From NCBI GenBank assembly GCA_016218975.1, contig JACRCO010000029.1:1-64000 (forward strand): a DNA stretch of 64,000 nt, given 5' to 3'. The notes beneath the pieces are model-generated. The model saw only the letters and a list, made by a program, of their open reading frames with translations, had not been told where the DNA came from and made no database searches. Of this stretch, positions 1-64,000 are shown in pieces (within the stretch, counting starts at the first letter, position 1; every line of letters begins with the position of its first letter). Origin of the DNA: Deltaproteobacteria bacterium (GTDB lineage Bacteria > Desulfobacterota > Deferrimicrobia > Deferrimicrobiales > Deferrimicrobiaceae). Both the position numbers and the translations under genes were made by a program.

Positions 1-31
1 CCCAGGTCTTCCTGCGGGTTAGGAGTGCGGT

Positions 32-2062
32 ATGACGGTCCTCGACTCATTGCGGGAGCGCGGGGACGTTTTCGTGGCGATCAGCGTGGTCCTGCTCCTG
101 GGGATCATGCTCGTCCCGCTTCCGCCGATCCTGCTGGACCTGTTCCTCTCGGTCTCCATCTCGCTCGCCGTCGTGATCCTCGTGATCTCCGTCTATCTCC
201 AGCGCCCGCTCGACTTCTCCGTATTCCCGTCCCTCCTCCTGATGACGACGCTTTTCCGCCTCTCGTTGAACGTAGCCTCGGTGAAGCTGATCCTCCTCCG
301 GGGGAACGAAGGGCCGGACGCTGCGGGGCACGTGATCCAGGCTTTCGGAAATTTCGTCGTCGGCGGCAATTACGTCGTCGGATTCATCGTTTTCCTGATA
401 TTGGTCGTCGTCAACTTCGTCGTCATTACGAAGGGCGCGGGCCGCATAGCAGAGGTCGCCGCCCGGTTCACCCTCGACGCGATGCCCGGCAAGCAGATGG
501 CCATCGACGCGGACCTCAACGCCGGAATGATCGACGAGGCCGAGGCGCGCAGGCGCCGGCAGGACGTGGGGCGCGAGGCGGACTTCTACGGAGCGATGGA
601 CGGTGCAAGCAAGTTCGTCCGGGGCGACGCGATCGCGGGGCTCGCGATAACGGGGATCAACCTCGTCGGCGGGTTCATCATAGGCGTCTTCCAGATGGGA
701 ATGCCGCCCGCCGAGGCGGCGCAAACGTTCACGATCCTGACGGTGGGGGACGGCCTCGTGGCCCAGATCCCCGCCCTCGTCATATCGACGGCCGCAGGTA
801 TCGTGGTCACGCGGACGGGCTCGGTCAACGACATGGGCCGGGACATCGCTACGCAGGTCCTGCTCAATCCGAAGGCGCTGATGACGTCGGCCGGCGTCCT
901 GCTCGTCCTGGGCATCATCCCCGGCCTGCCGCACCTGCCTCTCCTGGTCATGGCGGGAATACTGGGGGGATCGGCCTGGCTGCTCTACAAATCGGCGGCC
1001 CCGCAGGCCCCGGAAACGCCCGAGGCTCCGTCGAAGGAGGAGCCTCGCGTCGAGTCCTTCATCGAGGTCAACGCGCTTTCCCTGGAAATCGGCTACGGAC
1101 TCATTTCGCTGGTGGACGAGACGGGAAGCGAGTTCCTCCAGAAGATCCGCGCGATGCGGCGCCAGGTCGCCAAGGAAATGGGTTTCGTCGTGCCGTCGAT
1201 CCACATCAAGGACAACCTTGCCCTGCGGCCCCACGAGTACAGCTTCATCATCCGGGGGATCGAGGTCGCGCGGGGCGAGGTCATGATGGGGTACTGGCTG
1301 GCGGTCTCGAACGACGGGAAGAAGTCGGTCGCCGGCATCCCGACGAAGGAGCCCGCTTTCGGCCTCCCCGCCTGGTGGATCGAGGAAAAGGACGTGGAAA
1401 GGGCGCAGCTCGCCGGTTTCATGGTCGTCGATACGGCCACCGTCGTCGTGACGCACCTCACCGAGATCATCCGAAGGCACAGCTGGGAGATCCTGACCCG
1501 CAGCGAGGTGCAGAGCCTGCTCGACGGCGTCGCGAAGGTGTATCCGCGGATCGTGGACGAACTGATCCCGACCCACATGACCCTCGGCGGCGTACAGCGC
1601 GTGCTCCAGAACCTTCTCCGGGAACGCATCCCGGTGAACGACCTCGTGACGATCCTCGAAACGCTGCTCGACTACGCGCCGGCCACCAAGGACATCGACC
1701 TGCTCACCGAGCACGTTCGGCAGGCGCTGGCCCGTTACATAACCCGCCAGTTCACGGCGCCGGACGGCGTCATTCGGGTCATATCGCTCGACCCCCGGTT
1801 CGAAAACGCGATGGTGCAGGCGATGGGCGGGGAGCCGATGAGCCCCGACATCGTGGGCCGCCTCATGCGCGGCATCGAGATGAGCCTCGAAGGCGTCAAG
1901 GCCAAGGGAGCCCAGCCGGTTATCCTCTGCTCCATGCAGGTTCGCCGGTTCCTGAGGCGGCTCCTCGAGAAATTCGCGCCGTCCATCCCGGTCCTGTCGA
2001 GCGCCGAGGTGGTGTCCACTTCGAGAATATCGAACGTCGGGATGGTGAAGTATGAAAATTAA
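32..2062 (+). CDS. flhA: Flagellar type III export gate protein FlhA
   Basis: Inner-membrane core of the flagellar type III secretion gate; its cytoplasmic domain forms the nonameric ring that docks export substrates and chaperones. At 676 aa it is close to the usual family length (about 690). The N-terminal half (about residues 15-320) holds repeated hydrophobic segments, and the FHIPEP signature GAGRIAEVAARF..DAMPGKQMAID..NAG lies near residues 136-166. The C-terminal half is the soluble domain. The ATG is preceded by TTAGGAG. The stop overlaps the flhF start by 11 bases, so translation is probably coupled. It heads an flhA-flhF-flhG-fliA run; the upstream gene lies outside the window. Identification is secure. 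Confidence 0.97.
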   Translation: MTVLDSLRERGDVFVAISVVLLLGIMLVPLPPILLDLFLSVSISLAVVILVISVYLQRPLDFSVFPSLLLMTTLFRLSLNVASVKLILLRGNEGPDAAGHVIQAFGNFVVGGNYVVGFIVFLILVVVNFVVITKGAGRIAEVAARFTLDAMPGKQMAIDADLNAGMIDEAEARRRRQDVGREADFYGAMDGASKFVRGDAIAGLAITGINLVGGFIIGVFQMGMPPAEAAQTFTILTVGDGLVAQIPALVISTAAGIVVTRTGSVNDMGRDIATQVLLNPKALMTSAGVLLVLGIIPGLPHLPLLVMAGILGGSAWLLYKSAAPQAPETPEAPSKEEPRVESFIEVNALSLEIGYGLISLVDETGSEFLQKIRAMRRQVAKEMGFVVPSIHIKDNLALRPHEYSFIIRGIEVARGEVMMGYWLAVSNDGKKSVAGIPTKEPAFGLPAWWIEEKDVERAQLAGFMVVDTATVVVTHLTEIIRRHSWEILTRSEVQSLLDGVAKVYPRIVDELIPTHMTLGGVQRVLQNLLRERIPVNDLVTILETLLDYAPATKDIDLLTEHVRQALARYITRQFTAPDGVIRVISLDPRFENAMVQAMGGEPMSPDIVGRLMRGIEMSLEGVKAKGAQPVILCSMQVRRFLRRLLEKFAPSIPVLSSAEVVSTSRISNVGMVKYEN

Positions 2063-3176
2063 GACGTTCCGCGCCAGGAGTTTCGGCGAAGCGCTCGCCC
2101 TCGTCAAGAAGGAAATGGGCGAGGACGCGGTGATCCTGTCCACCGAAGAGCGGAAAGGCCTGCGGCCTTCCGTAGAGGTTTCGGCGGCGGTCGACTACGA
2201 GATCGGGGAGATCCGTTCCGGAGATATCGCGTTCCCCCTCCGTGCTCCCTCTTCTCCGTCCGCAGTCCACACCGCTTTCCCGGTGCCGGAAAACGAGGAT
2301 TTGCGGAATCTGAGGCGCAGCCTGGTCGATGCGGTCAAAACGGAGGTCGGCGCGCTCCGGGAATTCATCGAGACGTCCAGGGCGGGCAGGGACGAGGCGG
2401 CAACGCCGGCGCCGGCCGTGAAAAAGGACCTCCTTCGCTTCCTCGCAGGGCGCGGCATCCGGGAGGAGCACGCGCGCGGGCTGTGCGCGAAAGCGGAAGG
2501 ACTGAAGGACCTGCCCGGCGCGGTGCTGGCCGGAGTGGCGGTGCGGGAGGGCAAGCCCGGAGCGAAAAAGGCCGTGATGCTCATCGGTCCCACCGGCGTC
2601 GGAAAGACCACCACGATCGCGAAGCTCGCCGCCGCCGCTATCAAGGCGGGGAAGCGCGCGGCGGTGGTAAGCCTCGACAGCTATCGGATCGGAGCGATCG
2701 AGCAGATCCGGATCTATGCCAGGATCATGGGGATCCCGCTCGAGGTCGCTTCCGACGCACGCCAGGTAAAGGAACGCGTCGGGAGACACGCGGACAAGGA
2801 CATCGTTTTCATCGACACCACGGGCCGCAACCCGATGGGGGAGGCGTTCCTGGCAGAGCTTGCCCCCGTGTACGAAGCAGGGTTCCCCGTCGAGTCCCAT
2901 CTTCTCGTGAGCGCGACGAGCGATTACGAATTCCTTGCCCGGGCATGGAAATCCTACGCCCGCCTTCCTGTCGACTGCGTGGGGGTGACCAAGGTCGACG
3001 AGGCCGCCAGGAACGGCGCCATTTACAACGTGGCCGCACTTTGCGGAAAGCCGATCGTGTACCTGACGACCGGGCAGTCGGTGCCCGGCGACATCGTGTT
3101 CCCGACCCGGGAGAAGATCGCCCGGATGATCCTTACGGAGGGCCGGGCGGCGGCCGCTCCGGCCGTTTGCGCATAG
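2052..3176 (+). CDS. flhF: Flagellar SRP-type GTPase FlhF
   Basis: GTPase of the SRP/FtsY family that sets the site (usually polar) and number of flagella together with FlhG. 374 aa. The N-terminus MKIKTFRA..EALALVKKEMG is the typical FlhF basic/B domain. The NG GTPase part carries the P-loop GPTGVGKTTT near residues 179-188, then DSYRIGAIEQI, the G3 motif DTTGR and the G4 motif TKVD. It overlaps flhA by 11 bases and is followed after 26 bases by flhG. The pairing implies controlled polar or low-number flagellation, which is inferred from the family. Confidence 0.96.
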   Translation: MKIKTFRARSFGEALALVKKEMGEDAVILSTEERKGLRPSVEVSAAVDYEIGEIRSGDIAFPLRAPSSPSAVHTAFPVPENEDLRNLRRSLVDAVKTEVGALREFIETSRAGRDEAATPAPAVKKDLLRFLAGRGIREEHARGLCAKAEGLKDLPGAVLAGVAVREGKPGAKKAVMLIGPTGVGKTTTIAKLAAAAIKAGKRAAVVSLDSYRIGAIEQIRIYARIMGIPLEVASDARQVKERVGRHADKDIVFIDTTGRNPMGEAFLAELAPVYEAGFPVESHLLVSATSDYEFLARAWKSYARLPVDCVGVTKVDEAARNGAIYNVAALCGKPIVYLTTGQSVPGDIVFPTREKIARMILTEGRAAAAPAVCA

Positions 3177-3202
3177 AAACGAAATCGTTCCACGGAGGCA
3201 AC

Positions 3203-4027
3203 ATGCGGAAGAAGAAACCGGTCAGAACCATCACCGTCGCGAGCGGCAAGGGGGGCGTCGGAAAGACGAACGTCGTTGCGAACCTCGGCATCGCGCTTCG
3301 GAAGATGGGGAAGGAAGTTCTTATACTCGACGCCGATCTGGGCCTGAGCAACGTGGACATCCTGCTCCACCTGGCTCCCCGCTTCAACATCCAGCACGTC
3401 CTCCGCGGGGAGAAGCGGCTCAAGGACGTGATCGTCGAGGGCCCCTGCGGCATAAAGATCCTCCCCGCGTCATCCGGCGTGCAGGAGCTCACCCGTCTCG
3501 ACGAATCCCAGAGAATGAGGCTCCTGGAGGAGTTCGACGCATACGACGGCGACATCGACGTCCTTCTCGTCGATACCTGCGCGGGCATCTCGGAGAACGT
3601 CGCGTTCTTCTGCATCGCCGCGCAGGAAATCGTGATCGTGACGTCGCCCGAGCCCACGGCCCTTACGGACGCGTACGCCCTCATAAAGGTGCTCTTCACC
3701 CGGTACCAGGAGAAGGAATTCCGGATCCTCGTCAACTCGGCCCGGAACGAGGCGGAGGCGATGGAAGTCTACCGGAAGCTTTCGATAGCCGCCGACCGGT
3801 TCCTGAACGTCTCCCTCGACTATCTCGGCTACCTGCCGTTCGACAAGTCCGTCCACGAGGCGGTCCGGTCGCAGAAGGCGTTCATCGAGATGGCCCCCAT
3901 GGGATCCGCGTCCCGGGCGGTCAACGAGCTTGCCTCCCGCTTCATCGACCAGTCCGCGGAGAGCCCGAAGGGAACGCTCCAGTTCTTCCTCGGCAACCTG
4001 TTCGCGATGGCGGCGGAATCGAAATGA
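3203..4027 (+). CDS. flhG: MinD-like ATPase FlhG (FleN/YlxH), flagellar number regulator
   Basis: ParA/MinD-family ATPase that limits flagellar number and stimulates the FlhF GTPase. The longer open frame starting at 2483 is not credible; the ATG at 3203 follows CGGAGGCAAC (a good ribosome binding site), giving 274 aa. The deviant Walker A motif KGGVGKT is at residues 16-22, followed by the switch motif DADLGLSNVD and Walker B-like LLVDTCAG. Its stop overlaps the fliA ATG (ATGA), so the two are co-translated. Confidence 0.95.
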   Translation: MRKKKPVRTITVASGKGGVGKTNVVANLGIALRKMGKEVLILDADLGLSNVDILLHLAPRFNIQHVLRGEKRLKDVIVEGPCGIKILPASSGVQELTRLDESQRMRLLEEFDAYDGDIDVLLVDTCAGISENVAFFCIAAQEIVIVTSPEPTALTDAYALIKVLFTRYQEKEFRILVNSARNEAEAMEVYRKLSIAADRFLNVSLDYLGYLPFDKSVHEAVRSQKAFIEMAPMGSASRAVNELASRFIDQSAESPKGTLQFFLGNLFAMAAESK

Positions 4028-4764
4028 AAACGCTTACCCTGGCGGCAAGGGAGAGCGAGGAGAAGAAGGAACGGATCGTACAGGAGTTCCTCCCGTTCAT
4101 CCGGTACACGGCGCGCCGGCTCCGCTGGCGGCTGACTCCCGGGCTCACGGAGGACGACCTGGTCAGCGCCGGGGTGGTCGGCCTTCTCGACGCACTCCGC
4201 AAGTTCAAGGAAGGGACGGTAAAGCTCAAAACTTACGCGGAGTACCGCATCAAGGGATCGATGCTCGACGAGCTGCGGGCGGCCGACCCGGTTCCGCGCA
4301 GCGTGAGGGAGAGGGTAAACGTCCTCAAGAACGCCCATGTGAAGCTCCGTAGGGAATTCGGGCGGGCGCCGGAAGACATCGAGGTCGTAAAGGCCCTCGG
4401 CATAACGCTCGACGAATACTACAAGACGCTCCACGAGGGGAGCGCGGCTTTACAGCTCCGTTTCGAAGACCTGGGCGCGTGGGGAGGCGAGGACGGGGGC
4501 AGGAACGCCCTCGAAAACATACCGGACCCGGCGGGGAAGGACCCCCAGTCGCTGGCCGAAACGGCGAACCTCAAGGACATGATCTCAAAAACCATCGGGG
4601 AATTTCCGGACAAGGAAAGGTTTGTCCTGTCCCTGTACTACTGGGACGAGCTGACGATGAAGGAAATAGGCAAGGCCCTCGGGCTGACGGAGGGACGGGT
4701 GTGCCAGTTGCACAGCCAGGCGCTCCTGCGCCTGAAGTCGCGGTTCGGATCGACGCTTCCCTGA
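4024..4764 (+). CDS. fliA: Flagellar sigma-28 factor FliA
   Basis: RNA polymerase sigma factor for late flagellar and chemotaxis genes. 246 aa, a normal length. Region 2 is visible (DDLVSAGVVGLLDALRKF, then TYAEYRIKGSMLDELR..D.VPRSVR, the typical sigma-28/WhiG stretch) and region 4 ends in a helix-turn-helix (ELTMKEIGKALGLTEGRVCQL). Its antagonist FlgM is encoded at 22301-22582 and several sites matching the sigma-28 consensus occur in this window, so enzyme, inhibitor and targets are all local. Confidence 0.96.
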   Translation: MKTLTLAARESEEKKERIVQEFLPFIRYTARRLRWRLTPGLTEDDLVSAGVVGLLDALRKFKEGTVKLKTYAEYRIKGSMLDELRAADPVPRSVRERVNVLKNAHVKLRREFGRAPEDIEVVKALGITLDEYYKTLHEGSAALQLRFEDLGAWGGEDGGRNALENIPDPAGKDPQSLAETANLKDMISKTIGEFPDKERFVLSLYYWDELTMKEIGKALGLTEGRVCQLHSQALLRLKSRFGSTLP

Positions 4765-4787
4765 AGGATGGGAACGGAGGATTTCGC

Positions 4788-4814
4788 TTAAGGGAATTCA
4801 TGATTTACCGATAA
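4788..4814 (+). promoter_or_regulatory. Candidate sigma-28 promoter before the chemotaxis block
   Basis: TTAA (4788-4791), a 15-base spacer, then ACCGATAA (4807-4814). This matches the sigma-28 consensus TAAA-N15-GCCGATAA at 10 of 12 defined positions. The expected start of transcription, about 4820, lies almost on the GTG at 4823, which favours the downstream ATG at 4838 for transcripts made from here. Confidence 0.55.
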
Positions 4815-4822
4815 GGAAGGGG

Positions 4823-6256
4823 GTGCGGACCGGGACCATGCTGGCGAGAACGCTGAAAAATCTGGCAAGCTCCGATGCCTCGAAGCGGCGCGGAGCCGTT
4901 GAAGCGCTGTCGAATTGGGACGAAAGGGGAATCTATCCTCTCGTCAAGGCGCTTTCGGACTCCCACCCCGGAGTGCAGGACGCCGCGATGCGCTCGCTCA
5001 TCGCCATCGGGGGGGAGGCAGTCGCCTGGGCGGTCCTCCCGCTACTGCGCGGGACCTCCATTCCGCGCAACATGGCCATGGTTATCCTGAAGGAGATCGG
5101 TAAGGATGCCGTTCCCCTTCTTGCCCCCCTGGTCAAGGACAAGGACGAGGACGTCCGGAAGTTCGCGATCGACTTGATAGCGGACGCCGGGGCGCGCGAA
5201 CTGGAGCAGGCGCTTACCGAGCGGCTTTCGGGCGATCCCAACCCGAACGTCCGGGCCGCCGCAGCCCAGGCCCTCGGGAAGCTCGGCTGCCGCGAGGCGC
5301 TGCCCGCGCTCATCGCTGCCCTGAAGGACATGGAGTGGATCCGGTTCACGGCGCTTGATGCGCTCGCGACGCTCAAGGACCCGGCGGCGGTGGAGCCGAT
5401 CCTGTCCCTGCTGTCGGATTCGTCCCCGGCCACCCGCTGCGCCGCGATAGAGGCGCTCGGCGCGATCGGCTCTCCCCGGGCCGGCGATGCCCTCCTTGCG
5501 TCCCTGGGAGAGGCCGAGCGGGACGAGAGGGCGGTTTACCTGAAGAGCATTCTCCGTCTGGGGGTACCGCTGCCTTTGGCCTGCGTCTCCGGGGACCTTC
5601 TGGAAATTTTCCGAAGCGAGGGGGAATGGGAGGACCGGCTGGTCGCTCTCCGGGCCCTCGTCGAGATCGCGGACGAAGAAATCCTTCGGTCGATCCTCGA
5701 TATCGCAGGATCGCTGGACACGTCGAATCCCGAGGAAGAGGAAATCCTTGCCTCGATCAAGAAGATATTGGGCGCCGTGCGCCGTCCGGAAACCCTGCAG
5801 CGGATTCTCGGCGATTCCTCGTTGCGGTTCCGGGCAAGGGTCGTCGCAGCCGAGGTCATCGGAGAAAGGGGATTGCGTGAAGCCGTACCCGGACTCGTTG
5901 CGCTGTTGAAAGGCGACGTGCGCGACGTGCGGAGGGCGGCCGCATCCGCGCTCCTGCGGATCGGGGACGGCGGCGCCCGCGAGGCGTTCGTGGAAGCGAT
6001 CCGGGACCCGGACGGCCATGTCAGGAAGGCGGCGGCGGAGGCGCTCGGCGCCTCCGGGGACAAGGCGGCATTCGGCCCTCTCTTGTCCCTTTTTCGCGAG
6101 GAAAAATACGAAGACGTGGCGGAAGAGGTCTTCCGCGCCCTGGCCGCCATAGACCCGGAGGAGCTGGTAGCTTCCGCCGGGGTCCTGGAGGGGCGCGCGC
6201 GTGAAATGGTGGAGGAGTTCGCCCGCGGACGCGGCGGCGGGAGTCCGAGGCCATGA
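4823..6256 (+). CDS. HEAT-repeat (PBS-lyase type) scaffold protein of the chemotaxis operon
   Basis: A protein made almost entirely of HEAT-like repeats of about 31 residues (for example LGKLGCREALPALIAALKD, LATLKDPAAVEPILSLLSD, IGERGLREAVPGLVALLKG), running from about residue 20 to 460 of 477; no catalytic motif is seen. Such alpha-solenoids bind other proteins. The GTG at 4823 follows AAGGAAGGG; an in-frame ATG at 4838 (472 aa) is the alternative and fits the overlapping sigma-28 promoter better. It overlaps cheR by 4 bases, so a role as chemotaxis or flagellar adaptor is likely but unproven. Confidence 0.85.
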   Translation: MRTGTMLARTLKNLASSDASKRRGAVEALSNWDERGIYPLVKALSDSHPGVQDAAMRSLIAIGGEAVAWAVLPLLRGTSIPRNMAMVILKEIGKDAVPLLAPLVKDKDEDVRKFAIDLIADAGARELEQALTERLSGDPNPNVRAAAAQALGKLGCREALPALIAALKDMEWIRFTALDALATLKDPAAVEPILSLLSDSSPATRCAAIEALGAIGSPRAGDALLASLGEAERDERAVYLKSILRLGVPLPLACVSGDLLEIFRSEGEWEDRLVALRALVEIADEEILRSILDIAGSLDTSNPEEEEILASIKKILGAVRRPETLQRILGDSSLRFRARVVAAEVIGERGLREAVPGLVALLKGDVRDVRRAAASALLRIGDGGAREAFVEAIRDPDGHVRKAAAEALGASGDKAAFGPLLSLFREEKYEDVAEEVFRALAAIDPEELVASAGVLEGRAREMVEEFARGRGGGSPRP

Positions 6257-7071
6257 TTCCGAAGGTTGCCCTGAGCGACCAGACGTTCCGGTGCCTGCGC
6301 GATTTCATCTACGAACTGACGGGAATCTACATTCAGGACACCAAGAAGTACTTCCTCGAGAACCGGCTCGGACGCCTCATGGCCGAAAGCCGCATCGCTA
6401 CGTTCGAAGACTACCTGGGGCGCCTGAAGTCGCAGGGAAATGGAGCGCTGAGGCAGCTTTACGACGCCGTCACCACGAACGAGACCTACTTTTTCCGCGA
6501 GCCCCTGCAATTCGACGTGTTCGCGAAGCATGTCGTGCCGCGGGTCATGGAACGGAAACGCTCCATCAAGGTCTGGTCGGCGGCGTGCTCAACGGGAGAG
6601 GAGCCCTACACGATAGCGGCGGTCTTGCGGGAAACAGCTCCCGCAGTCAAGGCGACGATCGTCGGCTCGGACATCAGCGAAGCCGTGCTCGATTCCGCGC
6701 GGCGCGGGGTCTACACCTCCTACGCCGTCCGGAACGTGCCGCCCTCTTACCAGCAGAAGTACTTCCGGGGGGACAACGGGACTTACGAGCTGGAAGAGGG
6801 GCTCCGGAAATCGGTGACTTTCGCGAACATCAACCTCGTCGACGACAGGAAAGTACGGTCGATCCGCGACGTCGACGTGATCTTCTGCCGGAACGCCCTC
6901 ATATATTTCGACGACAAGTCGAAGCGGAAGGCGGTCTCGCTGCTGTACGACGCGCTTGCGCCGGAAGGCTTTCTGCTGGTCGGGACGTCCGAGAGCCTGC
7001 ATTCGGTGACGCGGGCGTTCCAGCCGACCGTCATCGACTCGGTCGTCCTCTATCGGAAGGCGGCGTCATGA
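6253..7071 (+). CDS. cheR: Chemoreceptor glutamate methyltransferase CheR
   Basis: SAM-dependent methyltransferase that methylates glutamates of chemoreceptors for adaptation; CheB (12549-13601) reverses it. 272 aa. The N-terminal helical domain (FRCLRDFIYELTGIYI) is followed by the SAM-binding domain with the family motif WSAACSTGEEPYTIA (about residues 108-122) and DVIFCRNALIYFD. There is no obvious receptor-tethering pentapeptide at the C-terminus of the two receptors nearby. It overlaps its neighbours on both sides by 4 bases. Confidence 0.96.
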   Translation: MIPKVALSDQTFRCLRDFIYELTGIYIQDTKKYFLENRLGRLMAESRIATFEDYLGRLKSQGNGALRQLYDAVTTNETYFFREPLQFDVFAKHVVPRVMERKRSIKVWSAACSTGEEPYTIAAVLRETAPAVKATIVGSDISEAVLDSARRGVYTSYAVRNVPPSYQQKYFRGDNGTYELEEGLRKSVTFANINLVDDRKVRSIRDVDVIFCRNALIYFDDKSKRKAVSLLYDALAPEGFLLVGTSESLHSVTRAFQPTVIDSVVLYRKAAS

Positions 7072-7460
7072 AAATCCTTATCGTGGACGACGACAGGACG
7101 ACCCGCAAGCTCCTGGGCCTGTTTCTCAAAAGGAACGGATTCGAGATACAGACCGCCGAGAACGGCCTGGACGCCCTCGAAAAACTGGGAGTAGGGGGAA
7201 TCCAGCTGGTCGTCACCGACCTGAACATGCCTTTCATGGACGGGATCGAATTCATCCGGACGATGAAGGGGAACCCCGCCACGGCCGACATACCCGCCCT
7301 CATGATAACCACGTCCACCGACGCGGAGGAGAAGCGGCAGGCCACAGCGGCCGGAGTGAACGGATATCTTTGCAAACCGGTGACCGCCGAGGTCGTAGCG
7401 ATGAAGATCCGCCAGATGCTGGGCGAGATCTTCCGGAAAGGAGGACAGGGCATTGCTTGA
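7068..7460 (+). CDS. Single-domain response regulator (CheY-like)
   Basis: 130-residue stand-alone receiver domain. The acidic pocket DDD is at 7-9, the predicted phosphorylated aspartate is D51 in TDLNMP, and the switch threonine (ITTST) and the conserved lysine (CKP) are present. The ATG overlaps the cheR stop. It is less similar to canonical CheY than the next gene, so it may be a phosphate sink or serve another output. Confidence 0.88.
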
Positions 7461-7842
7461 CTACAAGGAGAAGATACTCATCGTCGACGACTTCCTGACG
7501 ATGCGCCGGATCGTGAAGAACCTCCTCAAGCAGCTCGGGTACGAGAACATCGTCGAGGCGGAAGACGGCGAGCAGGCGTACGCGAAGCTCAAAGGAGGCG
7601 GGTTCGGGTTCGTGGTCTCCGACTGGAACATGCCGAATCTCGACGGGCTCGGCCTGATCAAGAAGGTGCGGAGCGACCCGGAACTCATGGGCATGCCATT
7701 CCTCATGGTGACCGCCGAAGCCGAGAAATTGAAGGTGATAGAGGCGATCAAGGCAGGCGTGAGCAGCTACGTCGTGAAGCCGTTCACAGCGGAGATCCTG
7801 AGGGAAAAGATCGAAAAGATCTTCGACAAAGTCGGGAAGTAG
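7453..7842 (+). CDS. cheY: Chemotaxis response regulator CheY
   Basis: 129 aa receiver that, when phosphorylated by CheA, binds the flagellar switch. Its key residues fall exactly at E. coli CheY numbering: D12, D13, D57 (SDWNMP), T87 and K109. The start is TTG at 7453, supported by AAAGGAGG eight bases upstream and by the need to include the first beta strand (KILIVDD). It overlaps the preceding regulator by 8 bases and precedes cheA by 12. Confidence 0.94.
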
Positions 7843-7854
7843 CGGAGAACGCCG

Positions 7855-9672
7855 ATGTCCGACGAGATGCAGGAAATCGTGGCCGATTTCGTCACCGAGG
7901 CGGAGGAGTCGCTCGACCGTATCGACCCTCTTTTCGTGGAGCTGGAGGCGAGGGGGCACGACAGGGAAATCCTGAACGATATCTTCCGGTGTGTCCATAC
8001 GTTGAAGGGCGCGGCCGGGTTCCTCGGATTCCAGCCGGTGGTCGACGTTTCGCACGCTTCGGAAAACATCATGAAGAAGCTTCGGGACGGCGAAATCGGA
8101 CTTTCGAAGCCCCTGGTCGACGTGATCCTGAAGAGTGTGGACATGCTCCGGATCCTCATCGCCCGCGTCAAGCACCGCGAGGATATGTCCGAAAACATCT
8201 CGCCCCTCATCGCGGAACTGGCGGAAGCGCTCGCCGATGCGGAGGGGAACGGAGGGAAGCCGTCGGGCGCGGCTCCCGCCGGCTCCGCGCACGCTCCGGC
8301 AATGGAAACGGCATCCCGCACGCCTGCGCCCGGCAACGGATCCGGCGTCCCGGCTCCCGTGCCGGCATCGGCCCCGGCGGCAGCCAAGGCGGCAACGCAT
8401 GTGCCCGCATCGCAGGCGTCGGCTCCCGCCGCCCACGCTCCCGAGGGGGACAGGAACCTTCCCGGCAAGAAGGACTCCGTCCAGAACCTGCGGGTGGACA
8501 TCGCGCGCATCGACAAGGTGATGGACCTCACCGGTGAAGTCGTCCTCGCGAGGAACCGCCTGCTGACCCTCGTGAGCGCGATCGGTCTCCAGTACGGCGA
8601 CGATCCCGTCGTCGAAAACCTGTCCGAGACGGTGTCGTTCCTCGACCTCGTCACGTCCGACATGCAGCTTTCGGTCATGAAGATGCGGATGCAGGCGCTC
8701 CAGAAGGTCTTCGGCAAGTTCCCCAGGATCGTCCGGGACATCGCGTCCTCACGGGGAAAGGACGTCGAGCTCAAGATCCACGGCGAGGACACCGAGGTGG
8801 ACCGCTCGGTCATAGAGCACATCGGGGATCCGATGGTCCATATCCTCCGGAACGCCATCGACCACGGGATCGAAAAGCCCGAAGCGCGGACTGCAAGGGG
8901 GAAACCGGCCCAGGGAGTCATATCGATAGACGCGTGCCAGAAGGGGAACCAGATCGTCATCGAAGTGTCCGACGACGGCCGCGGGATCGACGTCGTGCGC
9001 GTCAGGAAAAAGGCCATGGAAAAGGGGCTTGTGACCGCGGAAGAAGCTGAACGGATGTCGGACGATGCGGCAGTGAACCTGATCTTCCAGCCCGGGTTCA
9101 CGACGATGGACGTCGCCACGGAGCTGTCCGGGCGCGGGGTCGGGATGGACGTCGTCCGGACCAGCATCGCCAAGCTGGGCGGTTTCGTGGATATCAGAAC
9201 CCGCAAGGACGCCGGAACGACCTTCCAGATAAACATCCCGCTGACGCTCGCGATAATCCAGTCGCTCATGGTGCGGGCGGCGGGTGGCAGGTACGCGGTA
9301 CCGCTCACCCTGGTGGAAGAGATCCTCCGCGTCACGCCGTCGGAGATCGCGATGGTCGCGGGGCAGAAGGTGCTCGTCATAAGGGATAAGGTTCACCCGT
9401 ACTTCGAGCTGTCGGAGCGAATCGGAAAGGGGCAGCCGGAAGAATCGCCGTACAGGTATGCGGTGGTCGTCGCCGTCGGCGACAGGCGGTTCTGCCTGGG
9501 CGTGGACGGGCTCATCGGCGAGGAAGATGTCGTGATCAAGCCGATCGACGGCCTGGAGGTCGATTCGGCCCACATGATAGGGGCGACGATAACGGGCGAC
9601 GGCAAAGTCGTCCTGATCCTCGACGTGGCGAGCATTTCGAGGAACCTGCCCGGACCGGGCAGGGCGTCGTGA
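7855..9672 (+). CDS. cheA: Chemotaxis histidine kinase CheA (no P2 domain visible)
   Basis: Receptor-coupled histidine kinase, 605 aa. The N-terminal Hpt domain holds the phosphorylated histidine H48 (VHTLKG). Residues about 125-200 are an Ala/Pro-rich linker with no room for a folded P2 (CheY/CheB-docking) domain. The P3 dimerisation helices begin near 205, the P4 ATPase shows the N box (RNAIDHG), G1 (DDGRGID) and G2 (GRGVGMDVV), and the CheW-like P5 domain occupies about 440-600. It lies between cheY and the cheW-cheZ fusion. Confidence 0.96.
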   Translation: MSDEMQEIVADFVTEAEESLDRIDPLFVELEARGHDREILNDIFRCVHTLKGAAGFLGFQPVVDVSHASENIMKKLRDGEIGLSKPLVDVILKSVDMLRILIARVKHREDMSENISPLIAELAEALADAEGNGGKPSGAAPAGSAHAPAMETASRTPAPGNGSGVPAPVPASAPAAAKAATHVPASQASAPAAHAPEGDRNLPGKKDSVQNLRVDIARIDKVMDLTGEVVLARNRLLTLVSAIGLQYGDDPVVENLSETVSFLDLVTSDMQLSVMKMRMQALQKVFGKFPRIVRDIASSRGKDVELKIHGEDTEVDRSVIEHIGDPMVHILRNAIDHGIEKPEARTARGKPAQGVISIDACQKGNQIVIEVSDDGRGIDVVRVRKKAMEKGLVTAEEAERMSDDAAVNLIFQPGFTTMDVATELSGRGVGMDVVRTSIAKLGGFVDIRTRKDAGTTFQINIPLTLAIIQSLMVRAAGGRYAVPLTLVEEILRVTPSEIAMVAGQKVLVIRDKVHPYFELSERIGKGQPEESPYRYAVVVAVGDRRFCLGVDGLIGEEDVVIKPIDGLEVDSAHMIGATITGDGKVVLILDVASISRNLPGPGRAS

Positions 9673-9706
9673 GACGTACCGGGCAACCGGTTGCGAGGGG
9701 GAGGAC

Positions 9707-10900
9707 ATGGCTCAGTACATAGGGTTCAAGCTCGGAGGCGAAGAATACTCCATTCCAATACTTAAAGTCCGTGAAATCATCAACATTCCGGGAATGACCC
9801 GCCTGCCCCGCGCCCCGGAGTACATAGAAGGGGTCACCAATCTGCGCGGATGCGTGATACCGGTCGTGAACCTGAAGAAGCTCGTGCGGACAGGCGGCGG
9901 AAACGGGGTAGGGGACAAGATAATCGTCCTCACCAACGGGAAAGTCACGTTCGGGATCATGGTGGACGGGATCACCGGGGTCATCGGCATCGACGAGTCG
10001 TCCATCGAGCCCCCCGACCGGCTTCTGAACGGGTCGGGAGAGCAGTTCGTGGGGATCGCGAAGTACCAGGAAAGGCTCGTCGTGCTCCTCGACACGCGGA
10101 AGCTGCTTCCCGACGATGCCGCCGGCATTTTCGAAGACAACGTCGTTGATATTCGGAAAACGAACGATGCGGACAAGGTTGAAGTCGTTACTACGGTCCA
10201 GACGATGGGTGGGGACGTTGAACGAAGGGAGCTGCGGGACGCCAGGGATTTCATCAGTAAAAAAATAGAGTCGAGCGACCCCAACCAGAAGGTCCTGGAG
10301 CCGCTGTTGGCGTTCATGGAGGCGATGGCCGGGAAGGACTACGAGAAGGCGGAAGCGGTCGTGCAGAAGATCGCCCAGTCCTCCTCGGAAGGGCTGTTCA
10401 AGGAGGTCGGAAAGGTCACCCGAAGGCTCCACGACTCTCTCAAGAGCTTCAAGGAGGCCATCGATCCGAAGATCAGCTCGCTCGCTTCGAACGAAGTGCC
10501 GAACGCCATCGACCGGCTCCAGTTCGTGATCGACAAAACGGAAGAGGCCGCCAACAAGACCATGGGCATCGTCGAAAAGCACCTTCTCGGCATGGACGAA
10601 CTGGCCGGGCACATCCGGCAGATCCAGTCGCCCGAAGATTCCGTGAAATACCTGAAGAGCTTCAAGAATGCCCTGGAGGACGACCTGACGGAGATCATCA
10701 CGACACAGTCTTTCCAGGACATAACCGGGCAGACGATCAAGAAGGTGATCCGGCTCGTCGAGGACATCGAGAAGGAACTCGTCATGATGGTGACGACGTT
10801 CGGCCTGAAGATCGAAATGGCCCAGAGCGCGGCGGGGCCTGCCGTGGAAAAAGTGTCGCAGGGCGGCGTAGACGACCTGCTGAAGGAATACGGATTCTAA
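9707..10900 (+). CDS. CheW-CheZ fusion: coupling domain joined to CheY-P phosphatase
   Basis: 397 aa protein with two recognisable parts. Residues 1 to about 145 are a CheW domain ([47 protein letters not shown]). Residues about 165-397 are CheZ-like: a long helical hairpin with [15 protein letters not shown], the catalytic motif [13 protein letters not shown] (D338 and Q342 match E. coli D143 and Q147, four residues apart) and a C-terminal DDLLKEYGF resembling the CheY-binding tail DDLLDSLGF. It is one continuous frame with RBS GAGGGGG. Joining the two would place the phosphatase in the receptor-kinase array; that role is inferred. Confidence 0.92.
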
Positions 10901-10919
10901 AGGGTGGAGGGCTTACGTC

Positions 10920-12545
10920 ATGAAATTTTTCTCGGATAGACAGATCGGCTTCAAGGTAACGGCCGTAAACGTCGTCCTGATCGTCGCCGCCGTCGGCATT
11001 CTGACGGGAATATGCCTGGTGCAATTCCGGCAGGAGATGACGAGGCAGGCCAACGTCCAGCTTGATAGGCGTATCAAGACGTTCTGGGTGGTGCTCAAAG
11101 ACAAGGGAACGGACTTCCGGGTGGAGAACGGCAAGCTGATGGCCGGGAGTTACGTCTGCAACGGCAACTACGAGCTGCCCGACAAGGTCAAGGACATCTT
11201 CGGCGGCGTGGCCACTATATTCATGGGGGATGTGCGGGTGACGACGAACGTCCTTAAGGCGGACGGCACCAGGGCCGTGGGAACGCAGCTTAAAGGAGCG
11301 GCTTACGACGCGGTATTCAAAAGCGGGAAGTCGTTCCGGGGGGAAACGGCCATCCTCGATGAGCCGTACTTCACAGCGTACGATCCTATCCGCGACAAGA
11401 AGGGAGACATCATCGGCGTGCTGTTCGTCGGCGTCAAGAAGGCCGAGTATTACGACGCCGTCAACAGCCTGACGTTCCGGGTCGTCATCGCGGCCATCGT
11501 CCTCACCGGTCTCGTCGTGCTGGCCACGTTCCTCTTTGTCCGCGGCGTTACCCGCCCGATCCACAACGCGGTCGGCACGGTCGCCGCGATCGCGGAAGGC
11601 GACCTCACTGTGAGTATCGAAGAAGCGAAGGGAAAGGACGAGACAGGCTTGCTCCTGACGGAAATGAAAGGCATGGTGGCTCGCCTGAAGGAGGTCGTCG
11701 GGAAAATATCCGCTTCGACCAAAAGCCTCGCGGGCAGTTCCGAGAACCTCTCCTCGATGGCCTCCGCCCTGGAGAAAGGGGCGAGGGACCAGGCCGCGCA
11801 GATCGAGCAGTCCGCCGCCGCGGCCACACAGATGTCCCAGACGAACGTCGACATGGCGAAAAACGCGTTCAACACGGCGGAGGCGGCGCGGAAGATGAAG
11901 ACCGCGGCGGTGGGCGGAAAGGAGACTATGGACGTAACGATGAAGGAGCTTGACAGGTTCGCCGAGTCCGTCCGCCATTCCGCCTCGAAGGTGGAAGCCC
12001 TCGGCCAGAAATCGCAGGACATCAACACCATCGTCTCTCTCATCAAGGAGATCGCGGACCAGACTAACCTACTCGCCCTTAACGCCGCGATCGAGGCGGC
12101 GCGAGCCGGAGACCAGGGAAGGGGCTTCGCGGTGGTTGCGGACAACGTCCGTGAACTTGCCGAGCGGACGTCGGCTTCCGCCGACGACATCGCGGGCAGG
12201 GTCAAGGCGATGCAGGCAGAAATCGACGTGACGGTCGGCGGCATGAAGACCGAGCGGGCCGCCGTGGAAGGCGTTCTTGCCCGGGTAAAAGACACGAAGG
12301 GTTCCATAGAAGAGATCGCCTCCCTCGTGGAGCAGGTTACCGACATGGTGCAGCGGATCGCCGCAGCGACGGAGCAGCAGTCCTCGGCGTCCGAGGAGGT
12401 ATCCCGTAACATGGAATCCGTCTCCGCCGTCACGAGGCAGCTCGGCGGATCGATGGCGGAGATCAAGAACCTTTCCAATACGCTTTCCCGTCTTGCCGGA
12501 GAGCTGAGCGGCACGGCGGGCTGGTTCCGCACCCGGCAGGCTTAA
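10920..12545 (+). CDS. Methyl-accepting chemotaxis protein with periplasmic single Cache domain
   Basis: 541 aa transmembrane receptor. TM1 lies at about residues 12-32, a periplasmic Cache-type sensor at about 35-180 (ending [11 protein letters not shown]-like [18 protein letters not shown]), TM2 at about 185-207, a HAMP region follows, and the cytoplasmic signalling hairpin has the tip [18 protein letters not shown]. No C-terminal CheR-tethering pentapeptide is visible (ends WFRTRQA). The ligand cannot be told from sequence; family relatives sense small organic acids. It is followed after 3 bases by cheB. Confidence 0.93.
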
Positions 12546-12548
12546 AGG

Positions 12549-13601
12549 ATGCCGGTCCGGGTACTCATCGTCGACGATTCCGCGTTCATGCGGAGCGCGC
12601 TCGGGAAGATGCTTTCGTCGGATCCCGAGGTGGAGGTCGCCGGGACCGCCCGGGACGGCCTGGACGCGCTGGACAAGGTCGTCCAGCTGAAGCCCGACCT
12701 GGTCACCATGGATGTCGAGATGCCGAGGATGGACGGCATCGAGGCGCTTCGGCGGATCATGGCGTCGAATCCGGTTCCGGTCATCATGGTGAGCTCCCTC
12801 ACGATGGCCGGCGCCAAGGCGACCCTCGAAGCGCTCGAAATCGGGGCGGTCGATTTCATCCCGAAGAACCTGTCCGATCTTTCGATCAATATCGTCAACA
12901 TCCGGGAAATCCTGCTCGAAAAGGTCAAGCAGATCGGGCGGCGGCGGATCGTTCCGCCGAGAAGGTTTACGGCGGTCCGCCCGGAGGCGTCGCCGCCCAG
13001 GCCGGATCCTTCAGGTTACCGGATCGAACGGCGGATCGGCATAGTGGCGATAGGCACGTCGACCGGGGGGCCCAAGGCGCTCCAGGAAGTCCTTCCGAAG
13101 CTTCCGAAGGAATTCCCCGTTCCGGTGGTCGTAGTGCAGCACATGCCGCCGGCGTTCACGGGACCGTTCGCGGAGAGGCTGAACGAACTTTGCCGGGTGT
13201 CGGTGAAGGAGGCGGAGGAGGGGGAATCGCTCAAACCGGGCGTGGTCTTCGTGGCGCCGGGGCGGGGGCATATGAGCATACGGAAAGGGCGGACCGGCGA
13301 GTGCGTCGTGTCCGTTTCCGAGAACCGGCCGGACCTGATCTACCGGCCGTCGGCGGACGTGATGCTTGCCTCGGTCGCAGAAGTCTTTCCCGGGCGCGCC
13401 CTCGGGGTGATCCTCACGGGCATGGGGAACGACGGCGAAAAGGGCATGCGGGCCATAAAGTCGGGGGGCGGGAGAACAATCGCCGAGGACGAGTCCACCT
13501 GCGTCGTCTACGGGATGTCGCGGTCGGTGGTCGAGGCGGGGCTTGCGGACAAGGTGGTGCCCCTGCAGGAAGTCGCGGGGGAAATAGTGAACGCGGTTTA
13601 G
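12549..13601 (+). CDS. cheB: Protein-glutamate methylesterase/deamidase CheB
   Basis: Two-domain adaptation enzyme, 350 aa. The receiver domain has D9-D10 and the predicted phosphorylation site D55 (MDVEMPRMDG). The esterase domain shows the serine motif IGTSTGGPKAL (near residue 170), the histidine motif VVQHMPPAFT and the aspartate motif ILTGMGNDGEKGM, so the S-H-D triad is intact. It removes receptor methyl groups when phosphorylated by CheA. The gap after it (13602-13703) holds a sigma-28 site. Confidence 0.96.
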   Translation: MPVRVLIVDDSAFMRSALGKMLSSDPEVEVAGTARDGLDALDKVVQLKPDLVTMDVEMPRMDGIEALRRIMASNPVPVIMVSSLTMAGAKATLEALEIGAVDFIPKNLSDLSINIVNIREILLEKVKQIGRRRIVPPRRFTAVRPEASPPRPDPSGYRIERRIGIVAIGTSTGGPKALQEVLPKLPKEFPVPVVVVQHMPPAFTGPFAERLNELCRVSVKEAEEGESLKPGVVFVAPGRGHMSIRKGRTGECVVSVSENRPDLIYRPSADVMLASVAEVFPGRALGVILTGMGNDGEKGMRAIKSGGGRTIAEDESTCVVYGMSRSVVEAGLADKVVPLQEVAGEIVNAV

Positions 13602-13642
13602 TCGTAACATTACGGAATCCGTCGGGATCCCGGCAGGTCGGC

Positions 13643-13670
13643 TAAAGAACGCCGTGCGCGGCGCCGATAA
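13643..13670 (+). promoter_or_regulatory. Candidate sigma-28 promoter before cheW
   Basis: TAAA (13643-13646), a 16-base spacer, then a perfect GCCGATAA (13663-13670), 33 bases before the cheW ATG. Both boxes match the consensus fully; the spacer is one base longer than usual. Confidence 0.7.
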
Positions 13671-13703
13671 GACAGGGGCTGCAAAACGTTCAGGGGGAGG
13701 GCC

Positions 13704-14186
13704 ATGGAAGCGCTGACCGTCGATAAGAAGATCATTCAGTTGGTAACGTTCCGGCTGGGCGACGAGGAGTACGGGGTGGACATCCTCAAGGTCCACGAAA
13801 TCAACCGGATGATGGACATCACGGCGGTGCCGAACGCTCCGCCGTGCATCGAGGGCGTCATCAACCTGCGAGGGAAGGTCATCCCGGTAATCAACCTGCG
13901 GAGCAAATTCGGCCTTCCGCACAAGGAGAAGGACGCCCACTCGAAGATCGTCGTCGTGGACGTAGGTACGGCAGCGGGCATCATCGTCGACTCCGTCTCC
14001 GAGGTTCTGCGAATCCCGTCAGACATCGTCGAGCCTCCCCCTCCGATGACTTCGGGGGTCGGTTCCGAGTACATCCGCGGGGTCGGGAAGCTCAAGGAGC
14101 GTCTCCTCATCCTCCTGGACATCGAGAGGCTCCTGGGGGTTTCCGAAGGGGAGACGACGATGGTCAAGGCCGCGGCCGGCATGTAG
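13704..14186 (+). CDS. cheW: Chemotaxis coupling protein CheW
   Basis: 160 aa adaptor linking receptors to CheA. The CheW fold is evident: VTFRLGDEEYGVDILKVHEI, a central INLRGKVIPVINLRSKF and IRGVGKLKERLLILLDIERLL. The RBS AGGGGGAGG precedes the ATG. With the CheW half of the 9707-10900 protein and P5 of CheA, it gives the locus three CheW-type domains. It has its own sigma-28-type promoter and is followed by a receptor gene 30 bases on. Confidence 0.95.
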   Translation: MEALTVDKKIIQLVTFRLGDEEYGVDILKVHEINRMMDITAVPNAPPCIEGVINLRGKVIPVINLRSKFGLPHKEKDAHSKIVVVDVGTAAGIIVDSVSEVLRIPSDIVEPPPPMTSGVGSEYIRGVGKLKERLLILLDIERLLGVSEGETTMVKAAAGM

Positions 14187-14216
14187 GTAAATCAATCTGG
14201 GGGCCCCGGGGGAATC

Positions 14217-15815
14217 ATGAAGGTCACGTTCGCGAAAAAAATGTACGGCCTGGTGGGACTCGTCTCTATCATCATGATCGCCGGCACGGCTGCCGCGATC
14301 TACGGTCTTACTTTCTTCCTCGATAAATTCGAAAATATTTCCCATGCGGACTTTTCGAAGCGGGAACCCGCCATGAGGAGCCAGGTCGACCTCGGGCATG
14401 CCATCCACGCCTTCAAGAACTACCTGATCCGCAAGGACGAGAAATACGTTAAGGACTTCGCGGACGAGATGGAGCAGCAAAAGAGGAACATCAAGAACTT
14501 CGAGGATCTCATGGCAGGCAATGCGGGGGCGCTCGCCGAGTCGAAGAAGGCGAAGGAGGCCCTCACCGCATATGAGCAGTCGTTCTCCGAACTGGTTCGC
14601 CAGCGCCGGTCCGGCAAGGACATCGCCGCCGTCGACAAGCTCGTGAAAAGCAAGGACGGGCCGTTGATGGAATCCCTCGAAAAGATGAGCGACCTGTTCG
14701 CGAAGGCGGAGGCTGATAAGTTCTCGCGCCTTGCCTCCACGATCAGGACGCTCCGATGGGGGCTCTTTTTCGGCGTGGTCCTCGGAATCGGGATCGCGTT
14801 GGGGGTGAGCGTCGTAGTGATCCGCAAGCTGCACCATTCGGTCGAGTCGGCCCGCGACGTGGCGGAGAAGGCGGCGGGCGGCGACATGACCCGGGACGTC
14901 GCCGTGATGAGCAACGACGAGGTCGGCGACATGGCGCAGGGGTTCAACGCGATGATAGGGAACCTGCGCCGGATCGCGGGACAGATCAAGGGGATGACGA
15001 ACACGCTGGCGAGCAGCAGCGAGGAAGTCTCCGCAACGACGGAGTCCCTCACGCGCGGAATGAAGGAGCAGAGCAAGCAGACGGAACAGGCGGCCGCGGC
15101 GATCACTGAAGTGGCCCAAACGGTGATGGACGTCGCGAAGAACGCGTCCGACGCCTCAAGCGCGTCGAAGGACGCCAGCCGGATCGCGGCGGAGGGGCGA
15201 AAGAAGGTCGAGGACACGGTCGCCGGGATGCACGGGATAGCGGGCACGGTGAAGGAGTCCGCGGATACGGTCGGGGAGCTCGGGAAGGCGAGCCAGGAGA
15301 TAGGGACGATCATAAACACCATCAACGATATAGCCGACCAGACGAACCTGCTGGCCCTGAATGCCGCCATAGAGGCGGCGCGCGCCGGAGAGTTCGGGAG
15401 GGGATTCGCCGTCGTCGCCGACGAGGTAAGGAAGCTGGCGGAGCGGACCGGCAAGGCGACGAAGGAAATCACCGTGAAGATCGAAAAGATCCAGGAAGAG
15501 ACGGAGCGGTCGGTAGCGGGTATGCAGGCAGGGATCGTGGAAGTCGAGAAGGGAGTGTCGCTCGCCGAACAGGCGAAGGCCGCCCTGGATCGCATCGTCG
15601 CCGCCTCGGCCGTCAGCACCGACATGATTCAGCGGATCGCCGCCGCCGCCGAAGAGCAGTCCGCCGCGTCCGAACAGGTGTCGTCCAACATGGAGGCTAT
15701 CGCCAACGTCACCCGGACGACCGAGACCGCCGTGGAACAGATCCGTGCGACCGTTCTCGGCCTTTCCCAGATGGCGGGCGAGCTGAACGAATCGGCCGCC
15801 TGGTTCAAGGTATAG
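14217..15815 (+). CDS. Methyl-accepting chemotaxis protein with four-helix-bundle-type sensor
   Basis: 532 aa. TM1 lies at about residues 10-33, then an all-helical periplasmic region rich in charged heptads (about 35-178, 4HB-like), TM2 at about 180-203, a HAMP segment and the signalling domain with tip [30 protein letters not shown]. It ends WFKV with no receptor pentapeptide. The RBS is GGGGG upstream of the ATG. The ligand is unknown. Confidence 0.93.
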
Positions 15816-15838
15816 GAGGAGACTTATCTGAAAATGCC

Positions 15839-16678
15839 ATGGCAGAGGACCGAGGGTTAGAAATCCAGTCGTTCGTGAAGGGGATGTACCGCACGCGGAC
15901 GATCCCCACCATGCTCGGGAAAATACTGGCCCTCGTAAAGGACGAGAACTCCTCACCCCAGGACCTTATCCAGCTGATCTCGCACGACCAGGCGCTCGCC
16001 GAACGGACCATACGGATCGCCAACTCGGTCATGTTCGGCCATTCCGGCACCGTTCGGGACTTGAGGCACGCCGTGATGTTCCTCGGATACGAGCGGATCC
16101 GCTCCATCGCGCTGGCGATGGGCGTGATGGACGCCTTCCCGGCGAGAAACTCCCTCGACATCCAGAACCTCTGGATCCACGGGTACGAGGTCGCCTATCT
16201 CTCCGCCGTCATCTCGGACACGATCTCGATGGTCGCACCGGCCGAGAGTTTCCTGTGCGGCCTGATCCACGACATAGGGCGGCTTATTTTCTTCGAAAAG
16301 GACAGGGAGAAGTACTACGAAATCGGGACGGGGGACGATTTCCTCGATCGGGAGATGGAGCTTTTCGGCTGCACGCATGCCGACGCGGGGGGATGGTACG
16401 CGGTAAATGCGGGGATCCCGGACGACATCGTGTCGGCGATCCGTAGCCACCACCACCCGTCGGAGGCCGGAGAAAACCATCTCGGGGTCTCCATCCTGTC
16501 GTTGGCGGAGGGGCTTTCGCGGCGGTTCTGCCCGCGGTTCATCGACGACGGCGTCTGGATCCCCGCGCACGGCGCCATCCTTCTGGAGCTCGACATCGGG
16601 GACGACGCCATGCAGTCGATCTGCCACAAGCTGGGCGGACTTCGGTATGATATAAAAGCGTTCTTCGGGGGGGAATGA
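15839..16678 (+). CDS. HDOD-domain signalling protein
   Basis: 279 aa protein covering a single HDOD domain: TIPTMLGKILALVKDENSSPQDLIQLISHDQALAERTIRIANS at the start, then LRHAVMFLGYERIRSIAL and FLCGLIHDIGRLIFF, with later AISHHH-like RSHHHPSEAG. HDOD proteins are regulatory relatives of HD phosphohydrolases; several act in flagellar or c-di-GMP control. Here it follows a receptor gene at 23 bases inside the chemotaxis operon. The exact role is unknown. Confidence 0.88.
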   Translation: MAEDRGLEIQSFVKGMYRTRTIPTMLGKILALVKDENSSPQDLIQLISHDQALAERTIRIANSVMFGHSGTVRDLRHAVMFLGYERIRSIALAMGVMDAFPARNSLDIQNLWIHGYEVAYLSAVISDTISMVAPAESFLCGLIHDIGRLIFFEKDREKYYEIGTGDDFLDREMELFGCTHADAGGWYAVNAGIPDDIVSAIRSHHHPSEAGENHLGVSILSLAEGLSRRFCPRFIDDGVWIPAHGAILLELDIGDDAMQSICHKLGGLRYDIKAFFGGE

Positions 16679-16690
16679 GGGGGGGCGGCG

Positions 16691-16849
16691 GTGGCGATCG
16701 AGGAGCTGAAAAGCATTTTCCGGCCGATCGCATTCAGAAGGGAGAAGGACGAGAACTCCTCCCGCCGGGGAAAGAAGCGGCCCGCCCCGCCGAAGGAGAA
16801 GGACGCGGAACCCGAGCCAGGCAAGAGAAACGTCGACATCAAGGTATAG
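16691..16849 (+). CDS. Small charged protein of unknown function
   Basis: A 52-residue frame from a GTG (VAIEELKSIFRPIAF) to a TAG, between the HDOD gene (12 bases) and the next gene (18 bases). It is rich in Lys, Arg, Glu and Pro, without hydrophobic segments, and ends NVDIKV. It is supported only by tight spacing on both sides and absence of stops; no family recognised. Confidence 0.4.
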   Translation: MAIEELKSIFRPIAFRREKDENSSRRGKKRPAPPKEKDAEPEPGKRNVDIKV

Positions 16850-16867
16850 AAGGCCGAAATTCCCGCA

Positions 16868-17224
16868 ATGTTGAAAAAGCTGCTCGGAAAGAAGGACGGC
16901 TTCGCGCAGGAAGAGGCCCGGGCGCGGCTGACGCTCGAACTCGCCGAAGTCGAGGAGATTTCCGAAAGAATTTTCCGGAAAATTGACGAACGCCTGAAGG
17001 CGCTTCAGGCGGCCGAGGCGCGGCTCGACGAGAAGGCGCGCGAAGTCGAGGCGCTCGTGGCGCGGGCGGGCGGGATCGCCGCGGTCCATCGCGACATGGT
17101 CGAGGCGCGCCGCACGGAAGTCCTCGCGCTGGCGCGGGGCGGCCTCGACGTGGAAGGGATCGCACGCCTGTTCGACATGACTAAAGGCGAAGTGGAGCTC
17201 ATCCTAAACCTCGGCGGCAAGTAG
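16868..17224 (+). CDS. Coiled-coil protein with C-terminal helix-turn-helix-like tail (DUF2802/DUF6115-like)
   Basis: 118 aa. Residues about 15-75 are a predicted coiled coil (ELAEVEEISERIFRKIDERLKALQAAEARLDEK). The C-terminus LALARGGLDVEGIARLFDMTKGEVELILNLGGK resembles the short HTH-like tail of DUF2802/DUF6115 proteins often found beside flagellar genes. No membrane segment is seen. It is the last gene before the terminator at 17277-17301. Function unknown. Confidence 0.75.
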   Translation: MLKKLLGKKDGFAQEEARARLTLELAEVEEISERIFRKIDERLKALQAAEARLDEKAREVEALVARAGGIAAVHRDMVEARRTEVLALARGGLDVEGIARLFDMTKGEVELILNLGGK

Positions 17225-17276
17225 CGCCGGGCGACACTCCGGCAATCCTTTCCGCCGCCGGAAAAGTTTTCCTCGC

Positions 17277-17301
17277 CGGAACGCTCCCTCGTTCCGTTTT
17301 T
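17277..17301 (+). terminator. Rho-independent terminator ending the chemotaxis operon
   Basis: A perfect seven-base-pair stem CGGAACG / CGTTCCG with a six-base loop, directly followed by TTTTT. It separates the che block from the flgF promoter. Confidence 0.85.
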
Positions 17302-17346
17302 CCCTGAAACCGCCCGTCCTGCGTGCGTTTCCGGCGCATCGGTACT

Positions 17347-17362
17347 TGGCATCATGCTTGCT
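17347..17362 (+). promoter_or_regulatory. Candidate sigma-54 (-24/-12) promoter of the flgF operon
   Basis: TGGCATCATGCTTGCT: GG at 17348-17349 and GC at 17360-17361 with exactly ten bases between, matching TGGCAC-N5-TTGC(A/T) except for one base. It follows the terminator and precedes flgF. Transcription would begin near 17373, two bases before the flgF ATG. Confidence 0.65.
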
Positions 17363-17374
17363 GTTCCAACAGGC

Positions 17375-18085
17375 ATGCACAAGGGCATCTACATCGCGCT
17401 TTCAGGAGCGGTCCTCAAGCAGGGCCAGCTCGATCTTCTCTCCAACAACATAGCCAACGCCAACACCGTCGGCTTCAAGAAGTCGCGCTCGTCGTTCAAG
17501 GAACACCTCTTATCGCGACTGAGCGGTACCCCGGAGAGCGACGACGGCCGCGCCATGAGCGACCTTTCCGCGGTCCGGAACGATTTTTCGGAGGGGAACC
17601 ACTTCAAGACGGGGAACCCCCTCGACGTGGCCCTTGACGGTAACGGTTTCTTCAGCCTGGAGGGAGGCCGCTACACGAGAAAGGGCGACTTTCGGGTGAG
17701 CGGAGACGGCTATCTCATCGCCCAGGGCGGCCGGAAGGTCCTCGGCGCGAAGGGTCCCATAAAGCTCCCTCCCGGCAAGGCGGACATCACGACTTCGGGC
17801 GATGTGCGCGTCGACGGAAAGCCGGTCGATACCTTGAAGATCGTGAGCTTCGGGAATACCGACTCGCTGGTGCAGCTCGAGGACAGCCAGTTCACGACCG
17901 ACATGAAGCCGGCGAAATCGAACGCCGTCGCCATGTCGGGGAATCTCGAGGCTTCAAACGTCTACGTGGTGAAGGAGATGGTCCAGCTTCTGGCGACGAT
18001 GCGGGAGTTCGAATCGTACCAGAAGGTGATCCAGGCGTTCGACGACGCGGCGTCCCGCGTTAACAACGAGATGGCGAGGATCTGA
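17375..18085 (+). CDS. flgF: Flagellar proximal rod protein FlgF
   Basis: Axial rod subunit exported through the flagellar system. 236 aa from the ATG at 17375; an earlier in-frame ATG at 17354 lies inside the sigma-54 promoter and precedes the conserved N-terminus GIYIALSGA. The family marks are [20 protein letters not shown] at the N-terminus and [30 protein letters not shown] at the C-terminus. It is the first gene of flgF-flgG-flgA-flgH-flgI-flgJ. The ribosome binding site is weak and the mRNA may be nearly leaderless. Confidence 0.92.
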
Positions 18086-18119
18086 TCGGACTTCAAGTTC
18101 GGGCTGGAAGGAGGAAACG

Positions 18120-18908
18120 ATGCTTAGGTCGCTTTTCACGGCTGCGACGGGTATGGAAGCGCAGCGGATCAACATCGACGTGGTGGCGAACAACCTCGCC
18201 AACGTGAACACAACCGGGTTCAAGCGCGGGAGGGCGGATTTCCAGGACCTTCTCTACCAGAACGTGCGGACCCCCGGTTCCGCTTCCGCTGAAGGGTTCC
18301 AGATCCCCTCCGGCATACAGGTGGGGCTCGGCGTGCGCCCCGTGGCCGTCCAGAAGATCTTCGAACAGGGGGACTTCGCCACCACGGGAAACCAGCTCGA
18401 CCTCGTCATCGAAGGGGACGGTTTTTTCCAGGTCCCCAAGCCGGACGGCGAAATGGCCTACACCAGGGCGGGCAGCTTCAAGATGGACAGCGAGGGGCGT
18501 GTCGTCACCTCCGACGGCTATCCGATCGACCCCGCGATCACGATCCCGTCGAACACAATGAGCATCACGATAGGCACCGACGGCAAGGTCACGGTGACCC
18601 AGCCGGGGACCAGCGCTCCCACCCAGGTCGGCCAGATAACGCTCGCGCGATTCACCAATCCAGGCGGGTTGCGGGCGATCGGGCGGAACCTTTTCCTGCC
18701 GACCGACGCGTCCGGTGAGGCCATCACCGCGAATCCGGGCGTCGACGGAATGGGGACGGTTTCCCAGGGATTCGTCGAAATGAGCAACGTGAACGTGGTC
18801 GAGGAGATGATCAACATGATCGTCAGCCAGCGGGCGTACGAGATCAATTCGAAGGCCGTCCAGGCCTCCGACGAGATGCTCCAGGCCGCCAACAACATGA
18901 GGAGATGA
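18120..18908 (+). CDS. flgG: Flagellar distal rod protein FlgG
   Basis: 262 aa, the usual length. N-terminal [36 protein letters not shown] and C-terminal [34 protein letters not shown] are classic FlgG. The RBS AAGGAGG precedes the ATG. It forms the distal drive shaft through the P and L rings encoded downstream. The stop overlaps the flgA start. Confidence 0.97.
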
Positions 18909-19579
18909 TGCGCGCAGCCCAGGTCGCGGCGACGATCCTCATCCTGCTATCGGCGGCGGCCGCGGCTTTCCCGGCCTTCGCCGGGAGCCCGGCGCCGGCG
19001 GAGATCCTCCGGGCGTACGTGCTGGAGCACCGCCCCTGGACCGACGTCGAGGTGCGCAACCTTTCCCTCAGCGCGGAGCCGCCGAAAACGGCCCCGCGCC
19101 GCATCACCGTCGCGAAAGGGCTTCCCGGCCGGACCGTCTTCTCCATGGAATACGAAAACGGGCCGGCCGTCACGGCGACGGCCGACGTCGCCGCGTTCGA
19201 TGAGGTCGTCGTAAGCGCGCGTCCCCTTCGGAAGGGCATGCCCGTCGGCGAGGAGGACGTCTGCCTTTCCCGCATGGAGATCGGGCGCGTTCCAGCCGGA
19301 GCGATTCGGGACCCGCAGGCGGTCGTCGGCAAAATCCTTACCCGGTCGCTCGGGCGGAACCTCCCGGTCGTCGACAGGCACGTCGCCGAAACCTCGCTCG
19401 TGAAGCGGGGCCGGAAAGTGACGCTTCTGTACGAGAACGGCGGCATGCGGATCGCCGCCACCGGCGAGACCCGCGAGAACGCATACGTCAGCAACGCCGT
19501 TATGGCGGTCAACACCGCATCGAAACGAACTGTAACGGGGATCCTGATCGATGAAAACACGGTCCGTGTCAATCGTTAG
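18905..19579 (+). CDS. flgA: P-ring assembly chaperone FlgA
   Basis: Periplasmic chaperone for FlgI polymerisation. 224 aa with an N-terminal signal peptide (hydrophobic core about residues 6-24, likely cleavage after AFA). A SAF-like domain follows ([36 protein letters not shown]) and the C-terminal beta domain ends [13 protein letters not shown]. It overlaps flgG by 4 bases and flgH by 29 bases. Confidence 0.93.
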
Positions 19580-20258
19580 AGAGGCCTTCGCCGTCCTGGG
19601 CTCCGCGCTGCTCTTCCTCGGATGCGCGATGACGCCGAAGCTGCCCCCGCCCCCGCCCAAATACGTTTATCCGCAGGAGAAAGGGAACGGGAAGACGGCT
19701 AATTCCCTCTGGAGCGACGGGGGAGGCCTCTTCGAGGACCCGAAGGCGAGAAGGACCAACGATCTGCTGACCATCGTCGTATCGGAGAACATCTCCGGCT
19801 CCGGCACGGCCGACACGAACGCGGCAAGGAAGTCGACGCTCGACGCGAAGGTCACCGGCTTCTTCGGCGCCCCTCTCGACCTCAACAGGCCGAACCTCTA
19901 CGGGACGGGGAACAAATTTTCGCCGACCGTGAGCGGGTCGATGGAAAGCGATTTCGAAGGAACGGGGACAACGAACCGGACGGGGAAGATCGTCGGCACC
20001 ATCACCGCCCGCGTAGTGGAGGTGATGCCGAACGGCACCCTCGCCATCGAGTCGCGCAAGGACATCACGATCAACAACGAGAAGCAGACCCTCATCCTGC
20101 GAGGGATGGTCCGCCCCGAGGACGTAAGCGTCGCGAACGAGATTCCGAGCAGCAAGGTCGCGGACGCCGATATCTACCTCGTCGGGGACGGGGTCCTCCA
20201 GGACAAACAGAAGCAGGGGTGGCTGACGCGGTTCATCGACAACGTCTGGCCGTTCTGA
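19551..20258 (+). CDS. flgH: Flagellar L-ring lipoprotein FlgH
   Basis: Outer-membrane L-ring subunit, 235 aa. The signal has a lipobox ending LFLGC, so lipidation is expected at the cysteine near residue 24. Conserved FlgH stretches include SLWSDGGGLFEDPKARRTNDLLTIVVSE and the C-terminal ARVVEVMPNGTLAIES.. with RPEDVS. The start lies inside flgA, implying translational coupling. Its presence shows a diderm envelope. Confidence 0.96.
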   Translation: MKTRSVSIVREAFAVLGSALLFLGCAMTPKLPPPPPKYVYPQEKGNGKTANSLWSDGGGLFEDPKARRTNDLLTIVVSENISGSGTADTNAARKSTLDAKVTGFFGAPLDLNRPNLYGTGNKFSPTVSGSMESDFEGTGTTNRTGKIVGTITARVVEVMPNGTLAIESRKDITINNEKQTLILRGMVRPEDVSVANEIPSSKVADADIYLVGDGVLQDKQKQGWLTRFIDNVWPF

Positions 20259-20279
20259 CGCAAGGTGGAAACGGGAGCG

Positions 20280-21413
20280 ATGATGGCGAACTATCGGATG
20301 GATGCGTACCGCGGGAGCGCGAAAACCGCGGTATTGATCGGGCTGGTCCTGGCCTTGACGGCCGGCATGGCCGCCCCGTCCCTCGCCGAGAGAATCAAGG
20401 ATCTCGCGGTTTTCGAGGGAGTTCGCGAAAACCAGCTGGTCGGATACGGCCTCGTCGTCGGCCTCGACGGCGCGGGCGACAAGGGGTTGGCCACCCAGCA
20501 AAGCATCGTCAACATGCTGAAACGCATGGGCCTGACCGTGAACGCCAACGATATCAAGGCGAAGAACACGGCCGCGGTGATGGTCACCGCGATGCTGCCC
20601 CCGTTCCCGAAGCCGGGCACCCGGATAGACGCGTCGGTGGCGGCCATGGGAGACGCCAAGACACTCCAGGGGGGAACGCTGATACTGACGCCGCTGAAAG
20701 GAGCTGACGGCAAGGTCTATGCGGTCGCGCAGGGCCCCGTATCCATCGGCGGATTCATCGGCGGAGAGGGCGGGACCAAGGTCGTCAAGAACCATCCTAC
20801 CGTCGGCAACGTCCCGCGCGGCGCGATCATAGAGAAAGACCTTCCCTTCATCGTGGGGGGGGATGAGCTCCGCCTGTTTCTGAACCGGCAGGACTTCACG
20901 AACGCGACCCGTATCGCGGGGAGGATCAACGAAACGCTCAAGACGGGGCATGCGCGGGCCGCGGATTCCTCCACGGTCAAGCTGCTTGTGCCGGAGAGCT
21001 ACAAAGGCCGCCTTCCCGAGCTTATCTCGGCCGTCGAAGCGATCGAAGTTTCGGTCGACATGCCTGCGCGCGTGACTGTGAACGAGCGAACCGGCACCGT
21101 CGTCATCGGAGAAAGCGTCAAGATCTCTCCCGTCGCCATTGCGCACGGCAACCTCACGATAGAAATCAGGACGGATTTCCAGGTGTCGCAGCCCAAACCC
21201 TTCGCCCCGGAAAAGGCGGAGACCGTCGTCGTGCCGCAGAAGCAGGTAGCCGCGAACGAGCAGAAAGCGACGCTTATGGAAGTATCCGGGGCGACGCTCG
21301 GCGAGATCGTGAAGGCGCTCAACTCGCTCGGCGTCACGCCCCGCGACCTGATAGCCATACTGCAGGCGCTCCGGTCCTCGGGAGCGCTGCGCGCGGAATT
21401 GGAGATTATTTAA
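20280..21413 (+). CDS. flgI: Flagellar P-ring protein FlgI
   Basis: Periplasmic ring around the rod. From the ATG at 20280 it is 377 aa; AAGGTGG lies 11 bases upstream, and a GTG at 20265 overlaps that site and is less likely. A signal peptide ends near PSLA, giving a mature start ERIKDLAVFEGVRENQLVGYGLVVGLDGAGD, the FlgI signature. Later RVTVNERTGTVVIGE and the C-terminal SLGVTPRDLIAILQALRSSGALRAELEII are typical. It abuts flgJ. Confidence 0.96.
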   Translation: MMANYRMDAYRGSAKTAVLIGLVLALTAGMAAPSLAERIKDLAVFEGVRENQLVGYGLVVGLDGAGDKGLATQQSIVNMLKRMGLTVNANDIKAKNTAAVMVTAMLPPFPKPGTRIDASVAAMGDAKTLQGGTLILTPLKGADGKVYAVAQGPVSIGGFIGGEGGTKVVKNHPTVGNVPRGAIIEKDLPFIVGGDELRLFLNRQDFTNATRIAGRINETLKTGHARAADSSTVKLLVPESYKGRLPELISAVEAIEVSVDMPARVTVNERTGTVVIGESVKISPVAIAHGNLTIEIRTDFQVSQPKPFAPEKAETVVVPQKQVAANEQKATLMEVSGATLGEIVKALNSLGVTPRDLIAILQALRSSGALRAELEII

Positions 21414-22253
21414 GTGAAGCTCACCGGCCATATGGCTTCTACGCTCCCCGGGGGCATCGAATCGTTGCGGGGCAGGACCGATCGGGAGGCCGTCAAGGCT
21501 GCGGCACGGGAGATGGAATCCGTTTTCGCCCACCAGATGATCAAGGCGATGCGGTCGGCGTCGGGCGGACATGCCGGCGTGAAGGGGTTGGGCGGCGACG
21601 TTTACGGCAGCCTGTTCGACATGGAGCTTGCCAGGATCCTCGCCGCGCGGGGGCTCGGCCTGCAGGATCTGCTGCTGCGGGGGCTCGGCGGCAAAACATC
21701 CGCCGTGGAGGAGAGCGCCGGCAGTCCGACGGCGGTAAAGACCATCAGCCCGCCGGAGGCTTCCCTGCCCGTTCACGGGATACGCAGGGAAGAAGCGGCG
21801 GAAAGTAGCAAGGAAGATAAAGAACCCATTGCACCCGCCGAGGCGACCGTCTTCTTCCCCATTCGGAACGGGGGACGCCTAAGCTCCTCCTTCGGTCCGA
21901 GGAAGGACCCGTTCACGGGCGGAATCGCTTTCCACCGCGGCATGGACATCGCCGCACCGGCGGGCACGGCGATCTATCCCTTGAAGGCGGGAACAGTGAC
22001 TTTCAGCGGGCGGGAAAAGGGGTACGGAAACGTCGTCGTCATCGACCACGGCGACGGCTTCGTGACGAAATACGCGCATAACCGGGTCAACCGGGTCGAG
22101 GCGGGCGACCGGGTCGGCCCCGATACGATTCTTGCCGAAGTGGGGGAGACGGGGCGTTCCACAGGACCGCACCTGCACTTCGAGGTCCTATACGAAGGGA
22201 AAAACCTGCGCCCGGAGGCGGTTTTGGCCCGTGCGGTTAAAGGACAGGGCTGA
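21414..22253 (+). CDS. flgJ: FlgJ-type rod-binding protein fused to an M23 peptidase domain
   Basis: 279 aa starting at GTG directly after the flgI stop. Residues about 20-95 are the FlgJ rod-binding domain (REMESVFAHQMIKAMRSA, GGDVYGSLFDMELARIL). After a linker, residues about 145-275 form an M23 metallopeptidase with RLSSSFGPRKDP, the zinc ligands H..D in FHRGMDIAAPAG, and HLHFEV. In gamma-proteobacteria the second domain is a glycosidase; here a peptidase would open peptidoglycan for the rod. Confidence 0.92.
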   Translation: MKLTGHMASTLPGGIESLRGRTDREAVKAAAREMESVFAHQMIKAMRSASGGHAGVKGLGGDVYGSLFDMELARILAARGLGLQDLLLRGLGGKTSAVEESAGSPTAVKTISPPEASLPVHGIRREEAAESSKEDKEPIAPAEATVFFPIRNGGRLSSSFGPRKDPFTGGIAFHRGMDIAAPAGTAIYPLKAGTVTFSGREKGYGNVVVIDHGDGFVTKYAHNRVNRVEAGDRVGPDTILAEVGETGRSTGPHLHFEVLYEGKNLRPEAVLARAVKGQG

Positions 22254-22264
22254 AAAACCGATAA
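22238..22264 (+). promoter_or_regulatory. Candidate sigma-28 promoter before flgM
   Basis: TAAA (22238-22241), a 15-base spacer, ACCGATAA (22257-22264). It matches the consensus at 11 of 12 positions with ideal spacing and overlaps the end of flgJ. It would allow FliA to drive flgM, flgN, flgK and flgL. Confidence 0.72.
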
Positions 22265-22300
22265 GATACAAGGGAAAAGACCGTCTTACGGGAGACAGGA

Positions 22301-22582
22301 ATGAAAGTCAGCGGCAAGAAGCCGCCGGGGAGTTCGGGCGTCGTCCGGCTGCAGAAAACCGGAACGAGCGGCCCCGCCCGCCCGGCGGAAAAGCCGGACG
22401 TCGCCGACAAGGTCGACCTCTCCGGCAAAGCCAGGGAAATCAGGGAGCTTGCAGGGATCGTCAACAGTCTCCCCGAGGTAAGGACGGAGAAGGTGGAAGG
22501 TATCAAGGCAAAAGTCGACTCGGGGGAATACGTCGTCGACACCGATAAGGTGGCGGAGAAGATCATCGACGAGATCGTATGA
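22301..22582 (+). CDS. flgM: Anti-sigma-28 factor FlgM
   Basis: 93 aa protein that holds FliA inactive until exported through the finished hook-basal body. The disordered N-terminal half is rich in Gly, Pro and Lys; the C-terminal half has the family pattern DKVDLSGKAREIRELAGIVNSLPEVRTEKVEGIKAKVDSGEY followed by an amphipathic helix (DKVAEKIIDEIV). The ATG follows ACGGGAGACAGG. It overlaps the next gene by 4 bases. Confidence 0.93.
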   Translation: MKVSGKKPPGSSGVVRLQKTGTSGPARPAEKPDVADKVDLSGKAREIRELAGIVNSLPEVRTEKVEGIKAKVDSGEYVVDTDKVAEKIIDEIV

Positions 22583-23043
22583 AACCATTGGACGACCTAA
22601 AGAATATCCTCCTGGAGCAGGAGAAATGCTGCAAGGAGCTCGTCTGCCTGCTTCAGGAGGAAAGGACTCGCCTCGTGGACTTCGACGTCGCGGGGATGGA
22701 GGAGATCTCGAAGGGAAAGGATACGCTCCTTCTGCGCCTGCGGCTCCTGGAGGAAGAACGCATCCGGCTGACCGCAGCCCATTTCACGGGGAAGGAAGGA
22801 GGACCCGGGGGAGAGATAACCCTGCGCAGCCTCGCCGAGCGCACCGGCGATACGGAACTCGCAGGCATCAGGCTCAAGCTCGTCTCGCTCGTCCAGAGCA
22901 TCGATGACCTTAACGGCTTCAACCGTCACCTGATCGACCGCTCTCTGTGGAACGTCCGTGTGGCATCCGGCTTCTTCCGGTCGCTCGGCGGATCCCGTTC
23001 CGCGCTGCCCGGAAGCGGCTCCCTCGTGTCGCGGGAAACGTGA
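22579..23043 (+). CDS. flgN: FlgN-like export chaperone for hook-associated proteins
   Basis: 154 aa, almost wholly helical, with the FlgN pattern LLEQEKCCKELVCLLQEERTRLVDFDVAGMEEISKGKDTLLLRLRLLEEER and no membrane segment. FlgN keeps FlgK and FlgL unfolded for secretion; those two genes follow directly. Sequence conservation in this family is low, so the call rests on pattern and position. Confidence 0.85.
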   Translation: MKPLDDLKNILLEQEKCCKELVCLLQEERTRLVDFDVAGMEEISKGKDTLLLRLRLLEEERIRLTAAHFTGKEGGPGGEITLRSLAERTGDTELAGIRLKLVSLVQSIDDLNGFNRHLIDRSLWNVRVASGFFRSLGGSRSALPGSGSLVSRET

Positions 23044-23044
23044 G

Positions 23045-24667
23045 ATGTCGCTTTTAAGTCTCATCAATATAGGCAAGTCCACTCTGTACGCCAGCCAGGC
23101 CGCCCTGAACGTGGCGGGACACAATATCGCAAACGTCAACACCCCCGGCTACACCCGCCAGGAGGTGGTCCTCGAGACGGCATCACCCATTGTCCCGATG
23201 GCCACCGGGTACATGGGCATCGGCGTCGCGGTCAAGGCGATCGAGAGGCGTTACGACCGTTTCATCGAAACCCAGCTCCTGGGCCAGGAGACCAACCTCG
23301 GAAAATCCACGGCGATGGACCAGGTCTTCGGGCAGGTGGAGCAGGTATTCAACGACTCGGCGGGCGCCGGCATCTCCGAGAGCCTCAACGCCTTATTCGA
23401 CGCGTGGCAGTCCCTCTCGGCGAATCCGGAAGACACGGCTCAGAGGACGGTCCTGCTCTCGAAAGCCGCTTCACTCGCCGGGACGCTGAGACGCATGGAC
23501 CGCAACCTGGTCGCGACGGTCGGGGGGATCAACGACGATATCTCCTCGGCCGTGGAAAGGATCGGCGCGATCGCGACGGACATCGCACTCCTCAACGGGC
23601 GGATCGTGGAGGTCGAAGCCGGCGGAACCGCGACGGCGAACGACCTGAGGGACTCCCGGGACATGCTCGTCAAAGAGCTGTCCGGCCTCGCCGATATCGA
23701 GACCCTGGAAGACGCCACCGGATCGTTGAACGTTTTCCTGGGAATGCGCTCGCTCGTCGACGGGCAAAGAGCCGCCACGCTGTCCACGGCGACTGAATCG
23801 TCCGGCGACCTTCGCATCCTCCTCGACGGTAAAGACATGACGGCGCAGATCGCCGAGGGCCGGCTTGGCGGGCTCCTCGCGTCCCGTGAGACGGTGGAAT
23901 CGGAGACGCTTCCCGGGCTGCGTCTGCTGGCCGCGGCTCTTACGAAGGAGATGAACCTTCTCCACCGCGCGGGCTACGGACTCGACGGCACGACGGGCAA
24001 CGACTTCTTCGCGCCGCTTTCGCTTTCGACGACGGCCGACTCCGCCGGGGCGACCGTCACCTCCGCGACGGTCACCGATCCGGCCGCTCTGACGCTATCG
24101 GAGTATTCCATCTCAATCGGGGCGGGAAACGCCTATACCGTGGCGGATGCGGGTACCGGCGCGACGGTTGCGACCGGGACATACGCTTCCGGCGGCTCCA
24201 TCGCGTTCGAAGGGATCAGCGTCGTCATTACGGGAACGGTCGCCGAAGGGGACGCGTTCACCGTCAGTCCGCTGACGGACGCCGCCGCGAACATGAGCGT
24301 TTCCGTATCCGATTCCAGGAAGATCGCCGCGGCTTCCGCCGCATCCGCTCTGCCGGGAGACAACTCGAACGCGCTCGCCATCGCCGGTCTCGCCGACGCC
24401 GCGGTGGATGCGCTTGGGGACGATACGTTTTCGGCGTTTTACAGCGGTCTCGTCACCGAGGCCGGTGCGCACGCCCGGGACGCCGCCGACCTCATGACGT
24501 TCGACGTGAACCTTAAAAGCGAGCTCGTCAACCGCAGGGAGTCCGCCTCCGGTGTATCGATCGACGAGGAGGCGACGAAAATCATCGCATTCCAGCGGAT
24601 GTTCGAAGCGGGGGCGCGGATCATCAAGATCACCGATGAACTCTTCCAGACGGTGCTGCAATTATGA
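23045..24667 (+). CDS. flgK: Hook-filament junction protein FlgK (HAP1)
   Basis: 540 aa from the ATG at 23045; a longer frame beginning at 22958 is ignored because the conserved N-terminus SLLSLINIGKSTLYASQAALNVAGHNIANVNTPGYTRQ begins here. The middle (about 330-460) is a variable Ala/Thr/Ser-rich beta region. The C-terminus ESASGVSIDEEATKIIAFQRMFEAGARIIKITDELFQTVL is typical. It overlaps flgL by 4 bases. Confidence 0.96.
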   Translation: MSLLSLINIGKSTLYASQAALNVAGHNIANVNTPGYTRQEVVLETASPIVPMATGYMGIGVAVKAIERRYDRFIETQLLGQETNLGKSTAMDQVFGQVEQVFNDSAGAGISESLNALFDAWQSLSANPEDTAQRTVLLSKAASLAGTLRRMDRNLVATVGGINDDISSAVERIGAIATDIALLNGRIVEVEAGGTATANDLRDSRDMLVKELSGLADIETLEDATGSLNVFLGMRSLVDGQRAATLSTATESSGDLRILLDGKDMTAQIAEGRLGGLLASRETVESETLPGLRLLAAALTKEMNLLHRAGYGLDGTTGNDFFAPLSLSTTADSAGATVTSATVTDPAALTLSEYSISIGAGNAYTVADAGTGATVATGTYASGGSIAFEGISVVITGTVAEGDAFTVSPLTDAAANMSVSVSDSRKIAAASAASALPGDNSNALAIAGLADAAVDALGDDTFSAFYSGLVTEAGAHARDAADLMTFDVNLKSELVNRRESASGVSIDEEATKIIAFQRMFEAGARIIKITDELFQTVLQL

Positions 24668-25668
24668 GAGTCTCCTCGTTCCAGGCGTTCCAGCAGGTCA
24701 CCGATTCCCTGATGAAGAACCTCGCGGATTTGTTCCGCCTGAACGAGCAGATTTCCTCCGGCAAGAGGATCAACAGGCCTTCGGACGACGTGAGAGGGAC
24801 GGCTCGCGCGCTGGACTACAGGCTTGCGATAGACTCGGGCGAGCAATACCGGAAAAACGCGGACGACGCTTCCACCGCGATCGCATTCGCCGAAAAGGCG
24901 CTCACGTCGGTTTCCTCCGCCCTGACGCGCACGAAAGAAATCGCGCTCCAGGCGGCGAGCGGGACCCAAAGCGATGCCACGCGGGACGCCCTCGCGCAGG
25001 AGGCGTTCGAGTTGCGGGACCAGTTCCTCTCGCTGTCGAACAGCCGTCTCGGGTCACGATACATCTTCTCGGGATTCCGCACGGATGCGCCTGCGTTCGA
25101 CGCGCTGTTCGCCTACCAGGGGGATACGGGATCGGTCAACGTGGCGGTGGACAAGGATGTCCTGATTCCGAAGAACGTCATCGGCACGGAGGCGTTCGGA
25201 TATTCCCAGGCGGCCGAAGAGACCGTTACGCAGGAGGACGGCACCATTGTCCACTACATTCCCGGCGGCGGTACGACCGTCAACGTCGAAATCCGCGCGT
25301 CCGACGACACGACGGTTCTCGACAGCTTCAGTTTCGACAACGTGATGCAGATGACGGGCATCCTGTCGCAGGCGCTCGAGAGCAACGACACCGCCAGGAT
25401 TTCCGCGATCCTTAAAACCCTCGACGACGCGGCGGGACAAGTTACGGATGTCCGGGCGGACCTCGGGGCGAGACTCAACCGGCTCGACGACCAGGGGGAC
25501 CGGCTCGACGACGCGAAGCTCGCGGCGCAGATAGCGCTGTCCGGCGTGGAGGACGTCGACCTGTCGTCGGCCGCGAGCGAAATAGTGAAGACCGACGCCA
25601 CGCTCCAGGCGCTGCGGGCGTCGGCGGGAAAGATCCTGTCCCGATCGCTGCTCGACTTCCTGAGTTAG
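24664..25668 (+). CDS. flgL: Hook-filament junction protein FlgL (HAP3)
   Basis: 334 aa flagellin-like junction protein. The N-terminus has the helical D0/D1 pattern (LNEQISSGKRINRPSDDVRGTARALDYR) and GSRYIFSGFRTDAPAF; the C-terminus ends in another long helix (AQIALSGVEDVDLSSAASEIVKTDATLQALRASAGKILSRSLLDFLS). The start overlaps the flgK stop. It is the last gene of the flgM-flgN-flgK-flgL run. Confidence 0.95.
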   Translation: MRVSSFQAFQQVTDSLMKNLADLFRLNEQISSGKRINRPSDDVRGTARALDYRLAIDSGEQYRKNADDASTAIAFAEKALTSVSSALTRTKEIALQAASGTQSDATRDALAQEAFELRDQFLSLSNSRLGSRYIFSGFRTDAPAFDALFAYQGDTGSVNVAVDKDVLIPKNVIGTEAFGYSQAAEETVTQEDGTIVHYIPGGGTTVNVEIRASDDTTVLDSFSFDNVMQMTGILSQALESNDTARISAILKTLDDAAGQVTDVRADLGARLNRLDDQGDRLDDAKLAAQIALSGVEDVDLSSAASEIVKTDATLQALRASAGKILSRSLLDFLS

Positions 25669-25767
25669 AAACCGCGTATAATAGCGGAGCAAGGAGGGGA
25701 AAAGACACCAAAATTATCGCCCGCGGCGCCGGGATCGCCACCTTGGCCGGGCCGGATCGGAGGAAGT

Positions 25768-25992
25768 ATGCTGGTTCTGACACGGAAGCCTGAGGAGGCG
25801 GTCAAGATCGGCGACGAAATCACGGTGACGGTGCTCGAGGTTCGTGGAAACCAGGTACAGATCGGCATCAGCGCACCCCAGGGAGTCCGCATCTACCGGG
25901 GCGAGATCTACGAGAAGATCAGGTCGGAGAACATCGAGGCGTCCGGTCTCTCGGCGGACGACTTCAAGCGGATGAAGGAGAAGATCAAATAG
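25768..25992 (+). CDS. csrA: Translational regulator CsrA
   Basis: 74 aa RNA-binding dimer that recognises ANGGA in hairpin loops. The core contacts L4 and R44 are present (MLVLTRKPEEAVKIGDEI and IGISAPQGVRIYRGEIY). The C-terminal helix is extended to residue 74, as in CsrA proteins controlled by FliW rather than by sponge RNAs. RBS CGGAGGAAG. The 99-base gap before it is GGA-rich and contains TATAAT at 25677 without a convincing -35 box. fliW begins at the base after its stop. Confidence 0.96.
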   Translation: MLVLTRKPEEAVKIGDEITVTVLEVRGNQVQIGISAPQGVRIYRGEIYEKIRSENIEASGLSADDFKRMKEKIK

Positions 25993-26379
25993 ATGGTCGC
26001 GTTTCGGACAACACGGTTCGGGCGGCTCGAGGTGGGCGAAGACAGGATCATCCGCTTCCCGGCGGGGATCCTCGGCTTTCCCCGGCTCGACCGTTACGTC
26101 CTTCTCGACTACAAGGACACCCCCCTGAAGTGGCTCCAGGCGGTCGACGACCCGGAAGTCGCATTCATAGTGACCGACCCGAAATCGGTGGCCGCGGAAG
26201 GGACGATCAATCTCGGAGGCGACGTCGCGCGTTTCCTCCGGATCGAGCGTGAGGACGACCTCGCGGTCCTCCTGATCCTGAGGGTGGACGGCGGCAAGGT
26301 CATCGCCAACGTGAACGGCCCTCTGGCGATCAATTCCAGCCGCATGCTCGGGGTGCAGGCTATCCTCGACAGGGGCTGA
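25993..26379 (+). CDS. fliW: CsrA-binding flagellin sensor FliW
   Basis: 128 aa; FliW binds free flagellin or CsrA, so that flagellin shortage frees flagellin mRNA translation. Family pattern seen: TTRFGRLEVGEDRIIRFPAGILGFPRLDRYVLLDY, then LQAVDDPEVAFIVTDP and ANVNGPLAINSSRMLGVQAILD. It starts at the base following the csrA stop, so the two are stoichiometrically coupled. See the fliC leader hairpins at 40472-40511. Confidence 0.95.
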   Translation: MVAFRTTRFGRLEVGEDRIIRFPAGILGFPRLDRYVLLDYKDTPLKWLQAVDDPEVAFIVTDPKSVAAEGTINLGGDVARFLRIEREDDLAVLLILRVDGGKVIANVNGPLAINSSRMLGVQAILDRG

Positions 26380-26429
26380 AAGCCCGTGGCCTCCATCCTC
26401 CCCGCGCCGTCGCGGCGCCTCCTTTCATT

Positions 26430-27557
26430 ATGAAGATCGACGGCGTCGCGCAAATCCAAAACACGCTCACGTTCCTTTCGCGTTCCGGCGAGGGGTTCCG
26501 CCTCAAGATCGGTGACGTGGTCCGGGCGGAGGTCCTTTCCCTTCAGGACGACGGCAACGTATCGATCCGCATAACCATGGAATCGGGAAAGACAGGGGTC
26601 GTCACTGCCCGTTCGGAAGTGCCGCTCGACCCGGGAGAGAACATTCTCCTGAAAGTTGTCGGAGGAGAGCGTGAGATCGCCCTCCGGTTCCTTGGAGTGT
26701 TGGGAGAGGAGGCATCCGGGACGGGGAGCCCCGCCGGTCTTGCCGAAGAATACCGCGGGCTTGCATCGGAGCTTGCGGCGTCGCGGCTTACGTCGGCCGG
26801 AATCCGCGATGCGCGGGAGACGCTCCGCCTCCTTCCGCCCGATGTGAAGGATGCGGTCCGGGGGTTCGGCGTAATAGAGGAGTCGGCGCCGGAGATCGCG
26901 GGCCTCGACGGGCCTGTTCTCAAGGATGCGGTGGAAGGATCCGGCATCCTCCTCGAAACGAAGCTTAAAATTTCCGCCGGCGAGGAATCCATAGGAACCG
27001 GAACAGGTCTTGCCGCGGCGATGGAAGAGGGGGGACCTGCGGCCGGACCCGATTTGAAGGAGGCGCTTCTCCGGCTGCGGGAAGCGCTTCGGGAGCACGG
27101 CGCAGCCGATGCCGCGAAGGCGCCCGGCGGCGGTCCCGGACGCGCGCACGTGGAGGCCGACCGGCTTCTTGCCACCATCGAATCGTTCCAGCTTGCCTCG
27201 GCCGCCCACGGGGTTCTCTGCGCGCCGCTTCACCTCGCATGGAACGGGCTTGTCGACGGGGAAATGCTGTTCCGGAAAGGTTCCCGGGGCAAGGGGGAAT
27301 CCTACACCTGCGAGCTGAACCTCGACCTGCGCCCGCTCGGAAGGATGTCGGTTTCCGTTACGATGTACGACCGCGCCTTCTTCGTTTCGTTCGCCCCGGA
27401 GAGCGAGGAGACGCGCTCGCTGCTTGCTTCTCTCGCGGAAGAAGTCGGCAAGAGGTTCCGGGAAGCCGACCTCGATCTGAAGGCCGTAAGCGTACATCGG
27501 AAGAAGAGCGTTACCTTCGGCGTCCCGGCGCGCGACGGCGTCGACCTGGAGGTGTAG
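26430..27557 (+). CDS. Probable FliK-like hook-length control protein
   Basis: 375 aa, without signal peptide or membrane segments. The middle is Ala/Gly/Glu-rich and of low complexity, and the last about 110 residues (LNLDLRPLGRMSVSVTMYDRAFFVSFAPESEETRSLLASLAEEVGKRF..DLDLKAVSV) have the pattern of the FliK C-terminal domain (beta strands around LGRMSV then a helix). FlhB-like and flagellar neighbours fit. No ribosome binding site is visible before the ATG, so the start is uncertain; a small GCGCCG/CGGCGC hairpin lies at 26404-26418. Confidence 0.6.
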   Translation: MKIDGVAQIQNTLTFLSRSGEGFRLKIGDVVRAEVLSLQDDGNVSIRITMESGKTGVVTARSEVPLDPGENILLKVVGGEREIALRFLGVLGEEASGTGSPAGLAEEYRGLASELAASRLTSAGIRDARETLRLLPPDVKDAVRGFGVIEESAPEIAGLDGPVLKDAVEGSGILLETKLKISAGEESIGTGTGLAAAMEEGGPAAGPDLKEALLRLREALREHGAADAAKAPGGGPGRAHVEADRLLATIESFQLASAAHGVLCAPLHLAWNGLVDGEMLFRKGSRGKGESYTCELNLDLRPLGRMSVSVTMYDRAFFVSFAPESEETRSLLASLAEEVGKRFREADLDLKAVSVHRKKSVTFGVPARDGVDLEV

Positions 27558-27558
27558 G

Positions 27559-27858
27559 GTGGCGAAGAGAAACCGCCAGGCCGCCGCGCTCCGGTATCTG
27601 CAAGGCAAGGACGCCGCCCCGCGGCTGGTCGCGAAGGGCAGCGGCGCCGTCGCCGAAAGGATCCTCGAGATCGCCCGTCATCACGGCATCCCGATCCGCG
27701 AAGACAGGGAACTTGTCCAGGTGCTCGCTTCGCTCGACCTTTACCGGGAGATCCCGCCGGAGCTGTACAAGGCGGTCGCCGAGATCCTGGCGTTCCTTTA
27801 CCTGCTTAACCGGGGAGAGGCGCCGGGACATTCGGCGGTCCCGCGCGCGGGCGGCTGA
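27559..27858 (+). CDS. FlhB C-terminal-domain-like protein (FlhX/YlqH type)
   Basis: 99 aa protein corresponding to the cytoplasmic substrate-switch domain of FlhB without its membrane part: AALRYLQGKDAAPRLVAKGSGAVAERILEIARHHGIPIREDRELVQVLASLDLYREIPPELYKAVAEILAFLYLL. The NPTH autocleavage motif is absent. It starts at GTG two bases after the FliK-like gene; pairing of FliK with an FlhB-C homologue is common. Its role in export is not established. Confidence 0.88.
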   Translation: MAKRNRQAAALRYLQGKDAAPRLVAKGSGAVAERILEIARHHGIPIREDRELVQVLASLDLYREIPPELYKAVAEILAFLYLLNRGEAPGHSAVPRAGG

Positions 27859-27867
27859 GGAGAAGCG

Positions 27868-29157
27868 ATGGCCAGGTACAAGGTATACGATTACGGGTCC
27901 CGGAAAGCCTTTCCGGCCGACAAGCTCTCCGAAGGGACCTACCTGCCGTTCGACGTCTTCGTGTGCGAAGAGGATATCTTTTCCCGTCTCTTCAAGGAGG
28001 GGGACAGGTTCGGCCCGGAGGAAAAGGCCGAGCTCTGGCGGCGGGGCGCAACAGAGGTTTACGTAGACCTGAAGGACGCGCGGGCGCTGGAATTATACCT
28101 CCAGCGGACGGCCGAGATCGTAATACCGGACAGGGACAACGCCGAGGTCGTCCGGGAGTACGTCGAACACAAGCAGCAGTACTACCAGGTCGACCGGTCG
28201 TTCCTTAAACCCGGCGTGCGCGTCGGTTTCGGCGTCTACCTGCTCCACAACCTTCACATGGTTCCGCTCGTGGAAGCGACCGAAAGCGCTCCAGGTGTCG
28301 TTCCGGAAGGGATCTCGGCCTCTCCGGGAGAGGTCGTCATACGGAATTCCGACATCCCGCTGTACCAGAAGTTCCTGGACAGCCTGATCGAGGCGCCGCC
28401 CGGCGCCGCGGCCCCGTCGGAAGACTTGAGCAAGGTGCGCGCCGTCGTTATCAAAGAGAAATCGAAGACGATAATCAAGGGGCTGCTGGAGGACCCGCGG
28501 AGCGGGGAAAACATAAAGGATGCGGTGGACGTCGTCACCCGGATGACCGACTGCATCGTGTCCAACAGGGACGTGATCTACGACCTGGTCTCCTTGAGCA
28601 GCTACGACCATTACACCTACACGCACTCGGTCAACGTCACCGTCATTTCCGTAGGGATCGGTATCGCCTACGGCATCGGGCGGGCCGCCGCCGAAATCCT
28701 CGGGCTCGGCGCCCTTCTCCACGATGTCGGCAAGAGCAGGATCTCGCCCGCGATCCTGAACAAGCCGGGGAAGTTCACTCCGGAGGAGTACAACATCATC
28801 AAGGGACATGTCATTGAAGGGGAGAAGATCCTGCGGGAGCACAAGGCGATCCACCCCGACGCTTACTACGCCGTCCTCCAGCACCACGAGCGGCTCGGGG
28901 GAACGGGATACCCTTACGGCGTCTCGGAAGAATCCATCCGCCTGTTCGGCCGGATATGCGCGATAGCCGACTGCTACGACGCGATGACGACCCACCGCCC
29001 GTACCAGCGCGCCGCATCGCCCTACCAGGCCTTGCTCCAGATCACGAAGGAGACCCGGAACTACGACCGCGATCTCCTTAAGGCGTTCATCCGCATGCTC
29101 GGGAAGATCAAGGGGCCGGAAGTTCTCCGCGCGGAAGGGGCGGCCGCCCCCGTTTAG
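27868..29157 (+). CDS. HD-GYP domain phosphodiesterase-type protein
   Basis: 429 aa. A variable N-terminal region of the DUF3391 type (about residues 1-160) is followed by an HD-GYP domain with LLHDVGKSRISPAILNKPGKFT..E..IIKGHV..G..IL and LQHHERLGGTGYPYG, so both the HD and GYP motifs are intact. Such enzymes hydrolyse cyclic di-GMP and so favour motility. It follows the FlhB-like gene by 9 bases, and its last 4 bases overlap the convergent methyltransferase gene. Confidence 0.93.
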   Translation: MARYKVYDYGSRKAFPADKLSEGTYLPFDVFVCEEDIFSRLFKEGDRFGPEEKAELWRRGATEVYVDLKDARALELYLQRTAEIVIPDRDNAEVVREYVEHKQQYYQVDRSFLKPGVRVGFGVYLLHNLHMVPLVEATESAPGVVPEGISASPGEVVIRNSDIPLYQKFLDSLIEAPPGAAAPSEDLSKVRAVVIKEKSKTIIKGLLEDPRSGENIKDAVDVVTRMTDCIVSNRDVIYDLVSLSSYDHYTYTHSVNVTVISVGIGIAYGIGRAAAEILGLGALLHDVGKSRISPAILNKPGKFTPEEYNIIKGHVIEGEKILREHKAIHPDAYYAVLQHHERLGGTGYPYGVSEESIRLFGRICAIADCYDAMTTHRPYQRAASPYQALLQITKETRNYDRDLLKAFIRMLGKIKGPEVLRAEGAAAPV

Positions 29158-29957
29158 CCCATCATTTTCAGGTATTGCCTTGCCGATGCGTCGTCGGGAA
29201 ACTCTTCCGCGATACGTTTCAGCCTCAGTATGGCGTCTTCCGTGCGGCCGCCTTTCAGCAGCAGGTCTACCAGGAGAAACGCGACCGCCTTGTCCTTCGG
29301 CACCAGCGGCAACGAGGCTTCCAGGAAAATCAACGCCTCGTGCGTTCCCTTTTCCGATGCAAGCGTATCCGCTTGTTCGATTATCCGATGGCGCAGGTAA
29401 TCGTCCTTGTCGACAAGGAGGCAACCATACTCTCCGGGTCCGGGAAACCCGAAGATTTCCCGTTGGGGCGTGAAAAGTTCGAACTCGCCGATATTCCAGA
29501 ACGACCGGTGTTCTTCATGCGGGTTGCCGTGGACGGTCCCCTGGGTCCATCGATCGCCCAACGGAATGTTGATCATTATCGTCCGGTTCGAGTGGGCGGC
29601 ACACTTGTCGAGGAACCGCCACGCTTTCCGCTTCTCGAAATGTTCGAGGACGTCGCCGAGGATCAATAGATCGTACTTGCCTGCCCCGTCGATCGTTTCA
29701 TAGGCATCTCCGATCAGGATGTCGTCATAAAGCGCTCTTTGATGATCCTGGATGTAGCCGGGGAATACTTCTATCCCGTCCAGCCTGATTTTCCAGTCTT
29801 TTCTCATGCACCTTTCACCCATCATGACGTCGAGGATGTCACGGACGATAAAACCCATCTTGCCGTTGCCGACCCCGATGTCGAGAACGGAATCGGGCAT
29901 CGTCGCCTGCAGGTACCGCGCAACCGTCGGGATATGGCAGTAAGTGCTCGTGGGCAT
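29154..29957 (-). CDS. SAM-dependent methyltransferase with C-terminal TPR-like tail
   Basis: 267 aa. Motif I is VLDIGVGNGKMGF (about residues 24-36), followed by an acidic IRLDGIEVF and YDLLILGDVLEHF, giving a class I methyltransferase. The last 65 residues (ALIFLEASLPLVPKDKAVAFLLVDLLLKGGRTEDAILRLKRIAEEFPDD) look like a TPR-type helical repeat. It is the last gene of the minus-strand modification operon, 2 bases after the radical SAM gene, with RBS CGAGGT. Its acceptor is probably a sugar or protein of the flagellar coat; this is inferred from position. Confidence 0.85.
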   Translation of the reverse strand: MPTSTYCHIPTVARYLQATMPDSVLDIGVGNGKMGFIVRDILDVMMGERCMRKDWKIRLDGIEVFPGYIQDHQRALYDDILIGDAYETIDGAGKYDLLILGDVLEHFEKRKAWRFLDKCAAHSNRTIMINIPLGDRWTQGTVHGNPHEEHRSFWNIGEFELFTPQREIFGFPGPGEYGCLLVDKDDYLRHRIIEQADTLASEKGTHEALIFLEASLPLVPKDKAVAFLLVDLLLKGGRTEDAILRLKRIAEEFPDDASARQYLKMMG

Positions 29958-29959
29958 TG

Positions 29960-32900
29960 TTATACCTCGTGCCGCGAAAGCCGTACGAAAGCCTCACGCA
30001 TGGTATTTCGGAATTCCCTTTCGAATTCCGTCATGCATTCCGACCATTGGGGGTATACGCTGCGGGCTGCTCCCCACGCACCGGAAAGATTTCCTTTCGA
30101 TGCCAGTTCCGCGGTTTCGCGGGAAATCGAGACCAGCGAATCCTGCAGCCGGCCGATCGCCCGGGGAATGCCGTTTTCTTCGGCGAGAAGTTCCGTGAAG
30201 TTCCGAAGCCGGGGAGTAAGTTCCTTGAATGCCCTTATGGCATTTACCGATTTGCGGAGCAGATCGGGAAGTGCCTTCCGAAGATCAGGTCCCGGGACGG
30301 CACCGTTTCCTCCCAGACCTGAAATGATTCCGTCCATGTGGCGATGCAACTCCTCGATTTGCGATACGGTCAGGTCGTAGTTCGGCACGTCGAATCCTCT
30401 TTCGCAAAGCCAATTCCCTGAGGCGTCTACAGGCGGAGCCAGACCGAACTTGACGCAATGCGAGCATGTCGGGGGTACTTGTCCGGCGATATGGGCTCGG
30501 CGGATACGTCGATACTCCGGTCCGTTCCAGATGTCCTCGATCGGACGGTTTTGCACATTCCCCAGGGTTAACGCCGGATCGTCGGATGCGAAGCAGCACG
30601 GCTTGCATTCCCCGTCGACGCGCACGTACAACGTCCGGAATACCAGGGGACAAGGCTTTGCCAGTTTCAGGCCCGTCTCGGTCCAGTCATGCCCTGTCGC
30701 AGGCGTTGGAGCGGCCACGTTGTTGCCGGTCCTTAAGTACGCGTCCAGGTTGATACGGACTCCGAGCCGCTCGCCGAGGGACCGTACCTCGCCGAGGATC
30801 GGCTCGTCGCGGTCCGGATCGTAATCGATCCGTTCCTGTTGAAATTCCGGCAAGGCGTCGTAGGTCACCAGTGGTTTGAAATCGATCGCTTCCACTCCGC
30901 TCTCGAATGCGAATTCGACCAGTTGCGGTAGTCCGTGCAGCGTTGATCGGGTAATGATCGTGTTGAACGACACACTGGGGTTGCCGTTTCCGGATCGCAG
31001 TTTTTCCTCGCGAAGGCATATGAGATTCTTTCGGAGTTTATCGAAATTCGCTCTTTCGTACAGGTGCTCGTACAATGCCGGATCCGCGGTGCTGACCGAT
31101 ACCGTCATGCGGGGCGCGCCGGAACGGACAAGGCGGGGAATACGCTCTTCGTCGAGCAACTGCCCGTTCGTGAAAAAATCCACGTCCGCTCCATGGGCCG
31201 CGGCGGCTTCGGCCATGTCCAGCAGGTGCCTGTTGAGAAGCGGCTCCCCGAAACCGTGAAGCGATATGGATGCGATGCCGGGAAGCCACGGAAGGACCGA
31301 ACGCATGATTTCGGCCGGCATGATGGCCGATTTTCCCCTTGGGCGAGGGGTTTTCGTGCGGATCGCGCAGAACTTGCAGTTGAGATTGCATGCATTGGCG
31401 CTTTCCAGGAAGATCTCTATAGGGCTGTTCAGTACGATTTCTCTTTTTTCGATCCGTGAGAGGACGTATCGGGCATAGTTTGCGCGTTTAGACCTGCGAA
31501 GGAGGCCGTTGGCAGGAACAGCGGAAAGCCGGAACGGCTCCTGATCGGACGGAGGCCCCGGAATGACGTGCTCATGGGACCGGATCGGCCGTTCATCTCC
31601 GACGTCAAGCGCCGCGAGATTTCCGCACCCGGTCTTTGCGGCGGCGATGAATCCTTCGAGCCCGTCGTTGACGTCGTTGTGGAGGCGGCAGAGTTTTTTC
31701 GAAATGCACTCCCTGCAACCGGGCAGGTAATCACGGGCCTGAACGCGATCACGGAGTTTTCGGAGCGCGGGGCTTTGCCACATCTCCGTCAACGTTGAAT
31801 CCCGCAGATTTCCGATTTTCAGGTCATCTCCGCACAGGGCTTCCCCCGGCCCACATGGATAAACATCGCCGATCGGAGATACGAACAGGGTCGAGAACGG
31901 GTGAAGACAGATGCCGTCATGCGGATCCTGCGAACGATGGCTTCCCAGGAAAGAATGATCCTCCCATTCCATCGGCAGGCTCCGGATGCTTTCCCGCAGG
32001 TTCTTCAGGATATTTCGGTGCTCCTCCGTGCATTCCGTCGGTCGCGGTGCATCCGGCCGTATATCCAGAATCCCTTTCATGTTGACGGCGGGCTTGACCG
32101 ACACCCCGGCGAACCCGAATGGAGCGATCCGGCCGACCAGTCCGGGCAGGTCGACGATATTGTCATCCATGACCACGAAGTTCAGGAACAACTGCGGCCA
32201 GGACACTCCGTTATCGAACCGTTCCCGGTGAAAGCCTTCGATAGTCCGCCACAGTTTTTCCCACTTAGCCGGCTTGTGGTACTGCTCATACCGATCCCGG
32301 GTCCCGCCGGAAACGCTGAAGACGAATCTTGAAAGGCGAGCCTGGACCAGGTCGTGGATGAGGGAATCCGGCACGTTGGCGGCGTTGGAATTGACCCATG
32401 TGAATACGCCACGGCCGGCGGCTCTCCGCACGATTTCCACGAGACCCGGATGAAGTGTGGGTTCTCCGACGCCGACCGTATACAGCATCGCCGCGGCGGT
32501 AAGGAGTTCGTCGATCGCCGGTATGTGCTCGGCGGGAAGATCGACCTTGTCCCGGCCATGTTTTTCCACATGTTCCGCCAGCTCCAGCTTGTGGGAGCAC
32601 ATGGGGCAGTCGAGGTTGCATCGCTTCGTGAGCTCGACGTAGATTTCGATCGGTTTATTTTCGACTTCTTTTGCCGGATTGCCTTTCTTTAGGTCTCGGA
32701 GCAGGCGTCCGAAAGACGATATATTCGAAAGCTTCTCCTGGAGAAGTGCTTCCGGCGCCCCGGGTGCCGGTTCGGCTTTCGATTTCCCGGCTTCCGTGCA
32801 CGCTTTCTCCGTGGACCATGCCTCGGGCAGGTCGGGAAGTTTGCCTGGTGAAAGAGCCAGGTATTCGTGGGATATTTTGAGATAGTGGTCGAAGATGGAT

Positions 32901-34345
32901 GCATATTCCTTCCGGACTTCCGGATCGGATAGATCGGGAACGTTCCGGGCCGTCTGCGCGGCATGACGTCCCTGGTCGAACAGCTTTGAATCCAGAAGAC
33001 CGGAAAGGATGCTGCGTCGCAGGATTCGGATCCTGGGCGTGTTTTTTCCGTCAGTCGAGACCCAATCCTCGGCTTCCAGCGAGGCAAGCCCCCATCGCCC
33101 CGGCTCCTTGTAGAGCGGCGAGTTGGGGCGGGGAGTGAGGATGGGAAGCCCGAGGTTCGTGAATTTATCGATATTCTTGGACAGGAAAAAGAGGCTTTCC
33201 GCAAATTCCCTCGGTCCTTCGCCGGGGAAGCCGACGATCATATTTCCATACTGGGCGATCCCCGCTTTGTGCGCGTCGCAAATCACCCTGTCGGCCAATG
33301 CCGGGTCATACCGCTTGCGCATGGCCTTTAGCACGGCGGCCGATCCGCTTTCGAGACCCCAGCACAGTTCGACGCATCCCGCACGGCGCATCTTCCGGAG
33401 CAGGTCGATGCTCATTTCCTTCCGGATGTAGGCCATGCCTCCCCAGGTGAACTCGAGTTTCCGCTCGAGGATGATATCGCAAAGACGATCGAGGACATCG
33501 ATCCGGCCGTTGATCAGCGAATCGTTGAAATTGATGTGGGGAGTGGATCCGCAGGCCGCGAGAGCCGGAAGAAGGCTTCCGATCTGATCCGCCATCCAAT
33601 CCGCGGAGTGCGTCCGGAAACGGCCGAAATTGGGACTTTCGTTGCAATATGCGCAGCGGTTGATGCACCCCCGGCTGATCATGAGGATCGCGCGGTTCGG
33701 GAGCGTGTATTTCGAAAGGCAGGAAGGGTCGATCCCGACAGGAGCAAGATCATCCAGCTCCGATGGCACGGGCGGATTTCCGTTATCGCGAATCTTATCG
33801 CCGTCCCACGTGAAGAAACCGGGCATATCCGGCGGCACACGTCCGTGCTCGGAAATCGCCCGGACGATGTGCGGAAGCGCGATTTCTCCTTCTCCAGGGC
33901 ACAAGGCGTCCACAACCCCGGGAATCATATGGCGCGTTCCCCACTCGGAATGGAAGCAATCGGAACCCCCCGCAAGGAATGGAACGGACGGAAGGGCCTT
34001 CCTCAACTGGCGGGCGAACAGGTCCGAGACAAACCTCGCTCCGGAGTTGATGGACAGGGCGACAATCTCGGGCCGCCACGCGGCGATCCGCTCCGCCTGA
34101 TCTTCGAAAAACCGCCGTTGGTCCTTCCAGAACCGGTCGGCTGTTTCCTGCGATTCCCAAAAGACCGAATGCTCGTCTTTCCACCATGCCCTGTATTCCT
34201 CGGAGACGGACCGGTATGCCTCGATATTGAGATCGGATAGTCCGACGGAGTGGCCGGCGCGCAGAAGCTGGGCTTCGAGGGTCAGCAGGGCATAGTTTGG
34301 AGCCCAGTTCGCCCAGGCGGGGCAGGCGATCAGCGCGACTTTCAA
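29960..34345 (-). CDS. Giant three-module radical SAM protein with B12-binding-like N-terminus
   Basis: 1461 aa in one uninterrupted frame with three separate CxxxCxxC [4Fe-4S]-SAM motifs. Module 1 (about 1-500): cobalamin-binding-like Rossmann start (NYALLTLEAQLLRAGHSV, without the DxHxxG ligand) and CINRCAYC at 227-234. Module 2 (about 560-900): CNLDCPMC at 576-583, then SPASM-like cysteines at 813, 831, 877, 880 and 886. Module 3 (about 970-1320): CNLNCKFC at 986-993, then cysteines at 1232, 1247, 1250, 1251, 1294 and 1297. A helical tail of about 140 residues follows. The start is TTG with RBS GAGAGGA. The reaction and substrate are unknown; its operon partners suggest flagellin-glycan modification. 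Confidence 0.9.
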   Translation of the reverse strand: MKVALIACPAWANWAPNYALLTLEAQLLRAGHSVGLSDLNIEAYRSVSEEYRAWWKDEHSVFWESQETADRFWKDQRRFFEDQAERIAAWRPEIVALSINSGARFVSDLFARQLRKALPSVPFLAGGSDCFHSEWGTRHMIPGVVDALCPGEGEIALPHIVRAISEHGRVPPDMPGFFTWDGDKIRDNGNPPVPSELDDLAPVGIDPSCLSKYTLPNRAILMISRGCINRCAYCNESPNFGRFRTHSADWMADQIGSLLPALAACGSTPHINFNDSLINGRIDVLDRLCDIILERKLEFTWGGMAYIRKEMSIDLLRKMRRAGCVELCWGLESGSAAVLKAMRKRYDPALADRVICDAHKAGIAQYGNMIVGFPGEGPREFAESLFFLSKNIDKFTNLGLPILTPRPNSPLYKEPGRWGLASLEAEDWVSTDGKNTPRIRILRRSILSGLLDSKLFDQGRHAAQTARNVPDLSDPEVRKEYASIFDHYLKISHEYLALSPGKLPDLPEAWSTEKACTEAGKSKAEPAPGAPEALLQEKLSNISSFGRLLRDLKKGNPAKEVENKPIEIYVELTKRCNLDCPMCSHKLELAEHVEKHGRDKVDLPAEHIPAIDELLTAAAMLYTVGVGEPTLHPGLVEIVRRAAGRGVFTWVNSNAANVPDSLIHDLVQARLSRFVFSVSGGTRDRYEQYHKPAKWEKLWRTIEGFHRERFDNGVSWPQLFLNFVVMDDNIVDLPGLVGRIAPFGFAGVSVKPAVNMKGILDIRPDAPRPTECTEEHRNILKNLRESIRSLPMEWEDHSFLGSHRSQDPHDGICLHPFSTLFVSPIGDVYPCGPGEALCGDDLKIGNLRDSTLTEMWQSPALRKLRDRVQARDYLPGCRECISKKLCRLHNDVNDGLEGFIAAAKTGCGNLAALDVGDERPIRSHEHVIPGPPSDQEPFRLSAVPANGLLRRSKRANYARYVLSRIEKREIVLNSPIEIFLESANACNLNCKFCAIRTKTPRPRGKSAIMPAEIMRSVLPWLPGIASISLHGFGEPLLNRHLLDMAEAAAAHGADVDFFTNGQLLDEERIPRLVRSGAPRMTVSVSTADPALYEHLYERANFDKLRKNLICLREEKLRSGNGNPSVSFNTIITRSTLHGLPQLVEFAFESGVEAIDFKPLVTYDALPEFQQERIDYDPDRDEPILGEVRSLGERLGVRINLDAYLRTGNNVAAPTPATGHDWTETGLKLAKPCPLVFRTLYVRVDGECKPCCFASDDPALTLGNVQNRPIEDIWNGPEYRRIRRAHIAGQVPPTCSHCVKFGLAPPVDASGNWLCERGFDVPNYDLTVSQIEELHRHMDGIISGLGGNGAVPGPDLRKALPDLLRKSVNAIRAFKELTPRLRNFTELLAEENGIPRAIGRLQDSLVSISRETAELASKGNLSGAWGAARSVYPQWSECMTEFEREFRNTMREAFVRLSRHEV

Positions 34346-34400
34346 GGGTTCCTCTCCCGGATCGGATCGGGAGGAGCCGGCCTGCTATTTCGGAACGTGT

Positions 34401-37400
34401 TCATGGCTCGGCCAGCGGGTTTTTCATTTTGTGGCGCAGGCAGTACTCTTCCATCGTCACCTGCCGCGGCACGCTGTTGGTCCGGTTCGCCTTCATGCGT
34501 TCCGCGATCAGGTCTCCCCTGTAGAGTTTCGCCCCGCGAAGCGATTCATAGAGGGAAGCATATTCAGCCATGTTAGCCCTGTCGGTCTTCAGGCGAAGCT
34601 TTGAGATGTTTTTCCGAAAGGTCGCCAGAATTTCCCGGCGGCTCTCCACCTTGAGAATCGCCGCCTCGAGGCCGTCGGCGTCGTTCATTTCCACCAGGAT
34701 TCCCGTTTCCCCGTCGCGGATCCTCTCCTCGATGGCCCCGGCACGCGAGGCGATAACGGGGACTCCCGCCCGAAAGGCCTCGTCGACCGTGTAACAATAA
34801 GTTTCGTGCCAGACCGGCGGGATGACCACCACGTCCGCCTCCTGGAGAAGCCGGGGAAGATCGGTACGTTCATAGGTTCCCATGAATTCCAGATTCTTCC
34901 TGGATGTTGCATTCGTCCCGGATGGCGTACCTCCGTGAACCCGGAACCGGATGGGACGGTTCCGGAGGCGTCTCGCGACCTCGAAGAACACGTCCCGCCC
35001 CTTGGCTTGGGTCATGTTGCCGACGAATGCGACGCGCAGGCGCTTCCCCGGTTTGTACGTAGCGTCGAAGGGATACGGTTCGGTGCCGTGAGGGATGACC
35101 CGGATCTTGCCCCCGACTTCCTCTCCGTGTGCGCGTACGAACTGCTTCTTGACGAAATCCGACGGCGCGATCAGCACGTCGCACGCTTCCAGCGCTTCGC
35201 GAACCAGATGGTTTCTCTCTTCGATAAATCGGCCGAAATCGAACGGGAGGTCCGGCCGGATTGCCTTGTGCCTGGAGGCCAGGCAGCGGATGCAATCCGG
35301 CTCGTTCTCCGCCCGTGCCTTGCCGCAATACGGGCCGTCCGGCAGCGTCATGTTCCAGTCGGGGCACAGCAGGAAATAATCATGGAGTGTCATGACGACC
35401 TGGCGATGAAGAGCCCTTGCTATCTGCGGCAATTGGAATGAACCGAAGTTCTGGAGGTGCTGGAAGTGGACGATGTCCGCTCGGGAGCCGAGCACCGTCT
35501 CGGAAAAAAATCTCTCCACCATGCGGGAACGCAGGGAGACGGCCGAACCTTTCAGGGTGTTTTCGATAGGAACCATGTTCAGGTTCATCTTGATCTTGAA
35601 GACGCCCCCCTCTTCCTCTTCCGTCAATGCGTCGTACCACGGTTCCATGATGCGAGGGTAGAGAACGGAACATTCGATGCGTCCCGCGTTCTCTTCGATG
35701 ATCCGCCTCGTATGCAATTCCGTCCCCGCTTTCGGTTCGAAACTGTGGACAACATGAAGGACGCGAAGTTTACCCGTTTCACGTCGTTGACGAAGTTGGG
35801 CGGCGAGCCGCTGATGCTGGTAGCGAAGGGGATTCAAAAGGCAGTAGATCTTGACGGATTCGTGGTACCTGGGCCAGCGGCGGCCGACCATCTTCTCGTT
35901 TTCTTCCTGAAGGCGCCGTTTTTCGGGGAATTCGGAATGGCCCACCTCTCCGTGGTGAAATACGAACGCGTCGTCGCAGAGCGCGCTCCGGTACCCCATT
36001 GCCCATGCCCTTTGGCACCAGTCGACTTCCTCGCCGTAACCTCTCCCGAAAGCCATATCGATGACGCCGACGTCGTCGATCACTTCTCGTGTTACCAGCA
36101 TGCAGAAACCGACGGCCGTGGGGACCTTCGGATAGCGGCGCAGCGAAGTCCCGGCCACCAGGCGTGCCATGTCGTCCGCCGTCACTCCGGGTTTCAGGAG
36201 GTTTTTCATGTTCATCTGCGGAACCGAGCAGATCGTCGCATTGTTCGAGAGGGGAGAGACGATGTGGATGCGCGGATCGCTGCGCCTGCAGCGGTCCATA
36301 CGGGCGAGCCAGCCGGGCGTGAATTCCGTATCGGAGTTGACGACCACGATATCGCGGTCGGATGCCGCTATGCCGGTATTGACTGCGCCGGGGAACCCCA
36401 TGTTCACGTTCAGCCGGATGTATCGGATGTGAGACCAACGTTCGGCGTATCCTCGGAGCATCGGCCCGACTTCCGGATCTGTGCTGGCATCGTCGACGAT
36501 GATGATCCGGTGCCGGTGATCCGTGGTGCGGAGCAGGGAGTCGAGGCATTTCTCCACGAACCCCTTCGAATTGAAGTTCGGCATGACCAGGTCGTATTCG
36601 TGCTGTTCGGGCTCCACTCCCGCCTGTTCGATGACGTGTTGTCGTTCGACTTCATGAATCAATTCCCGTGCGAGGTCGTCCGCTTGCTGCCGGGACGACC
36701 AGGAGGTCTTCAACCGTTCTTCAATGTCGTGTTTTTCCTTTGCCGCTTCCAAAAGCCGTCGATGGCCGAATTCGCCGGGTTCCATGGCCATACGCTCGTC
36801 CCGATCGGCGACCAGTTGTCCGGGAAAGGCATCGAAAACGGCCTTGGACCGGCAACCGACGGCGATGAAATACATGCGGTCTGAAGGGTCGGGTTCGACG
36901 GTCTCGAATTCGTTCAGCTCGTTGGCCCGGCGTATCCTGCGGATTACGATCGATTGGGAGCCGGCTTCGTCCAGCCGCGCTATCAGGTTTCCGGTGAGAT
37001 TCTTCTGGCCGAAGAAGGCGACATGCGGAAAATGGCCGCACAGGAGCGTGCGGAACTCCTCCAGGTAAAGTTCCCGCACATGATATTCGTTGGCGTAGCC
37101 GGGGAGATCCGAGTACACCTTCTTGTCGGGGGTCGATACGATCAGGATCCCGTCGTCGCACAAGACCCGCCGGATTTCATTAATCATCGCTTCGTGCTCG
37201 TCGATATGCTCCAGCATCTCGAAGCACACGACGACCTCGAATCGCCCGTCTTCGAAGGGAATCCGGGTGGCGGATCCGGGCGCATAGGAAAGGTTGCCGG
37301 ACTTGTTCGCATACTTGTCCCGGGCGTGCCGCACGGCTTCCACTTCGATATCGATCCCGACGACGGAAGCCGCCGCCTTCGAAAGAATGTGCGCTCCGTA

Positions 37401-37616
37401 ACCTTCGCCGGAGCCGAGGTCCAGGACCCGCTTTCCCCGTGCGAAATCGGAAGCGAACAGGTACCGTGACAGGTGTTCGTAGGCGATTGTCGCCCAACCT
37501 TTTTCGGGGACATATCGTTCCCCGGTGAATTCCATGGCGGGGGAGCCTTTCATATCCCTTTCGGTCCGCTCTTGCGGTTCGTCGGCCGCACCTGGAATCG
37601 TCGATGGATTCGGCAT
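34401..37616 (-). CDS. Methyltransferase-GT2-GT4 trifunctional glycan enzyme
   Basis: 1071 aa with three domains in order. Residues about 28-260: class I methyltransferase (VLDLGSGEGYG at 64-74, FEVVVCFEMLEHI). Residues about 341-590: family 2 glycosyltransferase (YDLVMPNFNSKGFVEKCLDSLL, IIIVDDASTD, acidic VVNSDTEF near 426-432, and GYGEEVDWCQRAW). Residues about 616-1015: family 4 glycosyltransferase (VLHVVHSFEPKAGTELH, APSDFVKKQF, RVAFVGNMTQAKGRDVF, and EAFRAGVPVIASRAGAIEERI). The start at 37616 has GGGAG upstream; ATGs at residues 22 and 28 are alternatives. It probably builds and methylates a short sugar chain. Confidence 0.9.
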   Translation of the reverse strand: MPNPSTIPGAADEPQERTERDMKGSPAMEFTGERYVPEKGWATIAYEHLSRYLFASDFARGKRVLDLGSGEGYGAHILSKAAASVVGIDIEVEAVRHARDKYANKSGNLSYAPGSATRIPFEDGRFEVVVCFEMLEHIDEHEAMINEIRRVLCDDGILIVSTPDKKVYSDLPGYANEYHVRELYLEEFRTLLCGHFPHVAFFGQKNLTGNLIARLDEAGSQSIVIRRIRRANELNEFETVEPDPSDRMYFIAVGCRSKAVFDAFPGQLVADRDERMAMEPGEFGHRRLLEAAKEKHDIEERLKTSWSSRQQADDLARELIHEVERQHVIEQAGVEPEQHEYDLVMPNFNSKGFVEKCLDSLLRTTDHRHRIIIVDDASTDPEVGPMLRGYAERWSHIRYIRLNVNMGFPGAVNTGIAASDRDIVVVNSDTEFTPGWLARMDRCRRSDPRIHIVSPLSNNATICSVPQMNMKNLLKPGVTADDMARLVAGTSLRRYPKVPTAVGFCMLVTREVIDDVGVIDMAFGRGYGEEVDWCQRAWAMGYRSALCDDAFVFHHGEVGHSEFPEKRRLQEENEKMVGRRWPRYHESVKIYCLLNPLRYQHQRLAAQLRQRRETGKLRVLHVVHSFEPKAGTELHTRRIIEENAGRIECSVLYPRIMEPWYDALTEEEEGGVFKIKMNLNMVPIENTLKGSAVSLRSRMVERFFSETVLGSRADIVHFQHLQNFGSFQLPQIARALHRQVVMTLHDYFLLCPDWNMTLPDGPYCGKARAENEPDCIRCLASRHKAIRPDLPFDFGRFIEERNHLVREALEACDVLIAPSDFVKKQFVRAHGEEVGGKIRVIPHGTEPYPFDATYKPGKRLRVAFVGNMTQAKGRDVFFEVARRLRNRPIRFRVHGGTPSGTNATSRKNLEFMGTYERTDLPRLLQEADVVVIPPVWHETYCYTVDEAFRAGVPVIASRAGAIEERIRDGETGILVEMNDADGLEAAILKVESRREILATFRKNISKLRLKTDRANMAEYASLYESLRGAKLYRGDLIAERMKANRTNSVPRQVTMEEYCLRHKMKNPLAEP

Positions 37617-37622
37617 TGTCGG

Positions 37623-38678
37623 CTACGCTCCCGTACCGGGAAGCAGCTGCCCCATCCTCGAAATTCTCTCCTGCATCGTTGTCAGCATTTTCAGCCACAC
37701 GATGTTGTAATACTCGGCGTTCGAGAAATCGGTGTTTTTTCCCTGTTCGAAGCGCTGCCACAGGTCCAGCACGGTCTGCGTGATGCCGCGGGGAGGAGTG
37801 TAACCGAAGGTTTCACGAAACCGGTTCCCCGACACTTGATAGCTGCGTGTAGGAACCCCGTCCATGTACCGGACGTCCACTTCGATCTGCTTTTTGTCTC
37901 TCAGCACGTACTTGATCCAGTGGGCGAGCTCCAGAACCCGATAATTCTTGTGAAGCACGTTGAACGCTTTCCCGCGCACTATGCCTTCGGGCAATTCCAA
38001 TGCGTTGATGTACGCTTCCGCGGCATCGTTGATGTCGAGCAGCGGACGCCACATTTCCCCGCCACCGAAAACGATCAGTCGCCCGGTCTCCCAGGCGGTT
38101 TTAGAGAAGGTGTTGACCACCAGGTCGTACCGCATGCGGGGAGAGAAGCCGAAGACGGTCCCCTTTCTGAGCGCCACCGGGCAGAATTCCGGGCCCGCGA
38201 GATCGCGAAGGAGTTCCTCGGCGAGTTTCTTGGAAACGGAGTAAGGGGCCGTCGGGCTGATTTCGGATTCCTCGTTCAGCATTCCGTCATAAGGGTTGAG
38301 GCTGTAATAGATGGAACAACTCGACGCGAGAACGAAACGCCGGACGCCTCGGCGAATGCAACCCTCGGCCACGTTTCGGGTTCCTTCGACGTTGATAAGG
38401 CGGCAGGCGTCGGGCGCGAATTCCGCGGTAGGGTCGTTGCTCAACGCCGCCAGGTGGATAACCTTGTCGATATCTTCCAGCACCCCGTCGTCGAAATCGC
38501 CGACGTCACCCTGGACGATCTCGACGTCTTTCGCCACGGCATCGAGGCCGTCTGCGCCGAAAAGGAGTTTGTCGAATACGCGTACCTTGTATCCCCGTTT
38601 CAGCAACAGCGGGACAAGCGTGCATCCGATGTAGCCGGCACCGCCCGTAACAAGGACGAACCTTCCGTTCCTGCTCAT
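37623..38678 (-). CDS. NAD-dependent nucleotide-sugar epimerase/dehydratase (extended SDR)
   Basis: 351 aa. The Rossmann motif GGAGYIG is near residues 12-18, with the catalytic motif YSVSK (Y..K) and the serine stretch LASSCSIYY upstream of it. Extended SDRs of this kind convert nucleotide-activated sugars; the exact substrate cannot be told. A strong RBS (AGGAGGGG) precedes the ATG. It lies 12 bases after the rfbD-like gene and 6 before the methyltransferase-glycosyltransferase gene. Confidence 0.9.
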   Translation of the reverse strand: MSRNGRFVLVTGGAGYIGCTLVPLLLKRGYKVRVFDKLLFGADGLDAVAKDVEIVQGDVGDFDDGVLEDIDKVIHLAALSNDPTAEFAPDACRLINVEGTRNVAEGCIRRGVRRFVLASSCSIYYSLNPYDGMLNEESEISPTAPYSVSKKLAEELLRDLAGPEFCPVALRKGTVFGFSPRMRYDLVVNTFSKTAWETGRLIVFGGGEMWRPLLDINDAAEAYINALELPEGIVRGKAFNVLHKNYRVLELAHWIKYVLRDKKQIEVDVRYMDGVPTRSYQVSGNRFRETFGYTPPRGITQTVLDLWQRFEQGKNTDFSNAEYYNIVWLKMLTTMQERISRMGQLLPGTGA

Positions 38679-38690
38679 GAACCCCTCCTG

Positions 38691-39554
38691 TCAGTCACGT
38701 CGTCGCATGTAATCTTCGATGGCTTCCTTCAACGGCCGCATTACGGAACGGCCGCTCTTCCCGATTTTCCGGATCGCGAGACGCGAGTCCGCCGGCCGGC
38801 GGAAAAGCGCGGGGGAAGCGCCGCTCGAAACGGGAGTCACCTTGACCTCCTCGAGGCCGGCGGCGGAGAAGATCATTCGTGCGAACTCCATCCACGAACA
38901 ACCCGGGGGAGAGACCACGTGGTATACGCCGGGCGCCGGGGGATCGGTTGACAAGGTCGCAAGCTGGCGGGCCAGGTCCTTCGAATAGGTCGGGCAGCAG
39001 AACACATCGGAGACGACGTCCACTTTTCCTCGCGTGCGCCCAAGATGAAGCATGGTTTCGACGAAGTTCCGGCCGCCCGGTTTCGCCCGGCACGGGTTGC
39101 TCCCGAACAGGCCCGTCGTTCGCAGGATGTACGTCTGTTCCCACTCGGCCAGCGCCAGATATTCGCCCGCCAGTTTCGTGGCGCCGTATATCATCATCGG
39201 CCCGGTCAGGTCGTCTTCCTCGTACGGTTCCCCCTTGCGTCCGTCGAACACATAATCGGTGCTGATATGGAAAAAACCGGCCCCGTTCGCCCGGCAGGCG
39301 CGGGCGACGTAACGGGGGCCCAGCGTGTTGACCTCGAAGGCCGTGTGCGGGCGCTTTTCGCAAGTGGGCACGTCATGGAACGCCGACAGGTTTATAACGA
39401 CGTCGGGTTTGATCCGGGAGATTCTTTCGCTCACCCGGGTTTCGTCGGTGATATCGAGATCGGCGTGAGGAGGCGCGTCAGCGACGAGGGGGCCGAGCTC
39501 GGCCAAGACATCTTTGCCAAGCTGTCCCTCGGCTCCGATGACAAGGACGCGCAT
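38691..39554 (-). CDS. dTDP-4-dehydrorhamnose reductase-like protein (RfbD family)
   Basis: 287 aa NAD(P)-dependent sugar reductase. N-terminal MRVLVIGAEGQLGKDV (GxxGQLG is typical for RfbD), then PDVVINLSAFHDVPTCE, HISTDYVFDGRKGEPYEEDD and the catalytic YGATK..GE. It probably reduces a 4-keto-deoxysugar nucleotide. No rfbA or rfbB is present in the window, so the exact product is open. It sits 3 bases after the rfbC-like gene. Confidence 0.9.
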   Translation of the reverse strand: MRVLVIGAEGQLGKDVLAELGPLVADAPPHADLDITDETRVSERISRIKPDVVINLSAFHDVPTCEKRPHTAFEVNTLGPRYVARACRANGAGFFHISTDYVFDGRKGEPYEEDDLTGPMMIYGATKLAGEYLALAEWEQTYILRTTGLFGSNPCRAKPGGRNFVETMLHLGRTRGKVDVVSDVFCCPTYSKDLARQLATLSTDPPAPGVYHVVSPPGCSWMEFARMIFSAAGLEEVKVTPVSSGASPALFRRPADSRLAIRKIGKSGRSVMRPLKEAIEDYMRRRD

Positions 39555-39557
39555 CGA

Positions 39558-40148
39558 CTATATCCGCTCGGTCCGGAAGACGTCGGACAAGGGATCGGAA
39601 AGCCATTCATCGAGTGTTTTCGCTCTCTGGTCCCTTTCGGATACGATCGGGTCCGATACGGGCCACTCGATTCCTATTCGAGGATCGTTCCAGAGGACGT
39701 TCGATTCCGTGTTGCCGTTATACGTGCCGGTGCATAGATACTGGACTTCGGCGAAGTCCGATGTGACGGCGAAGCCGCGGGCGCATCCGGCGGGCGCCCA
39801 GAACAGGACCGGTTCTTGATAGTGGAGTTCACGTCCCACCCACTTGCCCAGCGTGGGAGAATCCTTTCTGATATCCACCGCCACGAGGAAGGCCGATCCG
39901 GCGGTCACGCGCATGAGTTTGCCCATCGGAGGGTCCCATTGGAAATGAAGACCGCGCACCACGTTTTTCACCGACCCCGAATGATTGAGCTGGACAAATC
40001 GGGTCGGCAGTTTTTCCGCCGCCCAGACGTCCTCCCGGAAGGATTCGAGGAAAAATCCACGCGAATCGCGAAATAGCTCCGGATGGACGAAAAAGACGCC
40101 CTCGATATCGGTCGACTCGACGCGGATTTTCACCTGGTTCTCCTCCAT
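39558..40148 (-). CDS. dTDP-4-dehydrorhamnose 3,5-epimerase-like protein (RfbC family)
   Basis: 196 aa cupin-type epimerase. Family marks: DSRGFFLESFRED, RFVQLNHSGSVKNVVRGLHFQ (catalytic H in RGLHFQ), and a later FWAPAGCARGFAVTSDFAEVQYLCT. The ATG at 40148 is chosen because a TTG at 40181 lies inside the sigma-54-type promoter. It is the first gene of the six-gene minus-strand operon. Confidence 0.9.
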   Translation of the reverse strand: MEENQVKIRVESTDIEGVFFVHPELFRDSRGFFLESFREDVWAAEKLPTRFVQLNHSGSVKNVVRGLHFQWDPPMGKLMRVTAGSAFLVAVDIRKDSPTLGKWVGRELHYQEPVLFWAPAGCARGFAVTSDFAEVQYLCTGTYNGNTESNVLWNDPRIGIEWPVSDPIVSERDQRAKTLDEWLSDPLSDVFRTERI

Positions 40149-40180
40149 ATCGTTGCCGTACCACGGACAATCATCTTGCA

Positions 40181-40196
40181 AGCAAGGTGCATGCCT
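40181..40196 (-). promoter_or_regulatory. Candidate sigma-54 promoter of the minus-strand modification operon
   Basis: Read on the minus strand: AGGCATGCACCTTGCT, with GG (plus 40194-40195) and GC (plus 40182-40183) exactly ten bases apart; it matches the TGGCA-N6-TTGCT form with one mismatch. Transcription would start near 40170, about 22 bases before the rfbC-like ATG. Confidence 0.65.
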
Positions 40197-40258
40197 ATCG
40201 CTAATCCCTTATTATTCGACCGGTTACAGTGTAATAGTATGACAAGAAGATTTCCTGG

Positions 40259-40276
40259 ACGTCAGTATGTTGACGT
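40259..40276. promoter_or_regulatory. Inverted repeat between divergent promoters, possible operator
   Basis: ACGTCA, six bases, TGACGT: a perfect 6+6 palindrome placed between the divergent sigma-54 promoter (40181-40196) and the fliC sigma-28 promoter (40321-40347). It could be a regulator or activator site. Nothing else recognisable, and no gene, lies in 40197-40320. Confidence 0.3.
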
Positions 40277-40320
40277 TCGGAATGGCAGGCGGACGGGGGA
40301 CTGCCGACGATCGCCATAAC

Positions 40321-40347
40321 TAAAGGTTGCCGGTGTTCGACCGATAA
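40321..40347 (+). promoter_or_regulatory. Sigma-28 promoter of flagellin gene fliC
   Basis: TAAA (40321-40324), 15-base spacer, ACCGATAA (40340-40347): 11 of 12 consensus positions. The start of transcription is expected near 40354, giving an unusually long leader of roughly 158 bases before fliC that is rich in GGA triplets. Confidence 0.8.
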
Positions 40348-40471
40348 CTGTTACAGGGGTCGAGCGAGGAAACGGCTGGAAAGGAGGGTGCGGAAACCAC
40401 GCCGGTTTGGCAGCCGGCAAAACAGCCGAATATCGCGCCGGTCGAAACGGCCGCGGCCTCGAAAAATAAAC

Positions 40472-40511
40472 CGGGCAAGGATGCCCGAACTCATTTCATG
40501 GAGGAAATGAC
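40472..40511 (+). promoter_or_regulatory. Tandem CsrA-binding hairpins in the fliC mRNA leader
   Basis: Hairpin 1: stem CGGGC/GCCCG (40472-40476, 40483-40487) with hexaloop AAGGAT. Hairpin 2: stem TCATTTC/GAAATGA (40491-40497, 40504-40510) with hexaloop ATGGAG. Both loops fit the CsrA target ANGGA; the second contains the fliC ribosome binding site GGAGG and ends one base before the ATG. The GGA triplets are 21 bases apart, suitable for one CsrA dimer. csrA-fliW lie at 25768-26379. Confidence 0.8.
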
Positions 40512-41348
40512 ATGGCTCTTGTAATCAACACGAATATCGCGTCCTTGAGCGCCCAGAAAAACCTCGTAGCAAACACCTCGCTGCTTTCAACCTCAGTCCA
40601 GCGGCTTTCGTCCGGCCTCCGGATCAACAGCGCCAAGGACGACGCCTCCGGCCTGGCGGTGTCGGAAAAGTTGCGCGCGCAGGTCAAGAGCATCTCGGTA
40701 GCGATCAGGAATTCCCAGGACGGCGTTTCCCTGGCGCAGACGACTGAAGGCGGGCTCGTGGAAATCGGAAACATCCTTTCCCGTATGCGCGAGCTTGCAG
40801 AGCAGGCTGCGAACGGCACCGTCCAGGACCGTACGGCACTCGACAACGAATACACCCAGATGATCCAGGAAATCGACCGGATCGCGTTGACCACCGAGTT
40901 CAACGGCGTGAAACTCCTGAACGGGGATTCCAGCGCCACCGGCGTGAGCTTGCAGGTCGGGTTCCAGAACAGCGCAAACGACCGGATCGCGTTCTTCTCG
41001 GGGATCGGCGTGACGGGTTCGTCGACCCTCGGCCTGACGGGCACGTTCGGGAATATTTCGATCGTGGGCAACGCGCAATCCGCGCTGGCGCAGATCGACT
41101 CCGCCATCAACACCGTGGCCACGCGGCGCGGCACACTCGGCGCCGTAATGAACCGGCTCGAATCGACGATCGCGAACCTGCGCGTCGCGGCGGAGAACCT
41201 CGGAGCCGCGGAATCGGCGATCCGGGATGCCGACTTCGCATTCGAGACGTCACAGTTCACGAGGAACCAGATCCTCGTCCAGGCGGCCACCGCGATGGTC
41301 GCACAGGCCAACGTGTTGCCGCAGGCGGCTCTTCAACTCTTGAAGTAA
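40512..41348 (+). CDS. fliC: Flagellin FliC (compact)
   Basis: 278 aa filament subunit. N-terminal D0/D1 (ALVINTNIASLSAQKNL, VQRLSSGLRINSAKDDASGLAVSEKLRAQ, about residues 1-150) and C-terminal D1/D0 (LAQIDSAINTVATRRGTLGAVMNRLESTI to NVLPQAALQLLK, about 195-278) are complete, with only about 45 residues between, so the outer D2/D3 domains are missing. Residues about 140-190 are Ser/Thr/Gly-rich and could carry O-glycans. It has its own sigma-28 promoter and CsrA-type leader. Confidence 0.96.
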   Translation: MALVINTNIASLSAQKNLVANTSLLSTSVQRLSSGLRINSAKDDASGLAVSEKLRAQVKSISVAIRNSQDGVSLAQTTEGGLVEIGNILSRMRELAEQAANGTVQDRTALDNEYTQMIQEIDRIALTTEFNGVKLLNGDSSATGVSLQVGFQNSANDRIAFFSGIGVTGSSTLGLTGTFGNISIVGNAQSALAQIDSAINTVATRRGTLGAVMNRLESTIANLRVAAENLGAAESAIRDADFAFETSQFTRNQILVQAATAMVAQANVLPQAALQLLK

Positions 41349-41363
41349 ACGTAAGGTTAAACG

Positions 41364-41389
41364 GGGGAGGGGGTAAAAGCCCCCTCCCC
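41364..41389 (+). terminator. GC-rich hairpin after fliC, partial terminator
   Basis: A ten-base-pair stem GGGGAGGGGG / CCCCCTCCCC around a six-base loop, 15 bases after the fliC stop. No T run follows, so it may stabilise the 3' end of fliC mRNA or reduce read-through to flaG rather than stop it. Confidence 0.55.
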
Positions 41390-41409
41390 GCAAGATTCAG
41401 GGAATCGTT

Positions 41410-41790
41410 ATGGACGTGAAAAACGACATCGGATCGCCGATATCGACGCCGGGAAATCCGGGAGGAGTCGCCCCCCCCGCCCCCGCCCGGGAAGACCATG
41501 CTCCGTCTCCCGCCTTGAAAGAGGCGGCGAAAGAAGCTCCGGAAGAAGGCGAGGTCAGGAAGATCGTGCGGGAGGCCCTGAAAATCAATCCTCTTCCGGA
41601 ACGGGAGCTTCGCATCGAGATCGCGAGCGACGTGAACATGGTAGTAGTCAAAGTCGTGGACAAGGAGAGCGGCGAAGTGGTTCGACAGATCCCGTTTGCC
41701 GAGACAGTCGCGAGCGCAAAGCGCATCAAGGAACGGTTGGATCAGATGGCCCGCGAGCAGCGCGGCCTCGCCGTGGATCGGGAGGTATAG
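41410..41790 (+). CDS. flaG: FlaG-family protein
   Basis: 126 aa. A Pro/Ala-rich N-terminus is followed by the conserved FlaG half (NPLPERELRIEIASDVNMVVVKVVDKESGEVVRQIPFAETVASAKRIKERLDQM). FlaG is found next to fliD in many bacteria and influences filament length; its mechanism is not settled. RBS CAGGGAATC. Its stop directly abuts the fliD GTG. Confidence 0.9.
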   Translation: MDVKNDIGSPISTPGNPGGVAPPAPAREDHAPSPALKEAAKEAPEEGEVRKIVREALKINPLPERELRIEIASDVNMVVVKVVDKESGEVVRQIPFAETVASAKRIKERLDQMAREQRGLAVDREV

Positions 41791-43125
41791 GTGGCCACGT
41801 TTTCGGTCGGCGGACTGTCGTCCGGGATCGACTACAACTCCATGATCGAACAGATCATGAAGCTCGAGCGGCAGCCGATCACTCGTCTGGAATCCAAGAA
41901 GGCGGATTATAACAAGAAGATCAGCGTCTACGGTGAGCTCTCCTCCAAGCTGGCCGCGCTGAAGACCGCCGCGAACGCGCTGAGGACCGCGTCGAGTTTC
42001 TATGCGAAGAACGCCTCGTCGAGCGACGATGCCGTTTTCACTTCCACGGCCGCCAGTTCCGCCGCCGTGGGCAATTATTCGATCAGTGTGACCACTCTCG
42101 CGCAGGCTCACCGGATCGCTTCCTCCCCCGTTGCGGCGGAGACGACCGTCGTCAGCTCCGCCACCGGTAATTTCAGTTTCACGGTCGGTGGAGGGGCGGC
42201 CACGACCGTCGTGGTTTCAACGGAAACGACCCTTGAAAATCTGCGGGATGCCATAAATGCGGAGGACGGTGACGCGGAGGCGAGCATCATTTACGACGGG
42301 AGCGGGTACCGGCTCGTCCTGACGAGCAAGGAATCGGGGGCATCCAACGGCATCGTCGTCACCGAGAACGTCAGTACGCTCGGGCTGCCGAGCGGGCCCG
42401 TGTCCGGCGGGACGACGCTGCAGGCGGCCCAGGACGCCGCATTCAGCATCGACACGTTTTCCATGACGCGGAGCTCCAACACGGTCGAGGACGCGATCGC
42501 CGGCGTCACGATCTCACTGAAAAAGGGAGGGACCGCCACCCTGTCGGTGACGAACGATACCGACGTCATACGGGAAAAGATCGACGCGCTGGTCGCCGCC
42601 TACAACGACGTCGTCTCACTCGTATCCACCAACGCCTATTACGACACGAATACGCGGAAAGGCGGTTCCCTCACAGGGGAATCGACTGCGCGTGACATCG
42701 TAACCGGCCTGCAAAGGATCGTGGGGACCCGCGTGTCCGGGCTTCCGGAGGGCTTGCGGGTGCTGGCGCAGATCGGCATCGAAACCGGCACGGACGGGAA
42801 GCTGACAGTCGACTCCACCGTGCTGAACGACAAGCTGACGACGGAACTGGCCGGGGTTTCGGACCTGTTCAACGCCGACGGCGGGCTGGCGGCCGAAATC
42901 TACGACTACGCGGACGAGGTGACGGATACGATCACCGGATCCATCACTTACCGAACCAAAGGTCTCGGCACGCTTGTGACCGGGATTTCGGACGACATTC
43001 TGGAGATAGAAGCCCGCCTGACAAAGGAAGAGGAAGAATTGAGGGCACGCTTCGCGAGGCTTGAAGCGCTCCTAAGCACGCTCACCTCGCAGACGGCGTT
43101 TCTCAGCAGTCTGTCCGTCGAATAG
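41791..43125 (+). CDS. fliD: Filament cap protein FliD (HAP2)
   Basis: 444 aa, starting at GTG immediately after flaG with RBS GGAGGT. The N-terminal FSVGGLSSGIDYNSMIEQIMKLERQPITRLESKKADYNKKISVYGELSSKL and the C-terminal YNDVVSLVSTNAYYD..KGGSLTGESTARDIVTGLQRIV .. LARFARLEALLSTLTSQTAFLSSL are typical. The middle part is Ser/Thr/Val-rich. It catalyses flagellin folding at the filament tip. Confidence 0.95.
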   Translation: MATFSVGGLSSGIDYNSMIEQIMKLERQPITRLESKKADYNKKISVYGELSSKLAALKTAANALRTASSFYAKNASSSDDAVFTSTAASSAAVGNYSISVTTLAQAHRIASSPVAAETTVVSSATGNFSFTVGGGAATTVVVSTETTLENLRDAINAEDGDAEASIIYDGSGYRLVLTSKESGASNGIVVTENVSTLGLPSGPVSGGTTLQAAQDAAFSIDTFSMTRSSNTVEDAIAGVTISLKKGGTATLSVTNDTDVIREKIDALVAAYNDVVSLVSTNAYYDTNTRKGGSLTGESTARDIVTGLQRIVGTRVSGLPEGLRVLAQIGIETGTDGKLTVDSTVLNDKLTTELAGVSDLFNADGGLAAEIYDYADEVTDTITGSITYRTKGLGTLVTGISDDILEIEARLTKEEEELRARFARLEALLSTLTSQTAFLSSLSVE

Positions 43126-43179
43126 CGGCGGAAGAATCAAAACGTTTATAGCAGGATAAAAGGGGGAAGGGAGAGAGAC

Positions 43180-43605
43180 ATGCAGCAGTACGATGCCTAC
43201 CGGAAGGCGACGATCGACACTTCGGACAACGTGAGGGTCGTTTCCCTTCTCTTCGACGGTGCGATGAATTTCCTGAAAATCGCGCGGATGAAAATGGAGG
43301 AGCGCGACATTCCGGGCAAGGGCATTTATATAGGGAAGGCAACCGCGATTGTCGGCGAACTGGCAAGTTCGCTGAACATGGAAGAAGGCGGAGAGATCGC
43401 CAGGAACCTCCGCCGTCTCTACGACTTCATACTCGACCGCCTTCTCCAGGCCAATCTGAAGAACGACGCGGCTGCGCTCGGCGAAGCCATAAATATTCTG
43501 GAGGTCCTCCGTGGTGCCTGGAAAGAGATGGAACGGATCCAGGTCGCGGCGCATGCGCCTCCTCCGAACAGGGCACGCCAGGCCGGAATGGCCGTCCAGG
43601 CATGA
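43180..43605 (+). CDS. fliS: Flagellin export chaperone FliS
   Basis: 141 aa helical chaperone. Family pattern: YRKATIDTSDNVRVVSLLFDGAMNFLKIARMKMEERDIPGKGIYIGKATAIVGELASSLNMEEGGEIARNLRRLYDFILDRLLQAN. It binds the C-terminal helix of flagellin. RBS AAGGGAG. Overlaps the next gene by 4 bases. Confidence 0.95.
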   Translation: MQQYDAYRKATIDTSDNVRVVSLLFDGAMNFLKIARMKMEERDIPGKGIYIGKATAIVGELASSLNMEEGGEIARNLRRLYDFILDRLLQANLKNDAAALGEAINILEVLRGAWKEMERIQVAAHAPPPNRARQAGMAVQA

Positions 43606-43997
43606 ACCGCGGCACGGACACTCTTCTTGCGGATCTCCTCGAATTGGCGAGGGCGCAACGGGCCGCCCTCGGGGAGGGGAAGCTCGAAGAGGCGATGGAA
43701 TTGGCCGAGGAACGGCGAGTGATCGTCGAGGGGATTTCCATCTTCGAAAGGGGGTCCCCCGTCCGTCCGGCTGCCGGAAAAATGGCTGTTGGAAGCGCCG
43801 GTGGCCGTGTGTGTTCGCGCGAAAACCGGCGCAAGGCCATCGGGGAAATCCTGTCGGTGGACAGGGATATTTCCGAGGCGATCCGGGCTGCGATGTCGGA
43901 TACTGCCGCGAAGCTGGACGGGATCGACAAATTAAAGCGATATTTCAGGAACACCGCCGCCCGCGGAACGGCGGGGAAAATCTCCGTCACGGCCTGA
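43602..43997 (+). CDS. FliT-like flagellar chaperone
   Basis: 131 aa helical protein overlapping fliS by 4 bases. The first helices (LLADLLELARAQRAALGEGKLEEAMELAEERRVIVEGI) and the last (SEAIRAAMSDTAAKLDGIDKLKRYFRNTA) resemble FliT/FlgN-type chaperones. FliT usually follows fliS and serves FliD. The identity is mainly positional. Confidence 0.65.
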   Translation: MNRGTDTLLADLLELARAQRAALGEGKLEEAMELAEERRVIVEGISIFERGSPVRPAAGKMAVGSAGGRVCSRENRRKAIGEILSVDRDISEAIRAAMSDTAAKLDGIDKLKRYFRNTAARGTAGKISVTA

Positions 43998-44025
43998 AAT
44001 CGGAGTGCTCATATCCGGTTTCCCT

Positions 44026-45297
44026 TCACAGGACGCAGGCGTCCACAGGTTGCCGGCCGGGCCGCCGGACATTCGTTCGTGACAGGACTTCCGTAAACAC
44101 ATCCCCAAGATTATTAACCGATTCCCGCGGATCGAACTGTTCTCTCATCGGCACGACGCGGATTTTCCCGGGGGAGATCCCCTCGCGGAGCAGCGAATCC
44201 CTCGCTCGATCCGACACGGCGACGTATGCGTCCACCTCCGGCAGTGAAAGCCTTTTCACCTTGTCGATATATTCCGCTTTCCCGGTCGGAACAAGATCGG
44301 TTTCCGCGGATAGCGCTACTACCCTGTTCCCGAATTTGAGCTTCGCTACAACGGCCTGAAGCGTGGAAACGCTGGACAGGTATTCGGTGAATACGATGTC
44401 CTTGTCGATCAGTTCCGCCTCCAGCCCCACCAGGTAGTCGGTGGAATCCTCGAGTTGCGGAAGCCGTTCGATCGGCATTTCAGTTTGCGATGCGCTTGTA
44501 TCCGCGGAGAGAAGGGTATAACCGGTGAATTCGAAAGTGTCGCTTAACGCGAGCAAACACGCCATTTCCGCCGGATCGAATCCGGCAGGCCTTATAACCG
44601 CTACTCGCGGCAGGCCGGAAGACGCCCGAACCGGATATGGAGGAACGCGCGGATTTACCCGTGACGAGAGGGGTCTTGGATAAACGTCATATTCCCTGTA
44701 AACAAGCTCCTCCGGTCTTGCGTACCCGCTTCCTTCGATTCCGGAATAATTTTCTCCTTTGCGCCAATAACGTTTCTTGTCCAGGAACCCGTAGTGGACG
44801 ATGTACAGATCGAGCTTTTCGACCCTTCCGTCGATGCCCGTCAGGTATTCGTGCACATGCCTTATCCACTTTACCCCCGGCAGGTTTCTCCAGATCCTAG
44901 GGGTCCATTCGAAATTGTCGGCCGCCCTGGAATAGTACAGTTCGTTGCCGACCAGGTTGCATTGTCGTATGGTGAATCCCGCTATACCTGGTTCCGCGGA
45001 AGACAGCACGCCCCTTATCTTCCTTTCGAACTCCTCCGAGTATGCCTCGTCCGAATCCAGGCGGATCACCCAGTCTCCGCTGCAGCGATCGAGGGAAATC
45101 TGCCGCTGGTTCCCGAAATGTCCTTCCCATGGATGTTCCACCAGGACGACCCTCGGGTCGGATTTCAGGATTTCCAGGGTTCGGTCGGTGCTTCCGCCGT
45201 CCACAACGACGATCTCGTCCGCGAAGGAGCAAGAGCTCAGAGCCCTTCCGATGTGCTTCTCTTCGTTCATGGCGATCATGGAAACGGAAATTTTCAT
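44026..45297 (-). CDS. Two-domain glycosyltransferase (GT2 plus GT4-like half)
   Basis: 423 aa. Residues about 1-215 are a family 2 glycosyltransferase of the lipopolysaccharide core type (ISVSMIAMNEEKHIGRALSSCSFADEIVVVDGGSTDRTLEI, acidic RLDSDEAYSEE, FEWTPRIWRN..VKWIRHVHEYL). Residues about 230-415 look like one Rossmann half of a GT4 enzyme (DAYVAVSDRARDSLLREGISPGKIRVVPM) without the usual nucleotide-binding EAFA.G.PV part. RBS AGGAGGCGGGAG. It reads convergently to fliT and has its own sigma-54-type promoter. Confidence 0.85.
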   Translation of the reverse strand: MKISVSMIAMNEEKHIGRALSSCSFADEIVVVDGGSTDRTLEILKSDPRVVLVEHPWEGHFGNQRQISLDRCSGDWVIRLDSDEAYSEEFERKIRGVLSSAEPGIAGFTIRQCNLVGNELYYSRAADNFEWTPRIWRNLPGVKWIRHVHEYLTGIDGRVEKLDLYIVHYGFLDKKRYWRKGENYSGIEGSGYARPEELVYREYDVYPRPLSSRVNPRVPPYPVRASSGLPRVAVIRPAGFDPAEMACLLALSDTFEFTGYTLLSADTSASQTEMPIERLPQLEDSTDYLVGLEAELIDKDIVFTEYLSSVSTLQAVVAKLKFGNRVVALSAETDLVPTGKAEYIDKVKRLSLPEVDAYVAVSDRARDSLLREGISPGKIRVVPMREQFDPRESVNNLGDVFTEVLSRTNVRRPGRQPVDACVL

Positions 45298-45380
45298 CGT
45301 TTATGCTCCCGCCTCCTAATTGCATGCACGCCTGGGTGAATCCATTTCGCAACGTCAAATCGACATGCAAAAATTTTTCG

Positions 45381-45396
45381 AGCAAGTCTCATGCCA
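45381..45396 (-). promoter_or_regulatory. Candidate sigma-54 promoter of the GT2 gene
   Basis: Minus-strand TGGCATGAGACTTGCT: GG (plus 45394-45395) and GC (plus 45382-45383) are ten bases apart; the only departure from TGGCAC-N5-TTGCT is T for C. Transcription would start near 45370, about 72 bases before the ATG at 45297. Confidence 0.7.
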
Positions 45397-45757
45397 CTCA
45401 AAATGCATGGAAATCTCATCAACCATCGCAGTGGATGAGATTGACATCGCCGACAGCGGGAAAGACATTTCATGTTTGTGTAAAAGGAGAAAAACGAAAG
45501 TATTTCAATGAAATGTTTGTCGTTCAAAGGGGGCACTGTAAATCCATAAACAAGTATTTATTGTCGGAAGAACAAAAAACAGGGTGAACCTTTGAAACCA
45601 AATTATGGCGCCATGAAGCGGTGAGAAAATTCAAAAGTTTGACGCACCGCATTATTTGGCGGTGGATTCGAAGAGTTCAAATCGGGCAATCGGGGAACAG
45701 GCCCGACAACTGGTTAACATCTTTACGAATTTATAACGAGAAGTTTCATCTGTTGCA

Positions 45758-45773
45758 TGGCAAGGGTTTTGCT
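45758..45773 (+). promoter_or_regulatory. Candidate sigma-54 promoter of the CgeB/GT4/GT9 glycosylation operon
   Basis: TGGCAAGGGTTTTGCT: GG at 45759-45760 and GC at 45771-45772 with ten bases between; one base off the consensus. Transcription would start near 45784, leaving a leader of about 58 bases before the GTG at 45842. Confidence 0.7.
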
Positions 45774-45841
45774 TGGGTACCCGAGAGGCTGGATATTATC
45801 GGGGATCATGGCGGTTCGGCGATCCGGGAAAGGCATCGATA

Positions 45842-47518
45842 GTGCCGTTGATATCGATCGAGGCATCGAAAACTGCCGCATACACGGTCAGCGTCCAGAG
45901 TGTTGACGGTTCACTGAAGCGTCTCCACAGCATTTACGATCCCGAAGGCGAAGCGCTGGAAATCGTAGATGCCTTCCTTTTCGACGGCAAGGGTATCATC
46001 GTGGTCCTGGGTCTCGGGCTCGGGTATCACGTGGCGGAGCTTCGGCGACGTTATCCGGAAGCAGACATCGTGGTCGTCGAGGGGATGCCGGAAATCCGCG
46101 ATTTCTGCATGACGTACGGAAAAGCCGCCGATCCGGCGGACCGCATCAGGCTCATCGTGGGGGCCTCCCCCTCCGAAGCCGTCGCGGAAATCTCGAAACA
46201 TCATCTGGAAACCGGATTGCCGCCGCTCGCCGTATTTGCGTTCCTTCCCGCCGTGAGCGCGTTCCCCGATTATTACGGCCCGATACGGAAGGCGCTCGAC
46301 CGGACGGTATCCTTCCGGCTCTGGGACAGGCTCCGTTATCGAAAGTTCAGGAGCGAGGCCCTGACGGTAGCCCTTTTCGACTTCGGCTACTTCCTCACCG
46401 AGGAGATCGCGCGGGCCGTCAAGGCCCTCGGGCACGATGTCGTGCGGGTGCCCGGAAAAAAGGGAGAGAGCTGCGGCGACATCCTGCATCGAGCCATAGA
46501 AACCGTCGCCGCGCACAGGCCGGACTTCGTCCTTACCGTAAATCACCTGGGCTTCGACGAGGAAGGGATACTCGCGAACCTGTTCCAGGCGATAGAGTTG
46601 CCGGCCGCGATCTGGTACGTTGACAGCCCCAATCTCACGGTCAAGGCCTTTGATAAGAACGTATCGCCGCTAAGCCATGTATTTCTATGGGATGAAGCCT
46701 ACGCCGAGGATATGAGATCCCTCGGCTTCAAGCATGTCTACCGGCTTCCGCTGGCCGCGGACGAAACGGTATTCATGCCGAGAAGGGTGTCTGCGTCCGA
46801 AAGAAAAAAGTTCGGAGCCGATATCGGGTTCGTCGGGAATTCGATGGTCGTTCCGGCGCGGGACCGGCTCCGGAAGGTGCCTGCGCATCTCCACGCCGCG
46901 GTGGAGCGGACGGCTCGGCGGCTCTGCTACTCGAGGGGATGCTCGTTCCGGCAAATCGCCGTTGAGGCCATGGAGCCCGGTGAATACGGGTCATTCGAGT
47001 CCCTCGCCGAATCGGAGCGGGCCGACGTCGAGGCGGCGGTCCTTTGGCGGGCGACGCTTCTCTACCGGCTTTCGTGCGTGCGGGAACTGGAGGGTCTCGA
47101 TGCGGTCATAAGGGGAGATGCAGGGTGGAAGAAGCTTCTGAACGGCGGCTTCCGGACAGGTCCTCCCATGAACTACTACGGGGAGACTCCGCTCTTCTAC
47201 AACGCCTGCGCAGTCAATTTCAACGCCACGAATGTGCAGATGGGGACTGCTGCAAACCAGAGGGTCTTCGATGTGCCGGCCTGCGGCGCGTTTCTCCTCA
47301 CCGACCGCCAGGAATCGATCGGAAATCTTTTCGAAGAAGGGAAAGAAGTCGTTGCCTACCGTGACCGCGGGGAAATCGCGGATCTGGCGAAGTTCTATCT
47401 CCGTAACGATGCGGCGCGAAAAGACATTGCCGGGCGGGGACGGCGGCGAGTGCTGGCGGAACATACATATCGGCACCGCATCCGGACGATCATCGATGCC
47501 TTGCGGGCTATAGGGTAA
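45842..47518 (+). CDS. CgeB-type glycosyltransferase (paralogue 1)
   Basis: 558 aa from GTG 45842, preceded by GGGAAAGG; an in-frame TTG at 45773 is part of the sigma-54 site and is rejected. The N-terminal LHSIYDPEGEA..VVLGLGLGYHVAELRRRYPEADIVVVEG resembles the Maf-type flagellin glycosylation proteins, and the C-terminal half (PAAIWYVDSP, HVFLWDEAYAEDMRSLGF, FNATNVQMGTAANQRVFDVPACGAFLLTDRQESIGNLFEEGKEVV) matches CgeB/DUF3880 glycosyltransferases. Paralogue of 48873-50639. First gene of a four-gene glycosylation run. Confidence 0.88.
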   Translation: MPLISIEASKTAAYTVSVQSVDGSLKRLHSIYDPEGEALEIVDAFLFDGKGIIVVLGLGLGYHVAELRRRYPEADIVVVEGMPEIRDFCMTYGKAADPADRIRLIVGASPSEAVAEISKHHLETGLPPLAVFAFLPAVSAFPDYYGPIRKALDRTVSFRLWDRLRYRKFRSEALTVALFDFGYFLTEEIARAVKALGHDVVRVPGKKGESCGDILHRAIETVAAHRPDFVLTVNHLGFDEEGILANLFQAIELPAAIWYVDSPNLTVKAFDKNVSPLSHVFLWDEAYAEDMRSLGFKHVYRLPLAADETVFMPRRVSASERKKFGADIGFVGNSMVVPARDRLRKVPAHLHAAVERTARRLCYSRGCSFRQIAVEAMEPGEYGSFESLAESERADVEAAVLWRATLLYRLSCVRELEGLDAVIRGDAGWKKLLNGGFRTGPPMNYYGETPLFYNACAVNFNATNVQMGTAANQRVFDVPACGAFLLTDRQESIGNLFEEGKEVVAYRDRGEIADLAKFYLRNDAARKDIAGRGRRRVLAEHTYRHRIRTIIDALRAIG

Positions 47519-47522
47519 ATAG

Positions 47523-48869
47523 ATGGTACCGAGGATACTCACATTCAACTGGCATGAAAGTTACATCCATCTCCTCGCGAAGACGGGGTACGAGTTCGAC
47601 GTCGTCCAGGTGACGAAAGGGGGAAGGTTCGGATGGATACGCGAGTTTCGGCCCGTCCCGCGAAACTGCCGGCTTATCGATGAAGCCGCCGCCTTGTCGC
47701 GACTGGCGGCAGGGGGGTACGACCGCATCGTTGCGCATAACGTTTTCGATCTGATGTTCGTGCTGGAGTCCGATTTGCCGAAAGCGATTTTGTTCCACAC
47801 CACCGTGGAGGTGCGGGCGGGCGAGGCCGGTCGCGATCTGAAAACCGCTTTCCACGATAAAGTGCGGCGGTTGGTGACGCTTTCGCCGAACGTCACGCCG
47901 ATTTTCATTTCCCGCCTGAAAAAGGAGAGTTGGGGGCTGGACGGGGAGATCATCCTTCCGGGGATCGATCTCGCAGAATATGGCGGGTACACAGGCTCCG
48001 AGAGGAAAGTTTTGAGAATCGGCAATTTCCTGAAAGAAGCGGATCCGGCGTCGGGGTTCTCCATCCAGGAAAAAGCGTTATCGGGGCTTCCGGCAACGGT
48101 CCTCGGCCTGAATCCGACGGTGGCGGGATCGTTCGTCCCGAAGGACTGGGATGATTGCAGGGGATACATGCGGAGCCACCGTGTTTACGTGAACACGACG
48201 CAGGCGCCGTTCGAGGACGGCTACAACCTTGCGATGCTCGAGGCGATGGCGACCGGGATGCCCGTCGTGTCTGCGGAGAACCCGTCTTCCCCGATCGAAA
48301 ACGGGGCCAACGGGTATGTGTCGGCGGACGAACGGGAATTGAGAGCGCGGGTAGAGGACCTGTTCTCGGATCGGGGCCTTGCCGGAACTCTCGGTCAAAA
48401 AGCCCGGGAAACGGTCGCCGACCGCTTTCCCATCGAATCGTTCATCTCAAACTGGAAGCGCGTGCTCGATGCGGGATCTCCGGGCGTGTCGGTGCCCGAC
48501 GACATCGTGCCGGGTCGCGTCGCTCCTTCACTTGCCGATTCGCATTCGGCAGGTTTCATCCGGGGATCCGCGCAAATCCACGTGGAAGGGATGGAGGAAA
48601 GAGATTATTTCCATAAGGAAAGGCGGGAGTTGGAGACCGCTCTCGAATCGGGGGATCTCGAATCGGCCCGGTCGGCCCTTGAAATGTTTCTCGAAGCCCA
48701 CCCTCTCGACGCGGAAGCCCTCCTCCGGCATTCGGATATCTGCGTCAGGCTCGGCCGTCGCGACGAGGCGTTCGCGGACCTTGAAAAGATCCTTCTGTTC
48801 GAACCGGGACGGGAAGATGCCCTGGCGCGCAAGGCGGCCTTCGAGCGGGCCTTGCCCGGTGGGGCGTGA
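47523..48869 (+). CDS. Family 4 glycosyltransferase with C-terminal TPR-like segment
   Basis: 448 aa. A GT4 fold occupies about residues 1-330 (ILTFNWHESYIHLLAKTGYEFDVV, IILPGIDLAEYGG, and the nucleotide-sugar motif FEDGYNLAMLEAMATGMPVVSAENPSSPIENGANGY). The last about 80 residues (ELETALESGDLESARSALEMFLEAHPLDAEALLRHSDICVRLGRRDEAFADLEKILLFEPGREDAL) are TPR repeats. It follows the first CgeB-type gene by 4 bases. Confidence 0.9.
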   Translation: MVPRILTFNWHESYIHLLAKTGYEFDVVQVTKGGRFGWIREFRPVPRNCRLIDEAAALSRLAAGGYDRIVAHNVFDLMFVLESDLPKAILFHTTVEVRAGEAGRDLKTAFHDKVRRLVTLSPNVTPIFISRLKKESWGLDGEIILPGIDLAEYGGYTGSERKVLRIGNFLKEADPASGFSIQEKALSGLPATVLGLNPTVAGSFVPKDWDDCRGYMRSHRVYVNTTQAPFEDGYNLAMLEAMATGMPVVSAENPSSPIENGANGYVSADERELRARVEDLFSDRGLAGTLGQKARETVADRFPIESFISNWKRVLDAGSPGVSVPDDIVPGRVAPSLADSHSAGFIRGSAQIHVEGMEERDYFHKERRELETALESGDLESARSALEMFLEAHPLDAEALLRHSDICVRLGRRDEAFADLEKILLFEPGREDALARKAAFERALPGGA

Positions 48870-48872
48870 CGG

Positions 48873-50639
48873 ATGGTCTTCGGGAAAAACCTCGAATATT
48901 TGAAGGCCGCGGATGGGCGGCTTGCGGAACTCGTCGCCGGCGCGGGACGAAGCGGGGACATTCCGCTCGTGCCGTCGAAAACTGGTCCTCCGTCCGCCAG
49001 GGCGGGCGGAGTCGCCCTCCACAGCCTCTACGACCCGATACGCGAGGCGAAGGAGTGGGTCGAGCACAACCGGGGGGAGATCGACAGGGCGGCGGAGCTC
49101 GTCGTGCTCGGGTTCGGGTTGGGATATCACGTGGCGGAATTGTCGCGCACCACGGACAAGCCCGTAACGGTCTTCGAGCCGAGGATCGAAATCCTGCGAG
49201 CCGCGTTGAGGGCATCCGACCTCTCCGCGATTCTTTCGCGCGTCCGGATCGTCGAAGCGCCCGACGGACTTTCGCTCCGCAAGAGATCCCTCGTGCTGCA
49301 GCACATACCTTCTGTCCGGTCGTCACCGGCCCCCTTTTCCGAAGCGCTCGCCCGCCTGGACGTGCTTCGTGCGGTAGCGAGAGGGCTTCGGATCGCCGTG
49401 GTAGGGCCGTTCTACGGAGGATCGCTTCCGATAGCGGGGTATTGCGCCGAAGCCCTCGGAAGACTCGGGCACGAGGTGGAGTACATCGACAACAGCCCTT
49501 ACGCGAATGCGTTTCTTTCGATCGACAAGGTGACGGAGAGCCGGACGCACCGCGACATTCTCAGGATGAAGTTCGGCGATTTCGCATCAGAAGCGGTATT
49601 GGCGAGGATCGTCCAGTTCCGTCCCGACCTCGTGTTGGCGCTCGCGCAGGCCCCGCTGACCGAGACGGTCCTCGCGAGGCTTCGGGAGCAGGGAATCGCC
49701 ACCGCCTTCTGGTTCGTGGAGGATTTCCGCCACATGGAGTACTGGCGGGCCATGGCCTCCTCCTACAACTACTTCTTCGCGATCCAGAACGGCGCGTTTC
49801 TCGGCTCCCTGCGGGAAGCGGGTGCGGTAAAGGCGGCTTTCCTTCCGCTTGCCGCGTCTCCCGATATCCACAGGAAGATGGAATTGTCGGCCGACGAGGA
49901 GCGGGAGTTCGGCGGCGACGTTTCCTTCGTCGGCGCGGGGTACTACAACCGGCGAAAGCTTTTCGAAGGCCTTACCGATTTCGACTTCAGGATCTGGGGA
50001 AACGAGTGGGATTCCTGCCCGGCCCTGCAAGGATTCCTGCAGCGGAACGGCGCCCGCATCGGCACGGAGGAGATAGTAAGGATTTTCAACGCCGCCAGGA
50101 TCAACATCAACCTTCACTCTTCGAGCTATCACGAAGGGGTGAATCCGGACGGCGATTTCGTGAACCCGCGCACTTTCGAGATCGCGGCATGCGGGGGATT
50201 CCAGCTCGTGGATTTCCGGTCCGGCCTGCCCGGCTTTTTCGATATAGGCGAGGAGATCGTATGCTTCGACGCTCTCGAAGACCTTCGCGGGAAGATCGCG
50301 CATTACCTTGCGCACCCGGATGAGCGGGAAGCGGTCGCCTGCAAGGGCCGGCAAAGGGTCCTGAGGGACCACACCTACGAGCAGCGTATGGAAGAAATGA
50401 TCGGCTTCATGGTCCGGAACGGGTTCGTGCCCCCGTGGAGGGAAAAAAGGGACAGGGAGGATCCGGAACGCCTGATCGAAGAAGCGGGGCCGGAAACGGA
50501 ACTCGGGCGTTACCTCGCGCGGTTCGCCGATGCCCGGAGCCTTAAGCTCCCCGATATCATCGGGGAAATCCGGTCCGGCCACGGAGAGCTCTCCCGTGTC
50601 GAAAGGATCTTCCTGGCGTTGAACGAGATCAGGGCATGA
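48873..50639 (+). CDS. CgeB-type glycosyltransferase (paralogue 2)
   Basis: 588 aa, same architecture as 45842-47518: N-terminal ALHSLYDPIREAKEWV..LVVLGFGLGYHVAELSRTTDKPVTVFEP and a CgeB-type C-terminal half (TAFWFVEDFRHMEYWRAMASSYNYFFAIQNG, DVSFVGAGYYNRRKLFEGL, INLHSSSYHEGVNPDGDFVNPRTFEIAACGGFQLVDFRSGLPGFF). The ATG is 3 bases after the GT4 gene; it overlaps the next gene by 4. Confidence 0.9.
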   Translation: MVFGKNLEYLKAADGRLAELVAGAGRSGDIPLVPSKTGPPSARAGGVALHSLYDPIREAKEWVEHNRGEIDRAAELVVLGFGLGYHVAELSRTTDKPVTVFEPRIEILRAALRASDLSAILSRVRIVEAPDGLSLRKRSLVLQHIPSVRSSPAPFSEALARLDVLRAVARGLRIAVVGPFYGGSLPIAGYCAEALGRLGHEVEYIDNSPYANAFLSIDKVTESRTHRDILRMKFGDFASEAVLARIVQFRPDLVLALAQAPLTETVLARLREQGIATAFWFVEDFRHMEYWRAMASSYNYFFAIQNGAFLGSLREAGAVKAAFLPLAASPDIHRKMELSADEEREFGGDVSFVGAGYYNRRKLFEGLTDFDFRIWGNEWDSCPALQGFLQRNGARIGTEEIVRIFNAARININLHSSSYHEGVNPDGDFVNPRTFEIAACGGFQLVDFRSGLPGFFDIGEEIVCFDALEDLRGKIAHYLAHPDEREAVACKGRQRVLRDHTYEQRMEEMIGFMVRNGFVPPWREKRDREDPERLIEEAGPETELGRYLARFADARSLKLPDIIGEIRSGHGELSRVERIFLALNEIRA

Positions 50640-52360
50640 GCGCGGCCGGCGGAAAGGAAATCCTCGTCGTCAACCTTACGCGGATGGGGGACCTCATCCA
50701 GACGACGCCCGTCATGGCGGGAATCAAGGATGCATATCCGGGGGCGCGCATCACCCTCCTTGCCAACGCCGTTTTCGCGGAGATCTGCAAGGACATACCG
50801 TTCGCCGACCGTATCGTCGTGTTCGACAAGATGGGGCTGCGGAAGCTTGTTTGCGACGAGGAACATTCCGTGGTTGAGGGGTACCGTGCCCTGGAAACCT
50901 TCATCGACGAGGTGAACGACACGGAGTACGATCTCGCGATCAATTTCACGGCGTCGGGGGAGGGGGCGGTCCTCACGTCCCTGTTCAACGCACGGGAGGT
51001 GCGGGGCGTGACCGCGGACTCGGAAGGATGCAGGATCATCCGGTATCCATGGCAGTGGTACTTCATGAGCGTTATTCCATCCCGGAACTACAATCCCTTC
51101 CACCTGTGCGACATGTTCGTCAAGGCGGGGGGCGTTTCGACCTCGCGGAAGGGGTTGCACCTGAACGTTTCGGATGAAGAGAGACTGAAGTGCAAGGCTG
51201 TCCTCGGGGGATACGGCATCGGCGATGACGATCCGGTCATCGGCTTCCAGCTCGGCGCGAGCCATCGCTTGAAGACATGGCCCGCGGCGTCCTTCGCAGG
51301 ATTGGCGGATCGGCTCGCTGAGTCGCTCGGCGCCCGAATCCTGCTTACCGGATCGAAATCCGAGGAACAGCTCGGCAGGGAGTTCGAGTCCCTTTCGGCG
51401 ACGAAGGCGGTAAACCTCATCGGGAAGACGGACCTGCGGGGAGTCGCGGCGCTGCTGGAACGGTGCGCGTTGTTCGTCAGCAACGACACGGGTCCCCTGC
51501 ATATCGCCACCGCGGTCGGAACCCGCGCCCTTGACATATCGCTCGGCCACGTCTGTTTCCGCGAAACAGGCCCTTACGGAGAAGGGCACTACGTGATCGA
51601 GGCGGACGTCCCTTGCGGGCCGTGCGGGTTTCACGTGGAATGCAAAAACCCTCGTTGCAAGGAAATGGTCACGTCCGAAAGCGTGTTCGATCTTGCGAGG
51701 CGGATACTTCGCGAGGGGGGCGTGGAATCGATCGAAGACGGACCGTTGTGGCGGGGGGTGCGGGTCTACCGCTCCGGCTTCCCGGAGGACGGCCTCGCGG
51801 ATTACACTCCGTTGATCAGGCGTCCTCTGACCCGGGAAACGTTCTACGTGTACCTCTATCGCGAAACATGGCAACGGATCCTGGGCGGAGGCGGCGGGGC
51901 CTCCGCCGGTCAGGCCGGCGAGGGGCTCGTGTCGAAGATCGCCGCGTGGCACGGAGACGAGGCTCTGGATACCTTGCGGGGGGCGCTCCGCGACGATCTC
52001 GAGATAGCGCGCAATATGGAGGCGCTCGCCGGGGAAGCGCTTACGAGGGTATCTCTCATAGCGAGGGAAGCCGTACGGCCGGCACCGGATGCCGAATGGA
52101 TCCGGCGGACATGGGAGGACGTGCCCGCCGTCGACCGGGAGATCGAAACACTCGGCCGCACGCATCCCCACCTGATGCCTCCGGTGACGCTCTTCCGCTT
52201 CGGAAAGGAGGCCCTGGAAGGGAAGGAGCTGGCGGTCCTGGCTGAATCCGCGCTCCGCCTGTACTCCGACCTGAAAAACCACTATGCGATGATCGCCGAA
52301 GCGATCGGGGGCCTCGTCGAAAAGCGGGTGATCGCTCCTATCGCATCGTGCAATACTTGA
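50636..52360 (+). CDS. Family 9 glycosyltransferase (heptosyltransferase-like)
   Basis: 574 aa. Residues about 1-350 are a GT9 fold: ILVVNLTRMGDLIQTTPVMAGIKDAYPGARITLLAN, IGFQLGASHRLKTWPAASFAGLADRLAE, LFVSNDTGPLHIATAVGTRALDISLG, and a cysteine-rich CGPCGFHVECKNPRC stretch typical of the family. An additional helical domain of about 200 residues follows. In Maf-type systems, GT9 enzymes of this type put heptose-like sugars on surface structures. It overlaps the CgeB-type gene by 4 bases. Confidence 0.9.
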   Translation: MSAAGGKEILVVNLTRMGDLIQTTPVMAGIKDAYPGARITLLANAVFAEICKDIPFADRIVVFDKMGLRKLVCDEEHSVVEGYRALETFIDEVNDTEYDLAINFTASGEGAVLTSLFNAREVRGVTADSEGCRIIRYPWQWYFMSVIPSRNYNPFHLCDMFVKAGGVSTSRKGLHLNVSDEERLKCKAVLGGYGIGDDDPVIGFQLGASHRLKTWPAASFAGLADRLAESLGARILLTGSKSEEQLGREFESLSATKAVNLIGKTDLRGVAALLERCALFVSNDTGPLHIATAVGTRALDISLGHVCFRETGPYGEGHYVIEADVPCGPCGFHVECKNPRCKEMVTSESVFDLARRILREGGVESIEDGPLWRGVRVYRSGFPEDGLADYTPLIRRPLTRETFYVYLYRETWQRILGGGGGASAGQAGEGLVSKIAAWHGDEALDTLRGALRDDLEIARNMEALAGEALTRVSLIAREAVRPAPDAEWIRRTWEDVPAVDREIETLGRTHPHLMPPVTLFRFGKEALEGKELAVLAESALRLYSDLKNHYAMIAEAIGGLVEKRVIAPIASCNT

Positions 52361-52390
52361 AAAAATCCGCGCCGGGGAAGGAGGGCTGTA

Positions 52391-52813
52391 ATGGGAATCG
52401 ACGATCCGAGGCAGGGGGAACTCCTCGAAAAGCTCGTTGAGGGTGTGGACGGAGCGCTTGGGACCGTGGGGGAGATCGACAAGCGGCTTGTCGCCTGCTC
52501 GAAGCTCCTCCGGGTCGGTGACGACGCCGACACTTTCACCGCGCTTTCGTCGTGCATTTCCAACCTGGGGGATCTCTTCGACCTCGTGCGGGAAATCAGG
52601 AACGGCACATCCGTTCTAAAGACCCGGAGCGTCCCGGCCGATGCGTTCGCTTCCTGGGAAAAGTCCGTCGATCTTTTCCGCGAAATGTTGACCGCGTTCG
52701 AGGGGAAGGACTGGATTACGCTGGCCGACCTTATCCAGTACGAAATTTCCCCCCTCCTCGCGGAAGGGGAGAAGGACCTTACAAGGGTCCGGGAGCTGCT
52801 CGCCGCCGCCTGA
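52391..52813 (+). CDS. Helical hypothetical protein
   Basis: 140 aa, predicted all-helical and acidic, with no signal or membrane segment (LLEKLVEGVDGALGTVGEIDKRLVACSKLL, LFREMLTAFEGKDWITLADLIQYEISPLLAEGEKDL). It has a strong RBS (AAGGAGGG) and follows the GT9 gene by 30 bases, so it is probably the last gene of that operon. No family recognised. Confidence 0.75.
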   Translation: MGIDDPRQGELLEKLVEGVDGALGTVGEIDKRLVACSKLLRVGDDADTFTALSSCISNLGDLFDLVREIRNGTSVLKTRSVPADAFASWEKSVDLFREMLTAFEGKDWITLADLIQYEISPLLAEGEKDLTRVRELLAAA

Positions 52814-52847
52814 ATCCTGCGGAAAAATATTAATGATTACTGCGGGC

Positions 52848-52874
52848 TATAGTTTTCCCGGCTTCGACCGATAA
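52848..52874 (+). promoter_or_regulatory. Candidate sigma-28 promoter before a small orphan gene
   Basis: TATA (52848-52851), 15-base spacer, ACCGATAA (52867-52874): 10 of 12 consensus positions and ideal spacing. Transcription would begin near 52881, just before the tandem repeat at 52893-52922. Confidence 0.62.
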
Positions 52875-52892
52875 GTAGCAGGCAGGAGCGTA

Positions 52893-52922
52893 AGCGTCAT
52901 GACCACCAGCGTCATGACCACT
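52893..52922 (+). repeat. Two tandem 15-base units containing GTCATGAC
   Basis: AGCGTCATGACCACC followed directly by AGCGTCATGACCACT. Each unit contains the palindrome GTCATGAC, so two palindromes sit 15 bases apart in the leader of the 52945 gene. Could be a binding site or chance duplication. Confidence 0.6.
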
Positions 52923-52944
52923 GCCTAACACGGAGGTCGGGCGG

Positions 52945-53139
52945 TTGACAGTATTCCCCTTCCAGCTCGGTGAAGTCACCAGCCTGTACCACAGGGTTCT
53001 CAAGACACGGCCGCAGGTTCCGGAAAGCGATTCCACGGACCTGAAGGACGTCGTCACCATTTCGGCCGAGGCGAAGCGCCAGAAAATCCTCGAAGAAGCC
53101 CAGAGCGCGGTCCTCGCCCGCATCCGGAGCGGAGAGTAG
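52945..53139 (+). CDS. Small sigma-28-controlled protein of unknown function
   Basis: 64 aa from TTG, chosen because GGAGG lies eight bases upstream. The sequence FPFQLGEVTSLYHRVLKTRP..TDLKDVVTISAEAKRQKILEEAQSAVLARIRSGE has no membrane segment; the central KDVVTISAEAKR recalls the DxVxIS.EA.R pattern of FlgM-type flagellar small proteins, but the sigma-binding helices are not evident. It is alone behind a sigma-28-type promoter. Confidence 0.7.
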   Translation: MTVFPFQLGEVTSLYHRVLKTRPQVPESDSTDLKDVVTISAEAKRQKILEEAQSAVLARIRSGE

Positions 53140-53218
53140 TTTCTTCCCTTTTCACTGCCCCGGAATTCCCGCGGCGACAGCATCCTTTCATCCGCCCGCA
53201 ATAAAAAAACCGCTAAGG

Positions 53219-53241
53219 TTTTCGGCCCGTTCTGCCGAAAA
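53219..53241. terminator. Hairpin between the small gene and the response regulator gene
   Basis: A perfect eight-base-pair stem TTTTCGGC / GCCGAAAA with loop CCGTTCT. The flanking T and A runs within the stem could act as a two-way terminator. The same stretch includes TAAG-N16-GCCGAAAA (53214-53241), a weak sigma-28 look-alike. No gene in 53140-53273. Confidence 0.4.
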
Positions 53242-53273
53242 AGCAGGGGGGTGTACTCCGAAAAAGGGAACGG

Positions 53274-54773
53274 GTGAAATCGATGCTGGAAGCGGGAGGC
53301 AGGGGGAAGGTATTGATCGTCGACGACGATCCCGGGGTCAGGGATCTGCTTTCCCAGATCCTGTCCGGCGTCGGCGGCTACGAAACCGATATCGCGGTCG
53401 ACGGCCTCGACGGGCTTGCCAAGGTTCGCAAAGGGTCGTACGACGTGATCTTCACCGATCTCGCCATGCCGCGCCTGAACGGGATGGAATTCCTCAAAAA
53501 GGCCCGGGAGATCGTTCCCGCCACGCCCGTCGTCGTCATCACCGGGGTCTCCTCGATGGAGGTCGCCGTTCACGCGATGCGACAGGGGGCGTGCGACTTC
53601 ATCACCAAGCCGTTCAAGGTCGACAAGATCGTCGCCACCACGGAACGCATCCTCGGAGAGCAGAAGCTTTCGGGGCGTCTTGCCTCGGCGCACGGCTCCG
53701 GAGAATCCCTCAAGGTCCTGAACGCGGAGCTCTTCAAGAGGCTGCAGGAGATCGTGGCCCTTCACAGGGTGAGCGCCGAAATCGACCGGTGCCACGAGAA
53801 CAAGGAAATCTACTCCCAGGTCGCCGAGCTGGCGGCGAAATTCCTCGCAGTGAGCGAGGTGTCGTTCGGCATCCTCGACGACGGCAAGCTCCGGGTGAAG
53901 TCCGGCATCGGAGTGTCCAGGGGAGACTATCCGATATCGGGAACGCTCTTCGAGCGCGTCGTGGAGGACAAGCAGTACCGCATCGGCGACGTGGGGGAGC
54001 CCGGCCCGTACAACGGCGGGGTCCTGCGCACGCAGTTCCTCGCGATTCCGCTGCTGGCGGGAAACAAGGTGTTCGGGATCCTAAGCATTTCGAACAAGGC
54101 AGACGGAACGGCGTTCGCCGAAGAGGAGATCTACCTCGCGATCGATTTCGTGAAAAAAGTCGCATCGAAGATCGAGAACAACGCCCTCTACCAGGTGTTC
54201 TTCAACAACCTCGTCGATTCGCTCAAGTCTCTCATCGCGACGATCGAGGCCCGGGATTTCTACACGAAGGCGCACTCCGAGAGGGTCACGAAATATTCCG
54301 TCCGGATCGCGGAAGTGATGGGGATGGGAACCGAGGACATCGATACGATCCGGTTCGGCGGTTATCTCCACGACATCGGGAAGATCGGCGTTCGGGATAC
54401 GGTGCTCCTCAAGCCGGGCAGGCTGACGGAAGCCGAGTTCGAGGAGATCCGGCAGCACGCGGTCATAGGCGACGAGATCGTGAAGCCGATCAAATTCTTC
54501 GACCGGGAAAGGGTGCTGATCCGCCACCACCATGAGCACTTCAACGGCAGCGGATATCCGGACGCCGCCTCGGGTGAGGAGATACCGACCGTCGCGAGAA
54601 TCCTTGCCGCCGCGGATTCCTTCGACGCAATGACGTCCAACCGGCCATACCGGACGGCGCGCACGCGTGACTTCGCGGTCGAGGAGCTCAAGCGATGCTC
54701 CGGCACGCAGTTCGACCCGGAAGTCGTGCGGGCGTTCCTCGCAACCTCGATCGGGAAGGAGATTCCCCAATGA
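53274..54773 (+). CDS. Response regulator with GAF and HD-GYP domains
   Basis: 499 aa from GTG 53274 (an ATG at 53283 is possible). The receiver domain occupies about residues 12-130 (LIVDDDPGVRDLL, phospho-acceptor in FTDLAMPRLNG, TKPFK), a GAF-type domain about 150-310 (VAELAAKFLAVSEVSFGILDDGKLRVKSGIG), and an HD-GYP domain about 320-499 (YLHDIGKIGVRDTVLLKPG, IRHHHEHFNGSGYPD). All catalytic motifs are intact, so it should degrade cyclic di-GMP in response to a kinase signal. It overlaps the PilZ gene by 4 bases. Confidence 0.94.
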   Translation: MKSMLEAGGRGKVLIVDDDPGVRDLLSQILSGVGGYETDIAVDGLDGLAKVRKGSYDVIFTDLAMPRLNGMEFLKKAREIVPATPVVVITGVSSMEVAVHAMRQGACDFITKPFKVDKIVATTERILGEQKLSGRLASAHGSGESLKVLNAELFKRLQEIVALHRVSAEIDRCHENKEIYSQVAELAAKFLAVSEVSFGILDDGKLRVKSGIGVSRGDYPISGTLFERVVEDKQYRIGDVGEPGPYNGGVLRTQFLAIPLLAGNKVFGILSISNKADGTAFAEEEIYLAIDFVKKVASKIENNALYQVFFNNLVDSLKSLIATIEARDFYTKAHSERVTKYSVRIAEVMGMGTEDIDTIRFGGYLHDIGKIGVRDTVLLKPGRLTEAEFEEIRQHAVIGDEIVKPIKFFDRERVLIRHHHEHFNGSGYPDAASGEEIPTVARILAAADSFDAMTSNRPYRTARTRDFAVEELKRCSGTQFDPEVVRAFLATSIGKEIPQ

Positions 54774-55513
54774 GCCTTAGTTCGGGTGAAAAGGTCTTCT
54801 ACAAAACGCTTCCCGAGGTCGTCCAGCACCAGGCGACGGTGGTTTCCGCCGACGGCGAAACCATAACGCTCGGAGTGGACGCGCGACAGGGGCTATCGGC
54901 GGGCCAGCGCCTGGTGATCTCCTCAGGGGAGCGCCAATACTTCGGGGAGGTGACGACCTTGGGCGACGACACCGTAACGCTGCGGCAGACCTGGTCGAAC
55001 AGCCGCGAGTACTTCCGCGTGGACGACGTGGTTCCCTTCGTTGCCCGGAAGCTCTCGGGGGACGAACCCCTTGGCGCTTCGCGTTCCTTTCCGTTTTCCG
55101 CCGCCGGCCCGCTCGAGCCGGATCCGCCGGGCCCGGACGTGAATCCGCGCGTGTGGCAGGCGCTCGCCAACATCCAGTCGATGCTCGCGATGATACTCGA
55201 ACGGCTCGACATGCGAACCGAGGGGTTCCTGGAGGCGGAAAAGAAGCGCGTGAACATAAGCGCGACGGGAATCCGGTTCCAGACGAAGGATCGATTCGAA
55301 ATCGGGGACGAGCTGGAGATAAAGATGCTGCTTCCCTCCCGTCCGCCGGTCGGCCTGCTCCTATACGGCAGCATCGTGAGGCTCGAGGATGCCGGGAACG
55401 GGGAGAAGGACATCGCGATGCAATTCGGCGACATGAGCGACGAACTTCGGGACGAGATCATCCAGTACGCCCTCGTGCGCCAGAGGGACATCATCCGAAA
55501 GGCGCGGGATTAG
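54770..55513 (+). CDS. PilZ-type cyclic di-GMP receptor with a long insertion
   Basis: 247 aa from the ATG at 54770; the frame is open further upstream but the overlap with the previous stop (ATGA) fixes the start. An N-terminal YcgR-like beta domain (about 5-75) is followed by the RxxxR motif R79-EYF-R83 and, 78 residues later, NISATG at 162-167. The insert (about 88-160) is Pro-rich and then helical (NPRVWQALANIQSMLAMILERLDMRTEGFLEAEKK). Position between an HD-GYP regulator and stator genes suggests a flagellar brake. Confidence 0.87.
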   Translation: MSLSSGEKVFYKTLPEVVQHQATVVSADGETITLGVDARQGLSAGQRLVISSGERQYFGEVTTLGDDTVTLRQTWSNSREYFRVDDVVPFVARKLSGDEPLGASRSFPFSAAGPLEPDPPGPDVNPRVWQALANIQSMLAMILERLDMRTEGFLEAEKKRVNISATGIRFQTKDRFEIGDELEIKMLLPSRPPVGLLLYGSIVRLEDAGNGEKDIAMQFGDMSDELRDEIIQYALVRQRDIIRKARD

Positions 55514-55520
55514 GGTATAC

Positions 55521-56273
55521 GTGGACCGGTCGAGCGTCATAGGAATCCTCCTCGGCGTCGCCGCGATCGTCGGGGGAAACCTCATCGAAGGAGGGGCCCC
55601 CGGTTCGATCGTCGAGGGGACGGCCGCCGCAATCGTCCTGGGCGGGACGGCGGGCGCCACCCTCCTCAGCTTCCCGCTGTCCGACGTGCGACGGGCCGTC
55701 GCATCGCTGCGGATTGTCTTCCGTTCCGCTCCATCCGACGATCCGGACGCGTTGATACGGCGGATCGTCGCTTTCTCCGAAATCGGGAGGAGGCAGGGAC
55801 TCATGACGCTCGAGAAGGAAGTGCAAACCGTACAGGACGACTTCTTCCGGCGTGCTCTCCGTCTTTCGATCGACGGGATGAGTCCGAAAATGCTCCGGGA
55901 GACGATGGAGCGCGAGAACGCCACGTACGAGGGCGAAATGCGGCGCGTCGCGAAGGTTTATGAGACAGCAGGCGGATTTGCACCGACCATCGGGATACTT
56001 GGGGCCGTCCTTGGGCTCATCCACGTCATGGAGAACCTGTCCGACCCGTCGAAGCTCGGCGCCGGCATAGCCGTAGCCTTCGTGGCGACGATCTACGGCG
56101 TGGGCTCCGCGAACCTCATCCTGCTTCCGCTGTCGAAGAAGCTCAACCACCGGATCAACGACGAGCTGTGGCTTCGGGAAATGATCCTCGAAGGGGTATC
56201 CGGCATCCAGTCGGGAGTGAACCCTTATTATCTCGGCGAGAAGCTCAAGGCCTTCACGAAGGGGCGGAAGTGA
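55521..56273 (+). CDS. MotA/PomA-family stator protein, pair 1
   Basis: 250 aa inner-membrane protein with four membrane segments (about 5-25, 32-50, 150-172 and 182-204). The family core ETAGGFAPTIGILGAVLGLIHVMENLSDPSKLGAGIAVAFVATIYGVGSANLILLPLSKKL is present. Length and sequence are closer to MotC/PomA than to E. coli MotA. It starts at GTG and overlaps the following motB-type gene by one base. Confidence 0.92.
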   Translation: MDRSSVIGILLGVAAIVGGNLIEGGAPGSIVEGTAAAIVLGGTAGATLLSFPLSDVRRAVASLRIVFRSAPSDDPDALIRRIVAFSEIGRRQGLMTLEKEVQTVQDDFFRRALRLSIDGMSPKMLRETMERENATYEGEMRRVAKVYETAGGFAPTIGILGAVLGLIHVMENLSDPSKLGAGIAVAFVATIYGVGSANLILLPLSKKLNHRINDELWLREMILEGVSGIQSGVNPYYLGEKLKAFTKGRK

Positions 56274-56965
56274 TGCGGCGATACCCGGAGGAAGATCGGG
56301 ACAACGTGGACCGGTGGGTCGTTTCCTACGCGGACTTCATCACCCTGCTGTTCGCCTTTTTTACGGTGATGTACGGGATCAGCCGTGTGGATTCCGCCAA
56401 GCTGCGTGAATTCGCCGGGTCGGCCCGCGCGGCCTTCGGTCCTGCTTCATCGGCGGGGGGAAAACCGGTCATCGAAGGGATCGTGCCGGTTCCCCGGGAG
56501 GCGATCGAGATGCAGAAGGAGGCGGCCCGGATCGTCGAGGCCGCCGGGATGCAGGGCTCCTTGTCCGTCCGGCGGGAAGGGCGCGGCATCGTCCTTTCGA
56601 TGGGAGAAAACGTTCTCTTCGACCCCGGGCGGTCGTCCGTAAAAACGTCATCCGGCGCCGCGCTCTCGGCAGTGGCCGCCGTCCTGGAAAAGTGGCGGGG
56701 GGACGCGGCCGTGGAGGGCCACACCGACAGCCTCCCGGTGGGAGGCTCCGTGTACGCTTCGAACTGGGAGCTTTCCACGGCGAGGGCGACGAACGTCCTC
56801 GCACGACTTATAGAAGATCACGGAATACCGGCGGCCCGGCTGTCGGCGGCGGGGTATGCGGAATTCCGCCCGGTGGTATCGAACGCCACGCCCGAGGGGC
56901 GCGCGCGGAACCGGCGGGTCGACGTTGTGCTGTTGCTCGGGAACGGCGCCGGGGGAAACCGGTGA
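56273..56965 (+). CDS. MotB/PomB-family stator protein, pair 1
   Basis: 230 aa from the ATG at 56273 (a longer frame from 56168 lies inside the preceding gene). It has one membrane segment with the ion-binding aspartate in WVVSYADFITLLFAFFTVMYG (about residues 16-36), then a plug/linker and a peptidoglycan-binding OmpA-like domain (VEGHTDSLPVGGSVYASNWELSTARATNVLARLI, ARNRRVDVVLL). Its ion (proton or sodium) cannot be told from sequence alone. Confidence 0.93.
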   Translation: MRRYPEEDRDNVDRWVVSYADFITLLFAFFTVMYGISRVDSAKLREFAGSARAAFGPASSAGGKPVIEGIVPVPREAIEMQKEAARIVEAAGMQGSLSVRREGRGIVLSMGENVLFDPGRSSVKTSSGAALSAVAAVLEKWRGDAAVEGHTDSLPVGGSVYASNWELSTARATNVLARLIEDHGIPAARLSAAGYAEFRPVVSNATPEGRARNRRVDVVLLLGNGAGGNR

Positions 56966-56996
56966 GGGAGACGGCCTGCACAGGGAGGATGGGTCC

Positions 56997-57854
56997 GTGC
57001 TGAACATTATCGGCGTGGTTGTGGTCCTGGGCGCCGTCATCGGCGGCTTCCTGATGGAGCACGGGAACCTCGGCGTTCTTTTCCAGCCCGCCGAATTCGT
57101 TATCATCTTCGGGGCGTCGGCGGGCTCGTTCCTGATCTCCTCGCCGGGGAAGGTCGCAGGCCAGGTGGTCCGGAACATCGGGTCGGTTTTCAGCGGCAAG
57201 AGCCACGGCAAGACGTACTTCATCGAGCTTCTGAGCATGATGTTCATGGTTTTTTCCAAGATCCGGAAGGAAGGGCTGATCGCCATCGAAACGGACATCG
57301 AGGCGCCGCAGGATAGCCCGCTGTTCGGCAAGTTTCCGGGGATTGTCAAGGACAAGCGCATCCTTAATTTCATCTGCGACAACCTCAAGGTGATCGTCAC
57401 GACGAGCATCCCTCCCCACGAGCTCGACAGCCTGCTGGAGCTCGAGATCGAAACGGGCTTCCACGACTCCATGATCCCTTCCCACAGCGTAGGCAAGATC
57501 GCCGACGCTCTGCCGGGGCTCGGGATCGTCGCGGCGGTGCTCGGCGTCGTCCTCACCATGGGGAAGATCGATCAGCCCCCCTCCGTGCTCGGGCACAGCA
57601 TCGGGGCCGCCCTCGTCGGGACGTTCCTCGGCGTGCTCGCCTGTTACGGCTTCGTCGGTCCGATGGCTGCGAACCTGGAGCACAAGGCGAAGGAAAACGA
57701 GGTCTTTTTCCAAGTCGTAAAGGTCGCCCTCGTCGCGTTCGTGGGCGGCTCGGCGCCGCAGATGGCGGTGGAATTCGGCCGGCGTGCGATACCCGGGGAC
57801 GACAAGCCCACCTTCGGCGAGCTCGAAAAAGCGATCCGGTCGGTGCCGAAGTGA
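56997..57854 (+). CDS. motA: MotA stator protein, pair 2
   Basis: 285 aa from GTG 56997, with AGGGAGG nine bases upstream; the open frame before this point is not credible. The classical MotA features are present: NIIGVVVVLGAVIGGFLMEHGNL, a large cytoplasmic loop (KTYFIELLSMMFMVFSKIRKEGLIAIETDIEAP), and the C-terminal membrane pair with GKIADALPGLGIVAAVLGVVLTMGKI. It overlaps motB by 4 bases. Confidence 0.95.
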   Translation: MLNIIGVVVVLGAVIGGFLMEHGNLGVLFQPAEFVIIFGASAGSFLISSPGKVAGQVVRNIGSVFSGKSHGKTYFIELLSMMFMVFSKIRKEGLIAIETDIEAPQDSPLFGKFPGIVKDKRILNFICDNLKVIVTTSIPPHELDSLLELEIETGFHDSMIPSHSVGKIADALPGLGIVAAVLGVVLTMGKIDQPPSVLGHSIGAALVGTFLGVLACYGFVGPMAANLEHKAKENEVFFQVVKVALVAFVGGSAPQMAVEFGRRAIPGDDKPTFGELEKAIRSVPK

Positions 57855-58630
57855 GCGCGAAGAGCAAGATCATCATCAAGACCGTCAAGAAGCGGTCCCG
57901 GGGAGATGGCGGACACGGGGGAAGCTGGAAGGTCGCCTACGCCGATTTCGTGACGGCGATGATGGCGTTCTTCCTCCTTTTGTGGCTGATCACGATGGCG
58001 GCGCCCGAAAAGCGGGCGCGTGTCGCAACCTACTTCAAGCACTTCAGCCTGTTCGAGAAGAGCGGAATCTCGTTCATGGAAAAGAATGCCGCTATCCTGA
58101 AGGAAACCGGCGGCGAGATCTCGGTGCCGAATGATCCTTACGGCCCCGGGGGGAAGAAAAAGGTGACGCGGGAGCAACTGGGCGACAAGCTTCGCAGGGA
58201 TACGGAAGAGCGGCTCGCCGGCGTGAAGAACCACGTCATGGTGGAGGTGTTCGAGGGCGGGGTGCGGATCCAGCTCGTCGACATGGCGGGGGGGCAGATC
58301 TTCGATCGCGGCAGTTCCGCGCCCACTCCGGTCGCCCGGCAGATCTTCAAGGTCATCGCCGAAAGCATCCAGGAAGTGCCGAACAAGATATTCATCGAAG
58401 GGCACACCGACGCGAGCAGCTACGCGTCGAACCGGTTCACGAACTGGGAGCTTTCGACCGAGCGGGCCTCCGCTGCCCGTAAGGAGCTCGAAGCGAACGG
58501 GCTGGATCCCGACCGGCTTGCGCGGGTTTCCGGTTATGCGGCGACGGAGCCGCTGATCAGGGAGGATCCGAACGATCCGCGGAACCGGCGAATCAGCATC
58601 ATCCTGCGCTTCGACGCCCCCCCCAGGTAA
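57851..58630 (+). CDS. motB: MotB stator protein, pair 2
   Basis: 259 aa, GTG start. N-terminal basic stretch, then SWKVAYADFVTAMMAFFLLLWLITM with the essential aspartate, and a C-terminal OmpA-like domain (FIEGHTDASSYASNRFTNWELSTERASAARKELEANGLDPDRLARVSGYAATEPL, DPRNRRISIILRF). Both stator pairs are therefore complete and adjacent, forming one operon with the PilZ and HD-GYP genes. Confidence 0.95.
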   Translation: MSAKSKIIIKTVKKRSRGDGGHGGSWKVAYADFVTAMMAFFLLLWLITMAAPEKRARVATYFKHFSLFEKSGISFMEKNAAILKETGGEISVPNDPYGPGGKKKVTREQLGDKLRRDTEERLAGVKNHVMVEVFEGGVRIQLVDMAGGQIFDRGSSAPTPVARQIFKVIAESIQEVPNKIFIEGHTDASSYASNRFTNWELSTERASAARKELEANGLDPDRLARVSGYAATEPLIREDPNDPRNRRISIILRFDAPPR

Positions 58631-58648
58631 GCCGCGCGAAGCACACGC

Positions 58649-59384
58649 TAGCCCGCAGTAGAAGTTTGGTGAGAAATGCGGGCTATGCCCGGCCGGCTCG
58701 CGCCCCGGCATCCCTGCCCGAATTACGGTTGTCCGTCATCGTGACGCCCGCAGGCGCTACGCCTCGGGGGGGCCGTGCGCACTCGTCGCCTGCGGCTCCC
58801 CTGCCCAATGCAGCACGTGCCCAGCGGTTATCTCCCAGTTGTCTTCCGCCCTGATCGATATGCAAAGCAGGTTTATCAATTCGCTTGGTACGCCTGATAC
58901 AGTCGGTTCCGCCGCGGCTCCTCGTTGCTCCGCCCCCCCACTCGGCGTTACGCACCATCCGGGCTGTCTTCCATCAAGCGCGCAGGTTTGTATGCAGGGT
59001 CGTCAGCCATCGCGGTGCGATCCGCGGGCGAGCCGCCGATACGGGGTGCCTCTCGCGGGGGCCTACAGCGACGAAGCGGTAGCCAGGGAGGGCGGGCCGC
59101 TCCTGCGCATCCATGCGCTCGCGGCACGCTGCCGTCCATGGCAGCGAGCGAGGAGCAGTAAGAGCCGCAGCCGGACATGGAGCGAGAACCCAACGAGTTG
59201 TATACATGCAAAGGGTTCGAGCTCCGAGGCAAGCGCCGAGCGGATAGCGAGGTTGAGGCGCCATGGATGGCGCCGAAAGCTTGCCGAGGCGGACCGCTTC
59301 GGACCGGACACGATGTCCGGGCAGAAGCGGGCCGGGCAAGGCGTCCCCCGCGAGGGGCACCCCGTGAGGCGTGCGTAGCCCGCA
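58649..59384. repeat. Non-coding block rich in perfect hairpins, possible mobile or interspersed element
   Basis: About 740 bases without a credible gene. TAGCCCGCA occurs at both ends (58649-58657, 59376-59384) and in inverted form at 58677-58685. Perfect hairpins include CCGCAGGCG/CGCCTGCGG (58748-58756, 58787-58795), GCGCAT/ATGCGC (59105-59118), CGCTGCC/GGCAGCG (59127-59146), GGCGCCAT/ATGGCGCC (59257-59274) and CCGGAC/GTCCGG (59304-59320). Open frames on both strands look like by-products of high GC. It could be a repeat element, a structured RNA or a decayed insertion. Confidence 0.55.
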
Positions 59385-59433
59385 AGATGTATCCCTCTAC
59401 GGCAGGGTGCTTGGGACGTAGGAAGCGCGGTAC

Positions 59434-60597
59434 TCAGACCAGGCTCTTCGCCTTGCAGTTGAGCGTCTCGATGGACGTGATCAGCTCCTTCTGGGCGGCG
59501 ACCACGTCATGCATCGTGGTGCCCGAATCCTTGATCTCGGAAGTGATCTGCTGGATGATTACGCCGATCTCCCGTGTCGAATGGTGCGTCTGCTCGGCGA
59601 GTTTCTTCACCTCCGAGGCCACGACGCCGAACCCGCGCCCGGCCTCGCCCGCCCTCGCCGCTTCAATGGCCGCGTTGAGGGACAGCAGGTTCGTCCGGTC
59701 GGCGATGTCTCCGATCGTCGCGGTGATCCCCGCGATCTTCTTGGAGGATTCCATAAGCTCCTTGTTGACCTCGCCCATCCTGCCCGCTTTTTCCCTTCCG
59801 TTGGTCGCCTGGCCGATCGCGTTCTGTATCAGGTCGTATATCTCCTCCTGGTGGACTTTCAGCTCCGCCACCGTCTGCAGGTTCTGGATCGCGTAGGAAG
59901 CGATGTCCCGCAGCAGTTTCACGAGACCGATGTCGTCCTCGGTCACGCGCATTTTCTTAAGCTTCTTGTCGATGGCGAAAATTCCGACGGGCTTTTCACG
60001 TCCCAGCAGCGCTCCGACTATGCAGGACTGCGACCGGAAAGCCTTGATCTCCGACCAAGGCTTCTTGATGTAGTACTTGGGAGGGACTTCCTTGGGAGCT
60101 TCCTTCGTTCCCAGGTCGAGAATGATGACGGCGCTGTCGGCATAGGACCAGTAGAGGGCCCCCGCGTCGGGGTGGATCGGGACCTTGATGCTTTCGATAG
60201 GCTCGCCCAGGTTGCCGCGCGTCTCGACGCACCGCAGCCACTCTCCCGATTCGTCGGCGATTAGGATGTTCACCCTGTCGAACTCGAATACGTTGGCGCA
60301 GGCGTCCGCAACGAACTTGTATATCTCGTCGAGGCTCTTGAGCGATGTCAGCCTTTTCGCGAGCTTGTGAAGCTCCTCGATGTGCTTTCGCAGGGCAACA
60401 GCGCGCTGCCCCTCCAGTACGATATTTTTCGCTTGTTTGGCCAGGTCCGCATCTTTCTCCTGCAGCTTCTGGTTGAGGTGCCCGATATCGTCGTCGCGGG
60501 CGTTCAATTCCCCCTTAAGGGCTGTCACTTCCCCTTCGAGCGCCGCAACCCGTTCCGCCCCCTGGTCCGCCGGTTTGCTGTTTTTACGGAAAAACAT
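59434..60597 (-). CDS. Soluble GAF-domain chemoreceptor
   Basis: 387 aa, with no membrane segment. An N-terminal coiled coil (about 15-75), a GAF domain (about 85-245: [50 protein letters not shown]) and a short MCP signalling hairpin (about 255-387, tip [35 protein letters not shown]). It is a cytoplasmic receptor, perhaps for a redox or small-molecule cue. Its sigma-28 promoter links it to the flagellar regulon. Confidence 0.9.
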
Positions 60598-60634
60598 CGG
60601 TATCCCACCCCCCTGACGGGATTTTCATACTCTC

Positions 60635-60661
60635 TTATCGGCTATAACGAAAAAATATTAA
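60635..60661 (-). promoter_or_regulatory. Sigma-28 promoter of the soluble receptor gene
   Basis: On the minus strand: TTAA (60658-60661), 15-base spacer, perfect GCCGATAA (60635-60642). It lies 38 bases before the ATG at 60597. The rest of 60598-60776 shows no gene. Confidence 0.78.
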
Positions 60662-60776
60662 GTTTGTCCATGTTATTAGGGAGATGGGAATATAAGAGAG
60701 AATGTGTTTTATATGTCTGAACCGGCATGGAGGGAAGGTGGATTCCCGGAGAAAGGAGCGCAACGGGTAAAATCCG

Positions 60777-61307
60777 ATGCCGAAACAAGTGCCGATATTG
60801 ATCAGCGCCTGCCTGCTCGGGGAAAGGGTACGCTACGACGGCAGGCACAAGCTGGACCCGTTTCTGCTTGAAAAACTAAAAAAGATCGCCCGGTGGGTTC
60901 CTGTCTGCCCGGAAGTCGGGTGCGGGCTATCCGTTCCCAGGGAGCCCATGAATCTCAAGGGGGATCCGGCAACCCCGCGGCTCGCCGGCGTGAAAACCGG
61001 AACTGACTACACGGAACGAATGTCGGAATGGTTGAAGGTGCGCCTGCTGGAGATGGAACCTCTCGGTCTCTGCGGTTACGTGTGCAAGAAAAATTCTCCG
61101 AGTTGTTCGGGTATGGGACGGATCGACGTGTTCGACGATGCGGGGAATGCGACGGGAGCGGGCACGGGCATTTTCACGAAGGCGTTCATGGAACGTTTCC
61201 CGCGCGTGCCCGTGGAGGAGGAGGGCCGGCTTCGCGACCCGCAAGCGATGGAAGCGTTCCTTTACAAGGTTGTCGCCCTTCGGAGGGATCGCGGCGCGGG
61301 GGGTTGA
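60777..61307 (+). CDS. DUF523 family protein
   Basis: 176 aa; DUF523 proteins are small cysteine-containing cytoplasmic proteins of unknown role. Family marks are ISACLLGERVRYDGRHK, WVPVCPEVGCGLSVPREPMNL, GYVCKKNSPSCSG and GIFTKAFMERFPRVPVEEEGRL. Conserved cysteines suggest metal or cluster binding. It is not obviously part of the flagellar set and is convergent with the next gene. Confidence 0.92.
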   Translation: MPKQVPILISACLLGERVRYDGRHKLDPFLLEKLKKIARWVPVCPEVGCGLSVPREPMNLKGDPATPRLAGVKTGTDYTERMSEWLKVRLLEMEPLGLCGYVCKKNSPSCSGMGRIDVFDDAGNATGAGTGIFTKAFMERFPRVPVEEEGRLRDPQAMEAFLYKVVALRRDRGAGG

Positions 61308-61323
61308 ATCCCTCCGTGCAACT

Positions 61324-62328
61324 CTACCTCGACAGGTTCCGGCGGATCGTCAGGTTGAGCATCAGGTCCGGCGCGAAGGCGGGCTTGATGTTTTCGGTGA
61401 CGGAGAATTCGTAAAGGTACCTTTCCGAAGCGTACCGGTAACCGAGGGACGCGAGCGCCGGCTTTTTCCTGAGGGAGGGAAAGATCAGGCCTTCCTGCGG
61501 GAGCGGAGTGTCCTGGATGTAATATTGGGCCACGACGCTGCTCCTCGCCGAGAGCGCTGCTTCGAGCGCCAGCGCGGCGTATCGGTAATCGTCTACAGGC
61601 AGGCGAACGTAACCCCTGATGTCCCCGGCGAAAACCTTGCCCGCGTTTGCGTGGATGACGATCCTGTCGCCGGCCTTCCAGTCCGCAAGGAAGGCGATTT
61701 TTCCATCGAGGCTTCCGTTCCCGTATCCCTTCTTCGCGTTTCCGGTGGGTAATTCCACGTCCGCCATCAATGCCGCCGCGAATCCGCCGGATGAAAAAAG
61801 GGACCGTTTCACGGTTACCCTTATATCTCCCGGCCCGATCCCGCCGCTTTCCCCCCGGACCGCCGTTTGCCCGTCCTTCTTCGCTTCGAAGAAAAACCGG
61901 TTCGCCGATTCGCCGGCTTTCCCCGATTCGATGCCGAAAGCGCGGTGGAAATTGTCGATCCCCTTGTCCAGGAACCCGCTGCCGAAGGTGCGCAGGGGAA
62001 TTTCGACGCCGAATTCGAACGACCCCGACACGGTTTTTTTGTATCTGAACTCCAGCTCGGTCACCTCCGCGTCGATAAGGAATTCGAACCCGCCATCGGA
62101 TTCGATGAAGTCCACGCTGGAGTGAGTCAGGCCGATGGACAGGGAATCACGGTACCCGGCCTGTTCCGGATAGGGGGCGTCCAGGACGGAAACGAGAGGG
62201 AAGGAATTCTTCACCGCGAGCGGGCCTTCCAGGGAATGCGATACCGCCGCGGACAGGATCCATGCAAGGCCCGATACCGCCGCTGCGGCGAAGCGGGCGG
62301 TTCCGGCGGGAATACGTGGTCTTCTCAA
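61324..62328 (-). CDS. DUF3187 family predicted outer-membrane protein
   Basis: 334 aa from a TTG with GGGAA seven bases upstream. It has an N-terminal signal peptide (hydrophobic about 12-28, AAAAVSGLAWILSAAV) and alternating beta-strand patterns typical of outer-membrane beta barrels (SLSIGLTHSSVDFI, GFAAALMADVELPTGNAKKGYG, ALALEAALSARSSVVAQYYIQ). DUF3187 proteins are found in diverse proteobacteria; their function is unknown. Confidence 0.85.
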   Translation of the reverse strand: MRRPRIPAGTARFAAAAVSGLAWILSAAVSHSLEGPLAVKNSFPLVSVLDAPYPEQAGYRDSLSIGLTHSSVDFIESDGGFEFLIDAEVTELEFRYKKTVSGSFEFGVEIPLRTFGSGFLDKGIDNFHRAFGIESGKAGESANRFFFEAKKDGQTAVRGESGGIGPGDIRVTVKRSLFSSGGFAAALMADVELPTGNAKKGYGNGSLDGKIAFLADWKAGDRIVIHANAGKVFAGDIRGYVRLPVDDYRYAALALEAALSARSSVVAQYYIQDTPLPQEGLIFPSLRKKPALASLGYRYASERYLYEFSVTENIKPAFAPDLMLNLTIRRNLSR

Positions 62329-62344
62329 ATTGAAATTCCCGGTT

Positions 62345-63637
62345 TCAGTAGCGGCGGTTGTCGAAGATCCGCTTGGTCTTTCTATCGGACCGCGGGAGGG
62401 ATCCGTACGGCAGGATTTCCACCGTGCAGGACACCATGAGGTTGCGCTTCATGCCGCCGGTGATCGCGCGGGAGAGGGCGGCGTCATACCCTTCGTCAAG
62501 GTTGCCGGCCCGTTCGACCTTGACGGTCATGTAGTCCTTTCCGTCTTCCCCGTGGTCGAACAGTATCTGGTACTCGCTCCCGATGCCCTCCAATTTCGAA
62601 AGCACCTCGTCCGCCTGGCCCGGGTAGATGTTGACGCCCCGGAAGACGACCATGTCGTCGGACCGCCCGAGGATCTTGTCGTGGCGGGGGAGGATGCAGG
62701 CGCACGGACACGTCCCGTCGACGAGACGGGTCAGGTCGCGCGAGCGGTACCTGATCAGGGGCGCCGCTTCTTTCCCCAGCGTCGTGTAGACCATCTCCCC
62801 GATTTCCCCGGGAGCGACGGGGAGAAGGGTCTCGGGGTCGAGGATTTCCAGAATGTAGAAGTCGGCCCAGTAGTGGATCCCCGTCTCGTGGCGGCAGGAG
62901 AGCCCGGTGCCCGGCCCGTACAGCTCGGTAAGCCCGGGAATGTCGTACACCTCTTCCACGCCGAGCAGTTCCTTGATCGTGGCGATCATGGCGTCGCTGG
63001 TTCGCTCCGCTCCCAGGATTATCTTGCGCAGGCGGATGCGGTCCCGGATTCCGCGTTTGTGGACTTCCTCGGCGAGTAGCAGCCCCATCGAGGCGGTGCA
63101 GCAAAGCGCGGTCGTTCCAAGGTCCTGGAGAAACGTGCATTGGAGGTCGAGGTTTCCCGGCCCCGCCGGGATCGTCATGGCGCCGTACCGCTCGGCCCCA
63201 AGCTGGAACCCCACACCGGCCGTCCACAGTCCGTACCCGACGCATATTTGCACCCGGTCTTCCCTGGAGAGCCCCGCCATTTCGTAGCAGCGCGCGAACA
63301 TGTAGAGCCAGTCGTCGATGTCCTTCTGCGTGTAGGCGAGAATCTTCCGCTTTCCGGTCGTGCCGGAGGAAGAATGGATACGGACGATCTCCCGCGGTTC
63401 CACGGACAACAGAGGCAAGGGGTATCCATCCCGCAGGTCCTCGGAGGTGGTGAAGGGGAGGCGCGACAAGTCCTCGAGCGCCCTTATGCTTTCCGGAGTC
63501 ATGCCCGCTTCTTCCAGCTTCTTCCGATAGAAAGTGGAATTCCTCCAGGCGTGGGACACCGTCCACTGCAGGCCCTTCAATTGATGGGGCGCCAGCTCTT
63601 CGGGGGAACCGTATTTCGGTGGGAACCGTTTCAGCAT
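62345..63637 (-). CDS. paaK: Phenylacetate-CoA ligase
   Basis: 430 aa adenylate-forming enzyme that makes phenylacetyl-CoA from phenylacetate, ATP and CoA. AMP-binding motif IHSSSGTTGKRKILAYTQ near residues 93-110; also RVQICVGYGLWTAGVGFQLGAERYG, DIPGLTELYGPG, SRDLTRLVDG and GRSDDMVVFRGVNIYPGQ. It precedes the IorB-like gene on the same strand by 14 bases, as in other anaerobes where indolepyruvate oxidoreductase and PaaK handle aromatic amino acid breakdown. Confidence 0.95.
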   Translation of the reverse strand: MLKRFPPKYGSPEELAPHQLKGLQWTVSHAWRNSTFYRKKLEEAGMTPESIRALEDLSRLPFTTSEDLRDGYPLPLLSVEPREIVRIHSSSGTTGKRKILAYTQKDIDDWLYMFARCYEMAGLSREDRVQICVGYGLWTAGVGFQLGAERYGAMTIPAGPGNLDLQCTFLQDLGTTALCCTASMGLLLAEEVHKRGIRDRIRLRKIILGAERTSDAMIATIKELLGVEEVYDIPGLTELYGPGTGLSCRHETGIHYWADFYILEILDPETLLPVAPGEIGEMVYTTLGKEAAPLIRYRSRDLTRLVDGTCPCACILPRHDKILGRSDDMVVFRGVNIYPGQADEVLSKLEGIGSEYQILFDHGEDGKDYMTVKVERAGNLDEGYDAALSRAITGGMKRNLMVSCTVEILPYGSLPRSDRKTKRIFDNRRY

Positions 63638-63651
63638 GCCGGTGAAAGACT

Positions 63652-64000
63652 TTATCGCTTTCCGTGCAGGATTCCAAGGGCAAGGGCCGAGATCGACGCC
63701 GCGACGAGGCTCTCCTTTCCACCGGCCCTGTGTCGGAGCGCTTCCCGGATATCATCCGGCGAGCAGAAGAGCCGCCCTCCATGATCGGCCGCGCCGAGAC
63801 GTGAAAGCGCGAAGCCGAGGAGGACAAGGTTGGCCGACCGGAAAGCGCCCGACTCCCGCGCCAGTCCGTCGGCATCCACTGCGTGGGCATTCTCGCCTCC
63901 TTCAGGCGCGCCCCCCCGCGCGGAATTGACCACGATCCAGCCGCCGGGCTTCAGGAATCCCCTGTGCAGCGAGAAGTACTCATCCTTCAGCGCGATAAGC
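63652..64000 (-). CDS. iorB: Indolepyruvate ferredoxin oxidoreductase subunit beta, C-terminal part
   Basis: Partial; the gene continues beyond the end of the window. The visible reading frame begins LIALKDEYFSLHRGFLKPGGWIVVNSARGG and ends GILHGKR, with AVDADGLARESGAFRSANLVLLGFALSRLG, typical of the gamma-type domain of 2-oxoacid oxidoreductases, of which IorB is the best fit next to paaK. It is oriented to be transcribed before paaK in one operon. Confidence 0.8.
   Translation of the reverse strand, partial: LIALKDEYFSLHRGFLKPGGWIVVNSARGGAPEGGENAHAVDADGLARESGAFRSANLVLLGFALSRLGAADHGGRLFCSPDDIREALRHRAGGKESLVAASISALALGILHGKR

Follow-up and report, generated by a model that had tools for sequence, protein, structure and literature searches.

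A single chain with three radical SAM modules encoded in a flagellar operon behind a sigma-54-type promoter

The window analysed here, a stretch of 64 kb, encodes a protein in which a cobalamin-type radical SAM module is followed by two radical SAM-SPASM modules, and its gene lies in a flagellar operon of the sigma-54-dependent kind. Radical SAM enzymes catalyse C-H reactions that rank among the most demanding in biology. With slightly better than even confidence, we propose that this protein is one fused tailoring enzyme performing several radical steps on a flagellar glycan based on a 6-deoxysugar. Its parts are of known kinds; the triple fusion and the flagellar role are new. The earlier note had suggested a multistep radical modification of flagellin or its glycan. 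Three intact modules, a flagellar sigma-54 operon and the recurrence of radical SAM genes in flagellar islands agree with that suggestion, while the choice it left between the two substrates now leans towards the sugar.

The frame of the triple enzyme translates without internal stops from a TTG start codon, with GGAGAGG upstream, and its CX3CX2C cysteines (227/231/234, 576/580/583 and 986/990/993) lie exactly in the three motifs reported at 227-234, 576-583 and 986-993. Pfam Radical_SAM matched the whole protein with an E-value of 6.8e-43 and, when the modules were scored one at a time as had been suggested, exceeded the family cut-off at all three places; SPASM was matched twice (4e-28). Given these E-values, the matches are not attributable to chance, and by domain and motif the protein belongs to the radical SAM superfamily, with all catalytic and auxiliary cysteines kept. 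GC3 ranged from 0.59 to 0.76 along the frame and showed no break at the module borders. In NCBIfam, no module reached the cut-off of a functional family, and CofG/CofH was not among the matches listed for the chain or its modules. Pfam on the whole chain returned only Radical_SAM, SPASM and B12-binding, with neither the cysteine-rich domain of FliB nor the RRE/PqqD domain, so that on Pfam and NCBIfam evidence the protein does not classify as a RiPP maturase. A PHROGs search gave nothing specific. Scans for Rfam families, tRNAs and tandem repeats gave nothing relevant.

Module 1 carries CINRCAYC at its first cysteine cluster and a DSLING motif. Its Pfam B12-binding match was below cut-off (21.9 bits), because an insert of about 40 residues, common to the whole subfamily in alignments, splits the domain. 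An AlphaFold2 model of residues 1-484 (pLDDT 89.5, pTM 0.88) matched OxsB, MgmA, TsrM, CysS and AprD4 in Foldseek, and on this model a B12-binding-like domain precedes the radical SAM core, as the earlier note had supposed. By its fold alone module 1 is only a putative cobalamin user, since one of the structures close to it, AprD4, catalyses a diol dehydration. Among PDB sequences, too, the module-1 family profile scored best against AprD4, a radical SAM 1,2-diol dehydratase with an aminosugar substrate, although module 1 alone matched it weakly (E 0.005) and AprD4 is a single enzyme of antibiotic biosynthesis. The class B cobalamin-dependent enzymes (OxsB, MgmA, TsrM, CysS, TokK) share the B12-like and radical SAM fold over the length of module 1, whereas module 1 has only about 14-18% identity to them, has its own insert and DSLING motif, and is fused to two SPASM modules; its use of cobalamin is predicted from the fold. 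The top NCBIfam score of module 1 was for a RiPP C-methyltransferase subfamily, below cut-off.

The cysteine clusters that had been likened to SPASM domains in modules 2 and 3 proved to be of that type by Pfam and by alignment. Module 2, whose nearest PDB sequence was PqqE, retains CX3CX2C, GEP and the SPASM cysteines C258/C276/C322/C325, and the cysteines of module 3 at the matching positions are conserved. For the module 3 model the top Foldseek match was the peptide enzyme SuiB. By sequence and fold module 3 resembles SPASM enzymes, and BtrN, DesII and BlsE (sugar or sugar-like substrates) were among its top matches. Both modules keep the core and auxiliary cysteines of SPASM/twitch enzymes (PqqE, SkfB, SuiB, BtrN and the sugar enzymes DesII and BlsE), but they fall below every curated family cut-off and are fused in series. 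In a tree, the branch of module 2 was longer than that of module 3 and had no near neighbour; judging by this divergence, module 2 may have changed function. As to a possible origin of the two modules by internal duplication, a quick tree did not place them as sisters, a grouping that the AU test did not reject (p 0.77). No relatives of the C-terminal tail were found.

The operon, transcribed divergently from flagellin, runs rmlC, rmlD, sugar epimerase, MT-GT2-GT4, triple enzyme and MT-like/TPR (Table 1). The sugar-nucleotide enzymes and the methyltransferase-glycosyltransferase fusion described earlier were recovered, whereas the "other methyltransferase" is methyltransferase-like by a motif and one weak PDB match, and also carries TPR. 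RmlB and RmlA-type genes are present on contig C20 of the same genome. The strict sigma-54 pattern (GG-N10-GC) occurred four times in the 64 kb, where 0.16 occurrences would be expected, and the three sites other than that of the operon precede flagellar or glycosyltransferase genes, making the case for such a promoter stronger than first claimed. The TTG listed for RmlC overlaps the promoter, so the true start must be internal. On these sequence features, the triple-enzyme operon is a sigma-54-dependent flagellar operon.

Table 1. Positions in the window of the triple enzyme, its operon, neighbouring flagellar genes and sigma-54-type sites.
Feature	Position	Strand	Content or evidence
sigma-54-type site before flagellar rod/P-ring operon	17347..17362	+	
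267-aa protein closing the operon: methyltransferase-like N-terminus, C-terminal TPR	29154..29957	-	VLDIGVGNG, Pfam TPR, weak PDB methyltransferase match
Triple radical SAM protein, 1461 aa	29960..34345	-	B12-like/rSAM, rSAM-SPASM, rSAM-SPASM, helical tail; ORF and Pfam
C-terminal helical tail, residues 1306-1461	29963..30430	-	low-confidence model
Module 3, residues 966-1305	30431..31450	-	radical SAM (CNLNCKFC, FGEPL) and SPASM/twitch cysteines; Pfam, alignments, AlphaFold2/Foldseek
Module 2, residues 555-890	31676..32683	-	radical SAM (CNLDCPMC, VGEPT) and SPASM cysteines; Pfam, alignment
Module 1, residues 1-450	32996..34345	-	cobalamin-binding-like fold, subfamily insert, radical SAM core; Pfam, AlphaFold2/Foldseek, alignments
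Methyltransferase-GT2-GT4 fusion, 1071 aa	34401..37616	-	Pfam
NAD-dependent sugar epimerase/dehydratase (GalE-like SDR)	37623..38678	-	Pfam Epimerase
RmlD, dTDP-4-dehydrorhamnose reductase	38691..39554	-	NCBIfam TIGR01214, above cut-off
RmlC, dTDP-4-dehydrorhamnose 3,5-epimerase	39558..40181	-	NCBIfam TIGR01221, above cut-off
sigma-54-type promoter AGGCATGCACCTTGCT	40181..40196	-	operon head; second-best site in window
Flagellin	40512..41348	+	Pfam Flagellin_N/C; divergent from operon
FlaG, FliD, FliS	41410..43605	+	Pfam
Flagellar glycosyltransferase island	44026..52360	GT423 (-); others (+)	GT423, GT581, GT448, GT588 (Maf-like N-terminus), GT9; Pfam, conservation
sigma-54-type site before GT423	45381..45396	-	
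sigma-54-type site before GT581	45758..45773	+	

The operon is placed between FlgL/FliK and flagellin, and the remaining window holds mostly flagellar and chemotaxis genes. By gene content the locus is a flagellin glycosylation island, since genes for glycosyltransferases and sugar metabolism are linked to flagellin, and it resembles Maf and rhamnose-based islands in having such genes beside flagellin, FliD and FliS. Its glycosyltransferase part is kept in part of the phylum. Of 20 homologous flagellar glycosylation islands from the phylum, 7 contained radical SAM genes, and one of these 7 had five in the stretch first read; the other 13 had none within the stretch read. A genome of another family (G082) has the order flgK-flgL-rmlC-epimerase-rmlD-[module-3-like rSAM]-GT581-GT423-GT588-GT9-flagellin-FliD-FliS, and one of the same family (G011) has an [MT-TPR-GT2]-[rSAM-SPASM] operon in the same place, divergent from flagellin. 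No flagellin was seen in three genomes of the same genus, two of them incomplete. As the genome contains 37 radical SAM matches, some co-location with a flagellar island is expected anyway.

No homologue of the whole chain was found among 24 genomes of the family or 395 of the phylum, and the joint function of the modules consequently rests on one genome. The earlier view that three radical SAM modules in one chain are unusual is weakened, and uniqueness had to be rejected, as at least one other such chain exists. The unrelated 3616-aa protein L080 of genome G144 combines three radical SAM units in a different order (B12 type, twitch type, B12 type), one of them of the module-1 type beside the twitch-type unit, with GT56-like, GT4, WbsX, GT2 and TPR partners. 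The cobalamin-type subfamily that includes module 1 is rare; five relatives were found among the matches listed, and each has a SPASM-type radical SAM unit either in the same chain or close by. The nearest are separate genes or portions of glycan megaenzymes, and one shares a single chain with glycosyltransferases. Where the surroundings could be read, the relatives lay mostly in glycan clusters in which no flagellin was found, accompanied by genes for flippases and glycosyltransferases as in general surface-glycan clusters. A scan of viral contigs gave one clear relative of module 1 (L144), which likewise has a SPASM partner; in a plasmid scan with module 1, all matches listed were ordinary proteins with a single radical SAM domain, below 30%.

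FO synthase shows that one enzyme can hold more than one radical SAM domain, each with its own radical, within one pathway (PMC11917521). The triple chain shares this multiplicity, whereas FO synthase (FbiC; CofG/CofH) combines two domains that are of neither the B12 nor the SPASM type, produces a cofactor, and has no link to flagella or glycans. In the open literature searched, we found no record of radical SAM tailoring of flagella; the only case met was FliB, a protein outside the classical radical SAM type.

In the mechanism that we propose, RmlC, RmlD and the epimerase, with the RmlA- and RmlB-type genes elsewhere, would provide a rhamnose-type dTDP-6-deoxyhexose, and the MT-GT2-GT4 protein and adjoining glycosyltransferases would build the glycan and methylate it. 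The triple enzyme would then alter C-H or C-C bonds of the sugar by radical chemistry. Module 1 would contribute a cobalamin-type reaction, probably a C-methylation or else a dehydration as in AprD4, while modules 2 and 3 would use auxiliary Fe-S clusters for redox, epimerisation or cross-linking steps. If every module is active, fusion would hold the steps together at a fixed ratio and might permit channelling, and sigma-54 control would time the operon with other flagellar genes. Counting against this reading are the lack of any functional-family assignment above cut-off, the divergence of module 2, the islands without radical SAM genes and the abundance of radical SAM matches in the genome.

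The enzyme might instead act on the flagellin polypeptide, by backbone or side-chain C-methylation, cross-linking or epimerisation, in the manner of a RiPP maturase or of FliB. SPASM and cobalamin-type enzymes often have peptide substrates, the best NCBIfam and fold matches of modules 1 and 3 point the same way, and FliB, an oxygen-sensitive, Fe-S- and SAM-dependent flagellin lysine methyltransferase (PMC8598068), offers a precedent. FliB, however, N-methylates and showed no sequence relation to the triple enzyme, no RRE/PqqD was found by Pfam, and rhamnose genes head the operon. Because the nearest module-1 relatives, like their SPASM partners, recur in glycan clusters where no flagellin was found, a sugar substrate is favoured, and we regard direct flagellin modification as a weaker rival and as unlikely. 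We give no more credence to an enzyme working ahead of transfer, its substrate being a nucleotide sugar or lipid-linked precursor on which other surface glycans also draw, with the flagellar link being mainly one of supply and regulation. RmlC and RmlD are indeed nucleotide-sugar enzymes and the relatives occur in general surface-glycan clusters, but the sigma-54 site and the location beside flagellin indicate dedicated flagellar use, and the flagellar cluster of G082 repeats the same set.

Partial decay, in which one module, most likely module 2, would serve as a scaffold without catalysis, leaving fewer than three radical steps, draws on the long branch of module 2; its retained CX3CX2C, GEP and SPASM cysteines make this quite improbable. 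An assembly artefact joining separate genes in one frame, an objection raised by the earlier note, might be suspected from an assembly of 100 contigs and a whole chain found only once. It is hardly credible given 4.4 kb open in a single frame, even codon composition and linkers without a break, and the three-unit chain of G144 shows that such proteins exist; on reading frame and composition, we rejected frame or assembly error.

Beyond the fused glycan-tailoring enzyme that we favour, we tentatively suggest a more ambitious possibility, that the protein is a flagellum-dedicated radical assembly line in which three different catalysts take consecutive steps towards a C-branched, C-methylated or deoxygenated flagellar sugar, and that it belongs to a wider, hitherto undescribed class of radical SAM/glycosyltransferase megaenzymes including the G144 chain. 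Because radical SAM genes recur in flagellar islands of other genomes, the glycan-tailoring reading can be tested without the source strain. If that reading holds, natural fusions would reveal which radical steps cooperate and provide a template for multi-step biocatalysts, and flagella would bear unusual, radical-made sugars, which could change their recognition by hosts, phages and immune receptors.

The triple enzyme is a genuine, uncommon fusion of already known radical SAM modules. The earlier note had placed CX3CX2C motifs at residues 227-234, 576-583 and 986-993 of a single polypeptide, and all three were found exactly there. The open frame begins at a TTG codon just preceded by GGAGAGG, and Pfam assigned three Radical_SAM and two SPASM domains to it, besides a weak match to B12-binding. 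Alignments with relatives showed that modules 2 and 3 keep their core cysteines, GEP motif and SPASM cysteines, and module 1 its cysteines and subfamily motifs. GC content at third codon positions was uniform over the whole chain and thus did not suggest joined pieces.

Module 1 is, judging by its predicted fold, a cobalamin-type radical SAM unit, because the AlphaFold2 model of residues 1-484 (pLDDT 89.5) was matched by Foldseek to OxsB, MgmA, TsrM, CysS, TokK and AprD4; its weak B12-binding score is due to an extra segment in the first domain. The module 3 model (core pLDDT mostly at least 90) matched SuiB, DesII, SkfB, BlsE and further SPASM or sugar enzymes, and the C-terminal 156 residues were modelled as helical, with uncertainty. 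The nearest PDB sequences were PqqE for module 2 and BtrN for module 3, while all three modules missed the cut-off of every NCBIfam family.

Matches in the 24 family and 395 phylum genomes covered single modules only, with no homologue of the entire chain. Among 308 radical SAM frames from the loci examined, a non-random sample with some redundancy, only the window and genome G144 held chains with more than one radical SAM unit. FO synthase is the known case with two such domains; the literature searches found no three-domain chain.

The six genes of the operon, spaced by 2 to 55 bases, are transcribed divergently from flagellin. Downstream of flagellin come FlaG, FliD and FliS, as well as a glycosyltransferase island. 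The bulk of the remaining window encodes FlhA, an SRP54-type GTPase (FlhF-like), chemotaxis proteins, FlgI, FlgK, FlgL, FliK and MotAB. Elsewhere in this genome, a second, very long flagellin-like frame with a big middle region lies outside the main flagellar region. A weighted sigma-54 scan of the whole window placed its top four sites before the glycosyltransferase gene GT423, the triple-enzyme operon, the rod/P-ring operon and the glycosyltransferase gene GT581. Strict GGCAN6TTGCT, chosen after the sites were known and agreeing with the textbook sigma-54 consensus, occurred at these four places only (0.16 expected) and never reached four occurrences in shuffled sequence. Strong sites overlap the listed start codons of rmlC (40181), GT581 (45773) and the first rod-type gene (17354), so the true starts of these genes probably lie further inward.

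Homologous flagellar islands marked by GT581 were found in 49 of the 395 phylum genomes, and radical SAM genes recurred in 7 of the 20 fetched. In G011, a SPASM radical SAM gene comes after a methyltransferase-TPR-GT2 fusion, and the two run divergently from flagellin, the arrangement seen in the window. No radical SAM gene was found near flagellin in G004, G013 and G018, flagellated family members lacking a GT581 match, and no flagellin was found in three same-genus genomes, two of them incomplete. Over the 20 island stretches, eleven radical SAM genes were observed versus about four expected from the density in the window's genome (37 matches per 2.95 Mb), an enrichment that falls short of proof since radical SAM genes tend to cluster.

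Features and their coordinates (G, genomes, G000 being the window's own; L, loci)
Feature	Position	Strand	Content
Triple radical SAM gene	34345..29960	minus	1461 codons, stop-free
Operon		minus	rmlC, rmlD, epimerase, methyltransferase-GT2-GT4, triple enzyme, methyltransferase-like/TPR
Flagellin gene	40512	plus	
CheW-CheZ frame	9707-10900	plus	both domains in a single 397-aa frame adjoining CheA
Flagellin-like frame, L226 (G000:C98)	7001-9037	minus	679 aa
G016, G022, G011 islands			cobalamin-type radical SAM between FliS and GT581
G184 island (C17; L099, L219)			five SPASM-type radical SAM genes, sixth further upstream; at least six upstream of flagellar-type glycosyltransferase
G063 island			one radical SAM gene 3' of FliS
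G294 island			one radical SAM gene
G082 island			module-3-like gene adjoining rmlC, epimerase, rmlD; flgK, flgL, flagellin, FliD, FliS nearby
L144 (IMGVR_UViG_3300036885_000127)	8884-11506	plus	SPASM radical SAM gene, then module-1-type gene; contig classed viral
G144 megaenzyme, L080 (G144:C2:1-20000)	2850-13697	plus	3616-aa open frame

Module 1 belongs to a rare subfamily distinguished by an insert and a DSLING motif. Four members, the window's included, were found in the phylum genomes; scores fell from above 600 bits for these to about 240 bits for the next matches, with a search profile that included the same four. There are two more, one (L036) in a genome of Woesearchaeota and the other (L144) on an IMG/VR contig; cobalamin-type radical SAM genes also occur on many other IMG/VR contigs. 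With frames taken stop to stop, every module-1 relative had a SPASM-type partner, directly adjacent (G193, G290, L144), fused (G144) or about 1 kb upstream (L036). In G193 the surrounding cluster includes a rhamnosyl O-methyltransferase, a flippase and the glycosyltransferases GT2, GT4 and GT9; flagellin was not found in it. The G144 chain combines two B12/radical SAM units and one twitch-type unit with TPR arrays and with GT56-like, GT4, WbsX and GT2 domains, and thus contains a module-1-type and twitch-type pair plus a further cobalamin-type unit; the next frame (1689 aa) carries more GT2, GT4 and TPR. The relatives sit with SPASM partners, mostly in glycan clusters, and in G144 are fused to glycosyltransferases; this gene context speaks for a sugar or glycan being the substrate.

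RmlC and RmlD lead to dTDP-L-rhamnose, and the route is probably complete in this genome, as judged from an RmlB gene (above cut-off) together with an RmlA-type gene (below cut-off) on contig C20. Cobalamin-type radical SAM units mostly perform carbon methylation or rearrangement, and SPASM units oxidation, epimerisation or cross-linking. Such steps would fall on the flagellar glycan, and the fusion of three modules may couple them. There is good evidence that the triple enzyme serves the flagellum, and moderate evidence that a glycan is its substrate.
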